A stretch of DNA of 30,196 nt, taken from a virus. Below, piece after piece: positions 1 to 30,196 of this stretch. The notes beneath the pieces were generated by a model. It made no database searches and was not told the origin of the DNA. It was given only the letters and a program-made list of their open reading frames with translations. The translations under genes were made by a program, and so were the position numbers. Location: IMG/VR virus record IMGVR_UViG_3300037452_000283, positions 1 through 30,196 of that record; one strand, given 5' to 3'. Position 1 is the first letter of the stretch. Every line of letters begins with the position of its first letter.

Positions 1-127
1 CCGTGCTGGCGACGCTCGTCCCGCTCGCCACCGCGTGGATCAACGGCACCCCGCCGACGGTCGTCCAGATCATCACCGCGCTGGGCATCATTCTGGGTGC
101 GGCGGGCTTGCGGGATTGGATGGGCCG
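1..127. repeat. Terminal direct repeat, left copy (circular overlap)
   Basis: Bases 1-127 are identical to 30070-30196. The holin-like reading frame continues across the join in frame. A length of exactly 127 matches a common assembler k-mer size, so this is best read as the overlap of a circular contig rather than a biological terminal repeat. Circular permutation or a true short terminal repeat remain possible. Confidence 0.95.
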
Positions 128-191
128 GATCGAGAGTTATGCCGGTGCCGTCACGTCTGGCCTCAATAGTGCGAACATCCCACCCAAGTGA
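1..191 (+). CDS. Holin-like membrane protein, C-terminal part (continues from 29958)
   Basis: This is the C-terminal two thirds of a 100-residue protein that starts at 29958 and crosses the circular junction. The segment carries a hydrophobic stretch around LATLVPLATAWI and a second one around VVQIITALGIILGAAGL, separated by a short NGTPP turn, followed by a polar tail ending in PPK. Small size, hydrophobic helices and position directly after an endolysin and one small gene are typical of phage holins, which open the inner membrane for the lysin. No family-specific residue was identified, so the role is inferred from topology and context. It stops 4 bases before the next start at 196. Confidence 0.65.
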   Translation, partial: VLATLVPLATAWINGTPPTVVQIITALGIILGAAGLRDWMGRIESYAGAVTSGLNSANIPPK

Positions 192-195
192 TCTC

Positions 196-537
196 ATGAG
201 CACTCTCGCAACGATCATCCAAGAGCTGATCGCGCTCCTCAGTAACGCCAACCTGGCGGGCGCATTATCGACGGCCGCGTCGATCGCGACGCAGATCTTG
301 GCCCTCCTCGGCAACAAGAACGCCGAGCGCGACATCCAGTCTCAAGACGCATATAACGCGGCGCTCCTCGGGAGCGTGAGCGCGGCCCAGTGGCTCTACC
401 ACAACTCCCAGGGCAACGGGATGCCGCACGAGGACATCGTCGACGGACAGTTCTACTGGGCGAAGCTCGTCACCGCGGGCTGGACGGTCGTGAACGGAAC
501 GGTCGTCGCGCCCTCGGCTCCCCCGCCGGTTCAGTAA
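196..537 (+). CDS. Hypothetical Ala/Leu-rich protein next to the lysis genes
   Basis: A 113-residue protein that starts just after the holin-like stop. The N-terminal half (about residues 1-45) is rich in Ala, Leu and Ile and reads as amphipathic or membrane-associated helix (ELIALLSNANLAGALS, IATQILALLG). The C-terminal half is polar with several aromatic residues (AAQWLYHN, QFYWAKLV, GWTVVNG) and a Pro-rich end. I do not recognise the family. Its place beside the holin suggests a lysis-accessory or virion-associated role, but nothing in the sequence proves that. Confidence 0.7.
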   Translation: MSTLATIIQELIALLSNANLAGALSTAASIATQILALLGNKNAERDIQSQDAYNAALLGSVSAAQWLYHNSQGNGMPHEDIVDGQFYWAKLVTAGWTVVNGTVVAPSAPPPVQ

Positions 538-613
538 CAGATTCGTCCCCATGGAAATCACCCTCCATCTCCATATCCACGATCATCGTTCTTCCCACTC
601 TGAGGACCGCTTT

Positions 614-1201
614 ATGTCTGCAGTCGACGATCTCACCACCGCCATCACGACGCTCGGTACGGTGCTCACGAACATTGCGACGCTCGTCGCCAATGCCGCA
701 TCATCTGGCGGCGGTGCCACGCCCGCGCAGCTCCAGGCGCTCACGGCGAGCGTGCAAGCCGAACTGGCCACGGCCCAGAGCATTGTGGCGGCGCTCACCC
801 CGACCGGCGGCACGCCGAGCGCCCAGATTCAGACAGCGCTGGCGGGCGTCTCGAGCGCCGTCGCGGCCCTCCCAACGACCGGCGATGCCACGGATGCACA
901 AGTCGCTACGGTCGTCGCGGCTGTGACCCCGCTCCTGGCCTCGGCCCGGACGACGGTCGCAACGATCACGCCGGGTACTCCGGCCACGGCAGCCGTCGAC
1001 GCGGCATTGGCTCAGATTCAGACGTTGGTCACGGGTCTCCCGGCCCCGACGGGCGTCGGCCTCCCGGCGGCCCAGGTCCAGTCGTTCGTGTCGGCGGTCA
1101 ACACGCAGGTCACGGCGGCACAGACCGCCCTGGCGACCATCCCCGGCGCGAGCAGCACGGCGGCCAGCGCCACCAAGGCGGGAGCCTTCAAGCGGGGCTA
1201 A
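614..1201 (+). CDS. Hypothetical Ala/Thr-rich helical repeat protein
   Basis: A 195-residue protein made almost entirely of Ala, Thr, Val, Leu and Gln, with loosely repeated units of the type ALxxIxTLVxxLP and TPAxAQVQA about 35-45 residues long. It looks like a long helical or coiled-coil fibrous protein and ends in a basic KAGAFKRG. I chose ATG 614 because GAGGA at 602-606 gives a good ribosome site 7 nt away. An in-frame ATG at 551 would add a His-rich stretch (MEITLHLHIHDH) but has no visible ribosome site. The 55 bases before 614 are strongly pyrimidine-rich. Low-complexity composition prevents a functional call. Confidence 0.7.
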   Translation: MSAVDDLTTAITTLGTVLTNIATLVANAASSGGGATPAQLQALTASVQAELATAQSIVAALTPTGGTPSAQIQTALAGVSSAVAALPTTGDATDAQVATVVAAVTPLLASARTTVATITPGTPATAAVDAALAQIQTLVTGLPAPTGVGLPAAQVQSFVSAVNTQVTAAQTALATIPGASSTAASATKAGAFKRG

Positions 1202-1211
1202 GTTCTCTTGG

Positions 1212-1622
1212 ATGCCCGCTGACGATCCGAGCAGCGTCGATGCGCTCCGTGTCCAATGGGATGCGGAGCGCAGTCGTTTATACGAGAAGTTCTACGACGA
1301 GCGGGACCGGCGGTACACAGAACGATTCAACGCCCAGGAAGAGGCATTGCGCGTCGCCCGCGACTCGTGGAAGCGAGAGCTGGCCGGCGTCAACGAGCTT
1401 AGAGGCCAGTTGAACGACGTCATCGACACCAAGGCCGAGAAAGGCGAGACCAACATCCGAATCGACGGCGTCGACCGGAAAGTGGACGAACTCACCAAGA
1501 CGGTGACATCGGGCGGGGGACGGTCGGCAGGGCTCAACGCCGGCTGGGGCTATCTCCTAGGCGCCATCGGGGCGTTGGCCCTATTGTACAGCGTGCTCTC
1601 TCATCTCGGGGGAAAGCCATGA
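1212..1622 (+). CDS. Coiled-coil protein with C-terminal membrane anchor
   Basis: A 136-residue protein. Residues 1-95 are highly charged and predicted to form a coiled coil (WDAERSRLYEKFYDERDRR, then DVIDTKAEKGETNIRIDGVDRKVDELTK). A Gly-rich hinge follows, then one transmembrane segment near the C-terminus (WGYLLGAIGALALLYSVLS). The architecture is common among small phage proteins near lysis genes, where some act as spanin-like or holin-accessory factors, but the anchor here is C-terminal, unlike the N-terminal anchor of a classical i-spanin. The stop overlaps the next start by 4 bases (ATGA), so the two are probably translationally coupled. Confidence 0.75.
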   Translation: MPADDPSSVDALRVQWDAERSRLYEKFYDERDRRYTERFNAQEEALRVARDSWKRELAGVNELRGQLNDVIDTKAEKGETNIRIDGVDRKVDELTKTVTSGGGRSAGLNAGWGYLLGAIGALALLYSVLSHLGGKP

Positions 1623-1888
1623 AGGACATGGCCGACCAGATGGACAAAGACATCGCCATCGGGTGGAACACCACCCAGTTCATGGACGAGGGAACTCGCG
1701 ACGGCCTGGGGTTCCGCATCGGCCGTGGCAAGTGGCTGACACTCTGGGGCGAGTGGGCCTTTGACCCGCGCCGTTGGCGGATCGGGGCTCAGTTCCAGAT
1801 CACGCCGCATGCGGGGTACGGCGGCGGGATCTTCGCACACGTCGACCTCCTGCCGCTCTGGCTGTCCTTCCGCCTAGGGATCGACTGA
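1619..1888 (+). CDS. Hypothetical Trp-rich small protein
   Basis: An 89-residue protein starting in an ATGA overlap with the upstream coiled-coil gene. Alternating aromatic and polar residues (GKWLTLWGEWAFDPRRW, AQFQITPHAGYGG, LLPLWLSFRLGID) suggest a compact beta-rich fold. Its style resembles the Trp-rich proteins at 13274 and 16719 in this genome, although I cannot show true homology. Function unknown. Confidence 0.7.
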   Translation: MKDMADQMDKDIAIGWNTTQFMDEGTRDGLGFRIGRGKWLTLWGEWAFDPRRWRIGAQFQITPHAGYGGGIFAHVDLLPLWLSFRLGID

Positions 1889-1889
1889 G

Positions 1890-2399
1890 ATGGCCCTCAC
1901 CACGCGGCAGTGGGTCCAACTGGGCGCCAGCGTAGCCGTGGCAGGCGCCGCGATCGGTGGGGCCCTACTCTCTCGCTCGCCCACGGCCCCGAAACTCGTT
2001 CCTGGGGCCAGCCAGGCCAGCGCGCCGGCCATTTCCGCATCGGCGGCGAACACCGCGCCATTATCCCCGGCGGCTCTAACGGCCAGGCTAGCCCCGCCCG
2101 CGTCCGCTCCCGATTCGGGGGCTGTACTCAACTGGGGCGGGATTGTCGCCGTCAATGACACGACGGGGGCTTTACGGTCCGATCTCGGGTGGCGGCCGGC
2201 GACACAAGGAGAATCGGCTTTAGGCGTCCTTCGCTGCGCCGTGGCGACCGAGGTCAAGCCCCGATTTCGACGGGTCCTCGTGGCCCCGAATAGCCCCCCG
2301 ACCGGGGGACCGGCCTACGTCTGGACCGTGTGCTCAAAGGGGTTTCACCAGTGGGACTCGCTGGAAGGGGTGAGCGACGGGAGATGGCCGAAACCGTAG
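1890..2399 (+). CDS. Hypothetical secreted or membrane-anchored protein
   Basis: A 169-residue protein. Residues 6-27 (RQWVQLGASVAVAGAAIGGA) form a signal-anchor or signal peptide, followed by about 60 residues of Ala/Pro/Ser-rich linker and then a folded-looking C-terminal part with two Cys (VLRCAVATEV and WTVCSKGFHQW). This suggests a protein exported to the envelope or held in a virion membrane. The start lies one base after the upstream stop. No recognised family. Confidence 0.7.
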   Translation: MALTTRQWVQLGASVAVAGAAIGGALLSRSPTAPKLVPGASQASAPAISASAANTAPLSPAALTARLAPPASAPDSGAVLNWGGIVAVNDTTGALRSDLGWRPATQGESALGVLRCAVATEVKPRFRRVLVAPNSPPTGGPAYVWTVCSKGFHQWDSLEGVSDGRWPKP

Positions 2400-2623
2400 C
2401 TGTCTGCCGGCGCTGCCACTGGCCGATGCGGCGCCCAGGCGTATTCGGGCGATGGCGGTGCGGAACTGAGGACTGCCCGGAGCGGAAGGGCGGGGCCGTG
2501 TTTTCGTCGATCGCCGAACTCCCGAACGACCTGCGAGAGCAGCGTTTACAGGCAGCGACGCCATGGTTTCAGCGGTGGCGGCAGACGATGGGCCTAAGCC
2601 GTAACGGTGACGGAACCGGTTGA
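2384..2623 (+). CDS. Small zinc-ribbon protein
   Basis: A 79-residue protein with four metal-ligand Cys in a zinc-ribbon arrangement (CRRC near residue 8, CGTEDC near residue 28). It overlaps the upstream gene by 16 bases. An earlier in-frame ATG at 2330 exists but would lie deep in the upstream gene, so 2384 is preferred. Zinc ribbons of this size in phages are often nucleic-acid or protein adaptors. No specific function can be assigned. Confidence 0.65.
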   Translation: MAETVAVCRRCHWPMRRPGVFGRWRCGTEDCPERKGGAVFSSIAELPNDLREQRLQAATPWFQRWRQTMGLSRNGDGTG

Positions 2624-2774
2624 CCACGATAGATTCGGGTCATTCAATCCAGCCCGTGGGCCGCGCGCGGCCTCGACGACGAGATGGGAACGGGCGACAC
2701 GAACGGATCGAGTCGAGGGGCCAGCGCTGTTCCGTCACGCGCGCCGGACTGGCCCCCGCCCTTCGGGGCTTGCC

Positions 2775-2797
2775 GTTGACCCTTCTCGGTCCATCCC
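2775..2797 (-). repeat. Dispersed palindromic element, copy 1 (reverse)
   Basis: Reverse-orientation copy of the 23-bp element with core GACCGAGAAGGGTC when read on the minus strand. It lies 52 nt upstream of the start at 2850, in a stretch (2624-2849) where I see no convincing gene. The reading frame of the downstream zinc-ribbon gene is open through the element and gives VDPSRSIP, the same tag seen at other reverse copies, so a longer N-terminus from about 2607 is conceivable. Confidence 0.85.
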
Positions 2798-2849
2798 AAA
2801 AAGTCTCCACGGTTGCATTCCGTCATCTGGATCAGTAACCGTTCGGACG

Positions 2850-3002
2850 ATGCCACCCCTGAACGAGGCCCAGCGTCGAGAGGTCGTGCGGAATCTGATG
2901 CTCGCCCGGTTCTGTTTTATCTGCTACGGGCCTCAGTTGGCGGGGGACGTGCTGTGCCGCGAGTGTCGCAATGCCGTGGCCACATACCGGGATAACACAT
3001 GA
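2850..3002 (+). CDS. Small zinc-ribbon protein (50 residues)
   Basis: A 50-residue protein with CFIC and CREC pairs separated by 11 residues, a compact treble-clef or zinc-ribbon pattern. The frame is open upstream to about 2607, through repeat copy 1, but the upstream translation is Arg-rich and unlike a folded domain, so ATG 2850 is preferred. It ends in an ATGA overlap with the next gene. Likely a small nucleic-acid or protein-binding accessory factor; function unknown. Confidence 0.65.
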   Translation: MPPLNEAQRREVVRNLMLARFCFICYGPQLAGDVLCRECRNAVATYRDNT

Positions 3003-3235
3003 CCGTCGCCGACGTCATCGCCCAGCTCCAAAAACTCCCGCCCGATCTCCTGTGCGTCGTGGGCTACGACGGGATGTACGAAGACGCGAAGATCATCACG
3101 GAAGTGGACGGGACGGTGCTCGTGGTCGCGCGTACGGCACTGTACAGTCAGCACGCGCCGTATCGACTCGCCGGTGAGAGTGAGTCTGGTGCGCAACGCG
3201 CGGTGTGCCTCGGGGATGGCGGTGCCATCCCATGA
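2999..3235 (+). CDS. Hypothetical protein
   Basis: A 78-residue protein that begins in an ATGA overlap. The first part is a short helix plus beta hairpin (VADVIAQLQKLPPDLLCVVGYDG), a pattern seen in many small phage proteins that start with a Val-x-Asp-Leu-Ile helix. Family not identified. It ends in another ATGA overlap. Confidence 0.65.
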   Translation: MTVADVIAQLQKLPPDLLCVVGYDGMYEDAKIITEVDGTVLVVARTALYSQHAPYRLAGESESGAQRAVCLGDGGAIP

Positions 3236-3441
3236 GACGTCCAACGCTCGACGACTACGACGCCCTCTGCAAAGACCTGGGCCACACTCCATCGGCTGAG
3301 GAACGCCAGCGGGTCGCCGATGCCATCCCGTATTTGCACCGGATACCCGGCCGGGAGTTCGACCGCCTCGTGACGATGGCGCGAAGCGATACCGATCGCG
3401 GTAAGTGGTGGTCCCGCATGCTTGAGGCGCTCGTCCCATGA
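3232..3441 (+). CDS. Hypothetical helical protein
   Basis: A 69-residue protein, mostly charged helices (DDYDALCKDLGHTPSAEERQ, EFDRLVTMARSDTDRGKWW). The start was chosen from the ATGA overlap with the upstream stop; a GTG-type extension upstream has no support. It ends overlapping the next start. No family recognised. Confidence 0.65.
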   Translation: MRRPTLDDYDALCKDLGHTPSAEERQRVADAIPYLHRIPGREFDRLVTMARSDTDRGKWWSRMLEALVP

Positions 3442-3671
3442 AATCGCAGCGGGAGCTCGCCGATGGCATCAAGTCCCTGTTTCAGACCGTCGCCCGTACG
3501 GTAGGAGCAGCGCGGTTCATTGAACGAGACTTAGAGCCTCGGATGCGGGGCATGACGCACAAGCTCCGTGAAGAATTGGAGCGGACCGCGTACGAGGCAG
3601 AGCAGTCGCTGCGCAGACAACTGCATCAGGGGAAGACCGAGAACGATCAACGACGGGTGCGCGAGCGATGA
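3438..3671 (+). CDS. Hypothetical coiled-coil protein
   Basis: A 77-residue, highly charged, entirely helical protein (KLREELERTAYEAEQSLRRQ) with ATGA overlaps at both ends. It probably forms a coiled coil with itself or with the equally helical neighbour at 3668. Function unknown. Confidence 0.65.
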   Translation: MKSQRELADGIKSLFQTVARTVGAARFIERDLEPRMRGMTHKLREELERTAYEAEQSLRRQLHQGKTENDQRRVRER

Positions 3672-3874
3672 GACGATTGAATCTCGCAGTAGATGTGATA
3701 CTGCAAGCGCGCCAACAGCGACTTGAGGACGCGGAATCGCGGATGGATGAGTGGACCCGCGAAGAGTTCGCCTACTGGTACAACGAGTGCAATGAGCTGG
3801 CCGCACTCTGGCAGCAGCAGCGCGATGACTGCGCGGAGGAGATGCAGCGACGATTTCCGGAGGCGTCGCCATGA
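3668..3874 (+). CDS. Hypothetical helical protein
   Basis: A 68-residue acidic helical protein rich in Glu, Gln and Trp (ARQQRLEDAESRMDEWTREE, NELAALWQQQRDDCAEEM). It is translationally coupled on both sides through ATGA overlaps, so it is probably made in step with the coiled-coil protein before it and the HTH protein after it. Family unknown. Confidence 0.65.
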   Translation: MRRLNLAVDVILQARQQRLEDAESRMDEWTREEFAYWYNECNELAALWQQQRDDCAEEMQRRFPEASP

Positions 3875-4110
3875 CGAGACTCCGGCCGGGCGAATTTCAC
3901 GTTACGGAAGACGACGACACGCGCACCACGCGGCGGCCAGACGGCTCGGTGTTCACGTGGTACAAGGACAAGGCCGCCCGGCGGAAGCAAATCTTTGATC
4001 TCCGGATGAAAGACGGGCTGTCCCCCGAAGAGATCGCGACTCGGCTGGGCATCTCGCCCCGGACCGTGTATCGAGATCTCGCCGCCTGTTTTTCCACCCT
4101 GCACCGTTAA
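3871..4110 (+). CDS. HTH DNA-binding protein, likely regulator
   Basis: A 79-residue protein whose C-terminal half carries a clear helix-turn-helix (residues about 45-72: LRMKDGLSPEEIATRLGISPRTVYRDL), of the type found in sigma region 4-like and DeoR-like domains. The N-terminal half is polar and may form a small beta unit. The gene is followed at once by three related 9-11 bp sites (4115-4151) in the gap before 4174. That layout suggests it binds there and controls itself or the downstream genes. Autoregulation is an inference from position only. Start fixed by the ATGA overlap. Confidence 0.75.
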   Translation: MTRLRPGEFHVTEDDDTRTTRRPDGSVFTWYKDKAARRKQIFDLRMKDGLSPEEIATRLGISPRTVYRDLAACFSTLHR

Positions 4111-4114
4111 CGTT

Positions 4115-4151
4115 ACTGACACGGCACTGACACGGCGGGCAGCGTGTCAGT
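4115..4151. promoter_or_regulatory. Operator-like array: two direct and one inverted site
   Basis: ACTGACACGGC occurs twice in perfect tandem (4115-4125, 4126-4136), followed by CGTGTCAGT at 4143-4151. The last is the exact reverse complement of the first nine bases, giving a 9-bp stem with an 8-nt loop. The palindrome TAACGTTA (4108-4115) abuts the array. It fills the gap between the HTH gene and the gene at 4174, as expected of an operator. No T-tract follows, so it is not a standard terminator. Confidence 0.6.
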
Positions 4152-4173
4152 AGATCGTTTAGGGGAGAGGGCC

Positions 4174-4599
4174 TTGGCGAGACCGCTGGCTGAAATGATC
4201 GAAAAGGCGCGGGACTACCTGCGAAAGGTGAGCAGCGGGCTCACGCGCCAGCAGATCTCGGACGATCTCTTCCGTCAATTCAAGGATCTCAAAAACGCCC
4301 TCATCCCCATATTGCTCACGCGATGGGTGTGGGAGCAGATGCGCGCCCTCAAGAGCGACGACCGGATTCCCCTGTTCGGCGTCTTCGCACGCGAAAGAGA
4401 GATTGCGGTTACGGCCGAGCGCGCGCCGGTCGTTCGGGAGGTGGACTGGACGGAGTCGCAGTATACAGAGCAGGCGCGGCGATACAAACACTCCATCGAC
4501 GCCCAGCAGCGAAAGCTGAATGCGTTAGCGGTCCGGTATCAGAGCCGATTCAAGAAGCCCCTACAGCTCGACCTCTTCGAGAAGCCGAGGCCCGAATGA
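4174..4599 (+). CDS. Hypothetical protein, TTG start
   Basis: A 141-residue protein in this form. I prefer the TTG at 4174 because AGGGGAGAGG at 4161-4170 is the strongest ribosome site nearby. A GTG at 4144 is in frame but lies inside the operator-like hairpin. The protein is helical and charged, with an N-terminal helical bundle (KARDYLRKVSSGLTRQQISD) and a C-terminal coiled segment (KHSIDAQQRKLNALAVRYQS). It ends with an overlap into the next gene. No family identified. Confidence 0.65.
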   Translation: MARPLAEMIEKARDYLRKVSSGLTRQQISDDLFRQFKDLKNALIPILLTRWVWEQMRALKSDDRIPLFGVFAREREIAVTAERAPVVREVDWTESQYTEQARRYKHSIDAQQRKLNALAVRYQSRFKKPLQLDLFEKPRPE

Positions 4600-4871
4600 C
4601 CAATCGTCGCCGCGCCGATCCCCGGCCGCTTCCCAACCCCAAGCCGGACGAGACCTCTCCCGTCTGTGACGCCACGAGAGCCGTGTTACTGGGGATGCAG
4701 CTCCAAGCGCAGACGATCAACGAAGCGCAGGCAGCCGTGAACCGAGCAGCAGCCGCGTACAACTCGACGATGCAGGCGATCGGAGCTCTGGCGGCGCGAG
4801 CCGAGAACGTGAACGTCGAAACCCATCAGTTAGACGTCGACCGGATGGTGTGGGTGGAGCGAAAGAAATGA
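4596..4871 (+). CDS. Hypothetical helical protein
   Basis: A 91-residue protein with a Pro/Arg-rich N-terminus (RRRADPRPLPNPKPDE) and a long Ala/Gln-rich helix (LQAQTINEAQAAVNRAAAAY), ending in a basic WVERKK. It begins in an ATGA overlap and ends in another. The coiled-coil look suggests oligomerisation. Function unknown. Confidence 0.65.
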   Translation: MTNRRRADPRPLPNPKPDETSPVCDATRAVLLGMQLQAQTINEAQAAVNRAAAAYNSTMQAIGALAARAENVNVETHQLDVDRMVWVERKK

Positions 4872-5224
4872 CATCAGGGGTGGACCGAGAAGGGTCAACC
4901 ACGCAGACGCAGCGAACGGGCTCGCCTTTCCCACCCGGCTGTCGCGTGACAACGGAGTTCGAGCCGAACAGCGGCGGTAGGTGGAAACTCGTCGCAGTCA
5001 TGGATGAGCCGTTGCCGCTGCCGTTCCTACTACGCGAGGACGACCGCATCTGGCCCACGCTGGACGAGACTGGGGCGATCGTCGGTGTCGACATCGTCGG
5101 CGGGAAGCGGACCCACCGCGTCGCGCGCCCGAGCTGCCCGGACTGCGTGTCGTTCACGGTCATGCACGATGTAATCGTCGGCGACTTGACTCATGTCGTT
5201 GACCGTTCTTGGTCCACCCCATGA
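4868..5224 (+). CDS. Hypothetical protein bracketed by inverted palindromic elements
   Basis: A 118-residue protein whose first residues (TSGVDREGSTT) are encoded by forward repeat copy 2 and whose last residues (VVDRSWSTP then stop) are encoded by reverse copy 3. The central domain between them is beta-rich (RWKLVAVMDEPLPLPFLL, GAIVGVDIVGGKRTHRV) with a CPDC pair that could bind metal. The repeats add in-frame tags at both ends, so the ancestral protein may have been only the middle part. The start at 4868 is an ATGA overlap. Function unknown. Confidence 0.7.
   Translation: MTSGVDREGSTTQTQRTGSPFPPGCRVTTEFEPNSGGRWKLVAVMDEPLPLPFLLREDDRIWPTLDETGAIVGVDIVGGKRTHRVARPSCPDCVSFTVMHDVIVGDLTHVVDRSWSTP
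4877..4899 (+). repeat. Dispersed palindromic element, copy 2 (forward)
   Basis: Forward copy with core GACCGAGAAGGGTC, starting 9 nt after the A of the start codon at 4868. It is translated as GVDREGST. The upstream flank ACATCA is shared with copies 4 and 6. It forms an inverted pair with copy 3 around one gene. Confidence 0.9.
5198..5220 (-). repeat. Dispersed palindromic element, copy 3 (reverse)
   Basis: Reverse copy that ends exactly one base before the start codon at 5221 and encodes the last residues of the gene at 4868. On the minus strand the core reads GACCAAGAACGGTC. Confidence 0.9.
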
Positions 5225-5409
5225 GTGTCAAAGGCACAGCGGTTGGCAAGTGGCGTCTCGCCGGCCGCTCCTACCACGGGAGCGACATCGTGTTCATCGC
5301 CCAGCGGGGCGACTACTACACGATCGAAACCCCGTATCGCCCAGCCGAGTACATTCTGGCCGAGACCTTGAAGCACTTGATGTACGGCGCCACCCAGGAA
5401 AGTGACTGA
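5221..5409 (+). CDS. Hypothetical small protein
   Basis: A 62-residue beta-rich protein (VGKWRLAGRSYHGSDIVFIA, GDYYTIETPYRPAEYILA) ending in a helix. Its ATG directly follows repeat copy 3, so any protein or RNA structure on that element would affect this start. No classical Shine-Dalgarno sequence is visible; translation may depend on coupling with the upstream gene, which overlaps it by 4 bases. Confidence 0.65.
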   Translation: MSVKGTAVGKWRLAGRSYHGSDIVFIAQRGDYYTIETPYRPAEYILAETLKHLMYGATQESD

Positions 5410-5412
5410 GCG

Positions 5413-5631
5413 ATGGAAAACACATCAGGGGTGGACCAAGAACGGTCAAAAACGACGGAAGCGAGAGCGAAGGCGGCGCAGGCGGCGTGCCCGCATGCGG
5501 AGTGGGAAGACATCGGCCTGTCGCGCCACATCCGCGACGATGACGAAGACCGGATCGTCGACCGCACGTTGCTCCAGTGCCCCGCCTGTGGTCTCATGCG
5601 ATGGGCAGATGAAGAGGTGCCGCATGGATGA
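5413..5631 (+). CDS. Small zinc-binding protein with repeat-encoded N-terminus
   Basis: A 72-residue protein. Residues 4-14 (TSGVDQERSKT) are encoded by repeat copy 4. The rest contains a CPHAEW motif (residues 27-32) and a CPAC pair (about residues 56-59), consistent with one zinc site, and a charged DDDEDR stretch between them. The next gene starts 7 bases before its stop. Function unknown. Confidence 0.65.
   Translation: MENTSGVDQERSKTTEARAKAAQAACPHAEWEDIGLSRHIRDDDEDRIVDRTLLQCPACGLMRWADEEVPHG
5428..5450 (+). repeat. Dispersed palindromic element, copy 4 (forward)
   Basis: Forward copy with core GACCAAGAACGGTC, starting 15 nt after the A of the start codon at 5413 and translated as GVDQERSK. 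The last base differs from consensus (AAA for AAC). With reverse copy 5 it brackets a block of about eight small genes (5413-7452). Confidence 0.9.
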
Positions 5632-6103
5632 CGAGCAGCGCCCGACGATCGCCCCGCACTACTCGGATATATTCGTCCGCGTCGGTGACGGTGATGGGGC
5701 CATCTTCATCCCGACCGGGGACTTCGTGCTCGGCGACGATGGGCACTTCCGCCGCGTGGTCCCGGACGGGCAGGGCGGCTACCGCCGCGATGATGACTAC
5801 TTTGCCCCGCTCCGCGATGGCACGATCACGATCCCCGAGCATTCGGCGTTCGAGGGCACCTTTCGCATCGTCATGTCAGACGTCGACCCGGAAGACGAAA
5901 GCCTCGATGATCTCGACGTTGAGCGACCCGATGACCTCGTATGTCTCGTTGCGTGGGGACCGTCCCTGATGTTCGTTCGGCGCACCAAGCTTGCGGGGCT
6001 CCGGCCCGATGCGGACCTGGCCGACCACGGCAAGACGCTCGACGAGCACTGCCCCGAGTGCGACGGGGAAGAGGACGAGGAAGAGGATGCCAGCGAAGAA
6101 TGA
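5624..6103 (+). CDS. Hypothetical acidic protein
   Basis: A 159-residue, strongly acidic protein with beta-rich middle (IFVRVGDGDGAIFIPTGDF, GTITIPEHSAFEGTFRIVM), a CPEC-type pair near the end (HCPECDGEED) and an extreme Glu/Asp tail. AGAGG at 5613-5617 sits 6 nt before ATG 5624, which supports this start. Acidic tails of this kind occur in DNA-mimic and chaperone-like proteins, but no family is recognised. Confidence 0.7.
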   Translation: MDDEQRPTIAPHYSDIFVRVGDGDGAIFIPTGDFVLGDDGHFRRVVPDGQGGYRRDDDYFAPLRDGTITIPEHSAFEGTFRIVMSDVDPEDESLDDLDVERPDDLVCLVAWGPSLMFVRRTKLAGLRPDADLADHGKTLDEHCPECDGEEDEEEDASEE

Positions 6104-6332
6104 GGAACCCGAGACCGTCGCCGGTTATTGGGTGCGCATGAAGCACGCCGTGTCGGGCGGCATTGTCTTCTCAGACGCGATCGTCACCGAGTACGCGGAC
6201 GTGGCACTGCGCAAAGCGCTCGATCACTTGGGCGAGATCTCGCGGCCGCACGGGACACACTTGCTCGGCGCCTTCATCGTGGAGATCACGCCAACGGTAC
6301 TGACGGTGCGCGATGGATCGGTGCATGCCTGA
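6087..6332 (+). CDS. Hypothetical small protein
   Basis: An 81-residue protein overlapping the acidic gene by 17 bases; AAGAGG just before ATG 6087 may serve as ribosome site although it is very close. The sequence has a beta-alpha-beta look (YWVRMKHAVSGGIVFSDAIV, ALRKALDHLGEI, LLGAFIVEITPTVLTV). Function unknown. Confidence 0.65.
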   Translation: MPAKNEEPETVAGYWVRMKHAVSGGIVFSDAIVTEYADVALRKALDHLGEISRPHGTHLLGAFIVEITPTVLTVRDGSVHA

Positions 6333-6612
6333 CGACATCGAAGAGCCGATCGCCCTCACCAAAGAGCCGGTCTTCGACGTCGAGGACATCGAGACCTCGT
6401 TAGACCCCGAGACCGCCTACTGCTTAGCCAATCTCATCGATGCGGCGAAAGCCCACGGGCTCTACCCATTCAACTACGACAAGGCCGCACTCAAAGTGAT
6501 GGCGACGGTCCGCGATGACCGCGGGGCCATCCTCGACTTTCGGGACTCGCTCAACGAACAGCCCGCGGTGCAAGCGCTGCATCGCCGGCGGCTAGAGAGG
6601 GCAAAGCCATGA
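6325..6612 (+). CDS. Hypothetical acidic protein
   Basis: A 95-residue protein with an acidic N-terminus (DDIEEPIALTKEPVFDVEDI) and helical C-terminal part (YCLANLIDAAKAHGLY). Two in-frame ATG codons, 6313 and 6325, are possible; 6325 gives the shorter overlap typical of this genome. It ends in an overlap with the membrane gene at 6609. Family unknown. Confidence 0.6.
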   Translation: MPDDIEEPIALTKEPVFDVEDIETSLDPETAYCLANLIDAAKAHGLYPFNYDKAALKVMATVRDDRGAILDFRDSLNEQPAVQALHRRRLERAKP

Positions 6613-6780
6613 ACGCACCGCTCGCAACGTTCGCGCTCCTTATCGTCATTCTCGTGCTCCTCATCTTGCCGAGCCCCACGTGGCGTATGATCTTGCTCGT
6701 TGCTGGCCCTCGTGTTCGTCATCTTGGCGCTGATCGGCTATGGGTCGGTGTACTTTCACTCGCCGGTCCACGTGCGGTGA
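6609..6780 (+). CDS. Small two-helix membrane protein, apparent +1 frameshift
   Basis: The frame from ATG 6609 encodes a first hydrophobic helix (MNAPLATFALLIVILVLLIL). Near 6695-6700 the coding sense moves to the +1 frame, which encodes a second perfect hydrophobic helix (LLALVFVILALIGYG then SVYFHSPVHVR) and stops at 6778-6780, overlapping a GTG start at 6777. The original frame stays open to 6998 but reads as Arg/Gly-rich non-membrane sequence through 6700-6776. Either a single-base error or deletion, a programmed frameshift, or a separate start at TTG 6700 would explain it. The product would be a helical-hairpin membrane protein of about 56 residues. Confidence 0.5.
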
Positions 6781-6998
6781 ACGGTAAGCGCTGTGTGTTT
6801 CTGGTGGCGCTGGACGAACTGAGGCCGGGCTCTACCCACTTCGAGGGCGATGTCCTGCGATGCCTCTCGACCGAGACCCGCCCCGTCAGCGTGGGCGACT
6901 CCACGATGCAGTTGTGCCAGGCCCATGAACGAGAAGCACTCGGCGAGACGGACATCGCCGGTTACGAAGGCGACACATCGAAGTACGGCCCGCCGTGA
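6777..6998 (+). CDS. Hypothetical protein, GTG start
   Basis: A 73-residue protein starting at a GTG that overlaps the stop of the shifted membrane frame (GTGA). It carries three Cys (KRCVFLVALDE, VLRCLSTET, MQLCQAHERE) and an acidic C-terminus. It can also be read as the C-terminal part of a 129-residue frame starting at 6609; the GTGA overlap and the membrane helix in the other frame make a separate gene more likely. Function unknown. Confidence 0.55.
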   Translation: MNGKRCVFLVALDELRPGSTHFEGDVLRCLSTETRPVSVGDSTMQLCQAHEREALGETDIAGYEGDTSKYGPP

Positions 6999-7183
6999 GA
7001 CAATCCCCCGAACAGCGCCGCGCCCAGATGCACGAGACCCGCCGGAGCATCCGACGCTGTGAACGGAAATGCGGCGGCTGCGGTCACGTGCAGAGCAACG
7101 AGAAGCTGACCGAGATCGAAGGGCTCCCTGATGATGGACTCTGGCACTGTGAGAACTGCGGGCGCGAGCACTGCATTGTGTGA
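6995..7183 (+). CDS. Small zinc-ribbon protein
   Basis: A 62-residue protein with two CxxC pairs (CGGC near residue 26, CENC near residue 52) and an Arg-rich N-terminus (RRAQMHETRRSIRRCERK). This is a clean zinc ribbon, likely nucleic-acid binding. GTG start in a GTGA overlap; it ends in another GTGA overlap. Confidence 0.7.
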   Translation: MRQSPEQRRAQMHETRRSIRRCERKCGGCGHVQSNEKLTEIEGLPDDGLWHCENCGREHCIV

Positions 7184-7452
7184 CCGCGCGCGCGGGTAAG
7201 GCACGATACACGCCGAAGCGGATCACGCGAGTCCGCGCGCTGTGGTGGGAAGGGAAGCGGCCGCAAGTCGGTGAGTTTTTCGCGGCACGTCGGCCGAAGG
7301 TTGCCTACGAGATTATCGAGATCCGCCCGTCGCGCACGGCGATGTTCGCGCTCGTGTGTTTGAGATGGAACCCGCGCGATGTGCCGAAGGCCGCCATCGT
7401 GCATCCGTGGGTCTGGTCGCCGCGACGCGGGATCGAACGCACTGGCCGTTGA
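7180..7452 (+). CDS. Hypothetical basic protein
   Basis: A 90-residue basic protein (pattern KARYTPKRITRVRALWWEGK, VAYEIIEIRPSRTAMFAL) starting at GTG 7180 in an overlap. Its TGA stop falls inside reverse repeat copy 5. It closes the accessory block that copies 4 and 5 bracket. Possible nucleic-acid binding by charge; family unknown. Confidence 0.6.
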   Translation: MTARAGKARYTPKRITRVRALWWEGKRPQVGEFFAARRPKVAYEIIEIRPSRTAMFALVCLRWNPRDVPKAAIVHPWVWSPRRGIERTGR

Positions 7453-7470
7453 CCGTTCTCGGTCCACCCC
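7448..7470 (-). repeat. Dispersed palindromic element, copy 5 (reverse)
   Basis: Reverse copy with minus-strand core GACCGAGAACGGTC, the perfect GACCG/CGGTC palindrome. It supplies the stop codon of the gene at 7180. It is the only reverse copy not close upstream of a gene start (253 nt to 7723). Confidence 0.9.
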
Positions 7471-7722
7471 AAAATCTGTGCCGTAAACTCAACCGCCCAT
7501 CAGACGGAGTCGGCGATCCGTTGATGAGCGGGAGTTTGGAGCAGCACGCAAGAAGACCAGATGGCGACAGGGATGGTAGGCAATCCCAGCTCTAGAGTCA
7601 ACCCATCATTGTTCAGAAGTTAGACGTTTCGAGCGTGGCGTCCCTTCGGTTGCGGAACGGGTGTGAAGGGGTATCTTGACCGCCCCTAACCTGTCACACT
7701 CCTCTTTCGCTCAGAAGGTCCG
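7471..7722. other. Intergenic region before the serine recombinase
   Basis: About 250 non-coding bases. I see no tRNA and no clear terminator. AGGGG and CCCCT flank TATCTTGACCGC close to the recombinase start (about 7667-7688), and a pyrimidine-rich run precedes AGAAGG, a plausible ribosome site for ATG 7723. A promoter for the replication block is expected here but no convincing -35/-10 pair is visible. Recombination sites for the adjacent recombinase could also lie here. Confidence 0.4.
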
Positions 7723-8367
7723 ATGCTCGTGGGTTACGCGCGCATCTCGACCGCCGATCAGCATCACGCCCTCCAATACGATGCGCTCGAGGCGGCCGGA
7801 TGCGAGAAGGTCTTCACCGATACGATCTCGGGCGTCAAAGCTCAACGCCCCGGCCTCGATGAAGCGCTCAAGTTCGTCCGTTCGGGCGATGTCTTGACAG
7901 TCTGGCGGCTCGACCGCTTGGGCCGCTCCCTCCACCACCTGTTGGATCTCACCAAGGGCTTGGCCGACCGCGGCGTCGAGCTCAGGTCCCTGACCGAGTC
8001 GATCGACACACGGAGCGCCACCGGCCGGCTCGTCTTTCACCTGTTCGCGATCCTGGCCGAGTTCGAGCGGGACCTAACCCGCGAGCGCATCGCGCTGGGC
8101 CGAGCCTCAGCCCGCGCCAGGGGCCAGTTGGGCGGCCGGCCGTGCGTCCTCACTGCGGATCAGGCGAGCGCCGTAGCGGCCCTCGTAGGGGCGGGAAACA
8201 TGTCGATCTCGGCCATCGCACGAACGTTCAAGTGCTCCCGTATGACCGTCCACCGGGCGCATGAGCGCGCCACCCGTTCACACTCTATCCCAGATGGCAA
8301 TGGCAAAGCATCAACACCAGAACCAAGACACGACCCGGCTCCTCGACTGGACAAAACTGGATCCTGA
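7723..8367 (+). CDS. Serine recombinase (resolvase/invertase family)
   Basis: A 214-residue small serine recombinase. The N-terminal catalytic domain has YARIST with the nucleophile Ser9, the WRLDRLGRS active-site arginine motif at 61-69, and the long E-helix ending EFERDLTRERIALGR (about 113-127). GGRP at 137-140 leads to a C-terminal helix-turn-helix (about 156-182, SISAIARTFKCSRMTVHRAH). Family members cut and religate DNA at two short sites to resolve dimers, invert or insert segments. The last 25 residues overlap the next gene and look like read-through. Beside a likely origin, dimer resolution of a circular replicon is the simplest role; acting on the 23-bp dispersed elements is a speculative alternative. 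Confidence 0.93.
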   Translation: MLVGYARISTADQHHALQYDALEAAGCEKVFTDTISGVKAQRPGLDEALKFVRSGDVLTVWRLDRLGRSLHHLLDLTKGLADRGVELRSLTESIDTRSATGRLVFHLFAILAEFERDLTRERIALGRASARARGQLGGRPCVLTADQASAVAALVGAGNMSISAIARTFKCSRMTVHRAHERATRSHSIPDGNGKASTPEPRHDPAPRLDKTGS

Positions 8368-8659
8368 CGAGCTGCACGCGCTGGGCTCGCTCGCCCGAAC
8401 GGTGGGGTTTGAAGACACCACCCGGCCGCACGTCCTGATCGACCGCGACCTCTCGGACCCGCTCATGAAGGCCGCGGCCGAGTGGCTGCTCTTGCATCGC
8501 CGGTTCCCCAAAGAGTGGGAGCCCTTCTACGCGCTCACCTGCCGCGCGCTCACATGGACCGACAACGAGACGCCCGAGGACGATGAAAAAGCCCTCATGC
8601 GGATCGCCGTCAAACGCAAGGCCGCGCTGCCGCTGGTGCCCCCACCCGTGGAGGGGTAG
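8294..8659 (+). CDS. Hypothetical protein upstream of the P-loop replication protein
   Basis: A 121-residue acidic, helical protein (LDWTKLDPDELHALGSLART, MKAAAEWLLLHRRFPKEWEP). It overlaps the recombinase by 74 bases if started at ATG 8294; ATG 8300 is an alternative. It ends 3 bases before the GTG of the DUF3987-type gene and its 3' end holds that gene's ribosome site, so the two are probably coupled and may act together in replication. No family recognised. Confidence 0.65.
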   Translation: MAMAKHQHQNQDTTRLLDWTKLDPDELHALGSLARTVGFEDTTRPHVLIDRDLSDPLMKAAAEWLLLHRRFPKEWEPFYALTCRALTWTDNETPEDDEKALMRIAVKRKAALPLVPPPVEG

Positions 8660-8662
8660 GCC

Positions 8663-9967
8663 GTGGCGCAGGGCAACGGCAAGCGACCGGACATTTACGA
8701 GGCCAACCGGCGATACCGTGAAGAACAAGAGGCCGAGACCCAGGAAGACCCACTCCCGGGATGGCCCGAGCCATTGGGAGAGGCGGCGTTCCGCGGGCTG
8801 GCCGGCACTGTGGTCGAGTCGATCGCACCGTACTCAGAGGCCGACCCGGCCGCGATCCTACTGCACTTCCTGGTGGTCGCTGGCGCGATGGTGGGCCGAC
8901 GGCGCTACATGCCGATCGAAGGGAGTAGGCATTGCGGGAACCTCTTTCTTCTGATCGTCGGCGACACGTCGAGCGGGCGGAAGGGCACAGCGTACAGCCA
9001 GGTCCGGCGCATCATGGCCGAGGCGTTCCCCGAGTTCATGCGGAAGAACGTCGCGATGGGGTTGGCCTCGGGCGAGGGGCTCATCAACGCGGTGCGGGAC
9101 GCCACACAGGAAGACCCGGGAGTCGTCGATAAGCGGCTCCTCTGCGTCGAGACCGAATTCGCGAGCGTGCTCCGGGCGCTCGACCGGGACGGCAACACTC
9201 TCTCAGCCCGGCTCCGTCAGGCGTTCGACTCCGGCGACTTCCGGACGATGACCAAGGCCACGCCGCTGATCGCGACCGATGCGCACGTCGCTTTGATTGG
9301 GCACATCACCCCCACGGAGCTCCGGGTCCGGCTTCAGAAGACGGAGATCTCGAACGGGTTACTCAACCGCTTCTGCCTGGCCTGTAGCCGGAGATCGAAA
9401 CGCCGACCGCACGGCGGGGTGGTTCCCGATCGCGAGGTGTACGACCTCGGCCAGGTCGTTCGCGAGATGCTCAACGCGAGTATGATGGGGCAAGTCGAGA
9501 TGGCGCGCGATGCCGACGCGAACGCGCTCTGGGAGACGATGTACGACGAGCTGACGGATGGGTACGCCGGCGAGCTCGGGGAGGTGTTGAGCCGTGCGAC
9601 CGCCCAGGTCGTTCGCCTGTCGATCATCTATGCGACGTTGGATCGGGAGACCTCGATTCGCGTCCCCCACCTCGAGGCGGCACTGGCCGTCTGGCGCTAC
9701 GTCGTTCAGTCCGTGGAGTACCTCTTTACTACTCTCAACCAAGTAGACAGAAGGGCGGACGAATTACTGGAAACGATACGGTCTGCAGGAAAGGTGGGGA
9801 TCACACGGAGTGGGTTGGGGGCCGCGTTGAACCGACGGGTGTCGTCAGCCGAAATGGAGCAGGCGTTGCGCAGTTTGGAGTCGCGCGCGCTCGCGAGCCG
9901 AATTTTTGCGAAAACAAAAGGCCGACCCGTCGAAACGTGGATCGCACGAGAACTGTCCGAAAAATGA
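8663..9967 (+). CDS. DUF3987-type P-loop protein, putative replicative helicase
   Basis: A 434-residue protein. Residues 100-109 (GDTSSGRKGT) form the variant Walker A loop typical of DUF3987/YfjI-like plasmid and phage proteins, and RLLCVETEFA at 158-167 fits Walker B. The C-terminal 65 residues (SAGKVGITRSGLGAALNRR) resemble a winged helix. The family is associated with mobile-element replication, often fused to or near primase domains; no primase domain is visible here. GTG 8663 is preceded by GGAGGGG at 8650-8656. It lies directly upstream of the iteron-rich region and is the only P-loop NTPase I find in the genome, so it may also serve other ATP-dependent steps. Confidence 0.8.
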   Translation: MAQGNGKRPDIYEANRRYREEQEAETQEDPLPGWPEPLGEAAFRGLAGTVVESIAPYSEADPAAILLHFLVVAGAMVGRRRYMPIEGSRHCGNLFLLIVGDTSSGRKGTAYSQVRRIMAEAFPEFMRKNVAMGLASGEGLINAVRDATQEDPGVVDKRLLCVETEFASVLRALDRDGNTLSARLRQAFDSGDFRTMTKATPLIATDAHVALIGHITPTELRVRLQKTEISNGLLNRFCLACSRRSKRRPHGGVVPDREVYDLGQVVREMLNASMMGQVEMARDADANALWETMYDELTDGYAGELGEVLSRATAQVVRLSIIYATLDRETSIRVPHLEAALAVWRYVVQSVEYLFTTLNQVDRRADELLETIRSAGKVGITRSGLGAALNRRVSSAEMEQALRSLESRALASRIFAKTKGRPVETWIARELSEK

Positions 9968-9980
9968 GAATGAAAGTGTA

Positions 9981-10212
9981 CGCGAAAAGCGCGAAAAGCG
10001 CGAAAAGGTCTTAAGTGCTTACGTATCAACGACATCTTTTCGCGCAAATAAACACGCGAATAGTGCGCAATAAGCCATATACCCCCCCCCCCATCCCCCC
10101 CTTTTCGCGCACATCTCATCTGTAGTTTTGCGCGAAAAGATCTCTTAGGGCCGCAACGAGTTAGACCCTTTTCGCGCTTTTCGCGCTTTTCGCGCAGGTA
10201 TACCTTTTCGCG
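9981..10212. other. Candidate replication origin with ten CGCGAAAAG iterons
   Basis: The 338-bp gap between 9967 and 10306 holds ten exact copies of the 9-mer CGCGAAAAG or its complement. Three are tandem at 9981-10007, one is at 10131-10139, and reverse copies are at 10036, 10101, a tandem triplet at 10168-10194, and 10204-10212. The two triplets with their flanks GTCTTAA and TTAGACC form near-perfect inverted arms of about 33 bp. Between them lie an AT-richer stretch (10010-10080) and a C11-AT-C7 tract (10082-10101). Iterons beside a replication gene are the usual architecture of plasmid and phage origins. Confidence 0.75.
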
Positions 10213-10229
10213 CACGCGTTTAGACTCGA

Positions 10230-10254
10230 TACTGTCGCCTTATTGGCGACAGTA
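10230..10254. promoter_or_regulatory. Perfect 10-bp hairpin upstream of the HTH gene
   Basis: TACTGTCGCC (10230-10239) and GGCGACAGTA (10245-10254) form a perfect stem with a 5-nt TTATT loop. No T-tract follows, so a Rho-independent terminator is unlikely. It fits an operator, or part of the origin. Confidence 0.55.
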
Positions 10255-10279
10255 ATTCTGACCGGGTGGTTGCCAAACC

Positions 10280-10296
10280 GTCTATACTGTGTAGAC
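10280..10296. promoter_or_regulatory. Operator-like inverted repeat over a -10-like box
   Basis: GTCTA (10280-10284) and TAGAC (10292-10296) flank TACTGTG. The overlapping TATACT at 10283-10288 resembles a -10 box, though no good -35 is seen. It lies 9 bases before the ATG of the HTH gene and next to its AGGAG ribosome site, a natural place for autorepression. Confidence 0.45.
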
Positions 10297-10305
10297 TAGG
10301 AGCCC

Positions 10306-10554
10306 ATGACGGGAAACGAACGGCGGTTGATGTTCAAGGCGAGCTGCGAGGCAAAGCGAGAAAGTCAGGCCGCCGTATGCCGGAGATGGGACTACACGGT
10401 GACGCACATCACCGATGTCTTGAAAGGCACACGAGCCGGGAGCGCGGGGCTCAAGGATCGGATCGCCCAGTACGTGGGGGTGCCGTTCGATGAGTTCTGG
10501 GGGAGTGACCAGTCGAACGGTGGATCGTCTGTAGAGGAGAAGACGGCAAACTGA
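10306..10554 (+). CDS. Small HTH protein, putative Cro/repressor-like regulator
   Basis: An 82-residue protein with an XRE-like helix-turn-helix in residues about 17-55 (RESQAAVCRRWDYTVTHITD then VLKGTRAGSAGLKDRIAQY) and a polar tail. AGGAG at 10298-10302 supports ATG 10306. It sits immediately downstream of the candidate origin and two inverted repeats. It may repress its own promoter, control copy number, or recognise origin sites. The domain call rests on sequence pattern only. Confidence 0.7.
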   Translation: MTGNERRLMFKASCEAKRESQAAVCRRWDYTVTHITDVLKGTRAGSAGLKDRIAQYVGVPFDEFWGSDQSNGGSSVEEKTAN

Positions 10555-10683
10555 GATCTCGGCGCGCGGACCGCAGGCCTAACGTCTCTTGCTGCGGATA
10601 CTGAGGCGGACAACGCGATTCTCATGGCGTAGGGGGCCGAGAAACCCCGAGCCACCCCACTACCAGATGCGAGGATGACGGCA
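10555..10683. other. Intergenic region, nothing clear
   Basis: A 129-base gap between the HTH gene and the next small gene. It has a G-rich/C-rich stretch (about 10630-10667) with short complementary runs but no convincing terminator or promoter. Confidence 0.4.
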
Positions 10684-10941
10684 ATGCAGAACATACAGGC
10701 GGTTCCCCAGTCCTACCCCCACTCAGCCGAGCGCTACGCAGCGGACATCGCGCGGGCTGAGTCCTACCTCTCGCGCAATGGCGAAGCGGTTCGACTCTCA
10801 CCCGAACGTATCGAGATGATCCGAGCACACCTGCGTGGCGATGAGCAGTACGCGGCGGGGACGATCTACGCCGGCGGTGGCGTCATGACTGGCACCGGGC
10901 CGTACGCCGGCGGCGGGGCGCCATCAGGGGCGGGGACCTGA
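10684..10941 (+). CDS. Hypothetical protein with Gly-rich tail
   Basis: An 85-residue protein: a helical N-terminal part (SAERYAADIARAESYLSRNG) and a Gly/Ala/Tyr-rich tail with two YAGGG units. ATG 10684 has GAGG 9 nt upstream; ATG 10675 is also in frame but overlaps that site. Function unknown. Confidence 0.6.
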   Translation: MQNIQAVPQSYPHSAERYAADIARAESYLSRNGEAVRLSPERIEMIRAHLRGDEQYAAGTIYAGGGVMTGTGPYAGGGAPSGAGT

Positions 10942-10946
10942 CGACC

Positions 10947-11162
10947 ATGCCACGCGAGCTCGTACAGACCGTCATCCGCTATCAGGATAGCGCGGCGGTC
11001 GATGTCTTCCGGAACGAGGCAGGAACGTTCGACATCGTCGTGTGCCACTCCCGTGCGCACATCGCGCGCGTATTCTCATGGCGCGCGCTCGACCGGTACC
11101 TCACGCATGGGATGCGGCATAAGTGCGGACGAGACTGCGTGCGGGCCGAGGCGGGGTCCTGA
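10947..11162 (+). CDS. Hypothetical small protein
   Basis: A 71-residue protein with a beta-rich start (ELVQTVIRYQDSAAVDVFRN, FDIVVCHSR) and HKCGRDC near the end, which could bind a metal with the upstream Cys/His. Its stop overlaps the next ATG by one base (TGATG). Family unknown. Confidence 0.6.
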   Translation: MPRELVQTVIRYQDSAAVDVFRNEAGTFDIVVCHSRAHIARVFSWRALDRYLTHGMRHKCGRDCVRAEAGS

Positions 11163-11386
11163 TGTGTCAGCTCCCGGACCGCGCATTCGCGTACGCCGTC
11201 CTCGTGGACCACGCCGACAGTAACGAGCCGATGCGCGACATGATGGCCCGCGATCTGGATGAAGCTATTGCGCGCGCTCGGACGTGGGCCCGGTCGTGGG
11301 GGCGGGCGGCGTACGTCTACAAGCTACAGGTCATCGCCGAGCCGTCGTATCACCTGACGGATCTGAGAGAGAAGGGCAATGGCTGA
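11162..11386 (+). CDS. Hypothetical small protein
   Basis: A 74-residue protein; start fixed by the TGATG junction. Helical middle rich in Ala and Arg (RDLDEAIARARTWARSWGRA). The pattern of a strand, an acidic DLDEAI helix and an aromatic strand (AYVYKLQVIAE) is common in small phage proteins, but no family was identified. Confidence 0.6.
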   Translation: MCQLPDRAFAYAVLVDHADSNEPMRDMMARDLDEAIARARTWARSWGRAAYVYKLQVIAEPSYHLTDLREKGNG

Positions 11387-11543
11387 CAACACATCAGGGG
11401 TGGACCAAGAAGGGTCAACGACGAAGGCCCCGCGGCTGAGCATGGAGGGCTCGGCGACGTATCAGGTCATCGCCCGCACGGTCAACGATCTCCGCCGCGT
11501 GCTTAGCGACCACACTGTGGTGGCAGCGATGGGTGTCACATGA
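11379..11543 (+). CDS. Hypothetical 54-residue protein with repeat-encoded N-terminus
   Basis: A short gene overlapping both neighbours (start 8 bases before the upstream stop, end ATGA with 11540). Residues 5-15 (TSGVDQEGSTT) come from repeat copy 6; the remainder is a small helical unit (YQVIARTVNDLRRVLSDHTV). It follows the genome's N-terminal tag pattern, which supports it as real coding sequence. Function unknown. Confidence 0.6.
   Translation: MADNTSGVDQEGSTTKAPRLSMEGSATYQVIARTVNDLRRVLSDHTVVAAMGVT
11397..11419 (+). repeat. Dispersed palindromic element, copy 6 (forward)
   Basis: Forward copy with core GACCAAGAAGGGTC, starting 18 nt after the A of the start codon at 11379, with the same ACATCA upstream flank as copies 2 and 4. 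Confidence 0.9.
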
Positions 11544-11728
11544 AGCTCCACTCGTTCGACTGGTGGAAACGACGCGGGAGATGCGTGAGACGACCACTCT
11601 GGCTCGCCGCACTCCTCACCGCGTGCGCGTCCCATCCGACCGAGCCGGCCAGGCCGTGCCCGCTGGGGTTCGTCCCGCCGAGTGGGTGGCAGCTCGTCTG
11701 TCAGCCCGATACCGGAGCCAAGCCATGA
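11540..11728 (+). CDS. Predicted small lipoprotein
   Basis: A 62-residue protein with a basic N-terminus (WWKRRGRCVRR), a short hydrophobic core and a lipobox LLTAC at about residues 25-29, predicting lipid attachment at Cys29 by signal peptidase II. The mature part is about 34 residues, Pro-rich, with two Cys. It could be an outer-membrane spanin-like lipoprotein or a superinfection-exclusion lipoprotein; it lies far from the lysis genes, so neither is secure. ATGA overlaps at both ends. Confidence 0.6.
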   Translation: MKLHSFDWWKRRGRCVRRPLWLAALLTACASHPTEPARPCPLGFVPPSGWQLVCQPDTGAKP

Positions 11729-11940
11729 GACATCGGCCCTTCGACTTCGGCTTGCTCGGCGTGTTCCTGTTGGTCTCGTTCATCTCCGGCATCTTCGGCT
11801 ACGTGCTGGGCTGGGATCATCAATGCACGAAAGATCTCTCAGGGATAGACCGAGAACGGTCAACGGCCAGTGCGAACTGCGTCCGTGAGGAGCAGTGGAG
11901 AGACGCGTTGACGGTGGCGTGCGGGAGAGCGACGCGGTGA
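11725..11940 (+). CDS. Small single-pass membrane protein
   Basis: A 71-residue protein with one transmembrane segment at about residues 8-28 (FGLLGVFLLVSFISGIFGYV). Downstream, repeat copy 7 encodes SGIDRERSTA, followed by a short polar tail. The start is an ATGA overlap with the lipoprotein gene, so the two may act as an envelope pair. Function unknown. Confidence 0.6.
   Translation: MRHRPFDFGLLGVFLLVSFISGIFGYVLGWDHQCTKDLSGIDRERSTASANCVREEQWRDALTVACGRATR
11842..11864 (+). repeat. Dispersed palindromic element, copy 7 (forward, diverged)
   Basis: Forward copy with a perfect core GACCGAGAACGGTC but two changes in the GGGGTG arm. It is the only forward copy not just inside a gene start: it lies 117 nt into the gene at 11725 and 72 nt before 11937. 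It is still translated in the common GIDRERST frame. Confidence 0.85.
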
Positions 11941-12380
11941 GATCACACGCGCTTGTCCAGTACGACGACAACGGGCTCCCGCTCCCATCCGGCGTCGTCT
12001 GGGACCCCGTCACGCGGACCAACCGCCCATCACACGAGGGAGAGCTACGACCGATGCGCAACCTGCAAGGCAAGGGCTTTATCGTCGTCTCGACGGACGG
12101 CTCGCTCATCTCCGACGAGCTGGAGACCTACGACGACGCGCTCGACAAGGCGGCCGAGTTCTTGGATGCACCAAAGCCCGGCGTGTGCATCTACGAGGCG
12201 TTGGGCCTGATCCGGCCGCGGCGCGATGTGGTGGCCCGGATGACGAAGCGGGGCGGGGAATTGGAGTCCCAACGGAGCACCAAGTCGTTGCCCATCCCGA
12301 GAGACTACGAAGGGGAAGCGAAAGACGAGGTCGATCAGATCGCGCCGAGCGATGAGCCGCCAAGGGACGCCCCGAAGTGA
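11937..12380 (+). CDS. Hypothetical protein
   Basis: A 147-residue protein starting at GTG 11937 in a GTGA overlap. N-terminal beta-rich section (LVQYDDNGLPLPSGVVWDPV), then a strand-helix unit (GFIVVSTDGSLISDELETYD) and an acidic, Pro-rich tail. The middle part with FIVVSTDG and DDALDKAAEFL resembles small DUF-type folds, but I cannot name one. Confidence 0.65.
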   Translation: MRSHALVQYDDNGLPLPSGVVWDPVTRTNRPSHEGELRPMRNLQGKGFIVVSTDGSLISDELETYDDALDKAAEFLDAPKPGVCIYEALGLIRPRRDVVARMTKRGGELESQRSTKSLPIPRDYEGEAKDEVDQIAPSDEPPRDAPK

Positions 12381-12733
12381 AGGCCCCCCAGTTGGATCTC
12401 TACGAGGTGACCGTCATCGACGGCTATGGCAGCGGGACGATCGTCGTGCGCAAAGAAGCGCTCGCCGAGTCCGGCGTCCAAATGCTGCGCGCGTTCCTCG
12501 CCGACTGGGATGGGAAGTACAACGCGATGAGCGAAGGGCTCACGGTGAATGTCATTAAATCCCACATGCGTTCAGGGATCTACGCGAACGCGACCGGGCG
12601 GGCGTTCCTGCGCTTTGAACACCAGCGACAGAAATACGAGTTGACGCTCCCGGGCGGCGACATCCTCTGGTACGAGCACACCGCGCAGCTCTGGCAGTAT
12701 CTCCAGAAGCACAATTACCAGCCGCTCGACTGA
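12377..12733 (+). CDS. Hypothetical protein
   Basis: A 118-residue mixed alpha/beta protein (LDLYEVTVIDGYGSGTIVVR, ILWYEHTAQLWQYLQKHN). GTG start in a GTGA overlap. A strong intrinsic terminator follows 31 bases after its stop, so it probably ends a transcription unit for part of the transcripts. Function unknown. Confidence 0.65.
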   Translation: MKAPQLDLYEVTVIDGYGSGTIVVRKEALAESGVQMLRAFLADWDGKYNAMSEGLTVNVIKSHMRSGIYANATGRAFLRFEHQRQKYELTLPGGDILWYEHTAQLWQYLQKHNYQPLD

Positions 12734-12936
12734 TGACCGTCCGGGCCTACCTCTGCATTCTCATCCCGCTCGCGAGCGGGTTTTTGTGTCATTGGAGATA
12801 TCGGCAGATCTCTCGCCGTGGAGTTGGCCCCATCAGCATCTATCATCGGCAGCTCGTCTACCGGGCTGCCGCGTGGTTCTGCTACGGGGCGGCGACGGCA
12901 AATGCCATCCTCTTCCTGACCTGGGCGGTGACGTGA
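12733..12936 (+). CDS. Small two-helix membrane protein
   Basis: A 67-residue protein with two hydrophobic segments (AYLCILIPLASGFLC and AAAWFCYGAATANAILFLTW) and a basic loop between (RYRQISRRG). It starts in a TGATG overlap and ends in a GTGA overlap. A perfect terminator hairpin is embedded in its codons 11-18, so its expression would depend on read-through or antitermination. Confidence 0.55.
   Translation: MTVRAYLCILIPLASGFLCHWRYRQISRRGVGPISIYHRQLVYRAAAWFCYGAATANAILFLTWAVT
12765..12785 (+). terminator. Intrinsic terminator inside a reading frame
   Basis: CCCGCTCG (12765-12772) and CGAGCGGG (12773-12780) form a perfect 16-bp palindrome (at most 8 pairs, fewer with a loop) followed directly by TTTTT. 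This is the clearest Rho-independent terminator in the window. It lies within the first third of the membrane gene at 12733. Confidence 0.75.
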
Positions 12937-13277
12937 GATACATCAATTACGTCGTTGTCGCGGCGTGCACGGTGGCTGGGTTGTTCATCGGGCAGTCGTG
13001 TGGCGGCGACCCAGACCGGGAGCGCGCCGCAGCCGATCGCGAGCTTGCCGAGGATTCCGCGTTAGCCGAAGGCAGGCCACTCCCTCGCATGCACGCCATT
13101 CCCACCGATACGACGTCGGGCCCGATCGAGCACGTCCGTGGGTTCCGCATCTTTCAAGCTGGTGATTGTACCGTCTGGCGGTTCCAAGACTCAGTGGGGA
13201 TACACTACTTGGCGGAAGGACGGACGCCCGCGTATTCCACATCAGGTAAGTACGTCGCGTGCTCGGTGGCTCGGTGA
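12933..13277 (+). CDS. Hypothetical exported protein
   Basis: A 114-residue protein with an N-terminal hydrophobic segment (NYVVVAACTVAGLFIG) followed by QSCGGD. This is a signal peptide or anchor; the Cys is not in a standard lipobox, so lipidation is uncertain. The mature part is charged and then beta-rich (FRIFQAGDCTVWRFQDSVGI) with further Cys. GTG start in a GTGA overlap; it ends in another. Confidence 0.6.
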   Translation: MRYINYVVVAACTVAGLFIGQSCGGDPDRERAAADRELAEDSALAEGRPLPRMHAIPTDTTSGPIEHVRGFRIFQAGDCTVWRFQDSVGIHYLAEGRTPAYSTSGKYVACSVAR

Positions 13278-13414
13278 AATGGAAATTCCAATGGTATCGG
13301 TTGACCGGCGACCGCGCGTGGTGGAGCTTCGCCCTCTGGCATGGCCCCAACCACAGTTGGCATCTCAATCTGCATCTCACGTGGCGGGCGCTCGCGATCA
13401 CGGTCTCTCGCTAA
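13274..13414 (+). CDS. Trp/His-rich 46-residue protein
   Basis: A short gene in a GTGA overlap encoding 46 residues, seven of them Trp (KWKFQWYRLTGDRAWWSFAL, then HGPNHSWHLNLHLTW). Small Trp-rich beta proteins of this style occur in many phages. It ends one base before the next ATG. Function unknown. Confidence 0.6.
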   Translation: MKWKFQWYRLTGDRAWWSFALWHGPNHSWHLNLHLTWRALAITVSR

Positions 13415-13415
13415 T

Positions 13416-14171
13416 ATGAAATCAAAGCCCAGGGGTGGACCGAGAACGGTCAACCGCAAAGTCAAGGCGGCGCCGATCGCCAAGGCCCAGGCGCACGAGG
13501 AAGTTTTCGCAGGGGCCGAGATGAGCACCGAGCGGGCGGGCAGGCGCGGCGTGCTTGTCGGCCCCTACGAAGAAGCCACAGGCCTCGACAACATCGTCGA
13601 CGGCCAACCCATCCCGCCCCCGACCGCCGTGCCCTTCACGCCCCAGCCCGCCCCCTGGTCCTGCCAGTGCGGAGAGAATCGCAACAGCGCCTTAGTCGAC
13701 GAGTGCCCGGTCTGTCACGCCAAGCGGCCGTACGAGTACACGGCGCCTGAGCCCGTGCTCGCAGTCCCATCTGATTATCCCCAACCGGGAGAGTCGATGG
13801 ACGACTACGCGAGACGGATGAAAGGCAAGTCGTCAGATGCGGAAATCGACCGGCAGGTCGACGAGATCATGAGTGGGCGCGAGGCGCGGCCATTGGACCC
13901 CGGCCGCGCCCGCGAGCTGCCCGACCCCCAAGGCCTCTACGCCAAGGGCTACGCCAGCCCCATCTCATTCGCCGGCCCCATAGGCTCCGTCGATGTCGAT
14001 CCGTTGGTCTTACAGATGGCGCTCGACGTAGCGAACAAAGCAGCGCAGACAGGAGTCGTGCAGTCGGTGACCGTAGGGCTTAAGGGCCCATCGCAGGCAC
14101 GAGTGATCGTGAGGTTTGATCTGGATGTGGCATCGGTGCCGTGGCCGAGAGCCGTTAAAGATGAGGGCTAG
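13416..14171 (+). CDS. Hypothetical zinc-ribbon protein (251 residues)
   Basis: The largest protein of this accessory run. The N-terminus is basic and partly encoded by repeat copy 8, here in a different frame (PRGGPRTVNRK). A Pro-rich region leads to a four-Cys zinc finger (CQCGENRNSALVDECPVC, near residues 84-101) of RanBP2/zinc-ribbon type. The C-terminal 70 residues look like a small alpha/beta domain (LVLQMALDVANKAAQTG, then SVTVGLKG). Possibly a nucleic-acid-binding accessory factor. The next gene starts 11 bases before its stop. Confidence 0.65.
   Translation: MKSKPRGGPRTVNRKVKAAPIAKAQAHEEVFAGAEMSTERAGRRGVLVGPYEEATGLDNIVDGQPIPPPTAVPFTPQPAPWSCQCGENRNSALVDECPVCHAKRPYEYTAPEPVLAVPSDYPQPGESMDDYARRMKGKSSDAEIDRQVDEIMSGREARPLDPGRARELPDPQGLYAKGYASPISFAGPIGSVDVDPLVLQMALDVANKAAQTGVVQSVTVGLKGPSQARVIVRFDLDVASVPWPRAVKDEG
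13432..13454 (+). repeat. Dispersed palindromic element, copy 8 (forward)
   Basis: Forward copy with perfect core GACCGAGAACGGTC, starting 16 nt after the A of the start codon at 13416. Because 16 is not a multiple of three it is the one start-proximal forward copy read in another frame. Confidence 0.9.
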
Positions 14172-14433
14172 GGGGATGGACCAAGAAGAGTCAACGGCCA
14201 GTGCACGAGCCGATCAGATGCTCCGGATGGTCGGCGTGCTCGCCGCCGGCCTCTACTTCCTACTGCCCGAAGCGGAACAGCCCGTCTTCCGAGAGAAGCT
14301 CGCGGCCATGCTCTCGGATGATGCGTTCTGGACGAGCGCCGAGATCGCCTATCGTCAAGCACGTGCGGGCGTGTCGATGGACGACATCATGGCCGACGCG
14401 AAGCGGCGTGGCGAGCAAAAATCGAATGGCTAG
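14161..14433 (+). CDS. Hypothetical protein with repeat-encoded N-terminus
   Basis: A 90-residue protein. Residues 5-14 (GMDQEESTAS) come from repeat copy 9; the rest is helical with a hydrophobic stretch (MVGVLAAGLYFLLPE) and a Lys/Arg-rich end. It overlaps the genes on both sides. Function unknown. Confidence 0.6.
   Translation: MRARGMDQEESTASARADQMLRMVGVLAAGLYFLLPEAEQPVFREKLAAMLSDDAFWTSAEIAYRQARAGVSMDDIMADAKRRGEQKSNG
14173..14195 (+). repeat. Dispersed palindromic element, copy 9 (forward, diverged)
   Basis: Forward copy starting 12 nt after the A of the start codon at 14161. It reads GACCAAGAAGAGTC, with one change in the second arm and a G-to-A change in the GGGG arm, and is translated in the common frame. 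Confidence 0.85.
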
Positions 14434-14662
14434 GCACCTCGCCACGATCGGCCGGCTGACGGTCTGGGACCTGAGCGATGCGCCGGATACCCGGCCCGCC
14501 TTGCGGCTCGTGGGTAAGTCGTTGGCGCAGTCGGAAGTGTTGGAACTTGATGACTGCGTCGAATTGGCTCGTCTCTTGGTGAAGTTCGCCGCCAAACATG
14601 GATGGGGATCGGATGAGGATCGTCGGCGCATCATCGCGTGGGCACAGGTGAAAAAGGCGTGA
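14426..14662 (+). CDS. Hypothetical small protein
   Basis: A 78-residue protein: a beta-rich start (ATIGRLTVWDLSDAPDTRPA) and a helical end (DDCVELARLLVKFAAKHGW). It overlaps its neighbours by 8 bases upstream and 4 bases (GTGA) downstream. Function unknown. Confidence 0.6.
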   Translation: MARHLATIGRLTVWDLSDAPDTRPALRLVGKSLAQSEVLELDDCVELARLLVKFAAKHGWGSDEDRRRIIAWAQVKKA

Positions 14663-14781
14663 GCGATGGCTCTGACAAGGGCGATCTCTGGGAAGGCATC
14701 GGCTGCTTGCTCATCAGCCTCGGGATCGCGGCTATCATCCTGGCTATGACGTACTGCATTCAGCACGCGGGGCACGTATGA
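14659..14781 (+). CDS. Tiny single-pass membrane protein (40 residues)
   Basis: A GTG-started gene fitted exactly between a GTGA and an ATGA overlap. After 12 polar residues comes one hydrophobic helix (IGCLLISLGIAAIILAMTY) and a short QHAGHV tail. The two overlaps and the clean helix support it in spite of its size. Function unknown. Confidence 0.6.
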   Translation: MSDGSDKGDLWEGIGCLLISLGIAAIILAMTYCIQHAGHV

Positions 14782-14996
14782 GAACGCTGTATCTGGCCGA
14801 CGCGCGCCAGTTGAAGTGCAACGAACCCGGATGCACGCACCGTGACTGCCGGATCTTTCTCAAGCAGCGATGCCATCCAAAGGCCGCGACGATGGCATAC
14901 GTCGACACTGAGTTGGGCGAGATCTCGATCATCTGCGCCCGGTGCGACCAGGGAATCGCGAGATTCGCCATCGCCCCCACACCGCCCCAGCCATGA
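14778..14996 (+). CDS. Cys/His-rich small zinc-binding protein
   Basis: A 72-residue protein with many potential metal ligands (CNEPGCTHRDC, then RCHPKAA and ICARC). This would fit one or two zinc sites. Starts and ends in ATGA overlaps. Probably a nucleic-acid or protein adaptor; function unknown. Confidence 0.65.
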   Translation: MRTLYLADARQLKCNEPGCTHRDCRIFLKQRCHPKAATMAYVDTELGEISIICARCDQGIARFAIAPTPPQP

Positions 14997-15151
14997 AGTA
15001 CCGCGCCACGCTCACCATCGAAACGCGCGTCAGCTATACCGATCTCGCCCCCGTCGTTGACCCTTCTCGGTCTACCCCCACAGGTTTGATTTTCTCATGT
15101 CCCAGCAACCCGCGTTGCCAGACGCTGCCGCCTTCCGCGAGATGTGCTTAA
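14993..15151 (+). CDS. Hypothetical 52-residue protein with repeat-altered C-terminus
   Basis: The first 20 residues (MKYRATLTIETRVSYTDLAP) look like a normal beta strand pair. Reverse repeat copy 10 then encodes VVDPSRSTP and the frame continues for another 22 residues into the next gene. The tail looks like unplanned read-through, as if insertion of the element moved the stop. ATGA overlap at the start. Confidence 0.5.
   Translation: MKYRATLTIETRVSYTDLAPVVDPSRSTPTGLIFSCPSNPRCQTLPPSARCA
15056..15078 (-). repeat. Dispersed palindromic element, copy 10 (reverse)
   Basis: Reverse copy ending 18 nt before the ATG at 15097. The minus-strand core is GACCGAGAAGGGTC, preceded by one change in the GGGGTG arm. 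Confidence 0.9.
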
Positions 15152-15372
15152 AGGCGAACGACATGTCGCAGCAGGCGCAGTTGATGCTCGAAATCTCAGA
15201 TGAGAAAGCCGGCTACTTCATCGCCCAGTTGCCGAACAAGTTCGCGTTAAAGCCGGTGGTCGTCTTCTTGGATGCGGCGGCGTTAGAACTGGCATGCGCC
15301 AACTGGCTCATCACGAGAAACAAGCTCGCGCAGCAGATGGAAGCCACGCTCGGGCAGAAAGCGGAGGCCTGA
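15097..15372 (+). CDS. Hypothetical helical protein
   Basis: A 91-residue protein (AAFREMCLKANDMSQQAQLM, then ALELACANWLITRNKLAQQM). It lies just upstream of the 450-residue protein with one base between, so they may be co-translated. Family unknown. Confidence 0.65.
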   Translation: MSQQPALPDAAAFREMCLKANDMSQQAQLMLEISDEKAGYFIAQLPNKFALKPVVVFLDAAALELACANWLITRNKLAQQMEATLGQKAEA

Positions 15373-15373
15373 G

Positions 15374-16726
15374 ATGCCACGAAAACGGGCCGTCAAAGTG
15401 GGGTCGGTGCCTGACGGGGGCGGGGTAACGGTCACCGTCGCGCCTGAGACGGAACCAGAGACGGAGTCCCCGACAGCGGAAGAAAGGGCGGCCGATGCGG
15501 AGCTCGGCGCCATGGACGAGGCGAATCCGCGCGCGGCGTACGTCATTCTGTGGCGGGCCAACCGACGCACCGGCCAGAAGTCCCGCATTGGGAAGTTCGA
15601 TGCGAACACGGTCGATGGCGACTGGGTGACTGAGGAGTTCGGCGGCGGGAAGTTCTACGGCCAGAAGTACGCGCCCAGCAAACACGGGGGGTTTCAGTAC
15701 AAGGGCTCCGTCACGTTCGACATCGACGAGACGGTCTACCCGCCGAAACTCCCGTCGTGGTCACCCGCCGCGGCGAAGGCAGCAACAACCCCGGCCCCGA
15801 ATGGCGATGGCAAGTCCGCGGGCCGCCTGGGCGGTGGGGATCTCATCGAAGCCGGCATCCTGCAGCTCTTCCAAGCCTCGCAGGGCATGCAGCAGATGCA
15901 GACGCAGATGATGATGGCGTTCATCGAGAAGATGTCCCACACGCCGGAGCGGAAAGAGACGGACTTGATGCCGCTCATCGTCGCGCTGATCGAGAAGCGG
16001 AAAGACCCGATGGAGATCGCGCGCGAGCTCTACGAGACGACCGCCAAGGCGACGGCCCGTGCACCAGAACCGCCGAGCGCCATGCTCGAGGCGATGTCGC
16101 TCTACGACCGGATCGAGGCTCGTGTCCGACGCCATGCGCCAGGGACGCCCGCGGCTGATCCTACGGACGACTCGATCTTCGGGTTCTTGAAAGCGACGGC
16201 GCCGGATCTCTTGCGGCTCTACGAGAAGCAACTCGACGTACGGGCGGATCTCGTGCGCCGTGGCCTTGCACCAGCGACGGGCCAGCCCGCGAACGGAGCT
16301 GCGCCCGGAGCGCCGAACGGTCAGCCCTCGTTACCCCCGCCGCCTCCCGCTCCCACGATGTACGTCCCGCCCGAGGCCGTCGCATCCGCCGCGGGTGTCA
16401 CTCCAGCAGCCGTCGTTACCGGTCCCGTCACCGATCCCTCTATGCCCATCTGGGCGCCGTTCTTAAAGCCGTTCGTCGGTGAGTTTCTGGACTACGCCAA
16501 GCGGGGGAAAGACCCGAAGGCGTGCGCCGACTTGCTGCTGACACGGCTCGAGCTCAACGACCAGTTGGAAGTGGCCGCGCCGCTCATCGACGACTCGACG
16601 TTTGGCGCGCAGTTCGTCAAAGCCTTTCCGGAGTTTCAGCCGTATGCGGTGTGGGTGGAGATGATGCTACAAGCGGGACGAGAGGATCTGAGCCAGACGG
16701 ATGAGGGTGAGGACGAAAGTGAATGA
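15374..16726 (+). CDS. Large protein of unknown function (450 residues)
   Basis: The largest protein of the window. Residues about 50-120 form a compact alpha/beta unit with Gly-rich strand (ILWRANRRTGQKSRIGKFDA, then TEEFGGGKFYGQKY and VTFDIDE). After an Ala/Pro linker comes a Met/Gln-rich helix (QASQGMQQMQTQMMMAFIEK), charged helices, a Pro-rich linker (SLPPPPPAP) and a helical C-terminal domain with an acidic end. NGDGKSAG is too short a match to call a Walker A motif. The architecture suits a scaffold, core or packaging-accessory protein and it sits last before the methylase, but no family is identified. Confidence 0.75.
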   Translation: MPRKRAVKVGSVPDGGGVTVTVAPETEPETESPTAEERAADAELGAMDEANPRAAYVILWRANRRTGQKSRIGKFDANTVDGDWVTEEFGGGKFYGQKYAPSKHGGFQYKGSVTFDIDETVYPPKLPSWSPAAAKAATTPAPNGDGKSAGRLGGGDLIEAGILQLFQASQGMQQMQTQMMMAFIEKMSHTPERKETDLMPLIVALIEKRKDPMEIARELYETTAKATARAPEPPSAMLEAMSLYDRIEARVRRHAPGTPAADPTDDSIFGFLKATAPDLLRLYEKQLDVRADLVRRGLAPATGQPANGAAPGAPNGQPSLPPPPPAPTMYVPPEAVASAAGVTPAAVVTGPVTDPSMPIWAPFLKPFVGEFLDYAKRGKDPKACADLLLTRLELNDQLEVAAPLIDDSTFGAQFVKAFPEFQPYAVWVEMMLQAGREDLSQTDEGEDESE

Positions 16727-17102
16727 ACAACTAGGGGTGGACCGAGAACGATCAACGACAACGATCCCCGGCGTCAGCAACTCCGTGTTCTTCCGGACGA
16801 AGCGCGCGCGATCGGGCTTTTACGGCGATGAACCCCTCATCTTCGGCGAGCACACCGCGAACGGCCCCCGCGTTTTCTTTAACCGGGAGGGTGTGTTATC
16901 AGCCTGGGGCGGACGCTGGGACGGCGGGCGGTTTCGGATCTCGTTCGACATCTCGTTCGATACGCAACACTATCTGACCGGCGGCCCCGGGCTCGCGATG
17001 CACGCGTGGTTCTGGCGCTATCACTTCGCGGCGGCGCTCAGGCTTAGCCCGCGCGCACCCGTCGTTGACCGTTCTCGGTCCACCCCCGATGTCTCGTCTT
17101 GA
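16719..17102 (+). CDS. Hypothetical Trp-rich protein bracketed by inverted elements
   Basis: A 127-residue protein whose residues 5-14 (LGVDRERSTT) come from forward copy 11 and whose end (VVDRSRSTPDVSS) comes from reverse copy 12. The middle is beta-rich and aromatic (FRTKRARSGFYGDEPLIFGE, LSAWGGRWDGGRFRISFDIS, MHAWFWRYHFAAAL), reminiscent of the small Trp-rich proteins at 1619 and 13274. GTG 16719 is required because ATG 16723 in another frame meets a stop at once. This is one of the two single-gene cassettes in the window. Confidence 0.65.
   Translation: MNEQLGVDRERSTTTIPGVSNSVFFRTKRARSGFYGDEPLIFGEHTANGPRVFFNREGVLSAWGGRWDGGRFRISFDISFDTQHYLTGGPGLAMHAWFWRYHFAAALRLSPRAPVVDRSRSTPDVSS
16734..16756 (+). 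repeat. Dispersed palindromic element, copy 11 (forward)
   Basis: Forward copy with one change in the second arm (GACCGAGAACGATC), starting 15 nt after the first base of the GTG start codon at 16719. Confidence 0.9.
17064..17086 (-). repeat. Dispersed palindromic element, copy 12 (reverse)
   Basis: Reverse copy with perfect minus-strand core GACCGAGAACGGTC, 40 nt before the GTG of the methylase gene. It is the last copy; none is found in the 13 kb that follow. Confidence 0.9.
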
Positions 17103-17126
17103 CGCCGAGCCCGTAGGGAATACGCG

Positions 17127-18020
17127 GTGACAGCGCCGACGCGGCCCGTGATGCGCTACTACGGGGGCAAGTGGCGACTCGCGCCGTGGATCATCTCCCA
17201 CTTTCCGCCGCACCGCACGTACGTCGAGCTGTTCGGCGGCGCTGGATCCGTACTCTTACAGAAGCCACGGAGCTACGGCGAGATCATCAACGACATCAAC
17301 GGCGATGTGGTCAACCTCTTTCGCATACTGCAGGCGCCAGCATCGGCCGCAAAGCTCCGTCGACTCTGTGAGCTGACACCCTTCGCTCGTGCCGAGTTCG
17401 ATCTGGCGCGAAAATCCACGCGGGATCCGGTCGAGCGCGCGCGGCGCCTCATCGTCCGGGCGTACATGGGGATCGGTTCGGGCGGCGCGCAGGGGAAACC
17501 GACCGGCTTTCGGTTTAGCGCGAATCGCGTGGGGACGACGCCGGCGATGGACTGGGCGCGGTGGCCGGCGCAGATCCCGCGCTATGTCGATCGACTCGCC
17601 AGTGTTGTAGTCGAATGCCAACCCGCGATCGAGCTGCTCGAGGACCACGATGATCCGGGGACGCTCTACTACGTGGATCCCCCGTATCCCCTGGCCTCGA
17701 GGCGGGAGGGGTTGCGGCGCAAAGGGCGGTATCGGCACGAGATGAGCGATACCGAGCATCGGGAGGCCTCAGTGGCCCTCCATGGGGTCGTCGGCATGGT
17801 GGTTGTCTCCGGCTACGACTGCCCGCTCTACGCAGATCTCTACAGCGATTGGGAGAGCGACCGAACGACCGCCACGGCCGATAACGGATGTCACGGCACG
17901 CGATCGATCGCAGATGTGAAGCGGACCGAAGTCGTGTGGCTCAACCCGGCCTGCAGCGCGGCTCTGGCTCGTGCTCGCTGCCAACTCAGCTTACTTGACG
18001 CCGAGCCCGTAGCCCCCTGA
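17127..18020 (+). CDS. DNA adenine-N6 methyltransferase, D12 class (Dam-like)
   Basis: A 297-residue protein with the full class signature: YYGGK at 11-15 (AdoMet-binding motif X), ELFGGAGS at 34-41 (motif I) and the catalytic DPPYP at 184-188 (motif IV). D12 enzymes methylate the N6 of adenine, often in GATC. No partner restriction enzyme is present, so it is an orphan methylase, probably for self-protection of viral DNA or control of replication or transcription. GTG start at 17127 with AGGGA a few bases upstream. It directly follows repeat copy 12. Confidence 0.93.
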   Translation: MTAPTRPVMRYYGGKWRLAPWIISHFPPHRTYVELFGGAGSVLLQKPRSYGEIINDINGDVVNLFRILQAPASAAKLRRLCELTPFARAEFDLARKSTRDPVERARRLIVRAYMGIGSGGAQGKPTGFRFSANRVGTTPAMDWARWPAQIPRYVDRLASVVVECQPAIELLEDHDDPGTLYYVDPPYPLASRREGLRRKGRYRHEMSDTEHREASVALHGVVGMVVVSGYDCPLYADLYSDWESDRTTATADNGCHGTRSIADVKRTEVVWLNPACSAALARARCQLSLLDAEPVAP

Positions 18021-18030
18021 TTGTCCGGAT

Positions 18031-18573
18031 GTGCCCGCCCCCCGCGTTCTCTCCCACGACTGGATCGGCGATGATGACTTGGGCCGGATGCGGACCTTGG
18101 GGAAGATGCGAAACCTCGTCCGATGGGGTTCTCGGAATCGCTACGTCCGTACACTCACCGCTAGCGTTTGTAGTACAGAACGCACCCGATCATCAGTAGA
18201 TCTCGAGCACCGCGCCCGCCAGATCCGCGCCTGGTGTGAACGCTCGATCGACTTCGAGAACGACCCCCCAGGCATAGAACTGCTGTACCAGCCGGAGTAC
18301 TTGGCACGGCTCGCCCTGGCGGGTCTTCGCATCCGGTGCGACTGCGATGACGTGGCTACGTTCTCAGGTGCTATCGCGTACTCGGTGGGACTATCTGTCC
18401 AGTTCCGAGCTGTCTCGTTTCTTGACAAACGAGCCCCCTTCGCTCATGTCTTCACGGAGTTAGGCGTTCCGGCACATCTGGGCGGCGGCGGCCCAGTGGT
18501 CGACGTGGACATCACGCGAGCACAACAGGGATTACCGCCGTGCATCTCAAGGGAGATGGTCATCAAGGTGTAG
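18031..18573 (+). CDS. Transglutaminase-like (papain-fold) protein
   Basis: A 180-residue protein. RCDCDDVATFSGAIAYSVG at 102-120 matches the catalytic-Cys block of the transglutaminase-like superfamily (Cys105 followed by DD). AHVFTEL at 138-144 supplies the His, and VVDVDIT at 156-162 supplies an Asp at the right spacing. Bacterial members are mostly Cys proteases or crosslinkers. In phages such genes often lie near structural genes; here it heads the virion module, so protein crosslinking, proteolytic maturation or peptidoglycan-related cleavage are all possible. GTG start; the first 40 residues are basic and of unknown role. Confidence 0.65.
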   Translation: MPAPRVLSHDWIGDDDLGRMRTLGKMRNLVRWGSRNRYVRTLTASVCSTERTRSSVDLEHRARQIRAWCERSIDFENDPPGIELLYQPEYLARLALAGLRIRCDCDDVATFSGAIAYSVGLSVQFRAVSFLDKRAPFAHVFTELGVPAHLGGGGPVVDVDITRAQQGLPPCISREMVIKV

Positions 18574-18607
18574 GCTCGCGGCTTTCTAGAGGCCCTGAGC
18601 GGGTCGT

Positions 18608-19120
18608 GTGCCGATAGTCGGCCGGCGGACCTTCCGCTCCCGTGGCATGGGTGCCGGCGTCGCGTTTCAAGCGCCCGTCATCATGCGCTCGACGATGCAA
18701 GCCCCGCGCGCGCCGAGCGGCGCACCGACCAAGCCTGTGATCACGGTCCCCACGAAGCCCGTCACCATCTCGATGCCGGGCGCCCCAAAGCTCACGATCC
18801 CGGTGCCGGTCATGCCCGCGCCGAAGCCGGTGGTGACTGGGACGAGGACGCAGGCCCCGACGCCCGCAGCTCCGCCCGCGTTGCCGCCGACTTATGTGAA
18901 TTACCAGATCCCGCCGTCTTCTGGGCCTATCCTCACGGGCCCGATCTCGGGGCCTGGCATCACGGATACGACTGGAGCTCCTCCCGCGCCGCCGCCGGTC
19001 ACCGTTGACAACAGCGGCGGTGGTGGTGGTGGGCCGGTGAGCGTCGCGCCTGCGGCGCAGCCCTTTCCCTGGCTCACGATCCTGGCTATTGCCGGCGGTC
19101 TCTACTTGGTGACCCGATGA
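18608..19120 (+). CDS. Pro-rich protein with C-terminal membrane anchor
   Basis: A 170-residue protein: basic N-terminus (VGRRTFRSRGMGAG), about 120 residues of Pro/Thr/Ala-rich sequence with repeated KPV units (TKPVITVPTKPVTISMPGAP), a Gly run, and a final transmembrane helix (FPWLTILAIAGGLYLVTR). It shares the layout of basic start, extended middle and C-terminal anchor with the next two proteins. I infer a virion membrane or spike-linker protein. GTG start; no clear ribosome site. Confidence 0.7.
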   Translation: MPIVGRRTFRSRGMGAGVAFQAPVIMRSTMQAPRAPSGAPTKPVITVPTKPVTISMPGAPKLTIPVPVMPAPKPVVTGTRTQAPTPAAPPALPPTYVNYQIPPSSGPILTGPISGPGITDTTGAPPAPPPVTVDNSGGGGGGPVSVAPAAQPFPWLTILAIAGGLYLVTR

Positions 19121-19130
19121 AGGCGACGTC

Positions 19131-19922
19131 ATGACGATGCACCAGATGGTGGTCTCGCGCCCCGTCGCGCGGAGAGGGTTCCTACGCGGCCGGCACATGG
19201 GCGCCTACCCGATGATGCGCGGGATGGGACAGGGGTTCGACTTCACGAGCCTCTTCAGCCCGACGAGCAGCAGCTCGTCATCGTCCAGCTCGACTGCCGC
19301 GCTCACGACGGCCGGAAACGCGGCCGGTGCGGCGATCGGCGTGCCTGGCGCGGGCTCGATCGCGTCGGGCGTCGTGTCGACGTTGTCGTCCATCTTCGGC
19401 GGGAACCCGGCGACGGGCGCGGATGCGGAACGGCAAGCGCACGTGTATTCGATCTACGAGACCGCGATGACGTCTCCGGGCTCCGCGGCCTCGGTCGATG
19501 CGGTGATCGAGCTCTACACGATGGCCGGCAATCTTTTCGACCCGGTCAACAACGTTCAGCAGAACAACCCGCAAGCGACAAGGACGTACAGCCAGCAAGC
19601 CTTGCAGATGTTGGCGACGCAGGGCTGGCAAAACGTGAATAGCTTGAAGCCCTCGTATACGGGTGTAGCCGCATCGGGCGTCGTGTACGGGACGGACCCG
19701 ACGACGGGCCAGGCGGTGATCGTCGGGCAGAACCCGATCGCGCCGGCGGGACTCTCGGGGCTTTTCTCGTCTCCCTTGTTCCTGCCCGCGGTGCTGATCG
19801 GCGGATTCTTCCTGCTGCGAGGCTCCAAGGCGTCGGCAAGTGCCACCGTGCATCACACGACCTCGAGTAACCCGCGGCGGCGTCGTCGGCACAACCGGAA
19901 ACGCCGGAGAGCCACGCGATGA
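19131..19922 (+). CDS. Putative virion membrane protein with Arg-rich tail
   Basis: A 263-residue protein. The N-terminus is basic with GAYPMMRGMGQGFDF at about 24-38, then a run of Ser, a Gly/Ala-rich segment, a helical domain (VYSIYETAMTSPGSAASVDA), one transmembrane helix (LFLPAVLIGGFFLLRG, about 217-232) and a tail of about 18 residues nearly all Arg, Lys, His and Asn (RRRRRHNRKRRRATR). By the positive-inside logic the tail would face DNA. It looks paralogous in layout to the next gene, which starts in an ATGA overlap. I infer an internal-membrane, DNA-contacting virion protein; no named family. Confidence 0.75.
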   Translation: MTMHQMVVSRPVARRGFLRGRHMGAYPMMRGMGQGFDFTSLFSPTSSSSSSSSSTAALTTAGNAAGAAIGVPGAGSIASGVVSTLSSIFGGNPATGADAERQAHVYSIYETAMTSPGSAASVDAVIELYTMAGNLFDPVNNVQQNNPQATRTYSQQALQMLATQGWQNVNSLKPSYTGVAASGVVYGTDPTTGQAVIVGQNPIAPAGLSGLFSSPLFLPAVLIGGFFLLRGSKASASATVHHTTSSNPRRRRRHNRKRRRATR

Positions 19923-20425
19923 CGATGGTGGCGCCGTACACGCAGGGCGCGCTTTCGGGATTCGGGCGTCGACGCAAGGCCATGATGCGCGCGTACCCGA
20001 GATTCATGGGACAAAATCCATTCACTGGCCTCATTAATTGGGCAGAGAATGTTGCGGGCGGGTTACCGAGCAACGCGCCGGAAGCCGGCGGCGGCTACGT
20101 CGTCACTGGCACGAATGGGGATGGCTCGACGAACATCAACTACACCGATTCTAGTGGTAATCAGGGATCACTGACGGTGCCAGCCGGTGTAGATCCAGCC
20201 ACCTATATCGCGACGCAGACGGGCGCCGGTACGACCCCTCCCATCATCCCGCCGGGCATCGTGCCCAGCGTCCCGTCGTGGGTCTACTGGGCGGTGGGTG
20301 GCGTACTCGTGCTCGTGCTCCTCGGGTATTCGGGCGTGGGCAAGCTGATCCCCGCATCGCGGCCGTCCGTCGCGACGAACTATCGCCGTCGTCATAACCG
20401 CCGGCGTAACCGGTCGAGGCGCTGA
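19919..20425 (+). CDS. Putative virion membrane protein with Arg-rich tail
   Basis: A 168-residue protein with the same order of parts as its upstream neighbour: start MTM, Arg cluster (GFGRRRKAMMRAYPRFMGQN), a small beta-rich domain (YVVTGTNGDGSTNINYTDSS), a transmembrane helix (SWVYWAVGGVLVLVLLGYSG) and a final Arg/Asn-rich tail (YRRRHNRRRNRSRR). The shared RAYP/MGQ motif argues for common descent or a common assembly signal. Probably in the same membrane layer. ATGA overlap at the start. Confidence 0.75.
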   Translation: MTMVAPYTQGALSGFGRRRKAMMRAYPRFMGQNPFTGLINWAENVAGGLPSNAPEAGGGYVVTGTNGDGSTNINYTDSSGNQGSLTVPAGVDPATYIATQTGAGTTPPIIPPGIVPSVPSWVYWAVGGVLVLVLLGYSGVGKLIPASRPSVATNYRRRHNRRRNRSRR

Positions 20426-20428
20426 CGT

Positions 20429-20728
20429 GTGCGCTCCCGCTCAGCAGCTCGTCCAGTGCGCGTGCGAAACCCGGCGCTCGTCGTCGTCGGCAATCCCCCA
20501 CGCGGCAAGGGCATCATCATCTCCCACAACGTCCAAGCCGTCCTCTATCTCCGAGATGATGATGGCGTGCCCTACGTCCACGCCTTCGGCTACGGCGAGC
20601 ACGAAGAACCGCCCGAGCCGAAAGAACGAGGGGACACGCTGATGCTCCGCGGACTGAAAGACGACACGGGCGTCGAAGCCGTGCTCTTGTCGGATGGATC
20701 CATCCTCTTGCGTGGACCGGTCCGGTGA
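20429..20728 (+). CDS. Hypothetical protein sharing an NPALVV motif with the next gene
   Basis: A 99-residue protein with a basic start (MRSRSAARPVRVRNP) that leads into NPALVVVGNPPRGK. The nearly identical motif NPALVVFGNRPRK recurs at the start of the next protein. The rest is a beta-rich, acidic domain (AVLYLRDDDGVPYVHAFGYG, VEAVLLSDGSILLRG). GTG start at 20429, one base before the next gene's ATG at its end. I infer a virion or core component because of the shared motif; function unknown. Confidence 0.65.
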   Translation: MRSRSAARPVRVRNPALVVVGNPPRGKGIIISHNVQAVLYLRDDDGVPYVHAFGYGEHEEPPEPKERGDTLMLRGLKDDTGVEAVLLSDGSILLRGPVR

Positions 20729-20729
20729 C

Positions 20730-21725
20730 ATGGCCTCTCGCGTCCCGCTCTGGCTCACCGATGAGACCGGCCGCTCCTGGGTCAATAACCCCGCGCTCGT
20801 CGTCTTCGGCAATCGTCCGCGAAAGTCCCGTTCACCTTCCCGCCGGAACTCTCTAATGGCCAAACGTCGCCGCAAAAGGAACAAGCTCCACGGCGCCGCG
20901 CTCGCCGCCCACCAGCGGAAGGCGAACCGTGGCAAGCGCCGTCGCACCAACCGCCGCCGCGCCCACGCGCGGACATCTGCGCGCACCGCGCCCGCGCGCC
21001 GCTCGAATCGTCGTCGCGCGCACACCCGTCGTCGCACGAACGTCTCTCACTCCCGCCGGAGGGTTTCCGTGGCTACCCGTCGCCGCCGTCGTTCCAACTC
21101 GCATCACGCAACGCACAAGCGGCGCCGTCGCCACAATGCGTCGTCGCACCGCCGGGTGCATGCTCGGACCCGTCGCCGGAACGCCTATCCGGTCGCCTTG
21201 AACCGGAAGCGCCGCCACAACCGTCGTCGCCGTCGGAACCCGGATTTCATGGGGATGGGCAAGGGGATCGTCAAGGACGTGACGTCGACGGTCATGAACG
21301 GCGCCGTGGACTCGCTCTTCGGTGCCGGCGGGTGGCTCGCCGCCCAGGCAGGCAGCTCGCTCATCCCGATCACCGACAGCTCGACCACCGAGATCTTGGG
21401 GCTGATGCCGATCGACACGCTGAAGCGGCTCGGTACGAGCGTCTTGCTCGGTGTCGTCGCCAAGAAGATGCGCGTCTCGGATGTGCACGCCCGCATGCTC
21501 GTGATGGGCGGGTTCCTGAACACCGTGCTGTCGGTCGTCGAGAGCTTGATCCCGACGTCGCTCGCGGGGAACTTGGGCCTCTATCCCGGCGCGCCGCAGA
21601 TGGCGGGCATGGGTGACGCCTTCGTCGCCTCAGGGTTCTTCCCACCGCTCCCCGGCGGCACGCACGGCGACTATCACGGCGATCCGGCGTTCATGGGCGC
21701 CTACTACCAGGGCGGCGGGCACTAG
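20730..21725 (+). CDS. Protamine-like Arg-rich protein fused to hydrophobic domain
   Basis: A 331-residue protein. Residues 29-170 are extremely basic (clusters such as AKRRRKRNKLHG, RRRTNRRRAHARTSARTA, NRKRRHNRRRRRNP), like a protamine or viral core protein that condenses DNA. Residues 171-331 are hydrophobic and Gly-rich (VTSTVMNGAVDSLFGAGGWL, LKRLGTSVLLGVVAKKM, VVESLIPTSLAGNLGLYPGA), suggesting membrane or capsid association. An internal ATG at 20856 (MAKRRRKR) could give a shorter form, but the N-terminal NPALVV motif shared with the upstream gene favours 20730. I infer a protein tethering genome to membrane or shell. Confidence 0.75.
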   Translation: MASRVPLWLTDETGRSWVNNPALVVFGNRPRKSRSPSRRNSLMAKRRRKRNKLHGAALAAHQRKANRGKRRRTNRRRAHARTSARTAPARRSNRRRAHTRRRTNVSHSRRRVSVATRRRRRSNSHHATHKRRRRHNASSHRRVHARTRRRNAYPVALNRKRRHNRRRRRNPDFMGMGKGIVKDVTSTVMNGAVDSLFGAGGWLAAQAGSSLIPITDSSTTEILGLMPIDTLKRLGTSVLLGVVAKKMRVSDVHARMLVMGGFLNTVLSVVESLIPTSLAGNLGLYPGAPQMAGMGDAFVASGFFPPLPGGTHGDYHGDPAFMGAYYQGGGH

Positions 21726-21783
21726 GCCCGGCCTGACATCAATCGGATACTGACTCCCTCTCTCACTCAGACTCTCGCCTCCT

Positions 21784-22428
21784 ATGTCACTCCGCATCGT
21801 TGTTCAGGCCCTGCCGCAGGCCGTCCTGGTCGGAAGATCAACCCCACTTTTTAGTGCACAAGGAGAAACTATTCCGTGGGTATTCTACGATACCCAGTCG
21901 TACGCCGCGGCCGGAACGGTCTCCAACCTCAACTATTTCCAGACGGTGCAGAGCGACAAGACGCTCGGCAATCTGGACCAGGGCGGCCAGCTCCCGGCCG
22001 GGTTCTTCCACCAGATCAACAGCTTCCAGTTCGATCCGCTGTCGCTCCCGGCCATCGCGGCCGCAGGTGCGGCGGGCACGACGCTGGCCGGCCCGGCGCA
22101 GGATCTGGCCATCCTCTTCTCGACGGCCCGTGCGCTGTTTCAGTTCACGATCTCGAGCAAGCTGTACGTGCAGGTCCCGCTCACGTATCTCCACGCCTCG
22201 GGGTATCCCGTGGCGGTGCTGTCGGGTGCGTTCACGGCCGCCACGCAGGCCCAGTTCGTGGGCAACAGCTTCCCGGATGGGGATTACTACATCGGGAACA
22301 ACATCATCATCCCGCCCCAGCAGGCGTTCCTGGCGAGCATCATCTTCGCCGGCGCGCCGAACGCGATCAACGCAGCTACCAACCTGCGTATCGGCATGCC
22401 GGGCGCGCTGACCCGCCGCGTGTTGTAA
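21784..22428 (+). CDS. Putative major capsid protein, jelly-roll-like
   Basis: A 214-residue protein, strongly beta-patterned with few charges. Strand-like stretches include LRIVVQALPQAVLVG, ALFQFTISSKLYVQVPLTYL and YYIGNNIIIPPQQAFLASII. GNLDQGGQLPAGFFHQINSF resembles a motif I associate with small jelly-roll capsid proteins of uncultured viruses, but I cannot confirm it by search. Size fits single-jelly-roll capsomers such as those of P23-77 and SH1. A 58-nt pyrimidine-rich leader without Shine-Dalgarno precedes ATG 21784, and a strong hairpin follows the stop, both consistent with a specially regulated, highly expressed gene. Confidence 0.5.
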   Translation: MSLRIVVQALPQAVLVGRSTPLFSAQGETIPWVFYDTQSYAAAGTVSNLNYFQTVQSDKTLGNLDQGGQLPAGFFHQINSFQFDPLSLPAIAAAGAAGTTLAGPAQDLAILFSTARALFQFTISSKLYVQVPLTYLHASGYPVAVLSGAFTAATQAQFVGNSFPDGDYYIGNNIIIPPQQAFLASIIFAGAPNAINAATNLRIGMPGALTRRVL

Positions 22429-22442
22429 TCGCGGGTGCAGGA

Positions 22443-22480
22443 CACGACGTGCACGGGCCCGAAGTCTCGTGCACGTCGTG
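22443..22480. promoter_or_regulatory. 13-bp perfect hairpin after the putative capsid gene
   Basis: CACGACGTGCACG (22443-22455) pairs exactly with CGTGCACGTCGTG (22468-22480) around a 12-nt loop. The loop and the 3' flank carry further complementary GGCCC/GAAGTC and GACTTCGGCC runs, allowing alternative folds. No T-tract follows, so it may be an RNA stabiliser, processing site or partial terminator between capsid genes. Confidence 0.65.
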
Positions 22481-22572
22481 GTAGGGGCCCGACTTCGGCC
22501 AGTTGTATGTGTTTTTCACATAGTCTCGCCATTCGCTTTCGTCTTTCTCTCGCGCTCTGGGCGCTGACCACT

Positions 22573-23181
22573 ATGCCGCAAGCCCCTGCTACTGGGATGT
22601 CGATCCCGCAGACCATCTCGGACTTGCTGCTGCCCGGGAACCCGTTCTTGGGCACGCTCCCGCGCAAGTATTGGTTCTGCCTGAAGAAAGCCTTCGCCTA
22701 CGGGTTCGATGCGCTGCCGCTGGCGGCCGGGGCCTCGAGCGTCCAGTTCTCGATCACGATCGACTCGGACTCGGACTTCGTCTTCATGTTGCCGACGATG
22801 ATCGTGACCGACACGACGAACCTGATCCAGAAGTCGTTCGCGCCGGCGACCGTCAACGTGAGCTCGTCCTTGAACAATCAGTTCATGTTCCAGACGGCGC
22901 GGCACGTGATGACGTTCGCGTCGATCCCCACGGTGATCGTGCCGCAGTACTTGCCGATGGCGTACATCTACCCGAAGGGGACGGTCCTCAACACCGTGCT
23001 CTCGAATCTGGACACGGTGAACGCCTACAACTACCGGTTCACCTACTGGGGGTTCAAGGCGTACACGCAGGTCCCGGCCGACTCGGGGAACGGCGACGGA
23101 TCGGGAAGCCCGAGCGACGGTTCCTCGGGGATGAGTGCCTATCCCATGATGAGGGCCTATCCGGCCTACGGGCGCCGCTAG
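22573..23181 (+). CDS. Putative second capsid or vertex protein, beta-rich
   Basis: A 202-residue protein with beta-sandwich-like patterning: SVQFSITIDSDSDFVFMLPT, HVMTFASIPTVIVPQYLPM and YNYRFTYWGFKAYTQVP. The DSDSDF turn after the first strand recalls small virion proteins of tailless viruses. The C-terminus has a Gly/Ser linker and ends in SAYPMMRAYPAYGRR, the same AYPMMR motif as the membrane protein at 19131. The frame is open upstream to 22435 but that part overlaps the hairpin; ATG 22573 is preferred. Two adjacent capsid-like genes match the two-capsomer design of sphaerolipovirus-type shells, though the fold is unproven. Confidence 0.5.
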   Translation: MPQAPATGMSIPQTISDLLLPGNPFLGTLPRKYWFCLKKAFAYGFDALPLAAGASSVQFSITIDSDSDFVFMLPTMIVTDTTNLIQKSFAPATVNVSSSLNNQFMFQTARHVMTFASIPTVIVPQYLPMAYIYPKGTVLNTVLSNLDTVNAYNYRFTYWGFKAYTQVPADSGNGDGSGSPSDGSSGMSAYPMMRAYPAYGRR

Positions 23182-23185
23182 TCCC

Positions 23186-23278
23186 GTGACGCGACGCATG
23201 CGCGCGCTCTACGTCGCCCGCTCGGTGCGGGACACGCTCTGGGAGTTGGCGATCACCGTCGTCTGCCTCGGGGTCTAA
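23186..23278 (+). CDS. Possible 30-residue peptide
   Basis: A GTG-started frame (MTRRMRALYVARSVRD then TLWELAITVVCLGV) fills the gap between two virion genes. It is basic at the start and hydrophobic at the end, like a very small membrane peptide. No ribosome site is seen; the codon use matches neighbours. Only weak support. Confidence 0.35.
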   Translation: MTRRMRALYVARSVRDTLWELAITVVCLGV

Positions 23279-23283
23279 GTCTC

Positions 23284-23979
23284 GTGGCCTTTCAGCGGAC
23301 GAGCGGATTGATCCGGCGGTTGAACCGCTCGGCGATGGCACCGCCGCAGCATCAGCGCTTCGTGCCGCCGCAGTCTATGCCGAACAACGGCGCGGCGGCC
23401 GACCCGTCCGCGTACTTGGACGAGATGATGTACCACGCCACGGCCGATGGCGTGTCGGCACCGTACGATCCGGGGAACCCCGGCGGGCCACCGAACGCGA
23501 TCCCAGCCGTCCAAGTCCACCCGGTCTGGGAGTTCCCGCCCAGCAATGCGTTTCAGTTCTACCTGAACGTCACGAGCACGCAGTCAGCGATCGGGGCGGG
23601 GACGCAGTTGCCGGCGATCATCGGTGCGCAGCTCTTGCTGCCCGAGCTCGTGTACGTGCCGCCCCCGAACATGTTCACGGTGTTGCGCCTGGCGTCCATC
23701 TTCATCGACAACCCGACGCAGGCCGAGAACGTGAGCTACATCATCCGGATCAACCAGGCGCCGGTCTCCGGGTTCACGTTTAAATTCTTCCCCCGGATTG
23801 CCGCCAACGAGTCGACTGATTTCGAGTTCGTCTTACGCGACATCCCGCAAGGCGCCCAGGTCGACATGTTGATTCAGAACAATGCGAACACGGGCCCATG
23901 GACGGTGGGGGGCGCCTTGTCGGGATGGAGTTACTTGAAGTCGGACGAGATCGCGCTCTACGGGAACGTGCGGGTGTAG
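23284..23979 (+). CDS. Putative virion protein, beta-rich
   Basis: A 231-residue protein. The first 75 residues are basic and Pro/Gln-rich (TSGLIRRLNRSAMAPPQHQR). The rest is beta-patterned (AFQFYLNVTSTQSAIGAG, MFTVLRLASIFIDNP, VSYIIRINQAPVSGFTFKFF, ESTDFEFVLRDIPQGAQVDM), suggesting another beta sandwich with an extended arm. It is the third capsid-like gene in a row and may be a vertex, spike or minor capsid protein. GTG start; function inferred from position. Confidence 0.55.
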   Translation: MAFQRTSGLIRRLNRSAMAPPQHQRFVPPQSMPNNGAAADPSAYLDEMMYHATADGVSAPYDPGNPGGPPNAIPAVQVHPVWEFPPSNAFQFYLNVTSTQSAIGAGTQLPAIIGAQLLLPELVYVPPPNMFTVLRLASIFIDNPTQAENVSYIIRINQAPVSGFTFKFFPRIAANESTDFEFVLRDIPQGAQVDMLIQNNANTGPWTVGGALSGWSYLKSDEIALYGNVRV

Positions 23980-23980
23980 C

Positions 23981-24178
23981 GTGGATTATCTCGTGGTCGT
24001 GTCGAGTCGCGCCGGGGAGATGCGGGCCGTGGCGGTCGATACGCCGGAGCATGCCGAAGATGCCGCGCTTGCCATGATGAACGACTGGCTGGATGCGGGA
24101 CCGTGGCCCGCTCGACTGGAAAGGTCGATGAAGATCCTCTCGCGTGTCGAGGGCGGTACCGTCTACCGCGAGGGCTAG
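23981..24178 (+). CDS. Hypothetical small protein
   Basis: A 65-residue protein in a strand-helix-strand layout (DYLVVVSSRAGEMRAVAVDT, EDAALAMMNDWLDAG). It sits between a virion gene and the fibre gene with no gap on either side. Role unknown; possibly a fibre assembly factor. Confidence 0.6.
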   Translation: MDYLVVVSSRAGEMRAVAVDTPEHAEDAALAMMNDWLDAGPWPARLERSMKILSRVEGGTVYREG

Positions 24179-25480
24179 ATGGCCTTCGGCACCCAGTCGG
24201 TCATCATCTCGAACGGGATCCAGGCCGGGCCGAGCTTCACGCTCGCGCAAGGACTCTTTGTCTCCGTCGTCTCGCCGGCGACCGCAAGCAGCTCCGCATC
24301 GCTTAGACTGACCGCTGGGCCCCCAGACCAGATCGAGATCGGCCCGAGCACGACCCCACACGCGACCGTCATCGGGTTCGGTGCCACGGTCCCTGTCGGC
24401 GGCGCTGGGAATCAGGTCGTCATCGGCACCGCGGCAACAACGGCCGACACGCAAGACGATGTCGTCATCGGACACGGAGCCGCGACTGGTGCCGTCAATG
24501 CGGGGAACGGATCAGTCGCGGTCGGTGTCTCGGCGACGGTCGGCGGCGCAGGCTCGAACGCAGGCGGTGGCGTCGCGATCGGGAACGCGGCCTTGGCGAA
24601 CAACGGCGTCGCGATCGGGCAGGGCGCTACATGCTTGACCGGCCAGGTCGCGGTCGGATTCGGCGCCGTAGCCGTCACGTTCGGGATCGCCGTCGGCGGG
24701 TCGGCGACCGCATCGTTCGGTGGCGGACATGGCTTGGGCTCGATCGCCATCGGCCGGAGCGCGAGTGCATCCGAATCGACCGATATCGCGATCGGCACGG
24801 GGAACGGCGGGACGGCGGGCGGTGGGGGCGGCAACATCGTCCTGGCGTCAGGCGTCGGCGGATCCGGCGCTCAGGGCCACGACTCGATCGTCATCGGCTC
24901 GTCCAGCAACAACGGCGGTGCCGCGTTGCCCGCGTCAGCCACGGCCGCCGGCATCTTCTCGACCGTCATTGGCGGCAATAGCCAAGCGCAGCACTCGGGC
25001 GCGCGGTTGCTCGGCCGAGGCCTCACCTCGACCGCCGCGAATCAAACGCTGATCGGTGGGACGGATGACCCGTGCGCCACGGTCGTGTGGGGGAACGGCG
25101 CGGTCGCCGCAGCTCCGCAGAACGTGGTCGAAGGGGTGACGGGCGGATCGGGGTTGAACGTCGGGGGCGCTTCCTACACGATCGCGGGCGGGATCGCGAC
25201 GGGCAGCGGGACGGGCGGCTCGATCATCTTCCGGACGAGCGTCGTCGCCGGGTCGAGCTCCACGCCGCAAGCGTTGGCAACCGCTCTCACGATCGACAAC
25301 ACGCAGACGGTGACGTTCGCCGTAGCACCGAAGATCACGGCGACAGTAGCGACCGGCGCGGTAACTCTGGGCGCGTTGACGAATGCGCCGGGCACGGCGA
25401 CGGCGGCATCCCCGCCGCAGGCATGGGGGGCCATCTTCATCGGTGCCACGCGCTACGTAATGCCGTTGTGGACGGCGTAA
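24179..25480 (+). CDS. YadA-like head-repeat fibre protein, putative receptor-binding
   Basis: A 433-residue Gly/Ala/Ser/Val-rich protein. From about residue 80 to 240 it carries repeats of the type VAIGxxAxA with 14-20 residue spacing (SVAVGVSATV, VAIGNAALANNGVAIGQGAT, SIAIGRSASASESTDIAIGT). This is the hallmark of the left-handed beta-roll heads of trimeric autotransporter adhesins (YadA family). No anchor domain is present, as expected for a virus fibre. The C-terminal 150 residues are also beta-rich and may trimerise. I infer a trimeric host-binding spike. ATG directly follows the upstream stop. Confidence 0.75.
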   Translation: MAFGTQSVIISNGIQAGPSFTLAQGLFVSVVSPATASSSASLRLTAGPPDQIEIGPSTTPHATVIGFGATVPVGGAGNQVVIGTAATTADTQDDVVIGHGAATGAVNAGNGSVAVGVSATVGGAGSNAGGGVAIGNAALANNGVAIGQGATCLTGQVAVGFGAVAVTFGIAVGGSATASFGGGHGLGSIAIGRSASASESTDIAIGTGNGGTAGGGGGNIVLASGVGGSGAQGHDSIVIGSSSNNGGAALPASATAAGIFSTVIGGNSQAQHSGARLLGRGLTSTAANQTLIGGTDDPCATVVWGNGAVAAAPQNVVEGVTGGSGLNVGGASYTIAGGIATGSGTGGSIIFRTSVVAGSSSTPQALATALTIDNTQTVTFAVAPKITATVATGAVTLGALTNAPGTATAASPPQAWGAIFIGATRYVMPLWTA

Positions 25481-25508
25481 CTCGTCTAGTGCGGTAAGTT
25501 CCCCTCTT

Positions 25509-26432
25509 ATGCCCTTCCCCCGTCGCCCCAGGCGGCCACCGCGGTGGGGCTACTTCATGATCCCGCAGCAGCCCTTGCCGGTCGTCATCCCGCGCGAGTC
25601 CTGCGGCAAAGGATCGGGTTCGCAGGCCGGGAATGATCTGGACCAGTTGGCGGCATCGACGACATCGATCACGTGGTCCAATCTTTCGTCGGTTCGCTAC
25701 GGAGTCACGCAAGTCGCCGGCAAGGTCTCGGCGGTCGCCGACGGCCGGACGATCAATCCCGGGTTCGGGGTCACGCAGGCGAACGGCGCCAAGCAACCGA
25801 CGATCTCGGGGTCAGGTCAAAGCCTCGTCATCGCCACGGACGGCGCCGCGACCTGTCTCGTGAGTGCCCTGCAGGCCTCGCTCGACTTAAGCCAGACGTG
25901 CATCGGCATGATGGGTGTGCTGACCCTGGTGGATCCGCCAGCGACACGCAGCACGTTCCACTTCGCGATGTCGATCTCGGTGGCGAGCAATATCCCGGGT
26001 ATGTTCCTGGCCCGCGACTCGCCCGCGATCAACCCGCAAGTGGGCGACGCCTATGTCTACTTCGACAACCAGGCCGGGTCGAACGCCTTCGTCGATCCGA
26101 TCGCCCAGGTGGCGGCCGGCTCTGAGGCGGCGGCCGGCCAGCGCACGCTCTGGGGCAAGCGCACGCTCGTCCTCATGTGGCGCACGGCGGCCAACTACTT
26201 CTGGTGCGTGCCACCGTTGCCAATCGTACAGGTGGCGGCGCCGGCGGCTTCCTCGGCCGGCAACTGCCTCTTCGCGATCGGCACGGATGGGTCGGGAACG
26301 TTGTTCGATGCGAACCAGTACCGCGCGTGGGGGACGTTCACGGCGCCGACCGTGGCCGGACCGAGTGCCGCCGACATCAAGACGATTCTAGGCTGGGCGA
26401 CCGGCAACGAGCTCTGTCTCAATGACCCGTGA
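25509..26432 (+). CDS. Lectin-like (concanavalin/LamG-type) host-contact protein
   Basis: A 307-residue protein. A Pro/Arg-rich N-terminus (RRPRRPPRWGYFM) precedes a segment SSVRYGVTQVAGKVSAVADG, then NGAKQPTISGSGQSLVIATD. This order (linker, ANGAKQPT, then a strand) is typical of concanavalin-like domains in viral and bacterial surface proteins. The C-terminal AADIKTILGWATGNELCL resembles the end of such domains. Four or more Cys may form disulfides. Position between the fibre and an esterase suggests carbohydrate binding at the virion surface. The domain call is by pattern only. Confidence 0.55.
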   Translation: MPFPRRPRRPPRWGYFMIPQQPLPVVIPRESCGKGSGSQAGNDLDQLAASTTSITWSNLSSVRYGVTQVAGKVSAVADGRTINPGFGVTQANGAKQPTISGSGQSLVIATDGAATCLVSALQASLDLSQTCIGMMGVLTLVDPPATRSTFHFAMSISVASNIPGMFLARDSPAINPQVGDAYVYFDNQAGSNAFVDPIAQVAAGSEAAAGQRTLWGKRTLVLMWRTAANYFWCVPPLPIVQVAAPAASSAGNCLFAIGTDGSGTLFDANQYRAWGTFTAPTVAGPSAADIKTILGWATGNELCLNDP

Positions 26433-26442
26433 GCGTTGAGCC

Positions 26443-27060
26443 ATGACCCTCGTCATCCACGGGATAGACTCGATCTCGTTCGGCTTCAATCTCCCCGACC
26501 GGGCATTGAACTACGCGACGATCGCCATCACGACCGCGCCGGCGTTGGGGTGGGGAGACGTGGGGACCGGGGTCCCATCGCGCACGCTCGTGCAGGCGAA
26601 CGCCGATGCGCTGACGTACCTGGGCCAGTTCGCTAGGGCTCGCAACAAGACGATCTTCGTCCTCATGGCCAGCCCCAACGATCTCGCGGCCAACCAGCTG
26701 ACCGGCCCGCAGTGCTTGACGCAGTACTCGACGTTGGTGTCGACCGTCCGCGGGTTCGTCGGAAGTCCGAAGATCATCCTATGCGACCCGTTACCGCGCA
26801 CCCTCGCCACGATGGGCGGGGGTCAGACGTTGCTCGGGTTCCAGACGGGACGCGCCACGATCCTGGCCGGGTTCAACGGCGCCACGTTCCCCGGCATCTA
26901 TGGCGATGTGCGGTGCGCATGGGGCGCTGACCCCTTCTTCGGCACCGATGGGAACGAGAACGACACCACGAAATACGGCGATGGCGTGCACCCCACGGCA
27001 CTCGTGCATTCTGCCGCCCACATGGCCGGGTACGTAACGACCGCCTTTGGCCTCATCTAG
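26443..27060 (+). CDS. SGNH/GDSL-family hydrolase, putative depolymerase or deacetylase
   Basis: A 205-residue protein with the SGNH triad motifs in order: IDSISFG at 8-14 (block I, nucleophile Ser10, the usual Gly replaced by Ile), ASPND at 76-80 (block III Asn79), and DGVHPT at 180-185 (block V, Asp180 and His183). The block II Gly may be in the GTGV stretch near 41-44. These enzymes cleave esters such as O-acetyl groups on polysaccharides. Following the fibre and lectin-like genes, the likely job is trimming host surface glycans during entry. The signal peptide is absent, consistent with a virion component. Confidence 0.75.
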   Translation: MTLVIHGIDSISFGFNLPDRALNYATIAITTAPALGWGDVGTGVPSRTLVQANADALTYLGQFARARNKTIFVLMASPNDLAANQLTGPQCLTQYSTLVSTVRGFVGSPKIILCDPLPRTLATMGGGQTLLGFQTGRATILAGFNGATFPGIYGDVRCAWGADPFFGTDGNENDTTKYGDGVHPTALVHSAAHMAGYVTTAFGLI

Positions 27061-27071
27061 GAGCCACTGTT

Positions 27072-27923
27072 ATGCCGGATCCCGCCCGCCAAGCCGCCGC
27101 GACGCTCATGAACCCGTTGACGTTGAACGGGGGCCGAGCGCCAACCTTCGTCACCGGCAACTACTCGATACGGAAGGACGATGGGTGGATCGTCGTCATC
27201 CCCCAGATCGCTACGGGCACGATCACCATCCAGCTTCCGGCCGACCCGGACCCCGGAGCGACCTACTTCGTGAGCCGGGGACTCATCTTCGCCGCGGCCG
27301 AGACCGGGCCCGTCGACGTCGTGGTCGTCGGGAATCCACAGCAGGCGGCATCGGGTGGGTATGACACTATCTACGGGATCGGCGCCAACCTCGGCGGCTA
27401 CCACATCAGCCGCTTCAACGAGACCGTGGGGTTCGGCGTCTCGACGCAGCAGCCGAACTTCGCGCCGCACCCCTACACGGACTGGTTCGCCTTTGGTGGC
27501 CTGGGGTTCGAGTCCTACAGCGCGGCGTTTGTGCCCAACTTGGCCGGGGCGGTCACCGTACCGCTCGCGGGGTTCGCATTGGGGAACGGCGGCGGGGATG
27601 GCGGGCATCCCCGGAGCTTATACGGCGTCTCGCTCGTGGTGAGCCCGCCCCTTTCGGCCGGCAACTTGAAGGTGTCCCCGCGGTTCAACGGCGTCGCGGC
27701 CGTGCCCGACTTGCTGGACTTGAACTCCGCCACGCAGCCGGCCGCGTCCCGCTTCACAGCCGGGAGCCCGATCGCGGGAACGGGGGTCGACTTCTTTACG
27801 GCGCCACCGGGGTCCTATCTCATGACGCCGCCGGCGGCCGGTGGGATCTTGGATGTGGTGATCACGGGCTCCGGCGGCGCGGCCGGTCCCACGGCTGGGG
27901 TCGTGACGGCTCTCGTATTCTGA
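27072..27923 (+). CDS. Hypothetical beta-rich surface protein
   Basis: A 283-residue Gly-rich, beta-patterned protein (TGNYSIRKDDGWIVVIPQIA, GTITIQLPADPDPGATYFVS, GNLKVSPRFNGVAAVP, ILDVVITGSGGAAG). The opening strand plus TGTITIQLP is like the start of many phage and virus fibre-end domains. It belongs to the host-contact run by position. No named family. Confidence 0.65.
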   Translation: MPDPARQAAATLMNPLTLNGGRAPTFVTGNYSIRKDDGWIVVIPQIATGTITIQLPADPDPGATYFVSRGLIFAAAETGPVDVVVVGNPQQAASGGYDTIYGIGANLGGYHISRFNETVGFGVSTQQPNFAPHPYTDWFAFGGLGFESYSAAFVPNLAGAVTVPLAGFALGNGGGDGGHPRSLYGVSLVVSPPLSAGNLKVSPRFNGVAAVPDLLDLNSATQPAASRFTAGSPIAGTGVDFFTAPPGSYLMTPPAAGGILDVVITGSGGAAGPTAGVVTALVF

Positions 27924-27947
27924 CCCGCTTGAGGTAGATTCGACTCT

Positions 27948-28241
27948 ATGACGAAAGACGAACAGGTGGTCTTAGACGTCCTCGAGCACAACGCGAAGCA
28001 GTGGGATGCAACCGACCCAACGCAGGCGCAGACGTTCCGCGATGCCGCGCGCGTACTCAAGGATGTGACGGAAGGACGGCTCGTCACGGTGTCAGCCGCC
28101 CCGGCGGTCGATCCCGCCACGGTGCTCGTCCCAGACCACACGCCGGCGGCGACGACGAGCACAGATCCCGCGGATGCGCCCGCGCCCCCGTCCGTCCACA
28201 CGCCCACCGACTACGACGCGGAGACGCCCGCCCATGGGTAA
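27948..28241 (+). CDS. Hypothetical protein
   Basis: A 97-residue acidic protein with a helical N-terminal part (KDEQVVLDVLEHNAKQWDAT, FRDAARVLKDVTEG) and a long Ala/Thr/Pro-rich tail. GAGGTAG about 11 nt before ATG 27948 is a plausible ribosome site. The next gene starts 8 bases before its stop. Function unknown. Confidence 0.65.
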   Translation: MTKDEQVVLDVLEHNAKQWDATDPTQAQTFRDAARVLKDVTEGRLVTVSAAPAVDPATVLVPDHTPAATTSTDPADAPAPPSVHTPTDYDAETPAHG

Positions 28242-28692
28242 CCTGGCCCAGGTCCAGACGTCGGAAGTCGTCCCCACGACGGCCACGCCGGCGACGCTCC
28301 CCGATACCCTCGTAGCGGTCGAGCCGGTCGATCTCCCGTTCAACAACTACCGGGGCTTCACGGTCCCGAACGTGGCGAGCGTCTTCACCCCGGACCTCTC
28401 TCAGGGGAGTGGCCAGTTCGTCGTCGGGATCGCGGGCGCGTTCACGATCGCCAATCCGATCAACCCCCCGGCCTCGAACCCCAACAGCGGGTTCGAGATG
28501 ATCATCTGCATCGTCAACTCGACGGGCGGTGCGTTGGGAGCGATCACGGCCGGCACGCAGTACAAGCTCGTGGGCGGCGCCTTCCCGATCGTCGCCGCCG
28601 GCACGCGGGTCTACGTATCCTTCACGAATATCGGGACACAGGCGGCGCCCGTGTACAGCGAGACAGGACGGGGCGCGGGTACGGCCAACTGA
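28234..28692 (+). CDS. Hypothetical beta-rich protein, putative virion component
   Basis: A 152-residue protein, Gly/Thr/Pro-rich and beta-patterned (GQFVVGIAGAFTIANPINPP, FEMIICIVNSTGGALGAITA, GTRVYVSFTNIG). A single-domain beta sandwich is likely. Position at the end of the virion module suggests a spike tip or minor capsid protein. ATG 28234 has an upstream in-frame extension to 28174 that I reject as overlap. Confidence 0.6.
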   Translation: MGNLAQVQTSEVVPTTATPATLPDTLVAVEPVDLPFNNYRGFTVPNVASVFTPDLSQGSGQFVVGIAGAFTIANPINPPASNPNSGFEMIICIVNSTGGALGAITAGTQYKLVGGAFPIVAAGTRVYVSFTNIGTQAAPVYSETGRGAGTAN

Positions 28693-28865
28693 TGCGACGC
28701 ATCAAAGGCGCGCCGATGAGCCAGAGCGAGATGTTCGGTGAGAAGCCGAGCAAGCCGGTGATTACGCGCGCGTGGGTCGTGAAGTCCGTGACACTCTACG
28801 TGGTCTTGCTCGCGGTCGTGTGGTACTTAGGGTGGCGGTACCTTGGGAGCGGGATGACGCACTGA
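28692..28865 (+). CDS. Small single-pass membrane protein (57 residues)
   Basis: A short gene exactly between TGATG junctions. A basic, polar N-terminus (RRIKGAPMSQSEMFGEKPSK) is followed by a transmembrane helix (SVTLYVVLLAVVWYLGWRYL) and a short tail. It could be a minor virion membrane protein or part of the lysis set that follows. Confidence 0.65.
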   Translation: MRRIKGAPMSQSEMFGEKPSKPVITRAWVVKSVTLYVVLLAVVWYLGWRYLGSGMTH

Positions 28866-29080
28866 TGACAGACGCGCCGCGCGATTTCCAAGCGGACTTT
28901 TGCCTGCCCGCCATCAAGGGGCTGAATCGGAAAGAAGCGGCGCGCGTGGGGCTCGCGCTCGACTGCGCGATCGCTTTCGGTGTGTTGGAGTACGCCGAGG
29001 GCAACACATCGTTGCAGGATCTGAGGGCCGTGCGCGAGCTGTACGCCGAGAAAGTCGCCCGCCTGAATGGCGCCCACTGA
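28865..29080 (+). CDS. Hypothetical small helical protein
   Basis: A 71-residue protein (FQADFCLPAIKGLNRKEAAR, LQDLRAVRELYAEKVARL). It starts in a TGATG overlap and lies just before the endolysin. Family unknown. Confidence 0.65.
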   Translation: MTDAPRDFQADFCLPAIKGLNRKEAARVGLALDCAIAFGVLEYAEGNTSLQDLRAVRELYAEKVARLNGAH

Positions 29081-29081
29081 G

Positions 29082-29744
29082 ATGCCCACGGGGATTGACG
29101 TCGCCGGCGATGTGACCGAGCAGCTCCCGCAGTTGAAAGCGGCTGGCATCTCGTTCGTCTTCCGTTACCTCGCGACCTTCACTCACATCAAGGGCAAGAT
29201 CCTGACGCTCGCCGAAGCGCAGGCGATCAGTCGCGCGGGATTGAAGATCGGGACGGTGTGGGAGAACGGAGAGCCCACCACAGCGGAGTACTTCACGACC
29301 GACCAGGGGAAGGCAGATGCGCGGGCGGCCGTGGCTCTCGCCCGCGCGATCGGCCAACCAGCCCTCACCCCGATCTATTTCGCGGTCGACTGCGATCTCT
29401 CGTTCGATGCGATCAGCTCGCGACTCTTCAATTATTTCGTCGGCATCAAGTCAACGAGCGGCATCGATGAGATGGGATTCCCCGGGGATTACCACGTCGG
29501 CGTCTACGGGTCGGGCTTCGTGTGCGAGAAGATGACGAACTGGGCCCTCGCCTCGTACTCGTGGCTCGCCGGCGCGAAAGACTGGGAGGGCTACGATGAC
29601 TTCCTCTCTCGCGCCACCATCGTCCAAGGGCCGTTACCGAAAGCACTCTTGAACATCGGACTGCCGGAGAGTGACTCGGACGGAGACATCGCCACGACGG
29701 ATGACTACGGCGGGTTTCAGGTGTCGGTCCCGACAACGGCGTGA
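29082..29744 (+). CDS. DUF1906-type glycoside-hydrolase-like endolysin
   Basis: A 220-residue protein matching the DUF1906 (Rv2525c-like, GH25-related TIM barrel) pattern: GIDVAGD at the start, AGISFVFRYL, LTLAEAQAISRAGLKIGTVW, IYFAVDCDLSF, YHVGVYGSGFVCEKM and DWEGYDDFLSRATIVQG. Asp6 and the acidic VDCD residues would form the active-site cluster. Such proteins act on peptidoglycan in phage and bacterial contexts. No signal peptide is seen, so export would need the nearby holin. ATG 29082 gives a start directly before GID; ATG 29067 would add five residues. The lysis block follows the virion module, as usual. Confidence 0.8.
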   Translation: MPTGIDVAGDVTEQLPQLKAAGISFVFRYLATFTHIKGKILTLAEAQAISRAGLKIGTVWENGEPTTAEYFTTDQGKADARAAVALARAIGQPALTPIYFAVDCDLSFDAISSRLFNYFVGIKSTSGIDEMGFPGDYHVGVYGSGFVCEKMTNWALASYSWLAGAKDWEGYDDFLSRATIVQGPLPKALLNIGLPESDSDGDIATTDDYGGFQVSVPTTA

Positions 29745-29745
29745 G

Positions 29746-29994
29746 ATGGGGACGGTGTGTCGCGTCTCGATCGACGTCGAGATCACCGATGAGCAACGCC
29801 ACGTATTAGGCCGAGTCCTCGCCCCCCGCCGCGCCGGCCCCCGCCAGCACAACCCCTATGCGAGCCGGGCCGAGATCAAGGCATGGGCCAAGTCGGTACT
29901 CGCGGCCGAGATCAAACGCTTAGGTTCCACTGAACGCCCCACCGACCCGGAGCTCTCATGTCAGCCCCACACCCGCTGGCACCGCATCCCCTAG
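29746..29994 (+). CDS. Hypothetical small protein between endolysin and holin
   Basis: An 82-residue protein with a strand (CRVSIDVEITDEQRHVLGRV) and a basic helix (SRAEIKAWAKSVLAAEIKRL). It overlaps the holin-like gene by 37 bases. Short DUF-like proteins in this position are common in phage lysis cassettes. Function unknown. Confidence 0.65.
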   Translation: MGTVCRVSIDVEITDEQRHVLGRVLAPRRAGPRQHNPYASRAEIKAWAKSVLAAEIKRLGSTERPTDPELSCQPHTRWHRIP

Positions 29995-30196
29995 ACACAG
30001 CAGCTCCCGCCACCCCGCCCAAGAACACGGACTGGACCGCCGTCCTCACCAGCAAGACGTTCTTAGGCACCGTGCTGGCGACGCTCGTCCCGCTCGCCAC
30101 CGCGTGGATCAACGGCACCCCGCCGACGGTCGTCCAGATCATCACCGCGCTGGGCATCATTCTGGGTGCGGCGGGCTTGCGGGATTGGATGGGCCG
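29958..30196 (+). CDS. Holin-like membrane protein, N-terminal part (continues at 1)
   Basis: First part of the 100-residue holin-like protein whose end is at 191. A Pro-rich polar N-terminus (about 25 residues, MSAPHPLAPHPLDTAAPATP) precedes SKTFLGTVLATLVPLATAWI and the second hydrophobic helix. The order of endolysin, small protein and holin within 1.1 kb supports a lysis cassette. ATG 29958 lies inside the upstream gene. Confidence 0.65.
   Translation, partial: MSAPHPLAPHPLDTAAPATPPKNTDWTAVLTSKTFLGTVLATLVPLATAWINGTPPTVVQIITALGIILGAAGLRDWMG
30070..30196. repeat. Terminal direct repeat, right copy (circular overlap)
   Basis: Second copy of the first 127 bases. When the two are merged the genome closes at about 30,069 bp and the holin-like gene becomes whole. 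Confidence 0.95.

Follow-up and report, generated by a model that had tools for sequence, protein, structure and literature searches.

A mirrored array of iterons at positions 9981-10212 of a phage genome is, in our judgment, very likely the replication origin of this phage, read by the C-terminal winged helix (WH) of the DUF3987 helicase encoded just upstream; its opposed triplets would take up two hexamers, and the iteron word would be specific to each helicase lineage. The sequence analyzed here, referred to as the window, is the whole of virus record IMGVR_UViG_3300037452_000283 (30,196 bases, A+T about 35%), whose 127-base terminal repeat indicates a complete circular phage genome. We compared it with G001, a colinear viral contig of 31,786 bases that has a 50-base terminal repeat and encodes a helicase 91% identical to that of the window. 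The following features of the window enter the argument.

7723-8367: serine recombinase gene of the resolvase/invertase type, upstream of the helicase gene
8261-8659: unassigned open reading frame of 132 residues, upstream of the helicase gene
8663-9967, plus strand: DUF3987 gene, 434 residues (Pfam E 9.9e-15), the proposed initiator
9746-9964, plus strand: WH coding stretch, residues 362-434, delimited by the secondary structure of the model; the proposed iteron reader
9782-9850, plus strand: the part of the WH that differs most from G001, residues 374-396 (10 of 36 differences)
9981-10007, plus strand: left iteron triplet, three copies of CGCGAAAAG at a 9-bp period
10036-10044, minus strand: single iteron, mirroring 10131-10139
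10055-10074, plus strand: degenerate iterons CGCGAATAG (10055-10063) and CGCAATAAG (10066-10074), with better units at this place in G001
10082-10101, plus strand: C-tract (C11, AT, C7) on the mirror axis
10101-10109, minus strand: single iteron, mirroring the degenerate copy at 10066-10074
10131-10139, plus strand: single iteron, mirroring 10036-10044
10168-10194, minus strand: right iteron triplet, three copies at a 9-bp period in reverse orientation
10204-10212, minus strand: outer single iteron, with no mirror partner
10306-10554: gene for a small helix-turn-helix (HTH) protein, next after the array (weak HTH_31 match, E 0.0062, below the Pfam cut-off)
29067-29744: endolysin-like gene

All ten exact copies of CGCGAAAAG in the window fall within 9981-10212, compared with a mean of 0.39 and a maximum of 2 copies in 100 first-order Markov shuffles of the 30-kb window. 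The initial annotation, made from the sequence alone, had counted these ten copies and had described tandem triplets of opposite orientation at 9981-10007 and 10168-10194; both the count and the triplets, in coordinates and orientation, proved correct. The layout is exactly mirrored about an axis at 10087.5, on which the two triplets pair, as do 10036-10044 with 10131-10139 and the degenerate 10066-10074 with 10101-10109, and it attains the full mirrored-triplet score of 63 of 63 (strict scoring, 9-bp period). Long inverted arms had also been noted, and a repeat search returned arms of 94 nt with 74% complementarity; the C-tract reported between them resolves into C11 at 10082-10092 and C7 at 10095-10101. 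The description of the intervening stretch as AT-richer holds in part: at 50% A+T, the spacer (10008-10167) exceeds the roughly 35% of the whole window, but it does not exceed the arms. A single terminator-like site in the vicinity (10053-10069, minus strand) did not exceed chance level and was set aside.

The array had been placed between a replication gene and an HTH gene. The preceding gene does encode a DUF3987 protein, and a gene does follow at 10306-10554, although its assignment as HTH is weak, with a match below the cut-off. A plasmid-like stage of the phage is hinted at by the serine recombinase, which is conserved at 80% in G001. No primase was recognized among the window proteins scanned against Pfam and PHROGs, and the window gave zero Rfam matches and zero tRNA genes. 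Comparison of 30 window proteins with PHROGs revealed no recognizable head, tail, or terminase gene at 18000-28700, and this part of the genome possibly specifies an unusual virion type. Encoded within it is a 214-residue protein (21784-22428), 97% identical to its G001 counterpart, for which neither the PDB nor PHROGs gave a match. Separately, a dispersed 20-base word, GGGGTGGACCGAGAACGGTC or near forms of it, occurs in 12 copies on both strands of the window against 0.02 expected (positions 2778, 3629, 4877, 5201, 5428, 7451, 11397, 11842, 13432, 15059, 16734, and 17067); several copies are close to the starts of open reading frames, and the word recurs in G001, there partly at different positions.

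The window helicase contains DUF3987 as its sole Pfam domain at E up to 0.01, with no primase domain. An AlphaFold2 model of the protein, built with a 35-row alignment, reached a pLDDT of 88.6 and a pTM of 0.79. Structural comparison (Foldseek and VIA-align) matched this model to many MCM chains with Z of 17.0-19.0, the best being the Z of 19.0 to chain 6 of the human replisome 7pfo, with 260 residues superposed at an rmsd of 3.2 (VIA-align); sequence identities were about 15% or less. On the basis of the model, we confidently predict that the DUF3987 product is an MCM-like AAA+ helicase with a C-terminal WH, the latter comprising a helix that ends at residue 374, helices at 382-388 and 395-407, and strands at 411-416 and 423-428. 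A chain of the Rep protein of staphylococcal pathogenicity islands (SaPIs) was not among the 50 PDB matches listed for the model, which excludes nothing.

Comparison with close relatives links the array to this WH. In G001, the array keeps nearly the layout of the window, and units of GGCGGAAAG or a near form replace CGCGAAAAG; its right triplet is degenerate and broken, and single units persist. A third locus, L014, whose helicase is 75% identical to that of the window, has GGCAAAAAG units in a similar layout. The initial annotation had stated that a lack of iterons in close relatives with the same replication gene would count against its reading; the relatives have iterons, of different sequence. 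That about ten repeat copies changed in the same way suggests that they are recognized in trans by a factor which changed with them. Between the window and G001, 10 of the 36 aligned differences in the helicase fall within the 23 residues 374-396 (hypergeometric p 2.3e-6), a segment that in the model begins where the first WH helix ends and reaches the beginning of the third. G001 additionally has tandem CGGCTACGGC-type repeats after the HTH gene (L005:7976-8600), which the window lacks.

To place the array within the helicase family, we searched viral contigs with alignments of six and then ten homologues, obtaining 43 and 72 overlapping loci. Of the 81 loci entered, 73 were scored after near-duplicates and loci with less than 250 bp past the stop codon were dropped; 45 of these, the window included, encode helicases at least 32% identical to the window protein and constitute the clade, and the other 28 are distant. 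An array was called at a mirrored-triplet score of at least 45 with a 9-bp period, within a region from 200 bp upstream to 350 bp downstream of the stop codon. With this threshold, picked after the scores were seen, arrays are present at the helicase 3′ end in 21 of the 45 clade loci and 0 of the 28 distant loci, and the same score is reached in 3 of 624 other 550-bp windows of the clade loci (Fisher 3e-6 for clade versus distant loci, 2e-24 for clade versus other windows). Periodicity was likewise concentrated at 9 bp, where z exceeded 4 in 25 of 45 loci as against 0 to 9 of 45 for other periods from 6 to 12, these z values being rough (15 shuffles each). One apparent relative, L008, was rejected as spurious, its match falling in an open reading frame of another kind.

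The family unit is roughly [C/G]G[A/C]NN[A/T]AAG, and the polarity of the two iteron sets varies between clade members. Runs of at least six C or G accompany 6 of the 21 family arrays (1.2 expected); the spacer is AT-richer than its own locus in 13 of 21, so that an AT-rich spacer is not a consistent trait. The remaining 24 clade members do not reach the strict score; among them are loci with a different period and a few in which no array is visible. L080 carries ten same-strand copies, nine at an 11-bp period and one ahead of them, with no second arm, L065 and L021 have iteron units of 7 and 8 bp, respectively, and inspection of L063 and L070 revealed no array. At two loci (L015:3992-4104 and L020:3744-3813) the left iteron set lies within the coding 3′ end, where the iterons encode tripeptide repeats (NPS, DQS), the 9-bp period corresponding to three codons. 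In L073, a mirrored CGCGGAAAG-type array (L073:3940-4040) is found at the start of the DUF3987 frame, not at its end. L059 has a second mirrored array of CGAAAAAAG type (L059:1255-1335; 63 of 63) about 3.8 kb before the helicase stop codon, near the start of a 489-residue open reading frame without a Pfam match. Primase matches (Prim-Pol, PriCT-1, and weak Toprim) occur in or before the DUF3987 protein of several relatives scanned, and in L058, L064, L017, and L066 an AEP primase is joined to or lies beside the DUF3987-WH unit. In the stretches examined of distant DUF3987 homologues (Thermobifida phage P318, the Streptomyces phages Ibantik and Ponzi, and Nonomuraea), there was no repeat cluster of the window type, and we do not claim that the iteron architecture extends to all DUF3987 proteins.

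In the clade, the iteron word tracks the WH. Of the 45 loci, 29 had a unit that could be named; a script called 23 of these words, and the remaining six (L058, L066, L082, L089, L071, and L079) were assigned by hand. Once core distance was removed, iteron distance correlated with WH distance (partial Mantel r 0.328, p 0.0023), and the correlation holds without the hand-set words, as the 23 script-called loci by themselves gave r 0.402 (p 0.0023). No such relation to iteron distance appeared for a core segment used as control (r -0.03 for 29 loci, -0.06 for 23). Within the protein, residue 383 is the top-ranked of 304 columns for positions 4 and 5 of the iteron, although the stretch 370-400 overall is only mildly enriched (p 0.03). 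With three later loci added, Asn383 accompanies G at positions 4 and 5 in 6 of 6 cases, compared with 1 of 26 without Asn383, and position 4 is C or G in 12 of 15 cases with Arg386, compared with 2 of 17 without it; both pairings were chosen post hoc on data already seen, and the word entered for L177 is one of its two. On the core tree, Asn383 changes six times and GG seven times, and the supported independent pairs agree in 4 of 4 instances, a number that cannot reach significance (p 0.125). The helicases of L080 and L084, whose contigs share metagenome number 3300048832, differ at 68 of 399 sites, with Asn and Ser, respectively, at residue 383; their arrays are unlike (CGCGGTAAG and CGATTTAAA) and their flanking sequences alike, and the helicase differences show no significant clustering in 374-396 (p 0.08).

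These pairings suggest a more ambitious proposal, which we advance tentatively and rate at somewhat less than an even chance: that the clade's DUF3987 proteins are MCM-like initiators, each acting at its own origin through opposed hexamers, with a code at residues 383 and 386 and diversification by swapping of helix and array. The second WH helix would read the middle of the iteron through these two residues, Asn383 specifying GG, Trp or Leu383 specifying AG, and Thr383 together with Arg386 specifying C, and replicons such as the window, G001, and L014, or L080 and L084, may have diverged by exchanging helix and array jointly. A blind scan with three iteron-word patterns and predictions written beforehand returned 48 stretches, four with a helicase, and no new locus; all four were on contigs already in the set, and the scan therefore gives the rule no support. 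Among 297 genomes searched, all from a single bacterial phylum, three proved to encode a clade helicase. L176 (Thr383, Ser386) has CGAAAGAAA units and L178 (Thr383, Arg386) has CGAC units, both as expected, and the six units of L177 (Asn383, Arg386) divide evenly between CGCGG and CGCCA, fitting the rule in half; these few cases were judged after the rule was formed.

Might the repeats instead belong to the neighboring HTH gene, as operators through which its product governs lysogeny, copy number, or its own promoter? Operators are commonly laid out as multiple repeats next to a DNA-binding gene, and here the gene is directly downstream of the array with a promoter-like site at 10270-10297. 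An HTH homologue, however, was found in 1 of 50 fetched clade loci (L005; some contigs contributed two cuts to the 50), yet arrays recur, and L014 has an array with no HTH gene nearby. The HTH core is also largely unchanged between the window and G001 (VTHITDVL is kept) although all the repeats changed, and an operator is more naturally seen in a separate perfect inverted repeat of 10 bp at 10230-10254, which is closer to the gene. We consider this account very improbable, and binding of the array by the HTH protein, which the initial annotation had proposed to assay, is not supported: it is probably not the binder. With the HTH core largely conserved and the HTH gene rare in the clade, and with the helicase differences clustered in the WH, the WH is the better candidate reader. 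The inverted repeat itself (TACTGTCGCC-TTATT-GGCGACAGTA, before the HTH gene) is likely the operator of that gene. A partition (centromere-like) or other maintenance site in place of an origin appears still more improbable. Partition sites can be short-repeat arrays beside small DNA-binding genes, the serine recombinase suggests plasmid-like maintenance, and the extremes of GC skew are away from the array; on the other hand, no ParA-like protein was detected among the window proteins scanned against Pfam, and in relatives the array accompanies the helicase gene, its sequence tracking the helicase WH.

The inverted arms could also act by structure, a hairpin or cruciform being recognized and the word mattering less, as proposed for the origin stem-loop of the plasmid pRN1. 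The single strand of 9978-10198 folds with a z of -11.0 and its G001 counterpart with -5.8, and pRN1 requires a 100-nt stem-loop 3′ of its replication gene (PMC4234260). The copy outside the arms (10204), however, has the same word; L080 dispenses with a second arm; single units persist in G001 where the right triplet is broken; and the word covaries with the WH. Recognition of sequence fits these observations better, and we regard recognition of structure as quite improbable, although folding of this strength makes a cruciform step possible.

The preferred reading, in which the array is an origin read by the helicase, is well supported by comparison of sequences, given that arrays recur at the helicase 3′ end and that the word tracks the WH. 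In the mechanism we envisage, the C-terminal WH of the helicase would recognize the array, several subunits would occupy the triplets at their 9-bp period, and the opposed triplets would probably assemble two oppositely oriented MCM-like hexamers, which would melt the DNA between or beside them and set up two forks. The MCM-like fold makes two opposed hexamers attractive, and together with the mirrored sites renders the bidirectional loading suggested by the initial annotation plausible; mirror symmetry is not universal, the repeats of L080 all being on the same strand. Each helicase lineage would have its own iteron word and matching WH, so that related replicons would not cross-initiate. GC skew, which the initial annotation had proposed as a test, formally speaks against an origin at the array: its cumulative extremes are at about 1.2 kb (minimum, 1176) and 17.9 kb (maximum, 17939), with similar places in G001. 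We give this little weight, since the skew is weak and its range small, and consider it uninformative as an origin marker here.

Should this reading be right, DUF3987, a domain of "unknown function" in phages and mobile elements, gains a testable job as an initiator helicase with a named origin, and origins could be found from sequence in many uncultured replicons. With natural sets of similar helicases that differ in iterons and WHs, specificity, incompatibility, and double-hexamer loading could be examined in a simple one-protein system.

The closest parallels are the replication modules of SaPIs and other phage-inducible chromosomal islands (PICIs). According to PMC7581432, SaPI Rep uses its C-terminal domain to read iterons that immediately follow its gene, and it appears to bind them as two hexamers; in PICIs, the origin directly follows the initiator gene and has an AT-rich region with an iteron set on either side (PMC6092414). 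The window shares the order of a proposed initiator helicase gene followed by two opposed iteron sets, and a helicase C-terminal domain as the proposed iteron reader. The SaPI/PICI spacer is AT-rich; that of the window is 50% A+T against about 35% for the genome, and AT-richness of the spacer is not consistent in the family. The helicases differ, being of DUF927 or Primase_Cterm/D5_N type in SaPIs and of DUF3987 type in the window, and the window, a circular phage record of 30 kb, encodes an endolysin of its own and is not a satellite island. The alpha protein of phage P4 includes a Toprim-type primase; the window protein has an MCM-like core and no primase domain. Both join a WH to a helicase; in P4 alpha the WH binds origin repeats (PMC4234260), and in the window protein such binding is predicted. 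Kazlauskas et al. (2018; PMC5862659) predicted DUF3987 to be a helicase and, in the text accessible, proposed the WH of related primase-helicases for origin recognition; the PrimQH type described there resembles the window protein in its DUF3987 ATPase followed by a WH, the proposed origin reader, and that accessible text gives no iterons for it. PrimQH-type proteins also resemble relatives of the window helicase in having Prim-Pol or PriCT-1 upstream of DUF3987, whereas the window helicase is a separate protein with no recognized primase. MCM helicases share the AAA+ core fold and C-terminal WH; they are loaded by ORC/Cdc6, not by iteron reading of their own, and the 434-residue window protein lacks the MCM N-terminal domain. 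A literature search, most subscription journals being outside its reach, found no work joining DUF3987 with iterons, and the accessible texts on DUF3987 and replication origins describe none at the gene. The kind of system is thus known from SaPIs, and the helicase family, the joint change of word and WH, and the size of the clade appear to be new; the array is best read as the downstream iteron origin of a self-loading helicase, organized as in SaPIs and PICIs and built on a different helicase family.

Follow-up and report, generated by a model that had tools for sequence, protein, structure and literature searches.

The question raised by this locus is what kind of particle is built by a virus in whose genome no tail gene can be recognised, and how DNA enters that particle. 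The window analysed here is the whole stretch of 30,196 nucleotides, corresponding to a single IMG/VR virus record, and all of its plausible genes lie on the plus strand (genes are referred to below by their first position). The answer that we favour, with rather more confidence than doubt, is that the region 18031–28692 forms the virion module of a dsDNA phage that has no tail and infects Gemmatimonadota. Its particle would probably be icosahedral, have an internal membrane and assemble without a packaging motor along the steps described below. The icosahedral shape, the capsid roles, the virion membrane and motor-free packaging are features that we infer.

Both ends of the window carry the same 127-bp direct repeat. 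Its closest relative (the sibling) is a 31,786-bp IMG/VR contig with the same gene order and a different start point, and the Arg-rich gene of the sibling could be completed across that contig's own 50-bp end repeat. The two assemblies were opened at different points, which supports a genome of 30–32 kb that is either circular or circularly permuted, in agreement with the complete circular genome described in the first-pass annotation; possibly the 127 bp shared by the ends are an overlap left by assembly, in which case the unit would be about 30,069 bp long. The only matches in scans of IMG/VR were the sibling and phage SSIP-1. A third relative was found with a profile of 21784 among 395 Gemmatimonadota genomes, where a single full-length homologue (32% identity, E 4e-25) is encoded on the 13,244-bp contig L034. 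This contig encodes homologues of 20429, of the Arg-rich protein and of 21784, 22573 and 23284, the 22573 homologue being broken up by undetermined bases; fibre-like genes and an endolysin follow. The order of the virion block is thus retained in the window, the sibling and L034, and dN is lower than dS in every block gene compared between window and sibling (14 genes compared). Judged by such sequence comparisons, the genes of the block are confirmed as real and conserved. Further genome sets beyond the 395 gave no convincing match; weak genome matches from other searches were discarded as chance, one inspected case lying opposite rpoB. No plasmid matching the window was found, nor were any Rfam families or tRNAs in it.

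The features of Caudoviricetes, namely the terminase large subunit and the portal, HK97 capsid and tail proteins, were all missing when 66 proteins of the window and 50 of the sibling were scanned with profiles, as was any packaging ATPase of the FtsK/HerA type. The families that these scans did find were a recombinase, a methyltransferase, a DUF3987 helicase, HTH proteins and an endolysin, together with a GDSL hydrolase matched in the window proteins and not in those of the sibling. Walker A motif scans of both genomes likewise gave no credible candidate outside the DUF3987 helicase (8663–9967), which is the only P-loop protein, has a deviant P-loop of its own and shares about 91% identity with its sibling homologue. 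One PHROG match of the sibling bears the label "terminase small subunit" in a table that names no member; as most of its neighbours in the table are HNH and the sibling encodes a clear HNH protein, the match most likely belongs to that protein (L006:5583-5927). The earlier reading that terminase, portal and tail genes cannot be recognised, and the HMM search for terminase and HK97 folds that it called for, therefore come out the same way in window and sibling. It had spoken of the terminase, and the absence of any recognisable packaging motor goes a step further. Given that neither tail nor terminase genes occur in two complete genomes, a tailless virus is well supported. As far as can be told from sequence, the unusual and new element is that a virus of 30 kb has no packaging motor that can be recognised.

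The block opens with three proteins that are predicted to be anchored in a membrane by their C-termini. The Pro-rich protein 18608 (18608–19120), which belongs to no family, has a hydrophobic anchor at its extreme C-terminus, and hydropathy and tail composition mark 19131 (19131–19922; 70% identity to the sibling) and 19919 (19919–20425; 68%) as C-terminally anchored membrane proteins with Arg-rich tails. All three anchors are also present in the sibling homologues, so the three membrane proteins noted in the first-pass annotation stand, and so does its Arg-rich protein: the first 190 residues of 20694 (20694–21725) include 56 Arg and 9 Lys, and the C-terminal half of this protein is hydrophobic and homologous in L034 (z 6.6). 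We regard 20694 as a candidate DNA-condensing core protein. Upstream of it lies a small protein with the motifs NPALVVVGNPP and SHNVQA (20429–20728), whose L034 homologue scores z 13.9 against shuffles. Overall, a lipid membrane in the virion is plausible; membrane anchors alone are no proof of one. Moreover, the Arg tails behind the anchors could merely follow the positive-inside rule, which would weaken the case for a role in tethering the genome.

No Pfam or PHROG family was found in the conserved virion-like block. Here lie the three adjacent genes for proteins of 202–231 residues on which the earlier annotation had built its capsid proposal; their existence is confirmed by sibling homologues under purifying selection and by the same order in L034. 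The candidate major capsid protein, 21784 (21784–22428; 214 aa), is 97% identical in the sibling, and its dN of 0.035 (dS 0.545, dN/dS 0.06) is the lowest of the 14 genes, the helicase having 0.061. Such constraint, the strongest in the set compared, fits a major capsid protein and is no proof of one. The second candidate capsid protein, 22573 (22573–23181; 202 aa), has 85% identity to the sibling, a dN/dS of 0.19 and homologous pieces in L034 (z 6.9 and 5.7), while the third candidate virion protein, 23284 (23284–23979; 231 aa), possibly a minor capsid protein, penton or spike base, shows 81% identity, a dN/dS of 0.28 and an L034 homologue at z 12.6. Between the first two genes, a plus-strand RNA hairpin (22443–22480; folding z -3.55) is identical in the sibling inside a diverged spacer. 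Mean strand propensity exceeds helix propensity in all three proteins, which is a weak indicator. In none of them was a convincing membrane anchor seen, paralogy among them is undetectable by sequence, and they matched neither SSIP-1 gp45/gp46 nor solved structures. AlphaFold2 gave a pLDDT of 26.9 when the three proteins were read as one chain through their stops together with sibling rows, and of 28.0 for 21784 aligned with its sibling homologue and with gp45 and gp46; both alignments, from which L034 rows were left out, contained too few sequences, and values this low speak neither for nor against jelly rolls. By eye gp45 and gp46 resemble 21784, but a kinship was rejected after shuffling (p 0.47 and 0.07) and an equally negative profile comparison.

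Downstream, 24179 (24179–25480; 80% identity to the sibling) is a repeat protein resembling the YadA head (YadA_head E 0.017, below the Pfam cut-off) and probably a fibre or spike. A repeat protein of a similar kind is encoded in L034. It is followed by a possible receptor-binding protein (25509–26432) and a GDSL/SGNH-type hydrolase (26443–27060; Lipase_GDSL_2 3e-5, below the curated cut-off), both lacking a sibling match, by a probable fibre or adhesin (27072–27923) that has two tandem copies in the sibling, and by a small conserved protein, probably of the virion (28174–28692, with a likely start at about 28234; 86% identity). The endolysin gene at 29067–29744 fits release by lysis.

Just upstream of the block, a transglutaminase-like protein (18031–18573) provides the link to SSIP-1. 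Compared with 50,697 phage records, it matched solely the structural protein gp34 of that phage (E 1e-4, two copies of one genome), and a profile comparison of the two by hhalign gave a probability of 95.8%. The candidate triad Cys105/His139/Asp158 of 18031 is invariant in three sequences, and gp34 itself matches Pfam Transglut_core (8.9e-7). Weak matches of gp34 to two unrelated records, among them a pleomorphic virus of Geoglobus, indicate that the family is not confined to tailless membrane phages.

With regard to the host, L034 sits within a Gemmatimonadota genome; as the contig shows no obvious host genes, this phylum link rests on genome binning. A 23-bp motif occurs in 13 copies in the window, against none expected. 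In a scan covering 84,980 species, each represented by a single genome, it turned up in two, and both of these are Gemmatimonadota; it is also present in two IMG/VR contigs that, as read from their sequence, resemble tailed phages with terminase. L034 and the motif together point, if indirectly, to Gemmatimonadota, a common soil phylum, and the host is probably a soil bacterium of this group. In a narrow literature search, we found no description of a tailless virus group linked to it.

Such evidence induces us to propose the following scenario. The proteins 18608, 19131 and 19919 would sit in a membrane, and the genome would be bound, condensed and tied to that membrane by 20694 together with the Arg-rich tails of 19131 and 19919. 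A shell made mainly of 21784, with 22573 and 23284 as further shell or vertex proteins, would then form round this nucleoprotein-membrane core with no virus-encoded packaging motor, the products of 24179–27923 would serve as spikes or fibres binding the host, and the endolysin would free the progeny. Of the earlier view of a tailless, possibly membrane-containing virus of a new family, the tailless and undescribed parts hold, given the lack of tail and terminase genes and of known families, and the membrane stays at plausible. The virus is probably a member of a tailless group that has not been described before and has an unusual mode of DNA packaging. A bolder version, which we put forward tentatively and would not be surprised to see fail, is that the window represents a family, not described so far, of tailless dsDNA viruses that infect bacteria and have genomes of about 30 kb. 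Arg-rich and Arg-tailed membrane proteins would pack the genome into a nucleoprotein-membrane core, a shell would assemble round this core without a motor, and the family would be to bacteria what the portogloboviruses are to archaea.

Other scenarios have to be weighed against motor-free assembly. The virus might be tailless and still have its DNA pumped in by an ATPase, be it the DUF3987 protein, a motor that escaped recognition or an FtsK/HerA enzyme of the host. In favour, the DUF3987 protein is the sole P-loop protein and strongly conserved in the sibling, and in SSIP-1 gp40 is predicted to be a packaging ATPase (PMC4124505); however, the DUF3987 protein matches helicase and primase families and is encoded outside the virion block, and no gp40-like gene was seen, so that we consider this scenario unlikely. 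We find it quite improbable that the virion is a non-icosahedral membrane particle (pleomorphic, spindle-shaped or plasmavirus-like), with the anchored proteins in an envelope and 21784–23284 as spikes. Several anchored proteins, the absent packaging ATPase and the weak gp34 match to the Geoglobus virus would agree with it, but the three supposed spikes have no convincing anchor, 21784 is under capsid-like constraint, and the endolysin suggests lysis and not budding.

The first-pass annotation had itself pointed to P23-77 and SH1, that is, to a lineage with two single jelly-roll capsid proteins. P23-77, SH1 and SNJ1 (Halopanivirales) indeed resemble the window in their small adjacent capsid genes (here candidates of 202–214 aa), their membrane proteins and, for SH1, genome size. 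Yet they encode the FtsK/HerA-type packaging ATPase that is missing from both window and sibling, no paralogy between 21784 and 22573 can be detected, and neither these viruses nor solved capsid proteins gave a sequence match, which makes membership highly improbable and leaves the proposed likeness without support. As for a tailed phage whose head and tail genes have diverged too far for recognition, the virion proteins without family matches do speak of large divergence, but neither genome has a P-loop protein fit for a terminase, and tailed virions do not usually contain anchored and Arg-rich proteins; we give this explanation almost no credence.

If motor-free assembly is true, the virus would test, as a bacterial dsDNA virus of 30 kb, how far such packaging scales, since the tailless precedents without an ATPase cited here are smaller: 9 kb in FLiP (PMC6260650), 7–11 kb in the Odin group (PMC5894146) and 20 kb in SPV1 (PMC8459092). 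It would also link a tailless virus group to Gemmatimonadota, and it gives SSIP-1, whose genome is hardly similar to anything in GenBank (PMC6356626), a partial relative.

By sequence evidence, and through one protein only, SSIP-1 appears to be the closest known virus. It is a tailless membrane-containing phage grouped with the two-capsid-protein viruses (PMC6356626, PMC4958249, PMC5332951), and it shares with the window a circular dsDNA genome, a tailless, membrane-containing make-up (proposed for the window from its genes) and a transglutaminase-like virion protein of the gp34 type. In both, a run of structural proteins (candidates in the window) follows, of about 210–260 aa in SSIP-1, so that gp34 ... 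gp44-gp45-gp46-gp47 parallels 18031 ... 20694-21784-22573-23284 in size and order, and gp44 has, by eye, an NP-type motif similar to the window's. In contrast, the SSIP-1 genome is 43.8 kb long and encodes gp40, whereas DUF3987 is the only ATPase family in the window; the capsid candidates share no detectable sequence similarity; and gp45 and gp46 are paralogous to each other, unlike 21784 and 22573 (their capsid role is itself deduced, the record saying "structural protein"). With gp34 shared, and gp40 and capsid sequence not, the virus does not seem to be an SSIP-1-like phage, although the two may work alike.

Regarding packaging, FLiP and SPV1 are tailless and have no packaging ATPase (PMC8812541), and the same holds for viruses of the Odin group (PMC5894146). 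FLiP (Finnlakeviridae, ssDNA) and the Odin group differ from the window in their small genomes and double jelly-roll capsid proteins, and no sequence link to them was seen. SPV1 (Portogloboviridae) is likewise different, being archaeal, smaller and presumably non-lytic (PMC8459092), but it resembles the window in combining circular dsDNA with the absence of a packaging ATPase (PMC8812541). Portogloboviridae have single jelly-roll capsid proteins and a DNA-wrapping nucleocapsid protein, VP1, and the circular dsDNA of SPV1 forms a nucleoprotein surrounded by a lipid layer and by a shell built of single jelly-roll proteins (PMC8459092). Such a nucleoprotein core within lipid layer and shell is the arrangement that we suppose for the window virus, the analogy being one of mechanism.

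A 23-bp near-palindrome, GTTGACCSTTCTYGGTCYACCCC, occurs at 13 sites within 2775-17086 of the window, in both orientations and frequently about ten codons into genes; the virion half of the window has none. The same motif is present in two virus contigs with a terminase and in two Gemmatimonadota genomes, and it looks like an operator common to unrelated elements. In a Gemmatimonadota genome, the motif lies inside a gene (L013:6794-7315, minus strand) whose sequence reads like a conjugation TraF-type signal peptidase. Such a location suggests that non-phage mobile elements carry the motif too.

Directly behind the DUF3987 helicase gene (8663-9967) there is a 94-nt imperfect inverted repeat (9981-10194, 74% complementary), a candidate replication origin. 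A serine recombinase of the resolvase/invertase family is encoded at 7723-8367.

A strong hairpin (22443-22480) stands directly 3' of the candidate major capsid protein gene (21784-22428), with an identical copy in the 31.8-kb sibling genome, and possibly sets the level of capsid gene expression. Fibre region content is exchanged between the two genomes: the window (25509-27060) has a GDSL hydrolase and a 307-aa protein, and the sibling (L005:4411-5626) has a different small protein plus a paralogue, in tandem, of the probable fibre or adhesin gene 27072-27923. This exchange likely represents host-range variation.

The kind of endolysin differs between relatives, being an Rv2525c-like glycoside hydrolase in the window (29067-29744); the Gemmatimonadota contig with a divergent virion block encodes a C-terminally anchored member of another endolysin family (L034:3388-4134).

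Finally, we would like to comment on a likeness to the tailless membrane phage SSIP-1: by eye, its gp44 shares a short NPA-LVV...NP motif with the small protein encoded at 20429-20728 and the Arg-rich candidate DNA-condensing protein encoded at 20694-21725.
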